NCBI GenBank assembly: GCA_945872355.1
Contig: CAMBZU010000021.1
Location: 1-44,512, forward strand
Length of the DNA stretch: 44,512 bases
Source of the DNA: Chitinophaga pinensis
Lineage (GTDB): Bacteria > Bacteroidota > Bacteroidia > UBA4408
Reading direction: 5' to 3'
Positions 1-44,512 of the stretch are shown piece by piece. The translations under genes were made by a program, and so were the position numbers. Below the pieces are notes generated by a model, which saw nothing but the letters and a program-made list of their open reading frames with translations, was not told the origin of the DNA and ran no database searches. Each line of letters begins with the position of its first letter. Within the stretch, counting starts at the first letter, position 1.

Positions 1-2122
1 CTTTAGCTGCTGGTGTTTGTGGATTATGCTTACTTGCTCCAATATCTGAGCGTTGTTTATACCTATTCCCCCATCCTTCTTTTGATTCGGTAAAATCCAT
101 ATCATTAAAAAAGCCGTTGCTTGCAGCACTTTTATTTCCAAATTTAAAGTTCAAACAATCAGCATCTATTTCTTCAATAAATCTGCTTTGCTCACATGCT
201 GTTAAATTACCCCATTTGTAACGTGATGTAGCAAAGCTAATTGTAGCGCGTTTCTCAGCTCTTGTTATTGCAACATAAAATAACCTGCGCTCTTCTTCTA
301 GTTCATCAAGACTATTGATGGTTAATTGTGATGGAAACAAATTTTCTTCAACACCAACAATATATACATATGGAAATTCTAATCCTTTTGCAGCATGAAT
401 GGTCATTAATGAAACTTTGTTATTATCGCCATCTTTATCATCTAAATCATCAGTAAGCAAGGCAATATCTTGCATATAATCTTTTAAAAAACGCGTTTGT
501 GTTTCCACCTCTTGCACCACTAAATCTTGCACATCGTTTTCCGAAAACTCTTTCATGCCATTTAATAGCTCTTGTATATTTTCATATCGACTTACCCCTT
601 CAGGACTTTTATCGTTATACAATTCTTTTAACAAACCACTTTGCATGGCAATATGATTTCCCGCATCAAAAGCTGTTTGTGTGTTGGCAATGGCTGCAAA
701 ACTTTTAATCATTTCTGCAAAATCGTTTAACTTATTGATGGCACCTTGATTAATATTTACTTGATACATAGCAGGTGCTTGCAATACTTCCCACATGGGA
801 ATAGCATTAAGTGCTGCAGCAACCATAATTTTATCAATGGTAGCATCACCAATACCTCTTCCTGGATAATTGATCACACGTTTTAATGCTTCTTCATCGT
901 TATGATTTATTGTCAAACGGCAATAGGCCAGAAGATCTTTTATTTCCTTACGCTTGTAAAAACTTAATCCTCCATAAATTCTGTAAGGTATATTTTGTTT
1001 ACGCAAAGCTTCCTCCATGGCCCTACTCTGCGCATTTGTGCGATATAAAATTGCAAATGAACTATGCTGAGCAGCTTCATTCATTTTAGTTTCAAAAATG
1101 GAAGAAGCTACAATTTGACCCTCCTCATTATCGGTAAAGGCGCGCAATACATCTATTTTTTCGCCTTCATCATTTTGTGTCCAAACTTCTTTTTTAAGTT
1201 GGGCTTTATTGTTGGCGATGATACTATTGGCTGCTTTAACAATGATTTTGGTACTGCGATAATTTTGCTCTAGTTTAAATACCTTTAAATCTGGATAATC
1301 CTTTTTAAAGTTAAGAATGTTTTGAATGTTGGCTCCTCGGAAAGCATAAATACTTTGCGCATCATCACCCACAACACAAATATTTTCATTCACTGCGGCT
1401 AACTTTTTTACAATCACATATTGCGAAAAGTTAGTATCTTGATACTCATCAACCATCACATATTTGAACTTATGCTGGTATTTCAATAGCACATCAGGAA
1501 AATCGCGAAACAACACATTTGTATTGAATAACAAATCATCAAAATCCATGGCCGATGACTGAAACAAACGCTGCTGATAAATTTTATATATTGTACCAAG
1601 TTGTGGCTTTACACTAAGCTTATCCTCTCGCTGAATTTCTTCATTTGCATTATAGGCTTTCCAGGATAACAAATTATTTTTTGCGCCAGAAATTCTGCTG
1701 TAAACTAAGGCTGGTTTATATTGCTTTTCATCGAGCCCAAGCTCTTTAATGATAGATTTCAAAAGGCTTTTAGAATCATCTGTATCATAAATGGTAAAAT
1801 TAGTTGGGAAACCTAATTTTTCTGCTTCAATGCGAAGTATTTTAGAAAACACCGAGTGAAAAGTGCCCATCCATAAACTACGCGCCTTATCAGCACCCAC
1901 TATATGCTCAATACGTTCTTTCATTTCTTTGGCAGCCTTGTTTGTAAAGGTTAAAGCCAAAATGCTAAATGGATCAACACCATTTTGCATTAAGTATGCA
2001 ATACGAAAAGTAATTACTCTTGTTTTTCCTGAACCTGCGCCAGCAATAATCATCATAGGCCCTTCAACCGTAGTTGTTGCCTGTTGTTGCGGATGGTTTA
2101 ATGTTTCTAAAAAATTTTGCAC
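1..2122 (-). CDS. UvrD/PcrA-type ATP-dependent DNA helicase (3' end outside window)
   Basis: Superfamily 1A 3'-5' DNA helicase of the UvrD/PcrA/Rep group, acting in repair and replication restart. About 707 residues are present; the C-terminus lies beyond the left edge. Visible motifs: Walker A AGAGSGKT (residues 27-34), DEYQDTN (about 221), VVGDDAQSIYAFRGAN (about 249-264), TIHAAKGLEFP and LFYVAITRA towards the C-terminus, then QSRFIEEID and the low-complexity linker typical of PcrA tails. No ATG precedes the conserved N-terminus. An in-frame stop lies just upstream, so GTG at 2122 is the likely start; it falls about 20 nt after the TSS expected from the -7 element at 2150-2157. Divergent from the gene at 2367. 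UvrD versus PcrA naming is not resolvable by eye. Confidence 0.93.
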   Translation of the reverse strand, partial: MQNFLETLNHPQQQATTTVEGPMMIIAGAGSGKTRVITFRIAYLMQNGVDPFSILALTFTNKAAKEMKERIEHIVGADKARSLWMGTFHSVFSKILRIEAEKLGFPTNFTIYDTDDSKSLLKSIIKELGLDEKQYKPALVYSRISGAKNNLLSWKAYNANEEIQREDKLSVKPQLGTIYKIYQQRLFQSSAMDFDDLLFNTNVLFRDFPDVLLKYQHKFKYVMVDEYQDTNFSQYVIVKKLAAVNENICVVGDDAQSIYAFRGANIQNILNFKKDYPDLKVFKLEQNYRSTKIIVKAANSIIANNKAQLKKEVWTQNDEGEKIDVLRAFTDNEEGQIVASSIFETKMNEAAQHSSFAILYRTNAQSRAMEEALRKQNIPYRIYGGLSFYKRKEIKDLLAYCRLTINHNDEEALKRVINYPGRGIGDATIDKIMVAAALNAIPMWEVLQAPAMYQVNINQGAINKLNDFAEMIKSFAAIANTQTAFDAGNHIAMQSGLLKELYNDKSPEGVSRYENIQELLNGMKEFSENDVQDLVVQEVETQTRFLKDYMQDIALLTDDLDDKDGDNNKVSLMTIHAAKGLEFPYVYIVGVEENLFPSQLTINSLDELEEERRLFYVAITRAEKRATISFATSRYKWGNLTACEQSRFIEEIDADCLNFKFGNKSAASNGFFNDMDFTESKEGWGNRYKQRSDIGASKHNPQTPAAK

Positions 2123-2149
2123 CGTTTTTTCTTTTCCAATTTGAACTTA

Positions 2150-2157
2150 CAAAGTTA
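2150..2157 (-). promoter_or_regulatory. Putative Bacteroidota -7 promoter element for the UvrD/PcrA gene
   Basis: On the minus strand this reads TAACTTTG, an exact match to the Bacteroidota -7 consensus TAnnTTTG. It lies 28 nt upstream of the GTG start. No clear TTTG -33 box is present at the expected 19-nt spacing, so the call rests on one half-site and its position. Confidence 0.4.
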
Positions 2158-2287
2158 AAATTTGAAGCACAATAAAAAGTTAAAACTTATGATTAAATAT
2201 TCAGCATTTATTTCTAAGAAAACAGTATACAATGAAAGTGGCCACATGATTCTTATTTAAAAAAAATATACAATACTTATTTATTGC

Positions 2288-2295
2288 TAATTTTG
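2288..2295 (+). promoter_or_regulatory. Putative -7 promoter element upstream of the gene at 2367
   Basis: TAATTTTG matches TAnnTTTG and implies a 5' leader of about 65 nt before the ATG at 2367. No convincing -33 element is visible. In this AT-rich spacer a chance match is possible. Confidence 0.3.
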
Positions 2296-2366
2296 ATTCC
2301 AAGTTAATGAACACTGGTTAATTTAAGTATTGAATTAATACTCCAAAAAAACATCTCATATTATTA

Positions 2367-3269
2367 ATGAGCATTTTAAATATCATAAAAAATAGAAAAA
2401 TAAAGGAATATCAGCCTGTTAGTGCATCTCATTTTAAAAGTGCTACTTATCATATCTGCTATAACAACAAATGGATTGAATGCAATGTATTTCACATTTT
2501 ATACCATCCTGTATTAATTTTAGTGTCATTTACTGATTCAATTAATATCGTTCATAACGCAAATATTTATTTAAAAACAAAGCATTTAAATGGCCGAAAG
2601 GATATTTCTATGGAATTAAAACTTATACAAAATATTCCGTTACATGACCAATCAATATGGCTATTTGAGGTAATCAATGCTCATTTATCATTAAACATGA
2701 TTGAACATTGGTATTTAAAAAGAATATACAATTATAGTCAAAGAAAAGGGGCCAATTTTATACCTAATTTTACCTTTGACCACTATAAAAAAATTGTGGC
2801 AATGTTTGTAAATCCCAAAAAAACCTACCTCATTTCAATAAAAAATGATAAAATATATCATCACTTTCCAATTGATTTATGCGCAGAAATCTCCTCCTAT
2901 AATTTTATTGGAATAAGAAACTCTAATAAACATGCGTCTTCTTTAAAGATTAATGAAGAGTTTTATATGTCGACTGCTGCTTGCGAAAATTACGAAGAAA
3001 TATATAAGCTGGGGAAATTCTCGAACTTAAATTGCAAGGAGCAGAACAATAGAGAGCAATCAGCAATGACTGTACTTCCTGATATTTATTGTGCACAAAA
3101 AAAAGTAAAGCTTGTTGACAAACTAATATTAGAATTTCAAACAATTTATGTTACCAAAACTATAGAAACATCAAACTTTAATCATTCAAAAAAGCCGCTT
3201 TTTCACTTGCATAAAATTTGGTACATGCAACTAAATAATTTAAAAAATATTGAGCTTGTTCAAAACTAA
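2367..3269 (+). CDS. Hypothetical protein, possible flavin-reductase-like split barrel
   Basis: A 300-residue soluble protein with no signal peptide or membrane segment; I do not recognise it with certainty. The middle part (about residues 145-225: FVNPKKTYLISIKND..FPIDLCAEIS..FIGIRNSN.....) has the look of an FMN-binding split-barrel flavin-reductase domain, in which a strand carrying Pro-x-x-x-Tyr-Leu-Ile-Ser is followed by a short Phe-Pro-x-Asp-Leu segment. This is a resemblance, not an assignment. The gene overlaps the following membrane-protein gene by 20 nt, so the two are probably co-translated. Very A/T-rich codon use, like its downstream partner. Confidence 0.75.
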   Translation: MSILNIIKNRKIKEYQPVSASHFKSATYHICYNNKWIECNVFHILYHPVLILVSFTDSINIVHNANIYLKTKHLNGRKDISMELKLIQNIPLHDQSIWLFEVINAHLSLNMIEHWYLKRIYNYSQRKGANFIPNFTFDHYKKIVAMFVNPKKTYLISIKNDKIYHHFPIDLCAEISSYNFIGIRNSNKHASSLKINEEFYMSTAACENYEEIYKLGKFSNLNCKEQNNREQSAMTVLPDIYCAQKKVKLVDKLILEFQTIYVTKTIETSNFNHSKKPLFHLHKIWYMQLNNLKNIELVQN

Positions 3270-4434
3270 ATTGGCAAGTCGTTTTTTGCTTATTTTAAGC
3301 AATGCAATGAAACAAATATCAGCGCAAGTCATCAATATATTGGTTTCTATCATTATTATCAATTATTACAATGCAGCCCTGTGGGGTAGTTTTACATCAT
3401 ATATAATTTTTACTTCATTGATTGCTACCTTCACAAGCTGGGGAAATAAAGAATATCTACTAAGAGAATTTAGCAGATACCCAGCCAAAATTAACCAACT
3501 ATTTTATGAGGTTTTAAATGCGAGACTAGCGCTTTTAATTATTGCAATTGCCATTTGCTTTTTATGCTATAATATAGATATTGCGTTTTACTTAGCTATT
3601 TGGACCATCTCAATTTATATTACACAATCAATAGAAGTATTGATAAATTTTAGAAAAAAATTTGCCATCAGCCTCCTAATTGAAAGTCTACTATTTATTT
3701 TTTTAATTGTTTATTTATTCAATTTTACAATCGAAAATGTTTCTCAATTAATTGCAATATATAGTTTATATCAGCTTTTAAGAGCAACCATTTACGCTAT
3801 TACATTTATTAAGGCTATTAACAAACCTATTTTAAAAATTAAGAAACAGTATTTTGCTGAAGCTGGCTTGTTTTTTCTGTTAAGCATGGTCGGATTTTTA
3901 CAATCCAGAATTGATTTTATTATTTTTTCTTTTTTTGAAAAACCAGAAAACACTGCAATTTATCAAGTAATCAATTCATATTTTATTTTAATACATGCTA
4001 TTGGCACATTTTTAATATTTCCGTTTATAAAAAATATATATCGTTTAAATGAAAGTAAAGTTAGTCAGCTTCAAAATTACATTATAAAAATTGCTCCTAT
4101 TATTGTGCTCTCGGCACTGCTCTTGCTCTATTTCATGTGCCGTTATATTTATCATTTCGAACTTCCTATAACTGTTTATTTGATTGGTATTTTGATAGTT
4201 TACCCACCATATTTTTATGCTGTTAAAATATTTCAATTATTTAAAAACAATCAACAACATTTTGTATTAAAGACCGGAATAATTGCAATCATTGCAACCA
4301 CAACTATTTCTATTGTGCTATTAAGTATAGGACTTGATTTTATTGGCGTTATGCTTGCTTCAGCTGTTGGACATATTTATACTGCTTTTTGCTATAATAG
4401 CGTAAAACTAAAAGATGCCGTTGGTGAGTTGTAA
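3250..4434 (+). CDS. Wzx/MATE-like polysaccharide-flippase family membrane protein
   Basis: A 394-residue, very hydrophobic protein with roughly 11-12 predicted membrane spans. Length and layout fit the MOP superfamily (Wzx/RfbX oligosaccharide flippases): an N-terminal amphipathic start followed by a long first helix with Asn/Gln (SRFLLILSNAMKQISAQVIN) and a WGNKEYLLREFSR loop between early helices. Such proteins move lipid-linked sugars across the inner membrane. The start is uncertain: TTG at 3250 gives the full first helix and a 20-nt overlap with the upstream gene, while the first ATG (3307) would remove part of it. No glycosyltransferase or polymerase gene accompanies it here, so the substrate cannot be guessed. 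Confidence 0.75.
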   Translation: MSLFKTKLASRFLLILSNAMKQISAQVINILVSIIIINYYNAALWGSFTSYIIFTSLIATFTSWGNKEYLLREFSRYPAKINQLFYEVLNARLALLIIAIAICFLCYNIDIAFYLAIWTISIYITQSIEVLINFRKKFAISLLIESLLFIFLIVYLFNFTIENVSQLIAIYSLYQLLRATIYAITFIKAINKPILKIKKQYFAEAGLFFLLSMVGFLQSRIDFIIFSFFEKPENTAIYQVINSYFILIHAIGTFLIFPFIKNIYRLNESKVSQLQNYIIKIAPIIVLSALLLLYFMCRYIYHFELPITVYLIGILIVYPPYFYAVKIFQLFKNNQQHFVLKTGIIAIIATTTISIVLLSIGLDFIGVMLASAVGHIYTAFCYNSVKLKDAVGEL

Positions 4435-4445
4435 AAACGATAAAC

Positions 4446-5609
4446 CTATTTTAGATAATTAGGTTCAGAAGCGGAAGATTCTCTCATTTCATCAGTAACT
4501 AAAATACTTTTGTAAGGTGCTAAATGCTCGATATCTTTTCTATAATACACTTCTTTTAAAAATGGATACTCCTGATTATTATGACTCGGCACGCCAGTTA
4601 AAAGTGCTTTTATATTGCCCTCACTCATCTGCCATTCTTGACTTAACCTTGTAATATCTGGCTCATAAAACATTAAATAAATAATTTCTCCTTGTGAATG
4701 GGCTTTTTTTTGTGTAAAATCCAGTTTAGAACCTGTACTTTTATGAAATTCATTTAACCTTTCCGTAAAAATTTGCCGAGCTGCAGTAAAACTAGCTCCC
4801 GTTTCATATCCAGCTATATCAGTGGTAGGAAATATCAATGGCTGCATTCCACTTTCATGGCACCACATGCATTTAGCGGGCTTGCCTGCTGGGTGTTTTA
4901 ATGGATTATTTGGCGCATAAAGATTACCTTGTTCATCATATATAGCAAAACGTGGTTGTCCATTTTCCATATAATCAAAAGCTTCAATTACGGCCGATTT
5001 AATAAAATTGCCTTGTGTAAAATAACCCTCCCCTTCCTGGGCAAAAAAGAAATTATTTGCAATACTGTTGCTAGCTATGCCATAATTTAAAACTCTTGAG
5101 GAGTATGCCACTGCTGAAGTATCACAGGCAAATGTATTATAAACAAATTCTTGGAATTTATTTTTAAAAGCAATAAAGCTTGGCGCAACACCAGTTATTT
5201 TATAATAATGATAACTTGAGTTAAAACACAATGCAAAAAAACGTCCTGCATCAATACCTCCTGTTACTTTATATTCTTCTGTTTGTTTAATTTTTGAAAC
5301 AAGTATTTTCAAATAATTTAAAGCAAAATCAGCAAAATCTAATGCTTCAAAATCAATTTCAATTTTATTGCTTGAAATAAACTTAACGCCATCATCAAAT
5401 TTATTGGCAGGCAACTTTGCACCTAAATATGAAAACATCCAAACCAAGCCTGTAGTAAACTCTTCCTTGGTTTGATGTGCTGGTGCTGGATACCAGTTTA
5501 AAATTATTGTTTTATTTGATTCAGGCAAATGATTATATGTACAGGCTTCATGCAACAGCATGAAAAAAAATAAAAAACCAAAGCTAAGTTTGTGAAAGTT
5601 AGTTTTCAT
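4446..5609 (-). CDS. Lipoprotein with a single CxxCH haem-c motif
   Basis: 387 residues from ATG at 5609; an in-frame extension to 5639 would put a charged stretch before the signal peptide. Residues 1-22 form a lipoprotein-type signal peptide with a probable lipid-modified Cys23 (HEAC, a loose lipobox). A single CMWCH at 247-251 is a classical covalent haem-binding motif followed by ESGMQPL, as in monohaem cytochrome-like domains. The N-terminal 240 residues match nothing I know. Likely membrane-attached outside the cytoplasm. It faces the plus-strand flippase gene tail to tail with 11 nt between, so the two are convergent. An electron-transfer or haem-dependent enzyme role is inference. Confidence 0.75.
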   Translation of the reverse strand: MKTNFHKLSFGFLFFFMLLHEACTYNHLPESNKTIILNWYPAPAHQTKEEFTTGLVWMFSYLGAKLPANKFDDGVKFISSNKIEIDFEALDFADFALNYLKILVSKIKQTEEYKVTGGIDAGRFFALCFNSSYHYYKITGVAPSFIAFKNKFQEFVYNTFACDTSAVAYSSRVLNYGIASNSIANNFFFAQEGEGYFTQGNFIKSAVIEAFDYMENGQPRFAIYDEQGNLYAPNNPLKHPAGKPAKCMWCHESGMQPLIFPTTDIAGYETGASFTAARQIFTERLNEFHKSTGSKLDFTQKKAHSQGEIIYLMFYEPDITRLSQEWQMSEGNIKALLTGVPSHNNQEYPFLKEVYYRKDIEHLAPYKSILVTDEMRESSASEPNYLK

Positions 5610-5698
5610 CAAAACAATAATACGGCATTTTTTTAACATTAAATTTTTATTACTAGCTCTTTAGATTTTCTTATTTATAAATTATAAGAACTAACTTG

Positions 5699-5706
5699 CA
5701 AAAGTA
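5699..5706 (-). promoter_or_regulatory. Putative -7 element for the haem-motif lipoprotein gene
   Basis: Reads TACTTTTG on the minus strand, an exact TAnnTTTG, about 90 nt upstream of the ATG at 5609. No TTTG box is found at 19 nt spacing. Lies in the divergent spacer shared with the RCC1-repeat gene. Confidence 0.35.
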
Positions 5707-5733
5707 TTTATGAAATAACGAAACTGAGTATTT

Positions 5734-7485
5734 ATGAAAAAAATTCTATTAATTATTTTTTCTTGTTTTTTGAGCCTATTTTCAAATGCACAATGCTGGA
5801 AAAAAGTGTCAGTAGGTTACGCTCATAATCTGGCGATTACAGAAGATGGTTCATTATGGGTATGGGGTTACAATCATTTTGGCGAACTGGGAAATGGTAC
5901 AATTACAATTGAAAACGCACCCATAAAAATAGGAACTGATACTAATTGGCTGTTTGTTTCCGCAGGCACTGGTCCAACAGCTTTTAGTTTGGCAATAAAA
6001 ACCGATGGTACCTTATGGGCTTGGGGAAACAATCAATTCGGACAATTAGGAGATAGCTCAACAATTAATAAATTATCTCCTGTAAAAGTTGGTGATGATA
6101 ATGATTGGGTTCAGGTTTCTGCAGGTTATTCACATGCACTTGGAATTAAATCTAATGGCACGCTTTGGTCTTGGGGAAACAGTGCTTATTTTGCATTAGG
6201 TTATGGCGCCAATTATGGCCCTACTTACCATAAAAATATTCCTACACAAGTTGGCAATTTAAATACATGGTTGTCTGTTTCTGCTGGTGACCGCTATTCA
6301 CTGGCTGTAAAAACAAATGGAACAACATGGGGTTGGGGTTATAATAATGGTAATCCACTAGGTCAAAATTCAAATCCAACTTATGTGATGACACCTACGC
6401 AAAGGTCTTATAATGCAACTTCAATCTTAAGAACATCTGCTGGTTCTAAACATAGCTTTGATGTAAAAACATCTAATCTTATAGTTTTTTGGGGAAGTAA
6501 TGTATATAACACATCAGGAGGAACAACGTGCGCTGGCTGTCCTGAATATTACGTAACAGATATCGATTGTGGTGATAACACAACTGCAATTATTAAAACA
6601 GATGGAACATTATGGTATTCAGGAGTTAAATTAGGATATGACTCAACTATTGTTCAATACGCAAATTCATTTACACAACTTGGGCTTGATGCAGATTTTA
6701 AAGAAGTTGCTGTTGGAAATCAAAGTGGGGCAGTTATTAAAAATGATGGAAGTATGTGGACCTGGGGCTGGAATTATTGGGGCCAACTGGGAATAGGTGT
6801 TACAAGTCAACAAAGTAGCTCTTTAACTTTAGTACCTATTTCTTGTCCATACTGCATAACTGCCAATGGAATTGATGCTCAAAATGTATGTGACTCACTC
6901 CATTGGATTGATGGAAATACATATTACACTAGCAATAATACTGCAACTTATAATATCCAAAGTGGAAGCTCCAATGGCTGCGACTCACTAGTAACACTTG
7001 ATTTAACTGTTAATAATTTAAATACTTCAACAAGCGTAAATGGTAATACTATTGCTTCAAACCAAATAGGAGTTACTTACAAATGGTTAGATTGTAATAA
7101 TAACTTTGCCGTTATTCCTAACGAAACATCCCAAGTTTATATTGCTACAATCAATGGCAATTATGCTGTTGAAATAAATGGAGGTGCTTGTATTGACACT
7201 TCAACCTGTGTAAACATTACAACGGTTGACGATACAGAAAATATTTTCCATAATTTATCAATTTACCCTAATCCTACAAATGGATTTTTTACAATAAATT
7301 TAAATAATTTTAAAGGGAAAATAAGCTATACTATAACTTCAGTAAATGGAATATTAGTAAAACATGCCGAGAATATTAATTCAAACAATTTCGAAGTTAA
7401 TATAGAAAATGAGGGTAAAGGCATCTATTTTTTAAAAGTAATTTCATCAAACAAAATTAACTGGCATAAAATTATACTCGAATAG
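5734..7485 (+). CDS. RCC1-repeat secreted protein with T9SS type A sorting domain
   Basis: 583 residues. Signal peptide at 1-19 (cleavage near SNA-Q). Residues about 25-365 contain RCC1/beta-propeller repeats of the form DGSLWVWGxNxFGxLGxGT (clear at about 40-55, 91-106, 142-156, 343-358; weaker ones between), enough for one seven-bladed propeller. Residues about 380-430 match a Bacteroidota surface-protein module with paired cysteines (CDSLHWIDGNTYYTSNNTATY..GCDS). The last 80 residues are a typical T9SS type A domain: YPNPTNGFFTINL, then VNGILVK and GIYFLKV with a basic C-terminus. Predicted to be exported by Sec, then carried across the outer membrane by T9SS and attached or released. The binding partner is unknown. 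Confidence 0.9.
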   Translation: MKKILLIIFSCFLSLFSNAQCWKKVSVGYAHNLAITEDGSLWVWGYNHFGELGNGTITIENAPIKIGTDTNWLFVSAGTGPTAFSLAIKTDGTLWAWGNNQFGQLGDSSTINKLSPVKVGDDNDWVQVSAGYSHALGIKSNGTLWSWGNSAYFALGYGANYGPTYHKNIPTQVGNLNTWLSVSAGDRYSLAVKTNGTTWGWGYNNGNPLGQNSNPTYVMTPTQRSYNATSILRTSAGSKHSFDVKTSNLIVFWGSNVYNTSGGTTCAGCPEYYVTDIDCGDNTTAIIKTDGTLWYSGVKLGYDSTIVQYANSFTQLGLDADFKEVAVGNQSGAVIKNDGSMWTWGWNYWGQLGIGVTSQQSSSLTLVPISCPYCITANGIDAQNVCDSLHWIDGNTYYTSNNTATYNIQSGSSNGCDSLVTLDLTVNNLNTSTSVNGNTIASNQIGVTYKWLDCNNNFAVIPNETSQVYIATINGNYAVEINGGACIDTSTCVNITTVDDTENIFHNLSIYPNPTNGFFTINLNNFKGKISYTITSVNGILVKHAENINSNNFEVNIENEGKGIYFLKVISSNKINWHKIILE

Positions 7486-7575
7486 TTTTCAAAAATAAAT
7501 AGCTAATCAGAAGTTAATCAATTGCACGTATAGATAATAAACAAATTTAAGTTATCTTAAAACAATAAAGCCATT

Positions 7576-8775
7576 GTGAATTACATCATAATAAAATACA
7601 ATAAATATAAGCTAATACTCTTATTCATATTGCTTTTACCTTTATTTTGGTTTGGAATAAAAGCTGGCTGGAACAAAGCAAATACTGATTTCCCAAATTA
7701 TTATGTGAGTGCACAACTTTTAATCAAAGGACATTTAGCCGATGCCTATAATGTAAATAAGTTTAACACCGCAATTGATGAATACAATAGCGAGGCAAGT
7801 GGCTTATTTGTGATGTATCCGCCTACAACAGCATTACTCACATTGGGTCTTACACCCTTTAACTTATTGAATGCAAAAAGAATTTGGATATTGATAAGCT
7901 TAATTGCCACAGTTGCTATTGTTTTTTTGCTGAAATCACGCTGCAATATCGATAAAACAAGCGCTGCAGTAATTATGTTACTCAGTGGTTTTAGTTTATA
8001 CAATGATTTAATGTTAGGCCAAGTTTACTTGGTTATGCTTGCTCTTATGTTATTAGGTTGGCATGCATTGGAGCAAAACAAAGCAATACTTTCTGGCATG
8101 TCTTGGGGCCTTGTTGCAGCATTCAAATTCTTACCTCTTTTTTTTATTCCTTTTTTGCTTTTAAAAAAACAATATAAAATTACTTTCTTCTTGTTATTGA
8201 CTTTTATGATCATACATCTTTTCACACTTATCATTGGTGGTACTGATGCATACAATAGTTTTTTTCAAGTTTTTACAGCTAACTACTTGCATGGAAAAGT
8301 GGCTAATCAAACAGCCTTAAGCATGCAATATCAAAGCATGGAAGTGTTTGCTAATTTGCTCTCTCAACTTTCGCAATGGCCCAATTGGTCGGTAAATTTA
8401 TTGAAAATTATCTGGAAAGTTATTTGGTTATGTTTAGTCTTTTTACTTTGGCGAAAATATTTCAATTCAAAATATTTTTTAATAGTTTCACTTACTTCCA
8501 TTACTTTGATATTACTGTTATTCGAAAATGGTTCTGCCTCTTATCACCTCCTTTTTTGTTTGTTTGCATTAATGGCATTTTTACAAATAGTTAAGGATAA
8601 ATATTGGAAAATAACCTTGCTTTTGGCATACGCTAGCATAGGTTTTATTCCTGTATTGATAAGTCTTTTACACTTAGATAACTTATTTGTTAATTTCAGC
8701 AGATTATGGTGTTTGAGCTTTTTTGCAGGCATCTTTTTTATTGGATTATACAAACAATCAAAATTTGCCAAATAA
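7576..8775 (+). CDS. GT87-like (DUF2029) integral membrane glycosyltransferase
   Basis: 399 residues with about 10 membrane segments. The N-terminal helix is followed by a periplasmic TDFPNYYVSAQLLIKG loop (about 36-51), the conserved acidic-aromatic loop of GT87/DUF2029 enzymes, then NVNKFN and MYPPTTALL. The family uses polyprenyl-phosphate sugars as donors (GT-C fold), for example mannosyltransferases of actinobacteria; donor and acceptor here are unknown. Start GTG at 7576 gives MNYIIIKYNKYK before the first helix. Lies 90 nt after the RCC1-repeat gene and 63 nt before the carboxylase gene, all in the same direction, with no obvious terminators between. Confidence 0.85.
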   Translation: MNYIIIKYNKYKLILLFILLLPLFWFGIKAGWNKANTDFPNYYVSAQLLIKGHLADAYNVNKFNTAIDEYNSEASGLFVMYPPTTALLTLGLTPFNLLNAKRIWILISLIATVAIVFLLKSRCNIDKTSAAVIMLLSGFSLYNDLMLGQVYLVMLALMLLGWHALEQNKAILSGMSWGLVAAFKFLPLFFIPFLLLKKQYKITFFLLLTFMIIHLFTLIIGGTDAYNSFFQVFTANYLHGKVANQTALSMQYQSMEVFANLLSQLSQWPNWSVNLLKIIWKVIWLCLVFLLWRKYFNSKYFLIVSLTSITLILLLFENGSASYHLLFCLFALMAFLQIVKDKYWKITLLLAYASIGFIPVLISLLHLDNLFVNFSRLWCLSFFAGIFFIGLYKQSKFAK

Positions 8776-8838
8776 ATAATAATTGATTTTCAATTATCGC
8801 ATTAAATTGATTAAAATTGCACACACATACTTGTATTT

Positions 8839-10467
8839 ATGAATATAGAATTTAATAGAAACGAAGATGCCAATCGCATGCTTGTTTCTAACATGGAAAG
8901 AAAGTTAACTAAGGTTTATTTAGGTGGCGGTCCTAAACGTATAGAAAAATTGCATGCCGAAGGTAAAATGACAGCACGCGAGCGTGTTGCTTTTTTAATT
9001 GATAAAGATTCTGAAACAATAGAAATTGGTGCTTTTGTTGGCGAAGATATGTATGAAGAGCATGGTGGCTGCCCAAGTGGAGGTGTTGTAATTGTGATGG
9101 GTTATGTAAGCAAAAGATTATGTTTAATTGTTGCTAATGATGCTACAGTTAAGGCAGGCGCTTGGTTTCCAATTACAGGCAAAAAGAATTTGCGCGCGCA
9201 AGAAATAGCCATGGAAAACAAAATTCCTATCATCTATTTAGTAGATAGTGCTGGTGTTTATTTGCCTTTACAGGATGAAATTTTTCCTGATAAAGAACAC
9301 TTTGGTCGCATTTTCCGCAATAATGCCATTATGAGTAGCATGGGCATTATACAAATTGCTGCAATCATGGGCAGCTGTGTAGCTGGTGGTGCGTATTTGC
9401 CTATTATGAGTGATGAAGCTATGATTGTAGATAAAACCGGAAGCATATTTTTAGCTGGTTCCTATTTAGTAAAAGCTGCTATTGGCGAAACTATTGATAA
9501 CGAAACCCTTGGTGGCGCAACAACGCAGTGCGAAATTAGCGGCGTTACAGATAATAAATGTAAAGATGATGCCGATTGTTTAACACGCATTCGTAACATT
9601 ATGGACAAGCTGGGAAAGCCCGCTGATGCCGGTTTTGATAGAATTAAAGGAGTATTACCCGCTAAAGATCCTAATGAAATTTTTGGCATTCTGCCCGACG
9701 CGCGCGACAAGCAATATAACATGCACGAAATTATTCACCGCTTGGTAGATAATTCAGAATTTGATGAATATAAAAGTGCTTATGGTCAATCAATCATTTG
9801 TGGTTTAGCGCGCATTGATGGATGGGCTGTAGGAATTGTTGCCAATCAACGCAAAGTGGTAAAAAGTAAAAAAGGCGAAATGCAATTTGGTGGTGTAATA
9901 TACTCCGATAGTGCCGACAAAACAGCGCGCTTTATTATGAATTGCAACCAAAGAAAAATTCCATTGGTTTTTTTACAAGATGTTACTGGTTTTATGGTGG
10001 GCTCTCGCAGCGAACATGGAGGAATTATTAAAGATGGAGCTAAGCTTGTAAGTGCCATGAGTAATTCTGTTGTACCTAAATTCACTATTGTAGTTGGAAA
10101 TAGCTATGGCGCTGGGAATTATGCAATGTGCGGAAAGGCATATGATCCCAGACTAATAGTTGGATGGCCAAGTGCACAAATAGCTGTTATGGGTGGAGCA
10201 CAAGCTGCAAAAGTTTTAGTGCAAATTGAAGTTGCTAGTTTAAAAGCAAAAGGAGAGGTTATCACTCCTGAAAATGAAGCAGAACTGTACAACAGAATAA
10301 AAGATCGTTACGATAAACAAACTTCACCATATTACGCTGCCGCAAGATTATGGATAGATGCTATTATAAACCCAATGGATACCAGAAAAGTGATTAGTAT
10401 GGGCATACAAGCAGCCAATCAATCGCCTATTAAAAAGCGTTACAATGTGGGTGTAATTCAAACCTAA
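8839..10467 (+). CDS. Acyl-CoA carboxylase beta (carboxyltransferase) subunit
   Basis: 542 residues, full length for the biotin-dependent acyl-CoA carboxylase beta family (propionyl-CoA/methylcrotonyl-CoA carboxylases). It transfers carboxyl from carboxybiotin to an acyl-CoA. Visible: KLTARERV-like KMTARERVAFLID, the SGGVVIVMG strand, VDSAGVYLPLQDEIFPDKEHFG (similar to the methylcrotonyl-CoA carboxylase segment), MGSCVAGGAYLPIMSDEAMIV, a LGGATTQCEISGVTD segment, and in the C-terminal half RKIPLVFLQDVTGFMVG and YGAGNYAMCGKAYDPRLIVGWPSA. These are the two crotonase-like halves with their oxyanion-hole glycines. No biotin carboxylase or biotinyl carrier gene is next to it, so substrate choice (methylcrotonyl- versus propionyl-CoA) is left open. 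Overall closest in feel to the methylcrotonyl type. Confidence 0.93.
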   Translation: MNIEFNRNEDANRMLVSNMERKLTKVYLGGGPKRIEKLHAEGKMTARERVAFLIDKDSETIEIGAFVGEDMYEEHGGCPSGGVVIVMGYVSKRLCLIVANDATVKAGAWFPITGKKNLRAQEIAMENKIPIIYLVDSAGVYLPLQDEIFPDKEHFGRIFRNNAIMSSMGIIQIAAIMGSCVAGGAYLPIMSDEAMIVDKTGSIFLAGSYLVKAAIGETIDNETLGGATTQCEISGVTDNKCKDDADCLTRIRNIMDKLGKPADAGFDRIKGVLPAKDPNEIFGILPDARDKQYNMHEIIHRLVDNSEFDEYKSAYGQSIICGLARIDGWAVGIVANQRKVVKSKKGEMQFGGVIYSDSADKTARFIMNCNQRKIPLVFLQDVTGFMVGSRSEHGGIIKDGAKLVSAMSNSVVPKFTIVVGNSYGAGNYAMCGKAYDPRLIVGWPSAQIAVMGGAQAAKVLVQIEVASLKAKGEVITPENEAELYNRIKDRYDKQTSPYYAAARLWIDAIINPMDTRKVISMGIQAANQSPIKKRYNVGVIQT

Positions 10468-10469
10468 AA

Positions 10470-10592
10470 TGTATAAGAAAATATCCAAAAGGTTTATTAC
10501 ATATCTCTGAAGAGGAAAAGTTAAAAATAAGGCTAAATAGCACTTATGAAGAACGTTTTTTTCAACTCTTAAAACTAATTGCCATTCAATAA
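10470..10592 (+). pseudogene. Start-less C-terminal remnant of a small gene
   Basis: An open frame of 40 codons from just after the carboxylase stop to TAA at 10590-10592 reads as protein-like sequence (PKGLLHISEEEKLKIRLNS then TYEERFFQLLKLI), with balanced charged and hydrophobic residues. It has no ATG/GTG/TTG start in a sensible place and its upstream part runs into the carboxylase gene in another frame. It resembles the C-terminal end of short (about 90 residue) Bacteroidota proteins that I recall only vaguely. Most simply a gene tail left by deletion. Not expected to be translated. Confidence 0.4.
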
Positions 10593-10627
10593 TTGCTCAA
10601 GGAGGCAATTATCATTAATAAGCTACC

Positions 10628-11569
10628 TTACATCGGCTTTTTAGCTACCACAAAGAAATAACGCTTAAAAATTTCGCTTTTTTCAATCACAAATCCTTTT
10701 TCTTTCATGCCTGTTTCAAATGGCTCTAAAGAATCAAAATGATAAGTGTGATCATCATGTCCAACTTTACTTCTTTTGTAATATAAATACCTTGCTAAGC
10801 GCTCAAAGAAAGTATCCGATAATAATTTTTGTGATGTTTTTGTTGAATCAGTTGCACTGGCAGGAATATCTAAATGACTGCTTAAAAACAAAGTGCCACC
10901 TGGTTTTAAAATACGAAAAGCTTCAGCAAAAAATGCTTTATAATCTTTAAAATGATCAATGGCCGAAAGGCTCATCACCACATCAGTAAAATTACTTTTA
11001 AAAGGTAATTCCTCTGCAAAAGCCATTACATGCTTTAATTTCAACTGCGTCAACTTTGGATAAATTCTAATAAACTGATCGTGCAATAAACGTAAATTAG
11101 GATCTACCAAATAGTAATCAATCGTTTCTGGATATTGAAAGAAAGAGCACCAAGCGTGGCCTGTTCCTGCGCCAACATCAACTACCGTTTTATCTTTTAA
11201 ATTGCCCATCCCCGATTTTAAAGCCAAATAATTGGCTACGGGCACACTGTTCAAAAGAGTGTAAACTGAAAGTGATTTGTGATAATTTAAAAATTGCTCA
11301 TTTAAACGCTCCCACTCTTTGTCTTCTGGCTTTTTCTCTGTGGCCTTTATAAAATCGAGCACCTCATCTTGTTTGGTGAAAACCTTTCCGTTTTTAGCGC
11401 ATTTTACATGGTTGCCATCAAGGCTTAAAATACCTTCATTGTCGCCCGGACTGCGCATATTATCAATATAATTACTTACATTTTCTCTATTTTGATGAAA
11501 TAGCTGAGCTGGCTCGTAAATATTACGTTCTTTATCAATAAGGTTAAGGTAAATTTGTTCTGGCGTCAT
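10628..11569 (-). CDS. Class I SAM-dependent methyltransferase
   Basis: 313 residues. The Rossmann-type methyltransferase core starts at motif I TVVDVGAGTG (residues 128-137), followed by an acidic strand end YYLVDPN, AFAEELPF (motif II region), the DVVMSLSAIDHF strand, and FRILKPGGTLFLSSHLD, typical of UbiE/Methyltransf_11 enzymes. The N-terminal 120 residues include LSLDGNHVKCAKNGKVF, resembling the small Trm112-like leader found on many stand-alone methyltransferases. Lies 33 nt after the GT4 gene, likely one transcript, which suggests modification of a glycan or glycolipid. That role is inference. Confidence 0.87.
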   Translation of the reverse strand: MTPEQIYLNLIDKERNIYEPAQLFHQNRENVSNYIDNMRSPGDNEGILSLDGNHVKCAKNGKVFTKQDEVLDFIKATEKKPEDKEWERLNEQFLNYHKSLSVYTLLNSVPVANYLALKSGMGNLKDKTVVDVGAGTGHAWCSFFQYPETIDYYLVDPNLRLLHDQFIRIYPKLTQLKLKHVMAFAEELPFKSNFTDVVMSLSAIDHFKDYKAFFAEAFRILKPGGTLFLSSHLDIPASATDSTKTSQKLLSDTFFERLARYLYYKRSKVGHDDHTYHFDSLEPFETGMKEKGFVIEKSEIFKRYFFVVAKKPM

Positions 11570-11602
11570 TTAAATATTGTAATTTATTTTTATAATTCGG
11601 TG

Positions 11603-12901
11603 CTAAAAGTTCAATAGATTTTTAACAAAAATATCACTATTTTTCATAGCATCGAATTTCTTTTGCCATGTTGCATAAGCAGCCGCCTCAAAACTCAATT
11701 TTTGTGCTGCTGTTTGATTCATTAATAATAGTAATTTATCAACTACTTCTTGCGCTGTTGGGTGAGGAGGAAGCAAATAGCCGTTCACACCATCTTCTAT
11801 AATTTCACTAACCCCTCCCACATTTGTTCCAATCACAGTAAAACCAGCCGAAAAGGCTTCCATCATTGAAATTGGAACACCCTCAGTTGCACTTACATTT
11901 ACTAAAGCATCAATTCTATTTTGATGATAAAAATCTAAAATATCATCTCTATCTGTGGCGCCTTTAAGCACAAATTGCACATGATTATATGTTGCTTTCA
12001 AATCTTCAATATTCTCAAAAAAAGAATCACAATATTCCTTCTCAATCCCTATGGCATCGCCAAAGTGTATCCATACAATTTTTTTGTTTGTTGGAGTTAA
12101 CCTTAAGGCATTTGCTAATAAATGTAACCTTTTTAAAGGCAATACCCATGAGTTACTTACTATGATTAAATGTTCAGGATATAAATCAATTTTATTTTTA
12201 TTTGGGAGCTTAAACTGTGTAGTTCCTAAATAGTTTACCGACAACTTATTTTCAGCCACTTTTGCTGATAATTGCAACTTTTCCTTAAAATAATTTAAGC
12301 CATTTTTACTTATGAAAAACAATTGATTTAACTGCGCAACTATATATGGCCTAAATGGCAGATAATTATTATTTTCTCTTTCGAAATACAAATCATAACC
12401 ATGCAAACGCGTAGCAATTTTCAAATTATGTTTATCTTTTAAAAGGGCAGCGGCCAGTGTAGCCTCAGTTAAAAAAAAGCTATAAACATATATTTCGCTT
12501 TTAGAAAGGCCCTGCTCATCAATTAAATTTTCAATTAATGACTTTATCTTTAATGCACTCGCATAATATGAAAAAGCCGTTTTGAATAATGAAATACGCA
12601 ATGGCAATTGGTAAGTATATTTGATAGCTTTTTTTTCGTGCTTCCAAATAGAGCTAAAAAATAATTTCCCTAGCTTTAATTTTTCAACAATTCCAAAACT
12701 TTTATCTAAACGCTTTGCTGTGCAATTGGCTGGTATATCTCTTAATATATCAGATTTACTGTTGTGAGAGAAAATATAAATGTGTTCAAACTCTTTTGCT
12801 AGTTTTTCAATCTCAGGGTCAATAAAACTATCCATATAATGATAAGGATAATGCAAGGTAAAAAGAATAAGATATTTTTTACTATTTGCTTGGTTTATCA
12901 T
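11603..12901 (-). CDS. GT4-family (GT-B fold) glycosyltransferase
   Basis: 432 residues. The C-terminal half has the GT4 nucleotide-sugar-binding signature: VNVSATEGVPISMMEAFSAG (EX7E-like), then VIGTNVGGVSEIIEDGVNGYLLPP. The N-terminal half starts with KYLILFTLHYPYH and contains RLHGYDLYFERENN, the acceptor-side loop common in colanic-acid/LPS-type GT4 enzymes. Retaining transferase, cytoplasmic and membrane-associated. First gene of a two-gene unit with the methyltransferase. Probably builds a surface polysaccharide or lipid-linked sugar; no dedicated cluster surrounds it. Confidence 0.9.
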   Translation of the reverse strand: MINQANSKKYLILFTLHYPYHYMDSFIDPEIEKLAKEFEHIYIFSHNSKSDILRDIPANCTAKRLDKSFGIVEKLKLGKLFFSSIWKHEKKAIKYTYQLPLRISLFKTAFSYYASALKIKSLIENLIDEQGLSKSEIYVYSFFLTEATLAAALLKDKHNLKIATRLHGYDLYFERENNNYLPFRPYIVAQLNQLFFISKNGLNYFKEKLQLSAKVAENKLSVNYLGTTQFKLPNKNKIDLYPEHLIIVSNSWVLPLKRLHLLANALRLTPTNKKIVWIHFGDAIGIEKEYCDSFFENIEDLKATYNHVQFVLKGATDRDDILDFYHQNRIDALVNVSATEGVPISMMEAFSAGFTVIGTNVGGVSEIIEDGVNGYLLPPHPTAQEVVDKLLLLMNQTAAQKLSFEAAAYATWQKKFDAMKNSDIFVKNLLNF

Positions 12902-12982
12902 AGCAACTGATAATTTTACTTATTTTTGTATACTAAATTTTTTGCCAAAGGTGTGCAAAATAAATTAATTTCAGATTAAAAT

Positions 12983-13273
12983 ATGCGCAACTCCAACGAA
13001 CAAAGTATGAAAGAAGTGATAGAAGCCTTGCTAAAAGCCTATCGCATTGAAAGTGGAGTGAATACTGCAATGATTGAAGCAAGCTGGATTAAAATGATGG
13101 GAAAAACAATTGCAAAACATACCACAGAAATTCAATTGCGAGATAAAACCCTATTTTTAAAAATTGATGCCCCAGCGCTACGCCATGAGCTCAACTTCGC
13201 TAAAGAAAAAATAAAAAACAATATCAACGAAGAATTTAAATTGGACTTGGTTGACGAAGTGGTAATTCGGTAA
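12983..13273 (+). CDS. DUF721/DciA-family protein
   Basis: 96 residues, the usual length of the Bacteroidota DUF721 (DciA-like) proteins. The pattern VIEALLKAYRIESGVN...IEASWIKMMGKTIAKHTTEIQLRDKTLFLKIDAPALRHELNFAKEKIKNNIN covers the whole conserved domain (W..MG..I..HT.....R...L.....S..LR.EL...K). In proteobacteria DciA helps load the replicative helicase DnaB. In Bacteroidota the function is inferred from the family only. Divergent from the GT4 gene. Confidence 0.85.
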   Translation: MRNSNEQSMKEVIEALLKAYRIESGVNTAMIEASWIKMMGKTIAKHTTEIQLRDKTLFLKIDAPALRHELNFAKEKIKNNINEEFKLDLVDEVVIR

Positions 13274-13400
13274 ATACGCTTTTCACTTAACAATTTATCA
13301 TTCCTATAATGTCAATGGGTGCATTGCAGCGTTGTTAGCGAACAATGTGACGAACAATACCTAAACCAAATATTAAAGACCAACAATCTAAAAGTATAGC

Positions 13401-14324
13401 ATGAAAAAAATAATAGTAATAGCAGGTGCAACAGGTAATTTAGGTGGCAAAATTGCAACCGCCTTGCTTGCTAAAGGAGCTGAAGTGAGAGCAATTGTGC
13501 GTTTAGAAACCGAGCCAAAAAAAATAAAAGACCTAGAGGAAAAAGGTGTTAAAGTTTTTCAAGTAGACACTAATAATAAATCTGAAATTTCTAAATATTG
13601 CATTGGTGCGCATTGCCTCATATCGGCTTTAGCCGGTTTAAAGGAAACTATAATCGATGCTCAACGTATTTTTTTAGACGCTGCTATTGAAGCTCATGTT
13701 CCAAGATTTATTCCAAGTGACTATTCAAGTGATTTTACAAACTTAAAAGAAGGTCAAAACAGAAATTTAGATTTCAGAAGAGCGTTCCACCAATATCTTG
13801 AAACAACTTCTGTAAAGGCAACAACTATATTTAATGGCCCTTTTATGGATTTATTAACCACAGATATGCCTTTGATTATGTTTAAACAAAAGCGCATACT
13901 TTGTTGGGGAAATCCAAATCAAATCATTGAATTTACAACTACTTATAACGTTGCAGATTTTACTGCTGAAGTAGCCATGGACAATGAAACACCACGATTT
14001 TTAAGAATTGCTGGTGACAGGCTTTCTTGTAATCAATTTGTAAATTTGCTTACAACACTTAGCAATGAAAAATATAAATTATTTAGGCCAGGAGGCATTG
14101 GCTTGCTTAATATTGTTATCAAATTAACAAGATTTTTTTCACCCTCAGAAAAAGAGCTTTATCCTGCTTGGCAAGGTATGCAATACATGAGGGATATGAT
14201 GGAAGGTAGAATTGTTTTCCAAAAATATGATAACGATAGATATTCTAACATAAAGTGGACATCTGTAGAGGACTTTTTAATAAAAGAAAAATTAAATAGT
14301 AAGCCAACCAAAGAAAACACCTAA
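13401..14324 (+). CDS. NmrA-like NAD(P)-binding oxidoreductase
   Basis: 307 residues of the atypical short-chain dehydrogenase group (NmrA / isoflavone-reductase-like). The dinucleotide motif GATGNLG is at residues 9-15; the FIPSDYSSDF segment (about 106-115) corresponds to the RFIPSEFG motif of isoflavone-reductase-like proteins. AIVRLETEPKK after the second strand carries a basic residue compatible with NADP(H). The substrate is unknown, and some relatives are redox sensors rather than enzymes. Monocistronic as far as can be seen, 127 nt after the DUF721 gene. Confidence 0.87.
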   Translation: MKKIIVIAGATGNLGGKIATALLAKGAEVRAIVRLETEPKKIKDLEEKGVKVFQVDTNNKSEISKYCIGAHCLISALAGLKETIIDAQRIFLDAAIEAHVPRFIPSDYSSDFTNLKEGQNRNLDFRRAFHQYLETTSVKATTIFNGPFMDLLTTDMPLIMFKQKRILCWGNPNQIIEFTTTYNVADFTAEVAMDNETPRFLRIAGDRLSCNQFVNLLTTLSNEKYKLFRPGGIGLLNIVIKLTRFFSPSEKELYPAWQGMQYMRDMMEGRIVFQKYDNDRYSNIKWTSVEDFLIKEKLNSKPTKENT

Positions 14325-14635
14325 TAAAGAAACCACTGCAAAAAGCTAATAAAATAATTTGGTGGTTAACTGCTAAAACATTCCCAATGCAATCTATATT
14401 GTGCCTCTCAAACTCCAATTTCTTTTAGCTGCATAATGTTACCATTAAAATATTTCATCATTGGCATTTTGTTGAATTAGCAAATTGTACCAATGCGATT
14501 TATAAATTATAACAATAATTTAAAATCTTACATCGGTATTATTCGAATCAAATCCACATACTTATAAATCAAATCAAACATCAGCTAATCAAAGGTATCA
14601 GCTAATTAGCTAATCAACTTGGCACATTAAAAAAA
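14325..14635. other. Intergenic spacer between convergent genes
   Basis: 311 bp between the NmrA-like gene (plus) and the helicase gene (minus). It holds a 53-bp relative of the dispersed repeat (14487-14539) and, further right, an AT-rich stretch with repeated CAGCTAAT words around 14580-14610. No start codon with a protein-like frame and no strong terminator seen. Confidence 0.6.
14487..14539 (+). repeat. Shortened copy of the dispersed inverted-repeat element
   Basis: Starts GTACCAATGCGATTTATAAA and matches the left arm of the 126-bp elements at 18356 and 30979 through AATAATTTAAAATCTTA, then ends at once in CATCGGTAT, the same end sequence as the right terminus of the long copies. It is therefore either an internally deleted copy or a half-unit whose end is the internal inverted repeat ACTGGTAAAT seen in the long copies. 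Confidence 0.65.
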
Positions 14636-16078
14636 CTATTCATCTGCAAATTCAGGAAAAAATTTTGTATTGAAGTTAATCAAATATAATTTATCTACTG
14701 CTCTCGTTATTGCCGTATACAACCACCTTTTAAACTCTTTATTCACCATTTCATCTGTAAGGTAACCTTGCTCAATAAAAACAGCTTTCCACTGCCCACC
14801 CTGCGCTTTATGACAAGTGATGGCATATGCAAATTTAACTTGCAAAGCATTAAAAAAAGGATCTTGCTTTACCTTTAAAATTCTTGCAGATTTATTAGTC
14901 ACATCGCTGTGAAATTCCATTACTTCATTAAACAATTTATTGTTTTGATCATAACTCAATGCGGGCGCATCAGCATTTATGGTATCTAAAATAATCTTCG
15001 CATCAAATTCAGGTTCATCGGGATAATCAACCAAACGCAGCGTAACATCGGCAAAGTTAAAACCAAACATTTCTACATCTCTTTTTTTGATGCGAACAAT
15101 TTCAGCAATATCACCATTGGCAATAAAACTCGTTTTGTCTTTATTGTCGAGCCAAAAATAATTGTTTTTAACCACCATTAAATAATCGCCAGTGCTAATA
15201 CTCTCTTCGTGAAATTTAATTCTTCGTCTTATTTCCTGATTGTAAATATTGGCCCTTTTATTACTCCTACAGATAATGATGGTATTGTCATCGCCATAAA
15301 GCTTATAGGCATCATTGATTGCATCTACCAAATCAGCGCCAGGCAATTTAATCATATCTTCAAAATCTTTAATCATAAATGCCGGCATATCATCATTGTC
15401 ATCCCTTATCATGTTTCTAATGGCTGTGGCATTGGTTAATATACCACTATCATTGGCCTGCCTAACAACTTCTGTTAATTCAAACTGATAAACATTACAA
15501 TGAAAATTTGTTTTCAAATACTCACTATTTAATGCAGGGCTTTCTGCCATACCCACTGGCGGCAACTGAGCGGTATCACCAATTAAAATCAATTTACAAT
15601 TTTCGCCATTATAAACATACATAAGTAAATCCTCTAACAAGCTTCTATTGCCAAATAACTTGCCTTCAGAAGCACTACTCCCATCTCCTATCATCGAAGC
15701 TTCATCTACAATGAACAAAGTATTTTTATGCAAATTAGGTTGCAATATAAATGCACCTTGACCATTGGCATTTGTAACTGGCTTGTATATTTTTTTATGA
15801 ATTGTAAATGCCGATTTACCTGAATATTGTGTTAAAACCTTTGCTGCACGTCCTGTTGGAGCCAATAATATGGACTGAAATTTTACTGTACCTAAACTCT
15901 TTATAACAGCACTTACCAAAGTTGTTTTTCCGGTTCCTGCATAACCTTTTATTACAAAAAGTTCATCTTGTATTTCACTTAAAATGAAATCGCTGAGCTG
16001 CTGCATAAGTTGCTGCTGCCCTAGCGTGGCCGCATGACTAAAATGTTTCTTTAACTCACTAATAAAATTTTCTCTCAT
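14636..16078 (-). CDS. RecD2/Dda-like SF1B DNA helicase (AAA ATPase)
   Basis: 480 residues from ATG at 16078 (the codon before it is TTG). SF1B 5'-3' helicase pattern: Walker A GYAGTGKTT (45-53), LLAPTGRAAKVL (motif Ia), TIHKKIY, LFIVDEASMIGD (Walker B, about 121-130), LILIGDTAQLPPV (motif III), ELTEVVRQ, and C-terminal YAITCHKAQGGQW with LYTAITRAVDKLYLINF. Shorter than RecD2 (no long N-terminal domain) and close in size to phage Dda or the small stand-alone 'exodeoxyribonuclease V alpha-like' helicases common in Bacteroidota. No recB or recC is nearby, so it probably acts alone in repair or replication. Confidence 0.9.
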   Translation of the reverse strand: MRENFISELKKHFSHAATLGQQQLMQQLSDFILSEIQDELFVIKGYAGTGKTTLVSAVIKSLGTVKFQSILLAPTGRAAKVLTQYSGKSAFTIHKKIYKPVTNANGQGAFILQPNLHKNTLFIVDEASMIGDGSSASEGKLFGNRSLLEDLLMYVYNGENCKLILIGDTAQLPPVGMAESPALNSEYLKTNFHCNVYQFELTEVVRQANDSGILTNATAIRNMIRDDNDDMPAFMIKDFEDMIKLPGADLVDAINDAYKLYGDDNTIIICRSNKRANIYNQEIRRRIKFHEESISTGDYLMVVKNNYFWLDNKDKTSFIANGDIAEIVRIKKRDVEMFGFNFADVTLRLVDYPDEPEFDAKIILDTINADAPALSYDQNNKLFNEVMEFHSDVTNKSARILKVKQDPFFNALQVKFAYAITCHKAQGGQWKAVFIEQGYLTDEMVNKEFKRWLYTAITRAVDKLYLINFNTKFFPEFADE

Positions 16079-16411
16079 CAATTAATATTCCTTCTTTTAA
16101 TTTGAATTATTTTAAAATATGCTTTTCACATAATGCAATGAAATCAAATTCGCATTTGAAATTATTTCCAAAATCAACTGCTATTGCTTAAAACCAACTA
16201 AATCTTTAAGTATTTAAAGAACATATTTTTTTTAAGTTCAATTTACCGCAACCTAATTTTATTTTAGATTGAAGATGACCCAAGCATAGAGATGATGTTA
16301 TGCAAATAAGCTAAAATGTTAATACGCAAACTGCTTCTATTGTAAATTTTTACTGACAAAAAAAAGCCGAATCAAATTAGATACGGCTTTTATTTATTGC
16401 ATTAAAGGCTT
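16079..16411. other. Intergenic spacer with terminator
   Basis: About 330 bp between two minus-strand genes. Apart from the terminator at 16362-16391 for the coiled-coil gene, I see only AT-rich sequence broken by stops in all frames; no conserved repeat or RNA fold stands out. Confidence 0.5.
16362..16391 (-). terminator. Intrinsic terminator of the coiled-coil protein gene
   Basis: On the minus strand: AAAAGCCG, a 14-nt loop, CGGCTTTT, then a run of T. It begins 21 nt after the stop codon of the gene ending at 16412. Confidence 0.8.
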
Positions 16412-17323
16412 TTATTTTAATTCAAAATTAGTTGTACCAATGGTTAAACCATCTACAAAAATTTCAACTTTATATTTACCTTGTTTAAAATCAACATTGT
16501 CTTTTTTAGTAAACGACAAGCACATTTCTTTTGCTTCTTGCTCATATAAAATATCTCGCTTAGCGCTATAATATTGCTTTTGCCCGTCACTTGTAAAAGT
16601 ATTATTATCGTCGGAACTAGTTACTAAAACCTCTTCCCCAGGCGCTGTAATTTTCATGTAAATGGTTTTATTTTCTTTTTTAGCAATTTTATTTTCACTT
16701 AAAGTAAAGCAAGCTCTAACTCTATCAGCTCTTTTAGCTTTTGTAGTTGTCGATTCTTTATCTGAACCTTTTACTTTTACTGCATCAGCAAACAACTGAT
16801 AAGCCTTTAATTTAGAACCCAAATCAACTTTTTGTGATAATGAATTTTTCTCTTTCGTTAATTGCTCACTTTTTCCTTGCTCATTTTTTAAATCTGACTT
16901 TACCTGATTATTTTCATTTTGCAATCCAATGTTAGCTTGTTGCAATGAATCAATTTCGTGCAAATAACTCTTGATTAAACCGCGAATAGTTTCTAATTCA
17001 CGCTTTAATTTCTTTACCATAGAGGCATCACCCTTGTATTTTTCCAATTGAATTCCCAAATCTTCCAATTCTTCTTTTTTAGAATCTAATTCAGATTGCA
17101 ACTGTTTGTTGTCAGTGCTTAGCTCATCATAAGCCTTTTTAACCTCTTCAAAGTCTGACTTCACAGCGGCAAAATCAGTTTCTACTTTTACTTTTTCAAC
17201 ATAAATAGTTTCTTTTTCGCTACTCGTATTATAGAGCTTCCACCCTAAGAATGAAGATAACAAAAACAATATAGCCGAAATGACTATAAATATTTTGTTT
17301 CCCGATTTACCTTGATTTTCCAT
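16412..17323 (-). CDS. Membrane-anchored coiled-coil protein of unknown function
   Basis: 303 residues. One N-terminal membrane helix (about residues 9-29) is followed by a long heptad-rich coiled coil (about 40-180, rich in E, K, L, Q) and a compact C-terminal domain (about 195-303) with beta-rich sequence (KENKTIYMKITAPGEEVLV...QGKYKVEIFVDGLTIGTTNFELK), similar to small Ig-like or transthyretin-like folds. Probably anchored in the inner membrane with the bulk in the periplasm. Automatic pipelines often call such Bacteroidota proteins SMC- or chromosome-partitioning-like because of the coiled coil; nothing here supports that role. Monocistronic, with its own terminator. Confidence 0.8.
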   Translation of the reverse strand: MENQGKSGNKIFIVISAILFLLSSFLGWKLYNTSSEKETIYVEKVKVETDFAAVKSDFEEVKKAYDELSTDNKQLQSELDSKKEELEDLGIQLEKYKGDASMVKKLKRELETIRGLIKSYLHEIDSLQQANIGLQNENNQVKSDLKNEQGKSEQLTKEKNSLSQKVDLGSKLKAYQLFADAVKVKGSDKESTTTKAKRADRVRACFTLSENKIAKKENKTIYMKITAPGEEVLVTSSDDNNTFTSDGQKQYYSAKRDILYEQEAKEMCLSFTKKDNVDFKQGKYKVEIFVDGLTIGTTNFELK

Positions 17324-17431
17324 ATATATTCGATTTTATTTAGTTACAGCTTTTAATTGGAGCGAAATTAATTTTAATTATTCAATACCGCAATATAATT
17401 TAATGCTAATTTAGCAACTAAGTTCCTAACA

Positions 17432-18160
17432 ATGAACAGAAATAATATTAATTATCAACAAGCTATCATGTTTAATTATTTTGAAGATCTACTCTCATTG
17501 GTATTTCCTGAAATCTGCAATGCATGCGGAAAGCCGCTTTATAAACATGAAATGCTCATTTGTAACTACTGTAAAGTTAAGCTTCCATTCACCAACTTTC
17601 ACTTATTAAATGAAAATCCTATCGATAAAACATTTTGGGGGAGGGTGAAAATTGAAAAAGCAAGCGCCTTCTTATTTTTCCATAAAGGAAATCGTGTGCA
17701 ACAATTAATGCATCGTTTTAAATACAAAGGCAAAAAAGAAATTGGGGAACATATTGGCGAAATTTATGGTAAAGAACTCTCAAAAAACAATTACTTTTCG
17801 GACGCAGACCTCATTATACCAGTTCCTTTACACCCCATAAAACAAAAAAAACGTGGCTATAACCAAAGCGAATGGCTGGCCAAAGGACTCTCTGCAGGTC
17901 TTTCAATACCTACCCAAAACAATATACTGTTAAGAGCAATTGCGTCTTCTACACAAACTAAAAAGAACAGGTTCGAAAGATGGCAAAATGTTGAAACAAT
18001 ATTTAAAGTTGAAGAACTTCATCTTATTGAGAATAAACATATAATTCTTGTTGATGATGTTATTACAACTGGAGCCACCATAGAGGCTTGTGCAAATACT
18101 TTATTAAAGGCGGCCAATTGTAAAGTTTCATTTTTAGCCTTGGCCTACTCAAATAAATAA
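17432..18160 (+). CDS. ComF-family phosphoribosyltransferase-like protein
   Basis: 242 residues. The N-terminal zinc-finger pattern is CNACGKPL...LICNYCKVKLP (about 29-53). The C-terminal PRTase domain holds PVPLHPIKQKKRGYNQSEWLAKGL and the PRPP loop IILVDDVITTGATIEAC (about 204-220). ComF proteins take part in DNA uptake in naturally competent bacteria; in Bacteroidota the role is mostly unproven. ATG at 17432 gives a 12-residue extension, while the second ATG (17468, MFNYFEDLLSLVFP) fits the family's usual start better. Alone in its orientation block until folE. Confidence 0.9.
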   Translation: MNRNNINYQQAIMFNYFEDLLSLVFPEICNACGKPLYKHEMLICNYCKVKLPFTNFHLLNENPIDKTFWGRVKIEKASAFLFFHKGNRVQQLMHRFKYKGKKEIGEHIGEIYGKELSKNNYFSDADLIIPVPLHPIKQKKRGYNQSEWLAKGLSAGLSIPTQNNILLRAIASSTQTKKNRFERWQNVETIFKVEELHLIENKHIILVDDVITTGATIEACANTLLKAANCKVSFLALAYSNK

Positions 18161-18622
18161 GTAAATATTATGCTTATCCTTTATCTTACCAGTAATAATT
18201 TTATTCATTCAATTTACCTTAAACCCTGATTACACAGTAGGAATCGTTGATCAACAAAATTTTACAATAATATCATTGCTCACGAAGTATTTTGGATTAA
18301 AAGAATACCAAGTTATTTTCAAATTCAAAATGGGTTATTGCTTGAGATTGAAGTAATACCTATGTGATTTATAAATTTTGCCAATAATTTAAAATCTTAT
18401 ACTGGTAAATGCCGATCGGCAAAAAGTTTGGGACAAATGCCGTGAAACAAATTTGGGCCATTACTTATTTCACATCGGTATAAAATAATTTGAGTAGATT
18501 TTTAATGCAATTTGGGTTAAAACTTTAAATAGCATCTATAAACTAATTTGAAGCAAAAAGCACTTACTCAAAACAATATTTATTTACTTGTGTTTAACTT
18601 TTACACAGATAAATTAAACAAA
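18161..18622. other. Intergenic spacer upstream of folE with dispersed repeat
   Basis: About 460 bp. The right half carries the 126-bp repeat at 18356-18481. The left part (18180-18355) contains a 37-codon open stretch with protein-like composition but no start codon, and the word CCCTGATTACACAG, which loosely resembles the interior of the repeat relative near 38540. No riboswitch fold recognised upstream of folE. Confidence 0.5.
18356..18481 (+). repeat. 126-bp dispersed repeat with terminal inverted repeats, copy 1
   Basis: Begins ATACCTATGTGATTTATAAA and ends TTATTTCACATCGGTAT; the ends form inverted repeats of about 13 bp (ATACCnATGTGA). The interior holds GCCGATCGGC, a perfect 10-bp palindrome, followed by AAAAAGTTTGGGACAAATG. 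It aligns over its whole length, without length change, with the copy at 30979-31104. Non-coding. Size and ends fit a MITE-like or REP-like element; the flanking TA on both sides would fit a TA-target transposase, which is inference. Confidence 0.8.
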
Positions 18623-19288
18623 ATGAAAGACTCCAAAAAAATAAGCATTTCCGCTGAAGATCTAGGCGATATGCATATAATGACAAGTATTGATACCCCA
18701 TTGCGCGAAGATGCCTTTAAAATGGATGACAATCTTAAAATGGAGCTGATTGCCAAAAATTTCACAGAAATAATGCACATTTTGGGTTTAGACTTAAATG
18801 ACGACAGCCTAAGAGGCACACCCGAAAGAGTCGCTAAAATGTATGTAAAAGAAATTTTCAGTGGCCTAAATCCGGCAAACAAACCTAAAATAGCGCTTTT
18901 TGAAAATAAATACAGATATAAAGAAATGTTAGTTGAAAAAGAAATTACTTTCTACAGCAACTGTGAACATCACTTTGTCCCAATCATCGGTAAAGCGCAT
19001 ATTGCTTATTATTCCGATGGTAAGGTCATAGGACTTTCTAAATTAAATAGGATTGTGCAGTATTTTGCAAAAAGACCTCAAGTGCAAGAAAGACTAACCA
19101 TTCAAATTGCAAATGAACTAAAAACAATTTTACAAACTGAAGATGTAGCTGTTATTATTGATGCACATCATTTATGTGTTTCTTCAAGAGGCGTGCAGGA
19201 TGTAAATAGCAATACAGTTACCTCAAGCTATGGTGGTAAATTTATTGATGATAAGGTAAAAAATGAACTCTTTAATTATCTAAAATAA
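18623..19288 (+). CDS. folE: GTP cyclohydrolase I
   Basis: 221 residues from ATG at 18623. An in-frame TTG at 18548 would add 25 residues unlike the family, overlapping the untranslated leader, so it is rejected. Converts GTP to 7,8-dihydroneopterin triphosphate, the first step of tetrahydrofolate (and possibly queuosine-type) synthesis. Zinc ligands Cys114 and His117 (SNCEHHF) and Cys185 (AHHLCVSSRG), substrate-site FVPIIGKAHIAY and IGLSKLNRIVQYFAKRPQVQERLT are all present; catalytic residues appear intact. Normal length. Overlaps the next gene tail to tail by 17 nt. Confidence 0.96.
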   Translation: MKDSKKISISAEDLGDMHIMTSIDTPLREDAFKMDDNLKMELIAKNFTEIMHILGLDLNDDSLRGTPERVAKMYVKEIFSGLNPANKPKIALFENKYRYKEMLVEKEITFYSNCEHHFVPIIGKAHIAYYSDGKVIGLSKLNRIVQYFAKRPQVQERLTIQIANELKTILQTEDVAVIIDAHHLCVSSRGVQDVNSNTVTSSYGGKFIDDKVKNELFNYLK

Positions 19289-20363
19289 GCTTTTTTGCTG
19301 CACTGTTAAGTAACAAATGTTCTAACCATAAAGCCTCCGCACAAGCACCCGATTGATATTTGATGTGCGTTACGTTTGAAAATGCCAAAGACCTCAACCA
19401 TTTTGGACGCACTTCTCCTAATAACCCAGCAACAAAAAAGGAGAAGTGTTTTTTTTCTTTCATATTGGGCTCATCAATGTGTATAATTTGTGGTTCTATT
19501 TTTTGAATACAAATCGTAAGTAACAATTGCTCCATTTTGTTTTGCGTAGTATTCAATAACAATTGCTTGCTTTGATTCAATATCTTTTCTCGATAACGAA
19601 AAAGGCACTCCACACTAAAATCAATCATTAACCTCACCACATGATAAATAATTAAAATGCTATTAGGATAGTAGGGCGACATCTCATACGGCCTATGTAA
19701 ATGATCATTTTGAGCTATGCATTTTGTTATAATTGCTAAGCTATGTTCATCTTGTTCGTTCAGTGTTAATTGAGCATGATATATAAAATACAATGCATTG
19801 CTAAGCGCACAAACATCAAAAGCCGCAGGCATATTTTTCACAAAAAAAGTATTGTAAGGTTTAAATTTTTCGTAGCCTTTAACAGGTTTGTCTGGCCATT
19901 TTAAATTACCAACTGCATACTTAATCATCTTTTCCTTTAATGCCAATTGCTCTTCTTTGGTGTGCCTTTTAACCAAATGAATCATAGCACTATCATCAAT
20001 ATCATCAGGTATCATAAAAAAATTAAATCGATGTGCAAAATAACCACCTGGAAAGTGCTTACTAGGCATCGTTTGCCAAAAATTGTAGGAAGCATGTCCA
20101 TCTTTATTTCTGAAATTTTCAAAAGCAGCATGCATTCTTTCCAATATTCCATCAACAATTTCAAGCTCTTCAGCTTTAAATAATTTTCGATAACGTATTA
20201 ATGTTAATCCAACACATGCAGTAAAAAAACATGTATTGTCTTTACGATGATAATTATTACACGCCCAAACACGCGCTGCAGCATACAAACCATCTGTATA
20301 ATACAAGTCGTTTTTACACTGTAAACGCTCCAATAAATTTAATTGAGCAAATATTGAATCCAT
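19272..20363 (-). CDS. Hypothetical protein with PDDIDDSA motif, possible alpha-toroid fold
   Basis: 363 residues from ATG at 20363 (MDSIFAQLNLLERL); an in-frame extension to 20420 seems non-native. Cytoplasmic, helix-rich, no signal peptide. It contains NFFMIPDDIDDSAMIHLVKR in the N-terminal half and NDHLHRPYEMSPYYPNSILIIYHVVRLM later. The Asp-rich PDDIDD plus periodic helices suggest an alpha/alpha-toroid such as the terpene-cyclase or prenyltransferase superfamilies, but canonical DxDD or QW repeats are not evident. I would leave it as unknown. The 3' end overlaps folE by 17 nt in convergent orientation. Confidence 0.75.
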   Translation of the reverse strand: MDSIFAQLNLLERLQCKNDLYYTDGLYAAARVWACNNYHRKDNTCFFTACVGLTLIRYRKLFKAEELEIVDGILERMHAAFENFRNKDGHASYNFWQTMPSKHFPGGYFAHRFNFFMIPDDIDDSAMIHLVKRHTKEEQLALKEKMIKYAVGNLKWPDKPVKGYEKFKPYNTFFVKNMPAAFDVCALSNALYFIYHAQLTLNEQDEHSLAIITKCIAQNDHLHRPYEMSPYYPNSILIIYHVVRLMIDFSVECLFRYREKILNQSKQLLLNTTQNKMEQLLLTICIQKIEPQIIHIDEPNMKEKKHFSFFVAGLLGEVRPKWLRSLAFSNVTHIKYQSGACAEALWLEHLLLNSAAKKLILDN

Positions 20364-20537
20364 GGTGTAAATAAATATATTTTTTTCTGAATTATACCAA
20401 TAAATAGTGCTTATAGACAATATTGTTGATCGCTATTTTAATTTTTATCTTTCCTTATTTAATAAATAAGAATAAAATGAATTGCGATAATTTATAGCGC
20501 ATTTATCAATAGATAGCTAAATTTGCAATAATAAATC

Positions 20538-20545
20538 TATTTTTG
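20538..20545 (+). promoter_or_regulatory. Putative -7 element for the PorV/PorQ-family gene
   Basis: TATTTTTG, an exact TAnnTTTG, about 30 nt upstream of the ATG at 20576. A second match, TAAATTTG, starts at 20518. No TTTG at the ideal -33 spacing. Confidence 0.4.
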
Positions 20546-20575
20546 CGTTTCTAAAAAGTTCACTGAATTTTAAAA

Positions 20576-21649
20576 ATGAAAAATACGCTCCTTTTATTAT
20601 TTTCATTAATTGTTGGCGCTCACGCATTAAAGGCGCAAGCCCCAAAATATAGTAATGAATTTTTAGCCATCGGTGTTGGTTCGCAGGCGCTTGGTTTAGG
20701 AAAAGCTGTTTCGGCCACTACTAATGATATCACTGCTGGTTATTGGAATCCTGCTGGCCTAGTGCATATCGAAAATAATATACAAGCAGCTTTTATGCAC
20801 TCCGAATATTTTGCAGGCATTGCCAAATATGATTATGGTGCTATTTCAAAAAAAATAGATAGCTCTTCAACCATGGCTTTTAGCATCATAAGATTTGGTG
20901 TTGATGATATACCAAATACCACAGAGCTCATTAATAGCAATGGTCAAATTGACTATAATAGAATAACCACTTTTTCTGCTGCTGATTATGCCTTTATGGG
21001 TTCTTATGCACGTAAATTAAAATATCCTGGCTTAAGCTTTGGCGCCAATGTAAAAGTAGTGCGCAGGATCATTGGCGATTTTGCAAATTCATGGGGATTT
21101 GGACTTGATGCAGGTTTGCAATACCGTAAGAAAAATTTTAGAGCCGGTGTTATGTTTCGAGATATTACAGGAACTATTAATGCTTGGAGCTATTCATTAA
21201 GCGACAGAACTAAAGAAATTTTCACCCAAACAGGCAACGAAATTCCAGTTAATAGTATGGAAGTAACACTTCCTAAAATTATACCTGGTGTAGCCTATAA
21301 ATTTGGTTTTAAAAAATTTAGTGCAACGCCTTCACTCGATTTAGATATTACAACTGATGGTAAAAGAAACGTATTAATCAAATCAAAAATCATAAGTATT
21401 GATCCTCATTTTGGCCTAGAGTTAGATTATAATAAAGTTGTTTTCTTAAGAGCTGGCTTAAACAATATACAAGAAGTAAAAGAGCAAAACAATATTGTAG
21501 TGCAAACCGCACAGCCTAATTTTGGCATTGGTGTAAAAATATTTAATATTTCACTTGATTACGCACTCACAAACGTGGGTCAGCAGGTTGGTTTGCTATC
21601 ACACGTGTTTACTATACGCGCAAATATTGACGCTAAAAAGAAAGTTTAA
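20576..21649 (+). CDS. PorV/PorQ-family outer-membrane beta-barrel protein
   Basis: 357 residues. Signal peptide 1-20 (ending ALKAQA). The conserved N-terminal segment FLAIGVGSQALGLGKAVSATTNDITAGYWNPAGL is the hallmark of PorV/PorQ (UPF0164) proteins related to FadL barrels; alternating strands follow to the C-terminus. PorV shuttles T9SS substrates in the outer membrane and PorQ is a related accessory; which of them this is cannot be told, and many Bacteroidota encode several paralogues. Presence of four T9SS cargo proteins in the window fits a T9SS-related role, but this gene is separate from the por core genes. Confidence 0.85.
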   Translation: MKNTLLLLFSLIVGAHALKAQAPKYSNEFLAIGVGSQALGLGKAVSATTNDITAGYWNPAGLVHIENNIQAAFMHSEYFAGIAKYDYGAISKKIDSSSTMAFSIIRFGVDDIPNTTELINSNGQIDYNRITTFSAADYAFMGSYARKLKYPGLSFGANVKVVRRIIGDFANSWGFGLDAGLQYRKKNFRAGVMFRDITGTINAWSYSLSDRTKEIFTQTGNEIPVNSMEVTLPKIIPGVAYKFGFKKFSATPSLDLDITTDGKRNVLIKSKIISIDPHFGLELDYNKVVFLRAGLNNIQEVKEQNNIVVQTAQPNFGIGVKIFNISLDYALTNVGQQVGLLSHVFTIRANIDAKKKV

Positions 21650-21693
21650 ACCAAATTAAGCTTTAGAGATCCTTATTCATCAATATTCAAATA

Positions 21694-22533
21694 TTAGTTT
21701 TTAATGAGCTTACTGCAATAGTCAACATCATCTATTGTAAGTTTACACAAATAAATCCCACTATTTAATTGCGAAGTATTTATTTCGGCTTTGTATCTTC
21801 CTTCTGTCATATTTTCATTCAGTATTTCTTGTATTAAATTGCCCATCAAATCATACAATTTCAATGTAACTTTACCATACTTTTTTTGATTAAATACCAT
21901 AAACGCCTCTTCATTAGCAGGGTTGGGATAAACCTTTTCAATAACTTCATCTAACTTTGATTGTTCTTCAAAGCTCGTATTATCTATACCTAAATAAAGG
22001 TCGTCAATAAATAATGATGAATTTATATTAGGCGTATTGCCCACATTGGCCCCAATGGCAAAATAAACATTCCCTTGTCCTAATAATGAAGGACCAGCCA
22101 AGTTTAGAATATTTAAAAATTTATATTGATACACATTACTTACACTTGTAAATGTTTGATCACCATAGGCCAGCATATTAGCAGCCGAGTCAGTTTCAAC
22201 CAAAGTAAAAGAAACATTGATGTTGTTATTGCCTGCCAAATTTCCTTTCATCCAAAAAGTAAGCACCTGTGGCATCGTTGTTAAAGGAAAACTATTAATA
22301 GCGTATGGTGCAACAGCAGTGCCATTGCTATCCAATACCACATTCAAATTTAAAGCAAAAACTCCCCCGTGAGCATCTGTTGATTGGATGGCAGTTCCAG
22401 GGTCATAAAAATTAGAGGTTTGCCAGTAAATTGGATCGCCTGCATCCCAAAGTTCAAAGGATGGATTTTGTAGTTGGCAAAATGCACTATGCGTAAACGC
22501 TAAAATAAAAACCAAAAAAATATTTTTTCTCAT
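21694..22533 (-). CDS. Small secreted T9SS type A cargo protein
   Basis: 279 residues from ATG at 22533, which puts the signal peptide (MRKNIFLVFILAFTHSAFCQ) at the very start. The central domain (about 22-190) begins NPSFELWDAGDPIYWQTSNF and ends in a NSSLFIDDLYLG strand: a carbohydrate-binding-like jelly-roll fold common in Bacteroidota exoproteins. The last 75 residues form the T9SS sorting domain (VYPNPANEEAFMVFN.., LYDLMGNLIQE.., GIYLCKLTIDD..). Similar proteins occur as PCMD-domain or DUF-type surface proteins; ligand unknown. It faces the PorV/PorQ gene tail to tail. Confidence 0.88.
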   Translation of the reverse strand: MRKNIFLVFILAFTHSAFCQLQNPSFELWDAGDPIYWQTSNFYDPGTAIQSTDAHGGVFALNLNVVLDSNGTAVAPYAINSFPLTTMPQVLTFWMKGNLAGNNNINVSFTLVETDSAANMLAYGDQTFTSVSNVYQYKFLNILNLAGPSLLGQGNVYFAIGANVGNTPNINSSLFIDDLYLGIDNTSFEEQSKLDEVIEKVYPNPANEEAFMVFNQKKYGKVTLKLYDLMGNLIQEILNENMTEGRYKAEINTSQLNSGIYLCKLTIDDVDYCSKLIKN

Positions 22534-22655
22534 AAAAACAAAGATAAAGAACACAATTGAAAATTATAAAAATTATAAAAAAACAGATCGCTTAAGAAAT
22601 TACTTTATCATAACTAATCGGGAGGAGCTATGCACCTTGCTGCATTATAAATTTA

Positions 22656-23117
22656 TTATATTAAAATAAACTTTTCTAGCACTTTTAAAGCATCATCTTC
22701 TTGCCTTCGCATTTGTAGTTGATCTGATGTCTTTTTATCTTTAAACCCACACAAATGCAACAGCCCATGAATCATTACACGGTGCAGTTCATTTACATAA
22801 CTTGTTTTAAATATTTTTGCGTTTTCTTTAACGCGTTCAATGCTAACATATATTTCGCCAGAGATGGCTTTTGAAGTGGCTTTTGAAGCCACACTGTAAT
22901 CAAAGGTAATAATATCAGTAAAGGTATCGTGTGCTAAAAATTGCTGATTGATATTCAACAAATATGTATCAGAACAAAAGATAAAATCTATCTGATCAAT
23001 ATTACAATGATGTATGTTGGCCACATCAACCATCCAATGCCTAAGTATATTTTTTTGCTTAGGTATAAAAGTTACATCAGCCTTAAAAAAATTAATGGCA
23101 ACAAGTAATTTACTCAA
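22656..23117 (-). CDS. ybeY: Endoribonuclease YbeY (rRNA maturation factor)
   Basis: 153 residues. Zinc endoribonuclease involved in 16S rRNA 3'-end maturation and ribosome quality control. Metal-site motif HGLLHLCGFKD places His117 and His121; the third position, His in E. coli, is Asp127 here, followed by KKTSDQLQMRRQED, a form I recall from Bacteroidota YbeY in general. DTFTDIITFDY and ISGEIYVSIERV are family strands. No ATG lies before the conserved N-terminus and a stop sits two codons upstream, so the start must be TTG at 23117. Twelve nt after the RsbW-like gene; last gene of a three-gene operon. Confidence 0.92.
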   Translation of the reverse strand: MSKLLVAINFFKADVTFIPKQKNILRHWMVDVANIHHCNIDQIDFIFCSDTYLLNINQQFLAHDTFTDIITFDYSVASKATSKAISGEIYVSIERVKENAKIFKTSYVNELHRVMIHGLLHLCGFKDKKTSDQLQMRRQEDDALKVLEKFILI

Positions 23118-23129
23118 AATCTAGTGTAA

Positions 23130-23594
23130 TTATTCTACCATCAAAACTTCCAATTCAAAATCTAGTTGAACTACTTTCCCATTTTCAGAAAATGACACAT
23201 GATCGGCCAAGTTCCTCATTAAAAACACACCTCTACCATTAATTTTTTCAATGTTGGCGGGGTCTGTTGGGTCAGGGATATTTTCAAAATCAAAACCATC
23301 GCCTTCATCTTTAATGGTAAAATGCAAGGTATTTTGCACTTTACTAAAAATGACTTCAATATTTTTATCCGGATTTGATTTATTGCCATGCTGAATGGCG
23401 TTATTTACTGCTTCGGTTACAGCTACCAAAATGTTACCATAATAATCTTCGGGTAGTTGATACTGCTCGCTTACATCGTTGATTAATTTTTCAGCTATAG
23501 CTAAATTTTCGTAGCGCGATGCAAACTTAATAGATTGGTCCGTTATCATTCCATGCGCATTTTTAGGGTTAATTAAAGTTGTTGAAATACTCAT
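23130..23594 (-). CDS. RsbW-like anti-sigma factor / serine kinase ATPase
   Basis: 154 residues, a stand-alone GHKL ATPase domain of the HATPase_c_2 (RsbW/SpoIIAB) type. N-box EAVNNAIQHGN (61-71), DEGDGF (96-101), and the G2 region GRGVFLMRNLAD (120-131) are all present. Family members bind sigma or anti-sigma partners and phosphorylate an antagonist. No partner gene is adjacent, and in Bacteroidota this gene commonly sits, as here, between the DUF4175 and ybeY genes. ATG at 23594 overlaps the end of the DUF4175 gene by 26 nt, implying translational coupling. Confidence 0.88.
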   Translation of the reverse strand: MSISTTLINPKNAHGMITDQSIKFASRYENLAIAEKLINDVSEQYQLPEDYYGNILVAVTEAVNNAIQHGNKSNPDKNIEVIFSKVQNTLHFTIKDEGDGFDFENIPDPTDPANIEKINGRGVFLMRNLADHVSFSENGKVVQLDFELEVLMVE

Positions 23595-26500
23595 TTACCT
23601 TATTTTTATAAAATTGATTTAATGAAGGAGGAATGGTTTGTAACAACTCCGCCTCTTTTTGTTTCAGCGTGTTATACTCTAAAAATTGATTTTGGTTACG
23701 AAAAATTTCATTTTTTGGTTCTTGTGATTCTCTTTTTTCATCTAACTCGCGCTCTCGCTCAGCTTTTTCAGCTTCTAAAAGTCTGGTTAAAATATCTTGT
23801 TGGCGTTTAAGTGTTTCTTGGCTTATCATTTTATTTACCAAGTCGTTTTCTGTTTTCTCCATATCTTCAGCCAGCTTACTTAAACCACCATTTCCTTGTT
23901 TGCCATCTTTACCCATTTTATCAGCTGCCTTTTGCAATTCTCTTCTTAATGCCTCTTGCTGTGCCGCTAACTTTGCTAATCCTTCACTTGTGCCACCATC
24001 CCCTGCTCCTCCTGGTTTACTTTGACCCTTTTTACCTTTTTCTCCTTCTTTTCCCTTTTCTTTGGCCATTTGCTCCTTCATTTTTTCAATTTGCTTATTG
24101 ATTTGCTCTTGCATAGCCTTCATTTTACTCATAGAAGGTTTACTGCCTGTGCCTCCTGGCTTTTTGCAGCTGCCCGATCCAGGCTTAGAATTTTTGCTTT
24201 GTTGCTGCTGCTGTTGCATTTGTTTTAAAGATTCGCTCAACAATAAAGCTAAATTATTTACGGCAGTCATTACGTATTGCCCTCTTGATGCTGCTTCTTG
24301 CGTATTTCTGTCTTCCATAAAACGCAGTGCTTTTGTCATATTGCTATTAATATCAGCAATTTCACGATTTACATAAGCTTCTATTTTAGGTTGCCTCTTA
24401 CTCAGCGCAAAAAGCGAATCCTCTATCATCTTAGCATCATCTTTTATTTTTTTCTGCTGTTGAATCAACTTTAAATATTGAGGATTAGCCCGATCAATCA
24501 CTTTTATTTTATTCATCAGCTCTTCTTCAGCAAATGAAACAGCTATCAAATTTTCTAATATCTGTCGCAAGGCTTGCTCATCTTCTCCACTTTCCTCCTC
24601 TTCCGACTTGGCTTGCTTCATTTTTTGGCTCATTTCTTCCATTTTTTGAGCCGCACTTTTTTGCGATTTTGATGCTTTTTTATTTTGCTTCTGATCCAAT
24701 TGTTCGCCACTTTCCTCCATGTCTTTTTTAATATCTTCCTCCTGCTTTTCTGTATCGGGCATTTTCATAGGATCCTCCAACTCCGCATTCTTTTTTTCGA
24801 GGTCATTCATATCCTTTTTAAGGTCATCAAATTTTTTGTTGAGCTCTTCTTGTTGCTTTTTTAGCTCGGCGTTATTGTCTTGCTTTTGTTCTGTTTTTTC
24901 AGCCAATTTTTTTTGATCATCTGCCAACTTATCAAGGTCTTTTATCGCATCATCTAACTTTTGCTCCAACTCCATTTTCTTAAATGCTTCAAGCGTTCGA
25001 TCCAATTCTTTTTCCATGTCTTTGGCATCTAATTTCATTTTCTCTAAAGCATCTTGGGTTTTCTCTTTATCCATTTGTTGCAACAACTTTTCAAGCTCTT
25101 TCAACTTCTCTTTCATTTCATCTGTCATGATGTTTTTCATGAGTTCTTCTAATTGCTTGTGCTTCTCTAAAAGTTGTTCATCAGGATTTTTAAATTCGTT
25201 TTGCTTTTCAAAGTTCTGCTTGTTTTCTTTCTCCAAATTTTCTACTCTATTTTGTAAATCCTTTTGTTTCTCCAACATATCTTTCATTTTTTTGATGTCG
25301 TCAAAATTGAGTGTCTTTTTATCAATCAATTTTTTATTCATCTCGTTCATCTCACGTTGAAGATCTTTGGCTTGCTGCGCAGAAGCAGTTAACTCTTCCT
25401 TTAATTTTTGATTGTCTTTGTCCGCGTTAGCTGCAATCTCTTTTAATGAAGGCGCTTTATGAAACATTTTTTGTGTACGACTTGATTTAAATCCATTAAT
25501 TGCATCATTATCTCTAACTTCAAAATAATATTCATAAGCATCGCCAGCTTGCATACCTAATTTCTCTAAATCCCAATGATAAAAGAAGTTATCTTGCGCT
25601 GTTGTTTTATTTATTGGAAGTGCTAATCGTTGTTCCTTAGATGCTGTATTGCTTGAATCTAAACTTGTTTTCTTAAAACATAAATTTAAATCATAAAAGC
25701 CATAATCGTCTTTGATATCACCTTTAAAATAAACATGTTTAACTGAATTACTATCAACTTTTTCTTCCACCTTTATTGAAGGATAAACATCTGGAATTAC
25801 TTCAATGGTATAATTAATAGCTTCTTTCCCTTTAAGAAACTGATTTGACGCAAGTAGGCTATAGTTTTGATTTTGAACAAATATGCTACTCAATGTAAAT
25901 TCATTTTCATTGCCTTGTTTTAAATCAATTAAATTGCCATTAAAATCGGCCACCAACTTGCTCGTATTTTCAGTCTTAATATTCCAATTCACTTTAGTTC
26001 CTGAAGGAATTATTAAATCGCCCGTGTTAGCTAATTGTTCAGATTTTCTTTGCAAATAAGATGGATAAATAAGATTCACAGTGAAATTTAGCAGCGTTGG
26101 ATTGGGCAGCGCATTAATCTGAAAAGGCTTGCTATAAAAGCCATCAGCAAACAGTCTAAAAACAATATCCTTGGGTAAATTTTTAATTATATAGGTAAAA
26201 TGTAGCTTGTCACTTTTATCAAGTCGGAACTGATTATTCTCTATTTCAATAAAAGCCGCATCAGGAATTTCAGCGCCCGTTACTTTAATTTTAATTTCAA
26301 AATCTTGTTGCTGTATGCCTTGTAATTTATCATTCTCAATAGTAAAAGTGAATGGCGCTTGTTTCTCAAAATATGTTCCATGGGCCACAATTCTTTTTGT
26401 ACTTTCAGTTAAAATACTTGGAGAAGCAACTAACAAAGCAAGTATAATAAGCAGAGGCACTAAAGCGTATTTAAGGTATTTTTTATTTTGCGATAAATCG

Positions 26501-26943
26501 ATAGCTGCGCTAAAAGGGACTGGTTTTAATTCTAATATTTTTTGATTTATTGCGGCTTCAAGTAAATCCTTTGAACTTTGATTATCAATAGCATTTCCTT
26601 TCAATTGCAGCACATTGGTAAGCTTATCATTTACATGTTTAAAATGGATACCAATAATAGCAGCGGCACTTTGATGAGAAATAATAGAACCTAACCTATT
26701 AAGTTTAGTGATTGGAACAATAACCCACAAACCAATAACAACAAGCGCAGAGAGAATAAAACCATAATATAAAGTGGCTCTAACGCCTGTGCCAAAATTA
26801 CCAAAATACTCAATTAAGGTAATGCTCAGATAAGACAATAATAGCAGTGATAAGCTATAAATAGCTCCTCTTATTAATTGATTCTTATAATATTTTCTAA
26901 TGAACTCATCCAGTTTTTGAATGAGTAATTCATAGTTATTCAT
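23569..26943 (-). CDS. DUF4175-family membrane protein
   Basis: 1124 residues, the typical size of Bacteroidota DUF4175 proteins. Two membrane helices lie near the N-terminus (about 26-46 and 57-78) and a third at about 156-175. A large extracytoplasmic beta-rich region follows (about 180-500), then a very long charged coiled-coil region (about 510-850) and a Gln/Lys/Gly-rich tail with low-complexity QQQQQ and GKEGEKGKKG stretches. The C-terminal 50 residues become ordered again (NQFLEYNTLKQKEAELLQTIPPSLNQFYKNKV). Function unknown in the family. First gene of an operon with the RsbW-like ATPase and ybeY; a -7 element and a perfect palindrome lie upstream. Confidence 0.88.
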   Translation of the reverse strand: MNNYELLIQKLDEFIRKYYKNQLIRGAIYSLSLLLLSYLSITLIEYFGNFGTGVRATLYYGFILSALVVIGLWVIVPITKLNRLGSIISHQSAAAIIGIHFKHVNDKLTNVLQLKGNAIDNQSSKDLLEAAINQKILELKPVPFSAAIDLSQNKKYLKYALVPLLIILALLVASPSILTESTKRIVAHGTYFEKQAPFTFTIENDKLQGIQQQDFEIKIKVTGAEIPDAAFIEIENNQFRLDKSDKLHFTYIIKNLPKDIVFRLFADGFYSKPFQINALPNPTLLNFTVNLIYPSYLQRKSEQLANTGDLIIPSGTKVNWNIKTENTSKLVADFNGNLIDLKQGNENEFTLSSIFVQNQNYSLLASNQFLKGKEAINYTIEVIPDVYPSIKVEEKVDSNSVKHVYFKGDIKDDYGFYDLNLCFKKTSLDSSNTASKEQRLALPINKTTAQDNFFYHWDLEKLGMQAGDAYEYYFEVRDNDAINGFKSSRTQKMFHKAPSLKEIAANADKDNQKLKEELTASAQQAKDLQREMNEMNKKLIDKKTLNFDDIKKMKDMLEKQKDLQNRVENLEKENKQNFEKQNEFKNPDEQLLEKHKQLEELMKNIMTDEMKEKLKELEKLLQQMDKEKTQDALEKMKLDAKDMEKELDRTLEAFKKMELEQKLDDAIKDLDKLADDQKKLAEKTEQKQDNNAELKKQQEELNKKFDDLKKDMNDLEKKNAELEDPMKMPDTEKQEEDIKKDMEESGEQLDQKQNKKASKSQKSAAQKMEEMSQKMKQAKSEEEESGEDEQALRQILENLIAVSFAEEELMNKIKVIDRANPQYLKLIQQQKKIKDDAKMIEDSLFALSKRQPKIEAYVNREIADINSNMTKALRFMEDRNTQEAASRGQYVMTAVNNLALLLSESLKQMQQQQQQSKNSKPGSGSCKKPGGTGSKPSMSKMKAMQEQINKQIEKMKEQMAKEKGKEGEKGKKGQSKPGGAGDGGTSEGLAKLAAQQEALRRELQKAADKMGKDGKQGNGGLSKLAEDMEKTENDLVNKMISQETLKRQQDILTRLLEAEKAERERELDEKRESQEPKNEIFRNQNQFLEYNTLKQKEAELLQTIPPSLNQFYKNKVNEYFNNFN

Positions 26944-26964
26944 ATTGCCTCTTAGCAGTTACAA

Positions 26965-26986
26965 AACATTCATAATTATGAATGTT
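26965..26986. promoter_or_regulatory. 22-bp perfect palindrome upstream of DUF4175 operon
   Basis: AACATTCATA followed by ATTATGAATGTT reads the same on both strands. It lies 22 nt upstream of the ATG at 26943, just downstream of a -7 match, where the transcription start would be. A dimeric repressor site or an mRNA-leader hairpin are both possible. Confidence 0.5.
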
Positions 26987-26991
26987 GACTT

Positions 26992-26999
26992 CAAATTTA
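26992..26999 (-). promoter_or_regulatory. Putative -7 element of the DUF4175 operon
   Basis: Reads TAAATTTG on the minus strand (TAnnTTTG). The predicted start of transcription would fall at the edge of the palindrome at 26965-26986. No TTTG -33 box at 19 nt. Confidence 0.4.
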
Positions 27000-27081
27000 A
27001 TAAAAAAACATACGCACTTTTGTTAAAACTGATTAAGAGCGTTAAATGTTGTGAATTGAAACACCACATATCAAAAAAGCA

Positions 27082-27118
27082 AAAGTCGGTTGTTTAATTT
27101 GCTTAAACAACCGACTTT
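27082..27118 (-). terminator. Intrinsic terminator of the 1182-residue T9SS protein gene
   Basis: Perfect 16-bp stem (AAAGTCGGTTGTTTAA paired with its complement) around a 5-nt loop, followed on the minus strand by a T-rich run. It begins 16 nt after the stop codon. Confidence 0.85.
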
Positions 27119-27133
27119 AAAAATTAAGTAATA

Positions 27134-30100
27134 TTACTTTACTATTTTCTTAGTAGTAATTTTATTACCATTTGCAATGCTTACCATATAAATCCCCTCA
27201 GGCACATCGTTAATATCAAGCAATACATTGCCATTTTTACCCTCAAATGTTACTGTGTTTCCTATAGTTTGTCCTAAAGCGTTATGTACACTAATGTTAG
27301 CATTTATCAATTGATCTGAATTAAATACCGCATAAAAAGCACCATTAATTGTTTGCACTTCAATTATTTCACGGTTAGTTGAACTCGTATTTTTAACATT
27401 GATTTCAACTGATTTCACATCTTCACAATTACCTTTTGTGCAAGTTAAAGTTGCAGTATAAATCCCTTCATTTAAATACTGATGTGCAGCTAAAAATCCT
27501 TGAGCAGTTGTTCCATCTCCAAAGTCCCATAAATAAGTTATGCCTTTGCTTTTAGGTGATCTAAAATTGACATTATCATTTACTTGTGGGTGAGTATTTG
27601 TTACTTCAATTAAAGCAATTACAGTTTTTGCTGCTTTTACTTCTATGGCTTGACTCATATTACCACAGATTTGTGCTTCGGGATATATAATATTATAATT
27701 ACCTGGCAGTAGGTTATTAAAAGTATGTGTTAAGCTATTGAATTGAGCAGTTGCAAGTATTTGATTGTTTGATTGCAATTGAATTAAGCAATTGCTGCCA
27801 GATTGATTTTGTACCGTTATACTTCCATCATTTGTATTATTACAAGAAGCAGGAGTATTAACAATTGGCATTGGCAAATCAATATGTAGAATAAAACGAG
27901 GTTCATTTGCTCCAACATTAAGATTGAAGAAATAAATCACATTGGTTTTTAAGTTAATAACATTGCCATTTTCAATATCTTCCAAAGTAAAGCATGCATT
28001 GGGTGCAAAACTTTGCAAGCCACTCCAAGAAATATTATAAGTACCTGAAACACCAGCTGTAACTCTTAATGGAATATGTATTGTTTTGGCTTGAAAAGGC
28101 ATACCATTAATACTTAAATCTCTCGAATTTATAACACTTGCAATAGAAGGATTCAATGGATTTGTGCTTAAAAATTTAGCTGCATCGTAATTGCCATCAA
28201 AAGTATTTGTTGCATTTTTATCAAAATAAACCACTGCTTCATCTTGAAGATTATTACCAACTAACCTTAATCTTAACATATTATTTATTTCAGTTTCCTT
28301 GATTAATACCGGACTTGTTAATGATTTAGCATTTTCAGTAACTGAAAGCACCGGACTTGCAGCATTGGCTTGCACATAAAAACCCTGTGAAGATGCAATG
28401 TATCTAGAGCCACCGTTAGTTGAAATACCATTTACAAAACTTGAATATTGCCCATTATTTGCTTGAAACATATATATAGCATTATTTGTATTCGTTTTTG
28501 TCCATCCAGAAGATAACCAGTCAACAGCGCTCGGATAAGGATTTGAAATTAAATTAAAGCCATCATCTAATACATTTCCTGAATTGGTATAAGTAATATT
28601 GAAATTAAAATTACCCACATAAGGTTGACCGGTAACATCAATTGTTATATCAGCTGTATTTGTAATCCCTGTTCCTAAATATACCCATTTCCCTTTTCCA
28701 AGTGCAATTGCATTACTAGTATTTGTGGCAGCTATATAAGATGCAGGGTCGTCGAACAAACCAGGAGCTGTTTCATCGTAATTATAAATAGAAATAAAGG
28801 ACAAGCTCGGATCAGTTGATCCTGAAAAACCAGAGGTGGCAAAATCGTCCGTCCAACTGGCTAATGTAGCACCTTGCACGGGGGCTCCTAACAATGCCCA
28901 GCCAGTAAGTGGTCCGGGTGCATAACGTTGCATGGTAATATTACCAACATAATTTGCAGTTGGCGGCACGGCATTAATACGCGCAGTGCCTGTGGCAGTA
29001 GAGACAAAGGTAAAATCTACACCATTGTTAGTAAATGTACCGTTGTTAAGCTTTAGAAAACCCTTTATTGTTGCATTGCTATTTAAGTTTAAACCATTGG
29101 CATCATCAAGTAATAAACTATAAAAGTTAGTAGTTGATAGGTTATTTGATTGAATGCTATGTGATGTGCTAGAAATTCCCGCACAAGTTAAAAATTGAAC
29201 CTCACCAAAGTTTGGAATGAGTGTACCATCATTAGTTAAACTTCCATAAATACCTATCGTATTTACCCCATTAATTGTAAGAATAGCACCTGACTCAATA
29301 ATTAAATTATAGCACTCAGCAACTCCATTCACTTGGGGATTATTGGCAGTTCCCGCAGGAATAATGGCCGTTGTATTTGAAGATGGATAGCCATTGCTCC
29401 AATTGATAGGTGAACCAATATCCCAATCATTGGTTAAGCCTAACCATGTTGTTGTTGGTGCCGAAATAGCAACGGTAATTTCATTAGATAAAACAGTAGT
29501 TGGTGAAGCACAAGTTGCATTAGATGTTAATTGGCAAGTAATTAAATCACCATCCACAAAATTTGAAGCTGCTATGGTTGAGCCAACTGCTGAAAGAAGA
29601 TTGCTTCCATTTTTTTTCCATTGATAACTTGGGCTTGCGCCGCCGTTTGTAATTGATGCACTAAATACTATACCGCTTGTACATAAATTAATTTGCGAAG
29701 ATGTTATTGAAATAGTTGGCAATAAAACTGGATTTACTGTGGCAACAACTGCTGTTCTCGTTGAAGATACACCTGCACAACCCGAAGTATTTCTTGACTG
29801 CGCGTAATAGGTGGTATTGCTTGAAATACTTGGTGTTGTATACGAATTTGTACCTATACCACCAGTTAATGCTGTTCCTCCAGTAGATGCACTATACCAG
29901 TCGATTGTTGAACCTGCGGCAGGAGTAGCAGAAAGAGTGACTGTTCCTGCACCACATCTTGAGGCATTAATAGGTGCAGTTGGCGCACTAGGTGCAGCGC
30001 CACTTACAGTTACAACTACATTTGAACTTGCCGTAGCGCCTGAACCATCAGTAATAATTACATTATATGTTCCTGCAACAGCAGGTGTAACGGTAGGATT

Positions 30101-30682
30101 TTGTGTGGTTGAGAAAACAGTATTTGAAGGGTTTTTCCATGAAAAAGTGTAAGCTGATATTCCTCCACTCCAAGTTGCAGTAAGGTTCAACGTATTACTA
30201 ACGCATACAGTAGAATTAGAACTTGCAGTAATTAAAAGAGGGCCACTAATTCCACCATTGGTATTTACTTGCGAAAAGCTGTAATCAATACCTGCACCAC
30301 CGCCATTACAACTTACAATGGTTACACCGCCAAAACTAATGGTGCGATTGGCGCTACAAGGTACGCCGGCAATTCCTGAAGTAGTACCTGCACTACCGGG
30401 TTCAATAATCAATTGACAATTATTGGGTAAATTCAAATTTACACTATTGGCCTGCCAGTTGACCTCGCCAGTTGATGATATAATAAATTGCGTTATTCCT
30501 GAGGCTGACAAATCATAGTTTACATCCATTGTTAATTTGGCATTGATTGTAACAATACCAGAACAGCTAACTAAAGGGTTTGAACTTGCATTTATGTCCG
30601 CGTTAAGTGTGCAGTCTGCAAAAGTTTTAGTCGAAAAAACAATCGTAATAAAACTGATTAAGAGGAGTAGTTTTGTTTTCAT
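27134..30682 (-). CDS. T9SS-exported multidomain surface protein (Ig-like, PKD), 1182 aa
   Basis: Signal peptide 1-22. N-terminal unique part (about 23-150), then two Ig-like modules (about 150-320, including CGAGTVTLSATPAAGSTIDWYSASTGG), a third Ig module with the YQWKKNGSN core (about 320-410), and a shared region starting TTWLGLTNDWDIGSPINW (about 412): right-handed or lamin-like strands, a MQRYAPGPLTGWALLGAPVQG segment, then a PKD domain (YLWDFGDGT..., about 1040-1100). The last 75 residues are a T9SS type A domain (VLLDINDVPEGIYMVSI...KKIVK). From about residue 320 to the end it is paralogous, in the same order, to the C-terminal part of the 2403-residue neighbour. Likely a cell-surface or extracellular adhesin; a catalytic motif is not apparent. 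Confidence 0.88.
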   Translation of the reverse strand: MKTKLLLLISFITIVFSTKTFADCTLNADINASSNPLVSCSGIVTINAKLTMDVNYDLSASGITQFIISSTGEVNWQANSVNLNLPNNCQLIIEPGSAGTTSGIAGVPCSANRTISFGGVTIVSCNGGGAGIDYSFSQVNTNGGISGPLLITASSNSTVCVSNTLNLTATWSGGISAYTFSWKNPSNTVFSTTQNPTVTPAVAGTYNVIITDGSGATASSNVVVTVSGAAPSAPTAPINASRCGAGTVTLSATPAAGSTIDWYSASTGGTALTGGIGTNSYTTPSISSNTTYYAQSRNTSGCAGVSSTRTAVVATVNPVLLPTISITSSQINLCTSGIVFSASITNGGASPSYQWKKNGSNLLSAVGSTIAASNFVDGDLITCQLTSNATCASPTTVLSNEITVAISAPTTTWLGLTNDWDIGSPINWSNGYPSSNTTAIIPAGTANNPQVNGVAECYNLIIESGAILTINGVNTIGIYGSLTNDGTLIPNFGEVQFLTCAGISSTSHSIQSNNLSTTNFYSLLLDDANGLNLNSNATIKGFLKLNNGTFTNNGVDFTFVSTATGTARINAVPPTANYVGNITMQRYAPGPLTGWALLGAPVQGATLASWTDDFATSGFSGSTDPSLSFISIYNYDETAPGLFDDPASYIAATNTSNAIALGKGKWVYLGTGITNTADITIDVTGQPYVGNFNFNITYTNSGNVLDDGFNLISNPYPSAVDWLSSGWTKTNTNNAIYMFQANNGQYSSFVNGISTNGGSRYIASSQGFYVQANAASPVLSVTENAKSLTSPVLIKETEINNMLRLRLVGNNLQDEAVVYFDKNATNTFDGNYDAAKFLSTNPLNPSIASVINSRDLSINGMPFQAKTIHIPLRVTAGVSGTYNISWSGLQSFAPNACFTLEDIENGNVINLKTNVIYFFNLNVGANEPRFILHIDLPMPIVNTPASCNNTNDGSITVQNQSGSNCLIQLQSNNQILATAQFNSLTHTFNNLLPGNYNIIYPEAQICGNMSQAIEVKAAKTVIALIEVTNTHPQVNDNVNFRSPKSKGITYLWDFGDGTTAQGFLAAHQYLNEGIYTATLTCTKGNCEDVKSVEINVKNTSSTNREIIEVQTINGAFYAVFNSDQLINANISVHNALGQTIGNTVTFEGKNGNVLLDINDVPEGIYMVSIANGNKITTKKIVK

Positions 30683-30978
30683 AACATTGAGGTTTAAAGA
30701 GTGAATATATACTGGGCTGTAAGCTATTTTTAAATTCTATTACAGCCTTATACTCAATAAACAGAGAAATGTTTTAGGATATTAAGATGGAAGCCTATTT
30801 TTTTTATCTATTTTTTCAATTGAAATATCTTATCATAAAAAGCACTCATGCTTTTATTTGAGAGCATCACTCATAATTGATGATTTTTAAAACACAATAA
30901 TAAACTACTAAGTTTGCTTTTATTTCGACAAATAGTGGAAGTTTTATTTTTACGTGATTTATTTGGGGGCTATAAATA

Positions 30979-31104
30979 ATACCAATGTGATTTATAAATT
31001 ATGACAATAATTTAAAATAATTCATTAGTAAATGCCGATCGGAAAAAAGTTTGGGACAAATGCCGTGAAACAAATTTGTGCCATTACATATTTCACATCG
31101 GTAT
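30979..31104 (+). repeat. 126-bp dispersed repeat with terminal inverted repeats, copy 2
   Basis: Begins ATACCAATGTGATTTATAAA and ends TATTTCACATCGGTAT. Same length and order of blocks as copy 1 at 18356, including TAAATGCCGATCGG and GTTTGGGACAAATGCCG, with scattered substitutions only (for example GATCGGA in place of GATCGGC). Flanked by TA on the left and AA on the right. Confidence 0.8.
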
Positions 31105-31110
31105 AACTAA

Positions 31111-31142
31111 AAAAGCGGCTTATCAATTGATAAGCCGCTTTT
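31111..31142 (-). terminator. Intrinsic terminator of the 2403-residue T9SS protein gene
   Basis: Perfect 14-bp stem AAAAGCGGCTTATC / GATAAGCCGCTTTT with loop AATT, 25 nt after the stop codon. Near-symmetric A/T runs on both sides mean it could work in either direction, but only the minus-strand gene needs it. Confidence 0.85.
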
Positions 31143-31167
31143 CCTTATGATTTTCAAATATGGTTTA

Positions 31168-34100
31168 TTACTTCACTATTTTTTGTGTGATGCTTTCTTT
31201 ACCATTGTTTAAAATTACCATGTAAATACCTTCGGCTGCATTGTCTAATTGCAATTTAACTCTTCCGTTTTTACCTTCAAACTGCTGAGTAGCTGTAACT
31301 TCTTGACCTATTGCATTTGTTAATCTTATTGTTACCAATGTGTTTTCAGCAAAGTTAAACACGGCATAGAAAGTACCATTTTGTTGATTCACTTCCATGC
31401 TATTTGCTTGGCTTTGTGCGCCTTTGCTTACATTTAAAACAGTTCTTTCAGTAATGCTACATTCACCTTTGCTATTTGTTAAACTTACCTGATAAACACC
31501 AGCTTCTTTGTATTGATGCTTAATGATTGACGCTCCATTTGCAGTTGTGCCATCACCAAAATCCCAAGTAAGGTTATTTCCTTTTGATTGTGCTGTAGTA
31601 AATGTAACCTCTTCAGTATTTTTTACTTCTGTAGCACTTACTTCAAAGTTGGCAGTTAATTGTTTAGCAGCTGTAACATTTACCAATTGAGTCATATCAC
31701 CACAAGCTGTTACTAATGGATAATTTAATTGATAAGTTCCTACAGCCAAATTGTCAAAAGTATAAGTACTGGTAATTGTAGCTTCTTTAATTAAATTACC
31801 ATTTACATCTTTTAGTTGCACTGTACTTTCAGTGGTTGAAGGATTTGCAACAGTGATACTTCCATCTTGACTATTACTGCAACTTGCTTCTGCTACGCTA
31901 CGTGGCAATGGGGTGCTCACATGGATAACAAAACGTGGTGCTTTAAAACCAGCAGTAGCACTAAAGTAGTAAAGTCCATTTTTTTCTAAAGTAGTTTTAA
32001 TACCATTATCTAAATCTTCAATAACAAAGCAGCTACCTTCTGCGAAGCCTTCCATGCCAGTCCAACTTAAATTGTACATACCATTACTTCCAACAGTTAC
32101 ACGTACTGGAATACTCATGGTGCTTCCACTATACGGCAAGCTATTGATAGATAAGTCATAGTCATTTTTAAGACTACTAATAGAAGGATTTAAAGGATCG
32201 TTGCTGAACATTTTCTTAGCATCATAATTTCCATCAAAGTTTGTCTTTGCAGATTGGTTAAGATGAATCACCATTTCATCATTCACATCATCGCCATTTA
32301 CTTTTATTCTTAATACGTTTGCTGGATCCTCTTCCTTAATAAATACAGGGTTAGATGATGTTTTAGCATTTTCTGTAATGCTTAAAACGGGGTTTGCTGC
32401 ATTAGTTTGAATATAGAAACCTTGAGATGAAGCGATAAATCTTGAACCTCCATTGGTAGCAATTCCGTCAACAAAACTTGCATATTGTCCATTATCGGCT
32501 TGATACATGTAAACAGCGTTATTGATATTTGTTTTTGTCCAATTTGGAGATAACCAATCGATAGCACTTGGATATGGATTAGCTATTAAATTATATCCAT
32601 CATCAAATGGGAAACCTGAATTGGTATAACTTGGATTAAAGTTAAAATTACCTGTGTTTGGTTGCCCAGTTACATCTATTGTAACATTGGCTGTATTTAC
32701 GGAGCCAGTTCCAAGGTATATCCAAAATCCTTTTCCTACTGTTAAGCTATTGGTTACATTAGTTGCTGCCACATAAGAACCTGCAGCATCAAATAAACCT
32801 GCTGTTGATTCATTGTAGGTATAAACCGATACAAAACCTCCAGCGTTGCCAGTTGAACCTGTGTAACCAGAAGTTGCGAAATCATCATGCCATTGCGCTA
32901 AAGTAGCACCCTGAATTGGAGTACCTAATTGTGTCCAACCTGTTTTTGGTCCTGGGGCATAACGTTGCATTGTGATATTACCTACAAAATTGGCTGTTGC
33001 AGGAACAGGTGCAATACGCGCTGTGCCACTTGCTGTTGATACAAATGTAAATATATTGCTGGCATTGTTAAAGTTACCATTTGTCAATGTTAAGGTTCCT
33101 GAAATATTGGCATCGGCAGTTAAATTTAAGCCAGCCAAATCATCTAAGGTCACATTAAAGAAGTTTGATGCGGTTCCATTGTTACTGGTTATTTCATGTG
33201 CTTGCAATGAAGTTCCACTGCAACTTAAAAACTCTACCGATCCAAATCCTGGATTGAATGTTCCATTATTGGTAAATTTACCATACACATTTATTTGATT
33301 TACCCCATTGATGGTTAAACTTGCTCCTGATTCAATTTGAATATTTAAACACTCCACAACATCATTAACTTGAGGTTGATTTGGTGTGCCTGCAGGAATA
33401 ATTGCCGTGGTATTGCTTGAAGGATAACCGTTATTCCAATTAATTGGAGAGCCAACACTCCAATCGTTAGTTAAACCTAACCAAGTGGTTGTTGCTCCTA
33501 TAATAACTATATTTATACTATTTGAAACCACAGCCGCAGGAATTGGACAAGCTGCATTGGAAGTTAATTCACATGTAATTATATCGCCATTGACTAAACC
33601 AGTTGAAGTAAACGTAGCACTGTTAGCTCCAGGGATATTGGTTGCATTTCTTTTCCATTGATAAGCAGGGCTTAAACCGCCATTAGTGATTGAAGAACTA
33701 AAGCTAATACCTACAGTACATAAGTTTGTTTGTGAGCTGCTTATGCTAATTGTAGGTGTTACTGGTGTTAAGAATGTGATAGTTATAGCATTACTAGTTG
33801 CGTTTGGCACAGAAGCGCAGCTATTATTACTTGTAAGTAAAACATCCACTTGTTGACCAGTGGTTAATGTATTTGTTGTATAGACATTTGATGAAGTATT
33901 TTGAACAGAAATTCCATCAACTTTAAAATCATAAGTAGGACTTGTTCCGCCGTTAGTTGGCGTTGCTGTAAAAGTTATTGCACTACCATTGCATGATGGA
34001 TTTGAACCACTTGTAATCGCAATTGAAACGGTTGGAGCTAAATTTGCATTTATAATCATAGTAATTGGCGTACTTGTTACAATTGCTGGGCTTGCGCAAG

Positions 34101-37100
34101 CAGCATTACTTGTTAATACAACCCTAATTAAATCACCACTTACAAAATTTGTTCCTGCAACTGCAGTGTATGTGTCCGAATTAGCTCCCGCTATATTAGC
34201 TCCATTTTTAGTCCATTGATATGTTGGAGAAGCACCACCATTTGTTGGTGTAGCGGTAAAAGTTACCGAATTACCATTACAAGATGGATTTGAGCCTGTA
34301 GTAATTGCAGTTTCAACAGCTGGCACTGGACTTGGGTTAACACTTACTGAAGCACTAGAAGCGCTGGCAGTACAGCCATTAGTACTGTTAATGGTAACTG
34401 AATAAACACTATTTACTGTTGGATTTGCAGTAGGGTTTTGCAAAGCTGAACTGTATCCTGCTGGTGCAGATGACCAAGCATAAGTATAAGTTATAGGTGT
34501 ACCCGTAACAGTTACATTATCAATTGCCCAATAACGTTTGCGCGCTGTTGTTGCATATCTAAACCTGATATTGAAAGTAGCTTTGTTAATATAAGCATTT
34601 AAATCAATGGTTGGATTAACAAATCCGTTAGCAGCACCCTGGTTAGCAACATAACTAGCTACGATGATCCAATTTGCACCTCCATTTGTAGATACTTCAA
34701 CTATAGCTGAATCGCTTGGCGCGGGACCAACGTAATTATAGTAGTGCCAAAAATTTAAACTCAAAGCAGTATAGCCAACTGTATTCATTACAGGAGAAAC
34801 TAAGGTAGTTCTGGTTAATGTTCCATTTTGTCCTCTACTATTTGACAAATAAAACTGAGATGCATTATTTGAAATAATAATAATTCCAGGGTTGTAACCA
34901 TTTTGTCTCAATGTCCAAGCTGCAGCAGCAGTGTTGCCTCCTGTTGAGGTATTGGTTTTAGTCCAAGCGTTTGTTGCAGCATTAAAATTTTCACTTAAGA
35001 GTGTTGTTGGTTTAACAGTTGGGGCAGTGGCAGTTAAGTTTACTGTTGCACCACTACAAACAGTTGTAGGAGAGGCACTAGCACTTGCAGTTGGAGATTC
35101 TTTTATGACCATGGCAATGGCAATACTTGTTGCTGATGCTGGTGAAACACAAGCAAGGTTAGAAGTTAAAGTCACCCTAATTATGTCGTCATTAATAAAA
35201 TCAGTGCCAGATAGTGCTGTGTATGTTGCTGAAGTTGCGCCAACAATGTTGCTACCATTTTTTGTCCATTGATATGCTGGGGCAGGCCCTCCATTTGTTG
35301 GTGTAGCCGTAAAAGTTACTGAATTGTTGATACATATTGGATTTGAACCAGCAGTAATTGCAGTAATAACAGATGGAGCAACATTATTTATTACTGACAC
35401 AGTAATAGATGCACTTGTGGCTGTAGTAGGACTTACACAATTTGCATTAGAAGTTAAAACCACTCTAATTATATCGCCATCAAGAACTGAAGTACCTACT
35501 AAACCTACATAAGTAGCTGAGGTGGCTCCCGTAATATTAATTCCATTTTTAGTCCATTGATACAATGGCGTAGCTCCTCCATTTGTTGGCACTGCAGTAA
35601 AAGTTATTGAGCTTCCGCTGCAGGCTGGGTTACTACCAGAAGTTATTGAAATATTAGCACTTGGCACAAGAATAGGTGTTACTCCAATTGAGATAGCTGC
35701 ACTTGTAGCCACAGTTGGGCTTGCACAATTTGCATTGGATGTTAATACAACACGAATCAAATCGCCGTTAATAAAAGCCGATCCAGCCACTCCAGTATAG
35801 GTAACTGATGTAGCACCCGGTATATCAATCCCATTTTTAGTCCATTGATAAGTTGGTGAAGCACCGCCATTTGTTGGCACTGCGGTAAAAGTTACAGCAG
35901 CCCCATTACATGAAGGGTTTGAGCCTGATGTAATAGATGTAGTAACTGATGGAACTTGTACACCATTTACGGTAACAGTAATTGGGGTTCTGGAAGTAGC
36001 CGAACAAGTATTATTACTTTTTCTTACTTGAACATAATAAGTTGTTGTGGCCAATACTACTGGCGAATAAGTTAAGGTATTTGTTCCACCTGCTAATGGC
36101 AATCCGCCGGTTGGAGCAGCATACCAATCAGCAGTATAACCTGTGGGAACAGTAACTGTTAAAACAGAAGTGCCACCAACAAGGCAAAACTCTGAAGGCG
36201 AAGCACTTGATGTAAGCACTGAGCCAACAACCACTGAAACAGGGGCTGCAGCAGCTGTACATCCAATAGAGAAAGTAACTGTTGGAGTATAACTTGTTGA
36301 CACAATTGGCGCTACAGCTGTAGGATTTTGCAAATTAGAGCTAAATCCAACAGGTATTGATGACCAACTAAACGCTGCTGAAGTATTTCCATTTAATCTT
36401 ACATTATCAATAGCCCAATATTTAGCCCTTGCTGTGGATGTATATCTGAAACGAACATATAAAGTGGTATTTCCGATATATGCATTTAAATTAATTGTTC
36501 TACTTTGAAATGCAGTATTTGTTCCTTCATTTGCACCGTAGCTAGCTACAATAGCCCAAGTAGTATTATTGGTAGAAACCTCTACCCTTCCAGTATTCCC
36601 TGTTGCGGCTGCAAATCTAAAATAGTGAAAAAAGTTTAAGCTAAGCGAAGTATAACCCACTGTATTTATTGCTGCCGATCGCAAAATTGTATTCGTAGCT
36701 GTACCATTTTGGTTCCAGCTATCACACAAATAAAATTGCGATGCATTGTTAGAGTTTATGGCTAACTCAGGATTGTAACCATTCGGTCGCAATGTCCAGG
36801 CAGCTGTGGCAGGCGTACCTCCGGTAGAAGTATTTGTTTTTGTCCAGTTGTTGGTAATACCATCAAATGAATCTTGCAAGGCAGTGGCTGAAGCTCCAGA
36901 CCCTGTAGAAGTTAAATTTACTGTTTGTCCTAAACAAATGGAAGATGATGAGATAGTAGCAGTTACCGTTGTAGCTGGGTTAACAATAACAGTAGTACTT
37001 CCCGCACTTGTACAACCATTAAGATCAGTAACTGTAAGTGTATAAACGCCTGCATTGGTGCTAATAGCAGATGCAATAACTGGATTTGCAAGCGCAGAAG

Positions 37101-38379
37101 TAAAACCATTTGGGCCAGTCCAAGAATAAGTAAAAGGACTCATACCACCTGTTAAATTAGCGGCTAAATTAATTGGTGAAAGTGCACAAGCAGGCACACC
37201 AGCATTTGCTGTTGGATTAACCGTAATTGTGGCAGGCGATAAAGCCGAGAAAGAGATATCATCAATAGCAAAGTCATTACCCGATAAAGCTGGCTCCAAA
37301 TCCACAATAGAAATTACAATTGAACCGGTTGTTGTTGCAACGTATTGGCCATAAAAGCGAACCCAATTAAAAGGACCAGCCGCTACAGTAACACCAGAAC
37401 CTAAAACTGCAACTGTTCCTAATTGACTTCCATTGATATTAAACTGCAATTGTGCAAAAGGAGACACATTGTTAACACTTAAAGCGTAGGCAGAAAAATA
37501 ATAAGTAGTACCTGCAACAACATTAACATTTTGTTGCCATGCAACTGGCAATGTACCCGAACCATTAAATACCATAAAATTGCCTGACCCTGTATTTGTT
37601 CTTGAACGTGCCCAAAAGTTAGGATGATAAAAATGTGCATCCGTTGTAATGGTGTATAAATTTTCAGGAACTAAACCATTAGGATCTATAGGTGTTGGAT
37701 TTAAAAATGGGTATCCTGAGGTAAAACCGGTGTTACCCGCTTCAAAACCTCCATTTACTACTAATTCTGTTGAAACCTGAATGCTTCCAGTATTGGTACA
37801 ACCGGCTGCATTTGAAACAGTAACGCTATATGAACCTGCAAGATTAACCAATATTGTTTGTGTTGTTTGTCCGGTACTCCACAAATAACTGGACGCAGCT
37901 GAACTTGACAATTGGACAAATCCGCCACCTACACAATAATCAGATGAAATAATAGGGGTTGCTGGTTTTGCATTAATGGTTAAATTAATTGCATTACTGG
38001 TACCGGTTACCGCTGGGTTACTAGCAACAACTCTAATTCTATATCCAGCACCAGTAGAGGCATTGGTAGGAATTGTTGAAGCAATAGTGCCTGCATTGAC
38101 AGAAGTTAAAGCACCAATAGCGACAGGACTTGCAAAACTTCCGCTCGCATCGCTTAATTCAGCAGTAAAAATATTACCTGCATTAAAAGTTCCTGTTTTA
38201 GTGTAAGGTACATTAACAGCAGCACCAGCGCAGAATGGAGCACCTGTAATGGCACTGGTTGAAATTGATTGCGCATAGCTTTGCGTAAAGAACAACATAC
38301 TAAAAAGCGTAAGTAAAAATGTGTTTTTGTTAAACCATTTTTTTTGTTCAGGTTTTAAATCTAAAAAATTAAATTGCAT
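31168..38379 (-). CDS. Giant T9SS-exported surface protein with tandem Ig-like modules, 2403 aa
   Basis: Signal peptide with a long charged n-region (about 1-36, ending SYAQ). Approximate order: Ig-like modules (37-200); a jelly-roll module (ELVVNGGFEAGN...DDISF, 204-382); a further Ig module (385-475); jelly-roll module A (DSFDGITNNWTKTNTSTGG..., 504-663); an Ig_7-like module (about 715-805); three Ig units of about 95 residues with core YQWTKNG (about 809-1100); jelly-roll module B (NFNAATNAWTKTNTSTGG..., 1134-1293), clearly a duplicate of A; three more Ig units (about 1352-1630). From 1629 to the end it parallels the 1182-residue neighbour, including a PKD domain (LTWDFGDGTTANG, about 2240-2317) and a terminal T9SS domain (AEGIYMVILNNG...QKIVK). 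Each Ig unit has two cysteines (NPSCNG and SNANCAS) that could form a disulfide. Probably a long adhesin; ligand unknown. Confidence 0.88.
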   Translation of the reverse strand: MQFNFLDLKPEQKKWFNKNTFLLTLFSMLFFTQSYAQSISTSAITGAPFCAGAAVNVPYTKTGTFNAGNIFTAELSDASGSFASPVAIGALTSVNAGTIASTIPTNASTGAGYRIRVVASNPAVTGTSNAINLTINAKPATPIISSDYCVGGGFVQLSSSAASSYLWSTGQTTQTILVNLAGSYSVTVSNAAGCTNTGSIQVSTELVVNGGFEAGNTGFTSGYPFLNPTPIDPNGLVPENLYTITTDAHFYHPNFWARSRTNTGSGNFMVFNGSGTLPVAWQQNVNVVAGTTYYFSAYALSVNNVSPFAQLQFNINGSQLGTVAVLGSGVTVAAGPFNWVRFYGQYVATTTGSIVISIVDLEPALSGNDFAIDDISFSALSPATITVNPTANAGVPACALSPINLAANLTGGMSPFTYSWTGPNGFTSALANPVIASAISTNAGVYTLTVTDLNGCTSAGSTTVIVNPATTVTATISSSSICLGQTVNLTSTGSGASATALQDSFDGITNNWTKTNTSTGGTPATAAWTLRPNGYNPELAINSNNASQFYLCDSWNQNGTATNTILRSAAINTVGYTSLSLNFFHYFRFAAATGNTGRVEVSTNNTTWAIVASYGANEGTNTAFQSRTINLNAYIGNTTLYVRFRYTSTARAKYWAIDNVRLNGNTSAAFSWSSIPVGFSSNLQNPTAVAPIVSTSYTPTVTFSIGCTAAAAPVSVVVGSVLTSSASPSEFCLVGGTSVLTVTVPTGYTADWYAAPTGGLPLAGGTNTLTYSPVVLATTTYYVQVRKSNNTCSATSRTPITVTVNGVQVPSVTTSITSGSNPSCNGAAVTFTAVPTNGGASPTYQWTKNGIDIPGATSVTYTGVAGSAFINGDLIRVVLTSNANCASPTVATSAAISIGVTPILVPSANISITSGSNPACSGSSITFTAVPTNGGATPLYQWTKNGINITGATSATYVGLVGTSVLDGDIIRVVLTSNANCVSPTTATSASITVSVINNVAPSVITAITAGSNPICINNSVTFTATPTNGGPAPAYQWTKNGSNIVGATSATYTALSGTDFINDDIIRVTLTSNLACVSPASATSIAIAMVIKESPTASASASPTTVCSGATVNLTATAPTVKPTTLLSENFNAATNAWTKTNTSTGGNTAAAAWTLRQNGYNPGIIIISNNASQFYLSNSRGQNGTLTRTTLVSPVMNTVGYTALSLNFWHYYNYVGPAPSDSAIVEVSTNGGANWIIVASYVANQGAANGFVNPTIDLNAYINKATFNIRFRYATTARKRYWAIDNVTVTGTPITYTYAWSSAPAGYSSALQNPTANPTVNSVYSVTINSTNGCTASASSASVSVNPSPVPAVETAITTGSNPSCNGNSVTFTATPTNGGASPTYQWTKNGANIAGANSDTYTAVAGTNFVSGDLIRVVLTSNAACASPAIVTSTPITMIINANLAPTVSIAITSGSNPSCNGSAITFTATPTNGGTSPTYDFKVDGISVQNTSSNVYTTNTLTTGQQVDVLLTSNNSCASVPNATSNAITITFLTPVTPTISISSSQTNLCTVGISFSSSITNGGLSPAYQWKRNATNIPGANSATFTSTGLVNGDIITCELTSNAACPIPAAVVSNSINIVIIGATTTWLGLTNDWSVGSPINWNNGYPSSNTTAIIPAGTPNQPQVNDVVECLNIQIESGASLTINGVNQINVYGKFTNNGTFNPGFGSVEFLSCSGTSLQAHEITSNNGTASNFFNVTLDDLAGLNLTADANISGTLTLTNGNFNNASNIFTFVSTASGTARIAPVPATANFVGNITMQRYAPGPKTGWTQLGTPIQGATLAQWHDDFATSGYTGSTGNAGGFVSVYTYNESTAGLFDAAGSYVAATNVTNSLTVGKGFWIYLGTGSVNTANVTIDVTGQPNTGNFNFNPSYTNSGFPFDDGYNLIANPYPSAIDWLSPNWTKTNINNAVYMYQADNGQYASFVDGIATNGGSRFIASSQGFYIQTNAANPVLSITENAKTSSNPVFIKEEDPANVLRIKVNGDDVNDEMVIHLNQSAKTNFDGNYDAKKMFSNDPLNPSISSLKNDYDLSINSLPYSGSTMSIPVRVTVGSNGMYNLSWTGMEGFAEGSCFVIEDLDNGIKTTLEKNGLYYFSATAGFKAPRFVIHVSTPLPRSVAEASCSNSQDGSITVANPSTTESTVQLKDVNGNLIKEATITSTYTFDNLAVGTYQLNYPLVTACGDMTQLVNVTAAKQLTANFEVSATEVKNTEEVTFTTAQSKGNNLTWDFGDGTTANGASIIKHQYKEAGVYQVSLTNSKGECSITERTVLNVSKGAQSQANSMEVNQQNGTFYAVFNFAENTLVTIRLTNAIGQEVTATQQFEGKNGRVKLQLDNAAEGIYMVILNNGKESITQKIVK
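33490..35955 (-). repeat. Tandem Ig-like coding repeats inside the 2403-aa protein gene
   Basis: Six units of roughly 270-295 bp, each encoding about 90-95 residues with the pattern P-S-V-x-x-x-I-T-S-G-S-N-P-x-C, then TPTNGGxSPTYQWTKNG and GDLIRVVLTSNxxCASP. Units start near 35955, 35660, 35370, 34325, 34040 and 33760. A jelly-roll module (about 34500-34980) interrupts them after the third. The fifth replaces QWTKNG by DFKVDG and the sixth is more diverged, so the array is old at its downstream end and fresher upstream. Confidence 0.75.
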
Positions 38380-38432
38380 TATATATTGATTAGGAGTTTA
38401 CTTGGTTATTTATAATTATTAGGGACAATGTG

Positions 38433-38463
38433 CAAAAGTACCTTAAATTTCGACATCCACAAA
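38433..38463 (-). promoter_or_regulatory. Bacteroidota-type promoter of the 2403-aa surface protein gene
   Basis: On the minus strand TTTG (-33) is followed after exactly 19 nt by TACTTTTG (-7), a full match to the Bacteroidota sigma consensus TTTG-N19-TAnnTTTG. It predicts transcription starting about 47 nt upstream of the ATG at 38379. The best promoter in the window. Confidence 0.7.
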
Positions 38464-38518
38464 TTTAGCTTTGCAACATTAAACCTAAATTAGGGAGCAG
38501 GCGAGGTAATTTAATTAA

Positions 38519-38585
38519 TACAGATGTGAAATAATCCCTATTACACAGGATAAATAGAACAATTTTATTGAAATCACATTGGTAT
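38519..38585 (+). repeat. Diverged relative of the dispersed inverted-repeat element
   Basis: Ends are ATACAGATGTGAAATAAT on the left and TTATTGAAATCACATTGGTAT on the right, an inverted pair of the same ATACCnATGTGA type as the 126-bp copies. The interior (CCCTATTACACAGG...) is different and shorter. Related by its ends only, so it could be another subfamily mobilised by the same enzyme. Confidence 0.55.
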
Positions 38586-38669
38586 AACTTGATGACGAAG
38601 GGTATTATAAAATTTATTGAAGGAATTATTTTTTTGTTTCAGACAAACTGCATTAAGCCCTTAGTTGTG

Positions 38670-39089
38670 CTATCTTATCAAGCAAACAATCACCCATTTT
38701 TCTGCTAGTCCTTCAAAATAGTAGCGTGATTCACCATATTGATCCTTAGTTTTTAGTTGGTTGCAATCTATGAAGTAGCGAGCCTCTCCATATTCATCCT
38801 TTAGTTTAACTGTTTTTGACTGAAAATAATAAAGTGCATCACCATATTGATTTTTTGAACGTACAGTATTTCCGTCCAAATAATATAGTGGATTGCCATA
38901 TTGATTTTTTTGTCTGATCGTTTTACCATCATAATAAAAGAGCGCCTCACCATATTTATTTTTTGCCCTTATGGTTTCACCGTCAACATATAAATAAGCA
39001 TCACCATATTGATTTTTTAGCCTGATTGTTTGCCCCGCTGCTAGGCCTTCTAAAAACAAGAAAAAGGATAGTAAAAGCGTGAACCTCAT
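38670..39089 (-). CDS. Small exported protein of six 18-residue repeats
   Basis: 139 residues from ATG at 39089 (the preceding in-frame TTG is not needed). Signal peptide about 1-19. The mature protein is almost wholly six tandem 18-residue repeats (residues 21-128) with consensus TIRxKNQYGxALYYxDGK: e.g. TIRLKNQYGDAYLYVDGE, TIRAKNKYGEALFYYDGK, TIRQKNQYGNPLYYLDGN, and three more diverged. Each repeat looks like a beta-hairpin (strand, YG turn, aromatic strand, DG turn), so an elongated beta-sheet or beta-roll is likely. I know no named family for it; MORN and YwqK-type repeats are similar in spirit but have a different consensus. It ends with 11 residues and no sorting domain. Between the receiver genes and the giant surface-protein gene, same strand. 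Confidence 0.8.
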   Translation of the reverse strand: MRFTLLLSFFLFLEGLAAGQTIRLKNQYGDAYLYVDGETIRAKNKYGEALFYYDGKTIRQKNQYGNPLYYLDGNTVRSKNQYGDALYYFQSKTVKLKDEYGEARYFIDCNQLKTKDQYGESRYYFEGLAEKWVIVCLIR

Positions 39090-39105
39090 CAATTAAAGTT
39101 ATTAT

Positions 39106-39113
39106 CAAAAATA
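39106..39113 (-). promoter_or_regulatory. Putative -7 element of the 18-residue-repeat protein gene
   Basis: Reads TATTTTTG on the minus strand (TAnnTTTG), 17 nt upstream of the ATG at 39089, giving a very short leader. No TTTG at -33. It would let this gene be expressed apart from the receiver genes. Confidence 0.35.
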
Positions 39114-39184
39114 ATAGGTGCAGCTTAAAAGCTGTTGATTTTTTGGGAAGTCTGTTTTGAGCAACAAAGGGTTTAAGGAATAAA

Positions 39185-39574
39185 TCAGTTTATTGTTTCT
39201 ATGATTGATTTTATTCCGCCAAAGTCCCAGGGTTTTCCGAGAATGGCATCAATGCCGTATTTTTCGTCAAAATCAGCAATCAATTTTGTATCAGCTTGGC
39301 CGGTGAGTATAATTTTTTTTATGTCAGGGTAGCGCTCTTGCGCATGCAACAGGATATCGGTACCTTTAAATGAGTCGATATTAAAGTCAGAAATAACGAG
39401 TGCTATATGCTCCCCCTCCTGATGCAATTCATTAATAAGATTAATTGCTTCCTCTCCAGACGAGGCCATTTCTACTTTATGATGTGATTGAATGATTCTA
39501 TTTATTTGAATTTTTAGTGATTCGAGAATAATGAATTCATCATCAACAATTATAATTGTTTTTTCAGTTAACAT
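39185..39574 (-). CDS. Stand-alone response-regulator receiver protein (second of pair)
   Basis: 129 residues from ATG at 39574. Single CheY-like receiver domain: acidic pocket Asp11/Asp12, phospho-acceptor Asp63 (LVISDFNID), Thr91 (IILTGQ), Lys114 (GKPWD). No output domain, so it must act through protein contacts or as a phosphate relay. The ATG overlaps the stop region of the preceding receiver gene by 11 nt, indicating coupling. Clearly a paralogue of that gene (same length, VISD and KPW motifs). Cognate kinase presumably the one encoded upstream. Confidence 0.9.
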   Translation of the reverse strand: MLTEKTIIIVDDEFIILESLKIQINRIIQSHHKVEMASSGEEAINLINELHQEGEHIALVISDFNIDSFKGTDILLHAQERYPDIKKIILTGQADTKLIADFDEKYGIDAILGKPWDFGGIKSIIETIN

Positions 39575-39962
39575 CAAGTTCAAGTTTTTTTATAAAGTCA
39601 ATTAAATTTTCCTCTTTCCAAGGCTTATGCATTATTTTAAGCACGGTATTTTTCTCCATTAATTCAATCCCTTTTTCGACAGAAATATGCCCAGTAAGCA
39701 AAAGTATATTCACGCGTGGCAATTTTGTTTTTAGCACCTTGGCAAACTCCTCACCATTCATTCCTGGCATCATATAATCAGAAATAACGAGCAGTAAATC
39801 AATCCCTTCAAACTTAAGTTCATCAATTACTTCGAGCGCTTCTTGTGGGTCTTCGGCATAATCGAAAAGAAAATCATGCTTGAAGTTTTTTTCGATTTGT
39901 GCTTTGATTGAATCAAGAATTATTTTTTCATCATCAACAGCTAAAATTGCAACTTTTTTCAT
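39564..39962 (-). CDS. Stand-alone response-regulator receiver protein (first of pair)
   Basis: 132 residues. Receiver domain with Asp10/Asp11 pocket, phospho-acceptor Asp62 (VISDYMMPGMNG), Thr90 (LLLTGH) and Lys113 (HKPW); all catalytic positions intact. No DNA-binding or enzymatic output. It follows the sensor-kinase gene on the same strand after a 437-bp structured gap, so it is a plausible phosphotransfer partner. The pair of single-domain receivers could compete for phosphate or form a relay with a phosphotransfer protein encoded elsewhere. Confidence 0.92.
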   Translation of the reverse strand: MKKVAILAVDDEKIILDSIKAQIEKNFKHDFLFDYAEDPQEALEVIDELKFEGIDLLLVISDYMMPGMNGEEFAKVLKTKLPRVNILLLTGHISVEKGIELMEKNTVLKIMHKPWKEENLIDFIKKLELDVN

Positions 39963-40399
39963 TTAAGATGTTTTTAGTTTAAATAATAAATTTCATGCAT
40001 TGTTTTTTGAAGTGATAAAATATTTACCGATGGTAAAACTATAAAAAAATCCTATTTGCGAAAAGAAATTTTTTAATTATTTGTATGCTTATCCGTTTTT
40101 TGCGCAGAGAAATAAAATTTAAACCCAAATTAATCAATAGGAGATTTAAAAAATCGAACTACTTGATTTAGTTGGGTTAATCCCGATTTAGAAAATGTTA
40201 TCAGATTTGTAAAAATCTGATTTACAATTTCTTTATCGTTTACGCATTTCTAATGCGTAATTTGGGTTAAATTACGACTTAAACCCAAATCATGCAGTTG
40301 AAACACACTAAAATCATTTTTATACAATCTCAACAATAAGCCATTTAAAATTTCAAAATATTGCACTATTGCACCAATCCAAAGTTATGCAATTTGGTA
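39963..40399. other. Structured intergenic region between sensor kinase and receiver genes
   Basis: 437 bp, long for this compact region. It has a 15-bp dyad TTTACC-GAT-GGTAAA at 40023-40037, 60 nt upstream of the first receiver's ATG, then three back-to-back hairpins (40201-40290). The word AACCCAAAT or its complement recurs near 40120, 40172, 40264 and 40286. No protein-like frame. The receiver genes may have their own promoter here, but no exact TAnnTTTG was found in the right place. Confidence 0.5.
40201..40290. repeat. Cluster of three adjacent perfect hairpins
   Basis: Hairpin 1: TCAGATTT-GTAA-AAATCTGA (40201-40220). Hairpin 2: TTACGCATT-TCT-AATGCGTAA (40240-40260). Hairpin 3: ATTTGGGTT, 13-nt loop, AACCCAAAT (40260-40290). 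All stems are mismatch-free and hairpins 2 and 3 share one base. No poly-T tail follows any of them, so simple termination is not the obvious reading. Confidence 0.65.
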
Positions 40400-43336
40400 T
40401 TAAGTGGCTCTGTTACGCTTGGGTAAATTGATAATGAAAGAGGTTTTTTGTGCATTACTTTCACAGGCAATAGTTCCATTGTGTTTTTCAATAATTTTCA
40501 TTACAATATTTAATCCTAAACCAGTTCCTTCGCCCCTTTTTTTGGTTGAGAAAAAAGCATCAAAAATTTTCGGAATCGTTTCAGCAGGTATTGGCGGCCC
40601 ATTGTTTGAAATACTTATGATATGATTTTCTTGGTTAGCTGCATAATCGATCCATATCTTACATTTACTATCAGAGGCCTGCAGCGCATTATTAATAATG
40701 TTGGTCCATACTTGCGACAATTCATCAGCACTCCCTGTTATCTGAATTTCCTCAGGAATATTATTTTCAAGATGAGCACTGTATTTTATTTTATTCCATA
40801 AAAGCGTAATGATTGATACAAAACTATCATGAAGTTTAAAAGTGGTAATTTCTTGATCGATATTGCCATGCGAGAAGGTGTTGAGTGCTTTTACTAAATT
40901 GCCTGCTCTGTTTACAGCTAGTGATATGGTATTGATTGATTTAGTGATATCGATGAGGTGCTGTACAAACAAAAAGATATTTTTATTTTCGGGATGATTG
41001 AGATAAAACATCAACTCATTATCTATCACTTTATAACCCAATTCCATGATTGTTGTGGCATACAAATGCTTATTTTCTAAATCAGGCAATAACAACTCGA
41101 GTTTTGCCTTCATCTCTTTTTGTAATATTCTTATATCGCGGGTTGTAGTTGCACCTATTTTTTTGTTTCCAGCATCAAATAACTTAAATCCGGCTTCCAA
41201 AACTGCAGGTGTACTATTTTTAATTGTTTCAAGAAAAGATTCGAGAAATACACGTTGTAAATATTCATTAGAAGCTTTAATAGCGCCGAGTGGTGAATTT
41301 ATTTCATGAGCAATGCCCGCAATTAACATACCTAGTGTGGCAAGTTTTTCGCGGTCAATAATTTCTGACTGCATGTTTATAATCTGCTCCATTTTTTCTT
41401 TCAGCAGCCCATTTTTTACTTTAAGTTCTATTTGTGATGCTCTTAATCCGTTAGTTTCGCATGCCAGTACAATAATATCTGATACCGAAGTACAAAAAGC
41501 AATTTTATCGCTGGTGAATTCTAGCTGTATTTCCGAAAAGCTACAACTAAGCACGCCAATATAATACTCGCCTTGCAGGAGCGGTATATCGAGCATAGAC
41601 TTAACATTCAGCGGTTTCAGATAATTGTTGGATAACTCAGAGGTAGCTTCATGAGTGAGGGCCTCATTGGCAAGTATTGGATTTTTACTTTCAAGCGCTT
41701 TAAAGTAATTAGGAGCTGTTTCCGATTTAACTTCCATACCAGCCGTAAAAGCATCTTGTGCTGTAATGTATACGCTTGATGTAGCAATAGCACTTTTGCT
41801 ATCATTAGAAAGCCATATGGCGCAGCAATCGCAATTTATTGTTTGAGCTACAGCTTTTGAAATTGCTTTAAATTTTTCTTCAAGGCTTAAATCATCATTC
41901 AGCTTTCTGATGCTATTTAAAGTTACCTGTTTCTGTCGAAATAAATCAATTTTTAATTTCTCCTCTTTTTCCTTTTCTTTTATTTGTGTTATGTCATGTA
42001 AATAAAATCTTATGGAGTTAAACTGTTCGTTAAAGAATACGTTTCTCTCATAGATTTGATTATTAATTGCTATCTCCAACCTGTCATTTTTCCTCAGCTG
42101 CATAAAGTCATCGTTAATTTGAAGTTGACTTTTTATATGAGCGATATCGGTTTTATTATCCTTATTAAGTAATTTTTTTGCTACAGGATTTAGATAGGTA
42201 ACCTCGGCATTGTTATTATCAATTTCAATAACAGGGTTAGGATTTTGCTCAGGAAACAGGGCCAGGTGTTTAATTTTTTGAACAGCTGTGTTAATGCGTT
42301 CCTCTAAGGTGGAGTTTACTTTGATGAGCGTATTTTTTGCTTCTTCGAGTTTTTTGTTTTTTTCTGTGATTAGCTGATTAAGCATTTGCGAATCTTGCAA
42401 TCCCTTGGTGGCCGAGTGCTGCAAAAATAAATATTCGGCAATGTAATCGTGCTTAGGGAAATTATTAATATTGACTTTGTAATTAACAATGGGAAAAAGT
42501 GTATTAATTACAGGAACAGCAAAAATAAAGTAAGTGTCATCATTGGTTTTTTTTACTGTACACTTGAATTTATTTTTATGATCATGCGTGTCAAAGAAAA
42601 TTAATTTATTATGAAAACTAGTTTCATCAATAAGGTTGCCCGAATTAAAAACAGAGGTCCAGTTGAAGTATGTAGAAAAAGATTTTCCTACTTCCATTTC
42701 AGGAATTGTTTTATGATAATTTACACCAAAAGATAAAATACAATTGTTTTTATCCATAAACAAATAGTAAGGACAACTGTAGCTAATACTATTGGTAAGG
42801 CTATTTTGGTGTTCGATTAACTGCGCATTAATAAACCTTTGCTTAAGCATGTTAACAACCTGCTTCGACAATGTTTTTAAAGCTTTAATTTGACTTTCAC
42901 TTAGTTTTCTTGGCTTTGTATCAATAGTACACAAAGTACCTAATGCATATCCCTCCTGATCAACCAAAGGCATGCCTGCATAAAAAACAATATTTGGGTC
43001 GCCCTTAACAAGTGGATTTTCAGCAAATCTGCTGTCCTTTGTGGCATCATCCACAATCATGATTTCAGTTGGATCCATGATAGCATGAGCACAAAAAGCG
43101 GCAGACCTTTCGGTTTGATCAATTGAAATACCAACTTTAGATTTAAACCATTGCCTATCGCTATCCACAAAACTGATTAAACCAATTGGTGTTTCGCAAA
43201 TATGCGCTGCAAGCTGAACTATTTCATCAAAGTCGAGCTCAGCTTCTGTATTAAGAATATTGTATTTTGCGAGGGCCTTTAATCTTAGCTGTTCATTGTT
43301 TTGCCCATCATTGTTTTTTGCAGTATCTATTTCCAT
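40400..43336 (-). CDS. Multi-domain sensor histidine kinase (GAF, HNOBA/PAS-like, PAS, GAF, HisKA, HATPase)
   Basis: 978 residues, no membrane segment, so cytoplasmic. GAF 1 at about 25-165 (LNTEAELDFDEIVQLAAHICETPIGLIS..., ETPIxLISFVD type). A PAS-like domain at about 180-310 starting SYSCPYYLFMDKNNCILSFGVNYHKTIPEMEVGKSFSTYF resembles the HNOBA domain that accompanies haem-NO-binding domains. Coiled coil about 320-365, PAS at about 370-455 (NPNPVIEIDNNNAEVTYLNPVAKKLL), GAF 2 at about 475-640. H-box GIAHEINSPLGAI with phospho-acceptor His677; an unusual insert of about 130-150 residues separates the two DHp helices; N-box NIINNALQA (about 875-885), ISNNGPPIP, FSTKKRGEGTGLGLNI. The start overlaps the H-NOX gene by 10 nt. 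Predicted to be controlled by the H-NOX protein and to phosphorylate the two receivers downstream. Confidence 0.92.
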   Translation of the reverse strand: MEIDTAKNNDGQNNEQLRLKALAKYNILNTEAELDFDEIVQLAAHICETPIGLISFVDSDRQWFKSKVGISIDQTERSAAFCAHAIMDPTEIMIVDDATKDSRFAENPLVKGDPNIVFYAGMPLVDQEGYALGTLCTIDTKPRKLSESQIKALKTLSKQVVNMLKQRFINAQLIEHQNSLTNSISYSCPYYLFMDKNNCILSFGVNYHKTIPEMEVGKSFSTYFNWTSVFNSGNLIDETSFHNKLIFFDTHDHKNKFKCTVKKTNDDTYFIFAVPVINTLFPIVNYKVNINNFPKHDYIAEYLFLQHSATKGLQDSQMLNQLITEKNKKLEEAKNTLIKVNSTLEERINTAVQKIKHLALFPEQNPNPVIEIDNNNAEVTYLNPVAKKLLNKDNKTDIAHIKSQLQINDDFMQLRKNDRLEIAINNQIYERNVFFNEQFNSIRFYLHDITQIKEKEKEEKLKIDLFRQKQVTLNSIRKLNDDLSLEEKFKAISKAVAQTINCDCCAIWLSNDSKSAIATSSVYITAQDAFTAGMEVKSETAPNYFKALESKNPILANEALTHEATSELSNNYLKPLNVKSMLDIPLLQGEYYIGVLSCSFSEIQLEFTSDKIAFCTSVSDIIVLACETNGLRASQIELKVKNGLLKEKMEQIINMQSEIIDREKLATLGMLIAGIAHEINSPLGAIKASNEYLQRVFLESFLETIKNSTPAVLEAGFKLFDAGNKKIGATTTRDIRILQKEMKAKLELLLPDLENKHLYATTIMELGYKVIDNELMFYLNHPENKNIFLFVQHLIDITKSINTISLAVNRAGNLVKALNTFSHGNIDQEITTFKLHDSFVSIITLLWNKIKYSAHLENNIPEEIQITGSADELSQVWTNIINNALQASDSKCKIWIDYAANQENHIISISNNGPPIPAETIPKIFDAFFSTKKRGEGTGLGLNIVMKIIEKHNGTIACESNAQKTSFIINLPKRNRAT

Positions 43337-43875
43337 TCTATTTTAAACACATCACAATCATTTTGATCATCTTTTTGAATGATATGACTTACTGTATAGT
43401 CGGTCAATTCGAAGCGCTGACAGAGACCTTTCAACAGTCCGATAACCATTGGTGAAAATCCTGCGCGTTTTGAACGATATTCTAATTCAATTGAATACGC
43501 TGTTTCATTACGTGTAGAAAACTGAGGAGGCACTAAATTAGGCATAATGCTGTTAACCCTTTGATGCAACATATCCAAATTATTTAGGAATTCTGTGAGG
43601 TTATCACCCGAAAGGTTCATCATATCACCATATCCTTCGTTTGCTGTATATAAAATCCAATATTCTCCAAAAGCCTCCATAACATAAGATGCATCAGCAC
43701 CAAGCACTTTTGAGGCGTTTTTTACCAAGCTGTAGGTTAGTTCATCGGGGTATGGTTGTAATCCAATAAAAAAGTCGTCTTCAAAGTTTGATAATTTTTT
43801 TATTTCCAACCATTTATCTTCACCAAACTTGGTACAAACTAAATCTTGAATTGCTTTATTAACTAGACCGTACAT
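43327..43875 (-). CDS. H-NOX (haem NO/oxygen-binding) sensor protein
   Basis: 182 residues, the full length of a stand-alone bacterial H-NOX. Starts MYGLVNKAIQDLVCTKFGEDKW, as typical for the family. Proximal haem ligand His104 (LDMLHQRVNS), Pro116, and the haem-propionate motif Tyr133-x-Ser135-x-Arg137 (YRSKR) are all present. The segment right after the motif (AGFSPMVIGLLKG) has no tyrosine at the distal-pocket position used by O2-binding H-NOX, so it is predicted to sense NO. In known systems such proteins control a co-encoded histidine kinase or diguanylate cyclase. The gene starts 1 nt after the SpoIIE-type gene and overlaps the kinase gene by 10 nt. Confidence 0.95.
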   Translation of the reverse strand: MYGLVNKAIQDLVCTKFGEDKWLEIKKLSNFEDDFFIGLQPYPDELTYSLVKNASKVLGADASYVMEAFGEYWILYTANEGYGDMMNLSGDNLTEFLNNLDMLHQRVNSIMPNLVPPQFSTRNETAYSIELEYRSKRAGFSPMVIGLLKGLCQRFELTDYTVSHIIQKDDQNDCDVFKIEWK

Positions 43876-43876
43876 A

Positions 43877-44512
43877 TTAATTTTCTTTATTGATTTTTTT
43901 TAAATGATTATTATTTAATTCAAATGGATTTAATCCAATCAGCAAGATGTCATCAGTTTGAATTTGTGCGCCTTGCCATTTTCGAAGGAACAATTCTAGT
44001 TCAAGTTCTCGTGCTTCAGCCCTCATGTCTTTTGCTGAGTCTAAGAAATCTAAAAGTCTTTTTTTCATTAGTTTTTTTCCGTTTACGCCACCAAATTGAT
44101 CTGTAATTCCATCAGAGAAAAAGTAAAAAATATCCTTTTCATTGTATGGAATTGTAAATACCGGAATATCTTTTTCAACATCAATAACATCACCAATACT
44201 TTTTCCACGAATACTATAATAATGATGCTTTTGAGTTAAGGAGTCGTAATGAATAAACGGACGTTTAACCCCTGCAATTTCTATAATTAAAGCTTCAGGA
44301 TCCACCTTAAAAAGAATGAGGTCAAGACCATCATGAATGGTATTTTCACCTTCTCTACGCGCTAAACTTTCAATTACTTTCTTATTAATTTTATTGATAA
44401 TAAGGCGTAAATCGGAGTATTTTCTTGTTTGATTGTTTACAATTTCATGGCAAAGCACCGAGAGCAAAGCTGCAGGAATACCGTGTCCTGTGCAATCGCC
44501 AATTCCGCCATA
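43877..44512 (-). CDS. SpoIIE-type PP2C serine/threonine phosphatase (5' end outside window)
   Basis: 212 C-terminal residues; the frame is open to the right edge. The first visible residues are YGGIGDCTGHGIPAALLSVLCH, the conserved metal-binding motif GDCTGHGVPGA of SpoIIE/RsbU phosphatases. Later ILFKVDPEALIIEIAGVKRPFIHY, FYFFSDGITDQFGG (the second metal-binding Asp motif) and IQTDDILLIGLNPFE complete the PP2C core. Such enzymes dephosphorylate anti-anti-sigma proteins in partner-switching systems. The missing N-terminus may hold sensor domains. The stop lies 1 nt before the H-NOX start, so the two are co-transcribed. Confidence 0.93.
   Translation of the reverse strand, partial: YGGIGDCTGHGIPAALLSVLCHEIVNNQTRKYSDLRLIINKINKKVIESLARREGENTIHDGLDLILFKVDPEALIIEIAGVKRPFIHYDSLTQKHHYYSIRGKSIGDVIDVEKDIPVFTIPYNEKDIFYFFSDGITDQFGGVNGKKLMKKRLLDFLDSAKDMRAEARELELELFLRKWQGAQIQTDDILLIGLNPFELNNNHLKKINKEN

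Follow-up and report, generated by a model that had tools for sequence, protein, structure and literature searches.

Recurrent linkage of H-NOX sensors with SpoIIE phosphatases suggests a phosphatase output for nitric oxide signaling in Bacteroidota

We analyzed a 44,512-nt stretch of DNA (the window), which is the entire contig C21 of a 3.4-Mb draft Bacteroidota genome and ends at position 44512, and found that genes for a SpoIIE-type phosphatase, a stand-alone H-NOX protein and a histidine kinase with an HNOBA domain are linked in a cluster at the contig end. The linkage is real, recurrent and apparently undescribed, and we infer a function for it: on balance, we lean toward reading the cluster as an NO-responsive two-component circuit with a phosphatase output. 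The parts of this circuit, their order and conservation, the motifs and the receiver (REC) domains of relatives come from sequence; the identification of NO as the ligand, the direction in which the kinase is controlled, the transfer of phosphate to the REC-SpoIIE protein and the target are proposals.

Along the minus strand, starting at the contig end, the cluster consists of the SpoIIE C-terminus, H-NOX, the histidine kinase and two single receivers, for which open reading frames, coordinates and strand were checked and every domain is backed by Pfam search (Table 1). The contiguity of the SpoIIE, H-NOX and kinase genes, described in an earlier note on this DNA, was borne out: a 1-nt gap lies between the stop of SpoIIE (43877) and the ATG of H-NOX (43875), and the kinase ATG (43336) and the H-NOX stop overlap by 10 nt. 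The two receivers that the note placed in the same unit are indeed on that strand and overlap each other, but they do not abut the kinase.

Table 1. Features of the H-NOX cluster and of one candidate partner outside it, with the evidence for each assignment.
Feature	Position	Strand	Evidence
SpoIIE/PP2C phosphatase, C-terminal 211 aa, open at contig end	43877..44512	-	Pfam SpoIIE 2.9e-16
Stand-alone H-NOX, 182 aa, 1 nt past SpoIIE stop	43327..43875	-	Pfam HNOB 9e-48
Histidine kinase, 978 aa: GAF, HNOBA, PAS-like, GAF, HisKA, HATPase_c	40400..43336	-	Pfam
HNOBA domain, kinase residues 177-334, ending motif NFPKHDYIAEYLFL	42335..42808	-	Pfam HNOBA 2.4e-5 (excised domain)
HisKA segment of kinase, phospho-acceptor box IAGIAHEINSPLGAIKAS	41213..41332	-	HisKA 6.7e-6, 26.5 bits; cut-off 26.9
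HATPase_c domain of kinase	40415..40732	-	3.1e-22
Spacer between kinase and RR2, 437 nt, without long open frame	39963..40399	.	Sequence
Single-domain receiver RR2, 132 aa	39564..39962	-	Response_reg 1.3e-15; acidic pocket, D in ISDYMMP, T, K present
Single-domain receiver RR1, 132 aa, overlapping RR2	39185..39583	-	Response_reg 8.3e-13
RsbW-like HATPase_c_2 protein, candidate partner outside cluster	23130..23594	-	HATPase_c_2 6.1e-28

The 437-nt spacer between the kinase and RR2 looks secondary, because most relatives have only a few nucleotides between the kinase gene and that of the first receiver, and the receivers are candidate members of the same transcript. A genome of the same genus (G002, JALRAS01) has further genes in place of the spacer, including a second HisKA kinase; the idea that the spacer is a decayed second kinase was rejected, as it has no homology to this extra kinase (locus L063). 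For both RR1 and RR2, the best NCBIfam match was a NosR-family receiver, below the cut-off. A scan of the cluster for sigma-70-type promoters, a model that is uninformative for Bacteroidota promoters, gave no excess (22 vs 28 in shuffles). Terminator-like sites numbered 7 vs 3.2 expected, of which one is on the coding strand, within the H-NOX gene.

The pairing of H-NOX with an HNOBA-containing kinase at this locus is secure by homology. The nearest solved structure to the window H-NOX is that of Nostoc Alr2278, with an end-to-end alignment (E 6e-52), and the HNOB domain, axial histidine, proline and YxSxR haem motif of the family are all present. Residues matched to the Nostoc protein include H104 (the haem ligand), P117, Y133-S135-R137, the distal W73 and M143. 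The distal Met and Trp shared with Nostoc H-NOX hint at binding of NO rather than O2, and NO sensing and control of the kinase are predicted from homology. A search of viral contigs found no relative of the window H-NOX.

In the kinase, the HNOBA domain sits between two GAF domains and is encoded next to H-NOX. The full-length protein scores under the Pfam HNOBA cut-off and the excised domain over it, and the Pfam model matched the domain in 18 of 18 relatives. The HNOBA profile also finds the histidine kinase PAS structure 2p08 (1.5e-24) and soluble guanylate cyclase (sGC) beta-1 (5.5e-11). The phospho-accepting histidine and the HATPase domain are both present, with HisKA scoring 0.4 bits below its cut-off. 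Orthologues of the kinase were full-length in G110 and cut by the contig end in G002. The earlier note's naming of this protein did not include the HNOBA domain.

The contig end truncates the phosphatase gene, and a search of the other contigs of the assembly did not recover the missing N-terminus. G002 has the gene upstream of H-NOX in full; it encodes a REC-SpoIIE protein of 394 aa, to residues 184-392 of which the window fragment is 79% identical. The DCTGHG, SDGxTDQF and TDD metal-site motifs are intact in the window, where the first Asp motif (GDF) falls past the contig end, as does any REC part. All full-length orthologues examined are REC-SpoIIE proteins with the Asp and the metal motifs intact. 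Because these relatives carry their own receiver domain, the phosphatase is most likely the output of a phosphorelay, that is, a response regulator, and not a parallel branch. The earlier note had NO acting on partner switching and on a phosphorelay together; that picture is supported in part and would change from parallel branches to a single relay.

The linkage is kept among relatives. In the class, H-NOX occurs in 71 of 395 genomes and orthologous REC-SpoIIE (>350 bits, against 170 for the next-best hit) in 6, every one of which also has H-NOX. A close H-NOX clade of 17 genomes was assembled by surveying named loci with a closely related H-NOX and searching the genomes concerned, and in 11 of the 17 an orthologous REC-SpoIIE is located at the H-NOX cluster, contrary to the loss of adjacency that the earlier note had named as one possible refutation. 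In seven, the REC-SpoIIE gene immediately precedes that of H-NOX and shares its strand (the window, with its truncated gene, G002, G401, G402, G403, G404 and G406) and directly after the receivers in four (convergent in G006 and G056, same strand in G405 and G412). Four others carry it away from the H-NOX locus (G395-G398), and a genome search did not detect it in G010 and G110, whose contigs are cut. Relative to expectations derived from SpoIIE density in the flanks, SpoIIE was found within the H-NOX cluster at 7 of 72 class loci vs ~0.5 expected and at 14 of 80 named loci vs ~0.65 expected; as the genomes are related, the loci of both sets lack phylogenetic independence, and both ratios overstate certainty. 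A Mantel test on the H-NOX and REC-SpoIIE divergence matrices gave a weak to modest correlation (r 0.33, p 0.003). The phosphatase tree follows the arrangement, with one clade upstream of H-NOX (7/8), one downstream of the receivers (3/3) and one tied to HisKA_2-type kinases.

A functional link is better argued from repeated, structurally different joinings than from any single locus, and several such joinings were found. Two loci from another family (L048 and L084, the latter being the same locus as L253) encode H-NOX, an HNOBA histidine kinase, REC and a REC-SpoIIE of a different subfamily in overlapping or abutting genes. A cyanobacterial locus (L251) has a row of H-NOX, HNOBA-HK-REC, hybrid kinase, REC and REC-SpoIIE; in L207, H-NOX is followed by a chimeric GAF-HNOBA-PAS-HisKA_2 kinase and then REC and REC-SpoIIE; and in L116, H-NOX is followed by a SpoIIE protein alone. 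In two Flavobacteriales metagenome-assembled genomes (L222 and L236), H-NOX precedes an HNOBA-SpoIIE fusion protein without a kinase, with HNOBA matches of 1e-7 and 4e-8, above the cut-off, and an additional GAF domain in L222. L241 looks like a disrupted version of this arrangement. We tentatively suggest that NO sensing has been joined to PP2C phosphatases repeatedly and independently. The route would be REC-SpoIIE in Bacteroidota and in a cyanobacterium, and a direct one in some Flavobacteriales, where H-NOX would switch an HNOBA-SpoIIE protein and no histidine kinase would be needed.

In the circuit that we favor, NO would bind the haem of H-NOX, which would dock on the HNOBA-containing kinase and change its autophosphorylation. 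REC-SpoIIE, encoded next to them, would then receive phosphate on its REC domain, and the two lone receivers would take up phosphate too, serving as sinks or carriers. The phosphorylation state of REC-SpoIIE would switch its SpoIIE domain, which would dephosphorylate a small STAS-fold phosphoprotein (an RsbV-like STAS protein or SiaC) and flip a partner switch. Some members of the clade have a PAS-HisKA_2 kinase gene right in front of REC-SpoIIE, and its product would provide a second input to the same phosphatase.

The presence of this HisKA_2 kinase before REC-SpoIIE weakens a simple conserved-operon reading. It is encoded immediately before REC-SpoIIE at about half of the loci, seven with or without an adjoining H-NOX: those of G002, G402, G404 and G401, where it is a fragment, and the unlinked ones of G395-G397. 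In G398 it precedes H-NOX, and REC-SpoIIE is elsewhere in the genome. REC-SpoIIE may properly belong with the HisKA_2 kinase, in which case the H-NOX kinase would be a second input or a mere neighbor. These loci speak for two neighboring but separate pairs, PAS-HisKA_2 with REC-SpoIIE and H-NOX with the HNOBA kinase and two receivers, that perhaps share a transcript but not a signal. We consider such a separation rather unlikely, given that in G403, G406, G006, G056 and G405 REC-SpoIIE adjoins the H-NOX cluster and is not immediately preceded by a HisKA_2 gene, that HNOBA is itself joined to HisKA_2 in the L207 chimera, and that the HNOBA-SpoIIE fusions and L048/L084 occur without another kinase. 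Chance neighborhood or hitch-hiking, in which the window SpoIIE would have no connection with NO, is far less probable still. SpoIIE is common in these genomes (14 domains in this one), is missing from most H-NOX loci and has four unlinked orthologues in the clade, but its adjacency to H-NOX is well over background and recurs in three arrangements, in other subfamilies and in fusions.

Two types of downstream target were weighed for the favored circuit. The earlier note pointed to an anti-sigma pathway and to an RsbW-like gene in the window, which is real and, as the note said, not adjacent: it adjoins ybeY, 20 kb from the cluster. Its product alone in the genome matches HATPase_c_2 strongly (98 bits, against 33 for the runner-up), and two STAS proteins are encoded as well, on contigs C13 and C28, so that the STAS and RsbW elements of a sigma-B-type switch are present, unlinked to the cluster. 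An anti-sigma (RsbW/STAS) target is possible, as one of two candidates. The other is of the SiaB/SiaC type, and here the anti-sigma proposal meets a rival: SiaC is encoded twice, on contigs C2 and C36, in one case with an adjoining DUF6272 gene that is presumably SiaB-like, and the contigs bearing them carry no SpoIIE gene. The closest characterized phosphatase to the window SpoIIE is SiaA, which we take structure chain 6k4e to be (1.3e-19), and the NCBIfam SiaA model matches the window phosphatase with 1.5e-29 and 103 bits in the PP2C part alone, below the full-length cut-off of 700. A PP2C output that feeds a SiaB/SiaC-type switch instead of the anti-sigma one is a serious contender, if somewhat short of an even chance; it concerns the last step alone and is compatible with the main circuit. 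It has to be set against the STAS proteins and RsbW-like kinase, the 14 SpoIIE proteins in competition for these targets and a cluster that contains no target gene. Because the genome holds that many SpoIIE domains, the target cannot be named from sequence.

Side-by-side genes and fusions in freshwater Bacteroidota groups suggest that NO controls a protein-dephosphorylation switch there, and not just the usual biofilm messenger. If true, this would connect NO with Ser/Thr partner switches of the sigma-factor or SiaC type in these bacteria, and phosphatases would join kinases and c-di-GMP enzymes as a class of H-NOX output. In place of the earlier picture of parallel pathways, a single relay, perhaps fed by two kinases, would lead to a phosphatase. 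Of the side results, the HNOBA-SpoIIE fusions are of most interest; lacking a kinase, they would be a minimal two-protein system for H-NOX control of an enzyme.

The earlier note knew of no characterized system that combines H-NOX, a kinase and SpoIIE, and text searches with partial coverage of the literature likewise found no description of H-NOX combined with SpoIIE, of HNOBA with SpoIIE or of NO with partner switching. A review names histidine kinases and c-di-GMP enzymes as H-NOX outputs (PMC8738867). Among the papers covered by these searches, a single one, on the regulatory network of Dinoroseobacter, contains both H-NOX and SpoIIE, each named once.

Individual parts of the cluster resemble known systems. 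The succession of an H-NOX gene and an HNOBA kinase gene is that of Nostoc-type pairs (structures 2o09 for H-NOX and 2p08 for the kinase PAS), with direct sequence homology, but the window adds two lone receivers, a probable REC-SpoIIE and an extra GAF domain ahead of HNOBA. Legionella lpg2459/2458/2457 likewise places H-NOX beside a histidine kinase and a CheY-like single receiver, although without a phosphatase output (PMC8738867). In Pseudomonas, SiaA, SiaB and SiaC form a partner switch (PMC7647112), and that switch feeds c-di-GMP synthesis. The window PP2C domain is nearest to P. aeruginosa SiaA, and SiaC genes, one with a DUF6272 neighbor, occur in the genome; unlike the SiaABC system, the phosphatase would have REC as its input instead of SiaA's own N-terminal part, and the cluster lacks a cyclase. 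The intact SpoIIE motifs and the RsbW-like and STAS proteins in the genome recall the RsbU/SpoIIE-type PP2C phosphatases of sigma-B/sigma-F switching, whereas RsbV, RsbW and sigma genes are missing at the H-NOX cluster.

By analogy, the nearest functional precedent is the HnoX-HahK-SypF-SypE pathway of V. fischeri, in which NO/HnoX restrains HahK, whose signal runs by way of SypF (and LuxU) toward both SypG and SypE. The latter is a response regulator that has two outputs, a serine kinase and a serine phosphatase, and controls SypA, a STAS protein (PMC12369376, PMC4517449). The cluster is distinct from a SypE system. In V. fischeri, hnoX-hahK and sypE lie in separate loci and the route via SypF/LuxU is indirect, whereas here the phosphatase is part of the H-NOX cluster; SypE has an added serine-kinase domain, whereas the REC-SpoIIE proteins of relatives have REC and SpoIIE alone; and the window kinase, unlike the V. 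fischeri system, has HNOBA. In both, an H-NOX-controlled kinase would act toward a response regulator with a serine-phosphatase output on a STAS protein, and the working principle is thus known in outline.

At window 22656-26943, ybeY, the sole strong RsbW-like gene of the genome (HATPase_c_2) and a DUF4175 gene form a single-strand row, each abutting or overlapping the next. On contig C13 of the same genome, a row of genes (L265:9044-16473) codes for a receiver, a kinase of 1337 aa, another receiver, CheR and a protein fusing CheB, REC and SpoIIE; a STAS gene is located approximately 4 kb from this row.

For both lone receivers of the window (39185-39962), the top NCBIfam match is the response regulator of the NosR family, a regulator associated with NO signalling, at about 3e-19 and 8e-20, far under the model's full-length cut-off. 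The neighboring repeat protein (see table) matches Bflower_3 weakly, under the cut-off, and a similar gene occupies the same position in a same-genus genome (L063:7250-7735).

Further proteins encoded in the window and their positions
Position	Protein	Features
38670-39092	small, exported-looking	internal 'KNQYG' repeats; just after receivers
31168-38379	very large, predicted secreted, 2403 aa	repeated stretches
27134-30682	very large, predicted secreted, 1182 aa	Ig-like, PKD and secretion-system sorting domains

At two Flavobacteriales loci, HNOBA and SpoIIE are joined in one protein encoded directly 3′ of H-NOX without a kinase, either together with GAF (L222:1812-3980) or as HNOBA-SpoIIE (L236:5460-7136). 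Locus L241 carries what looks like a broken copy of the HNOBA-SpoIIE fusion (10579-12721).
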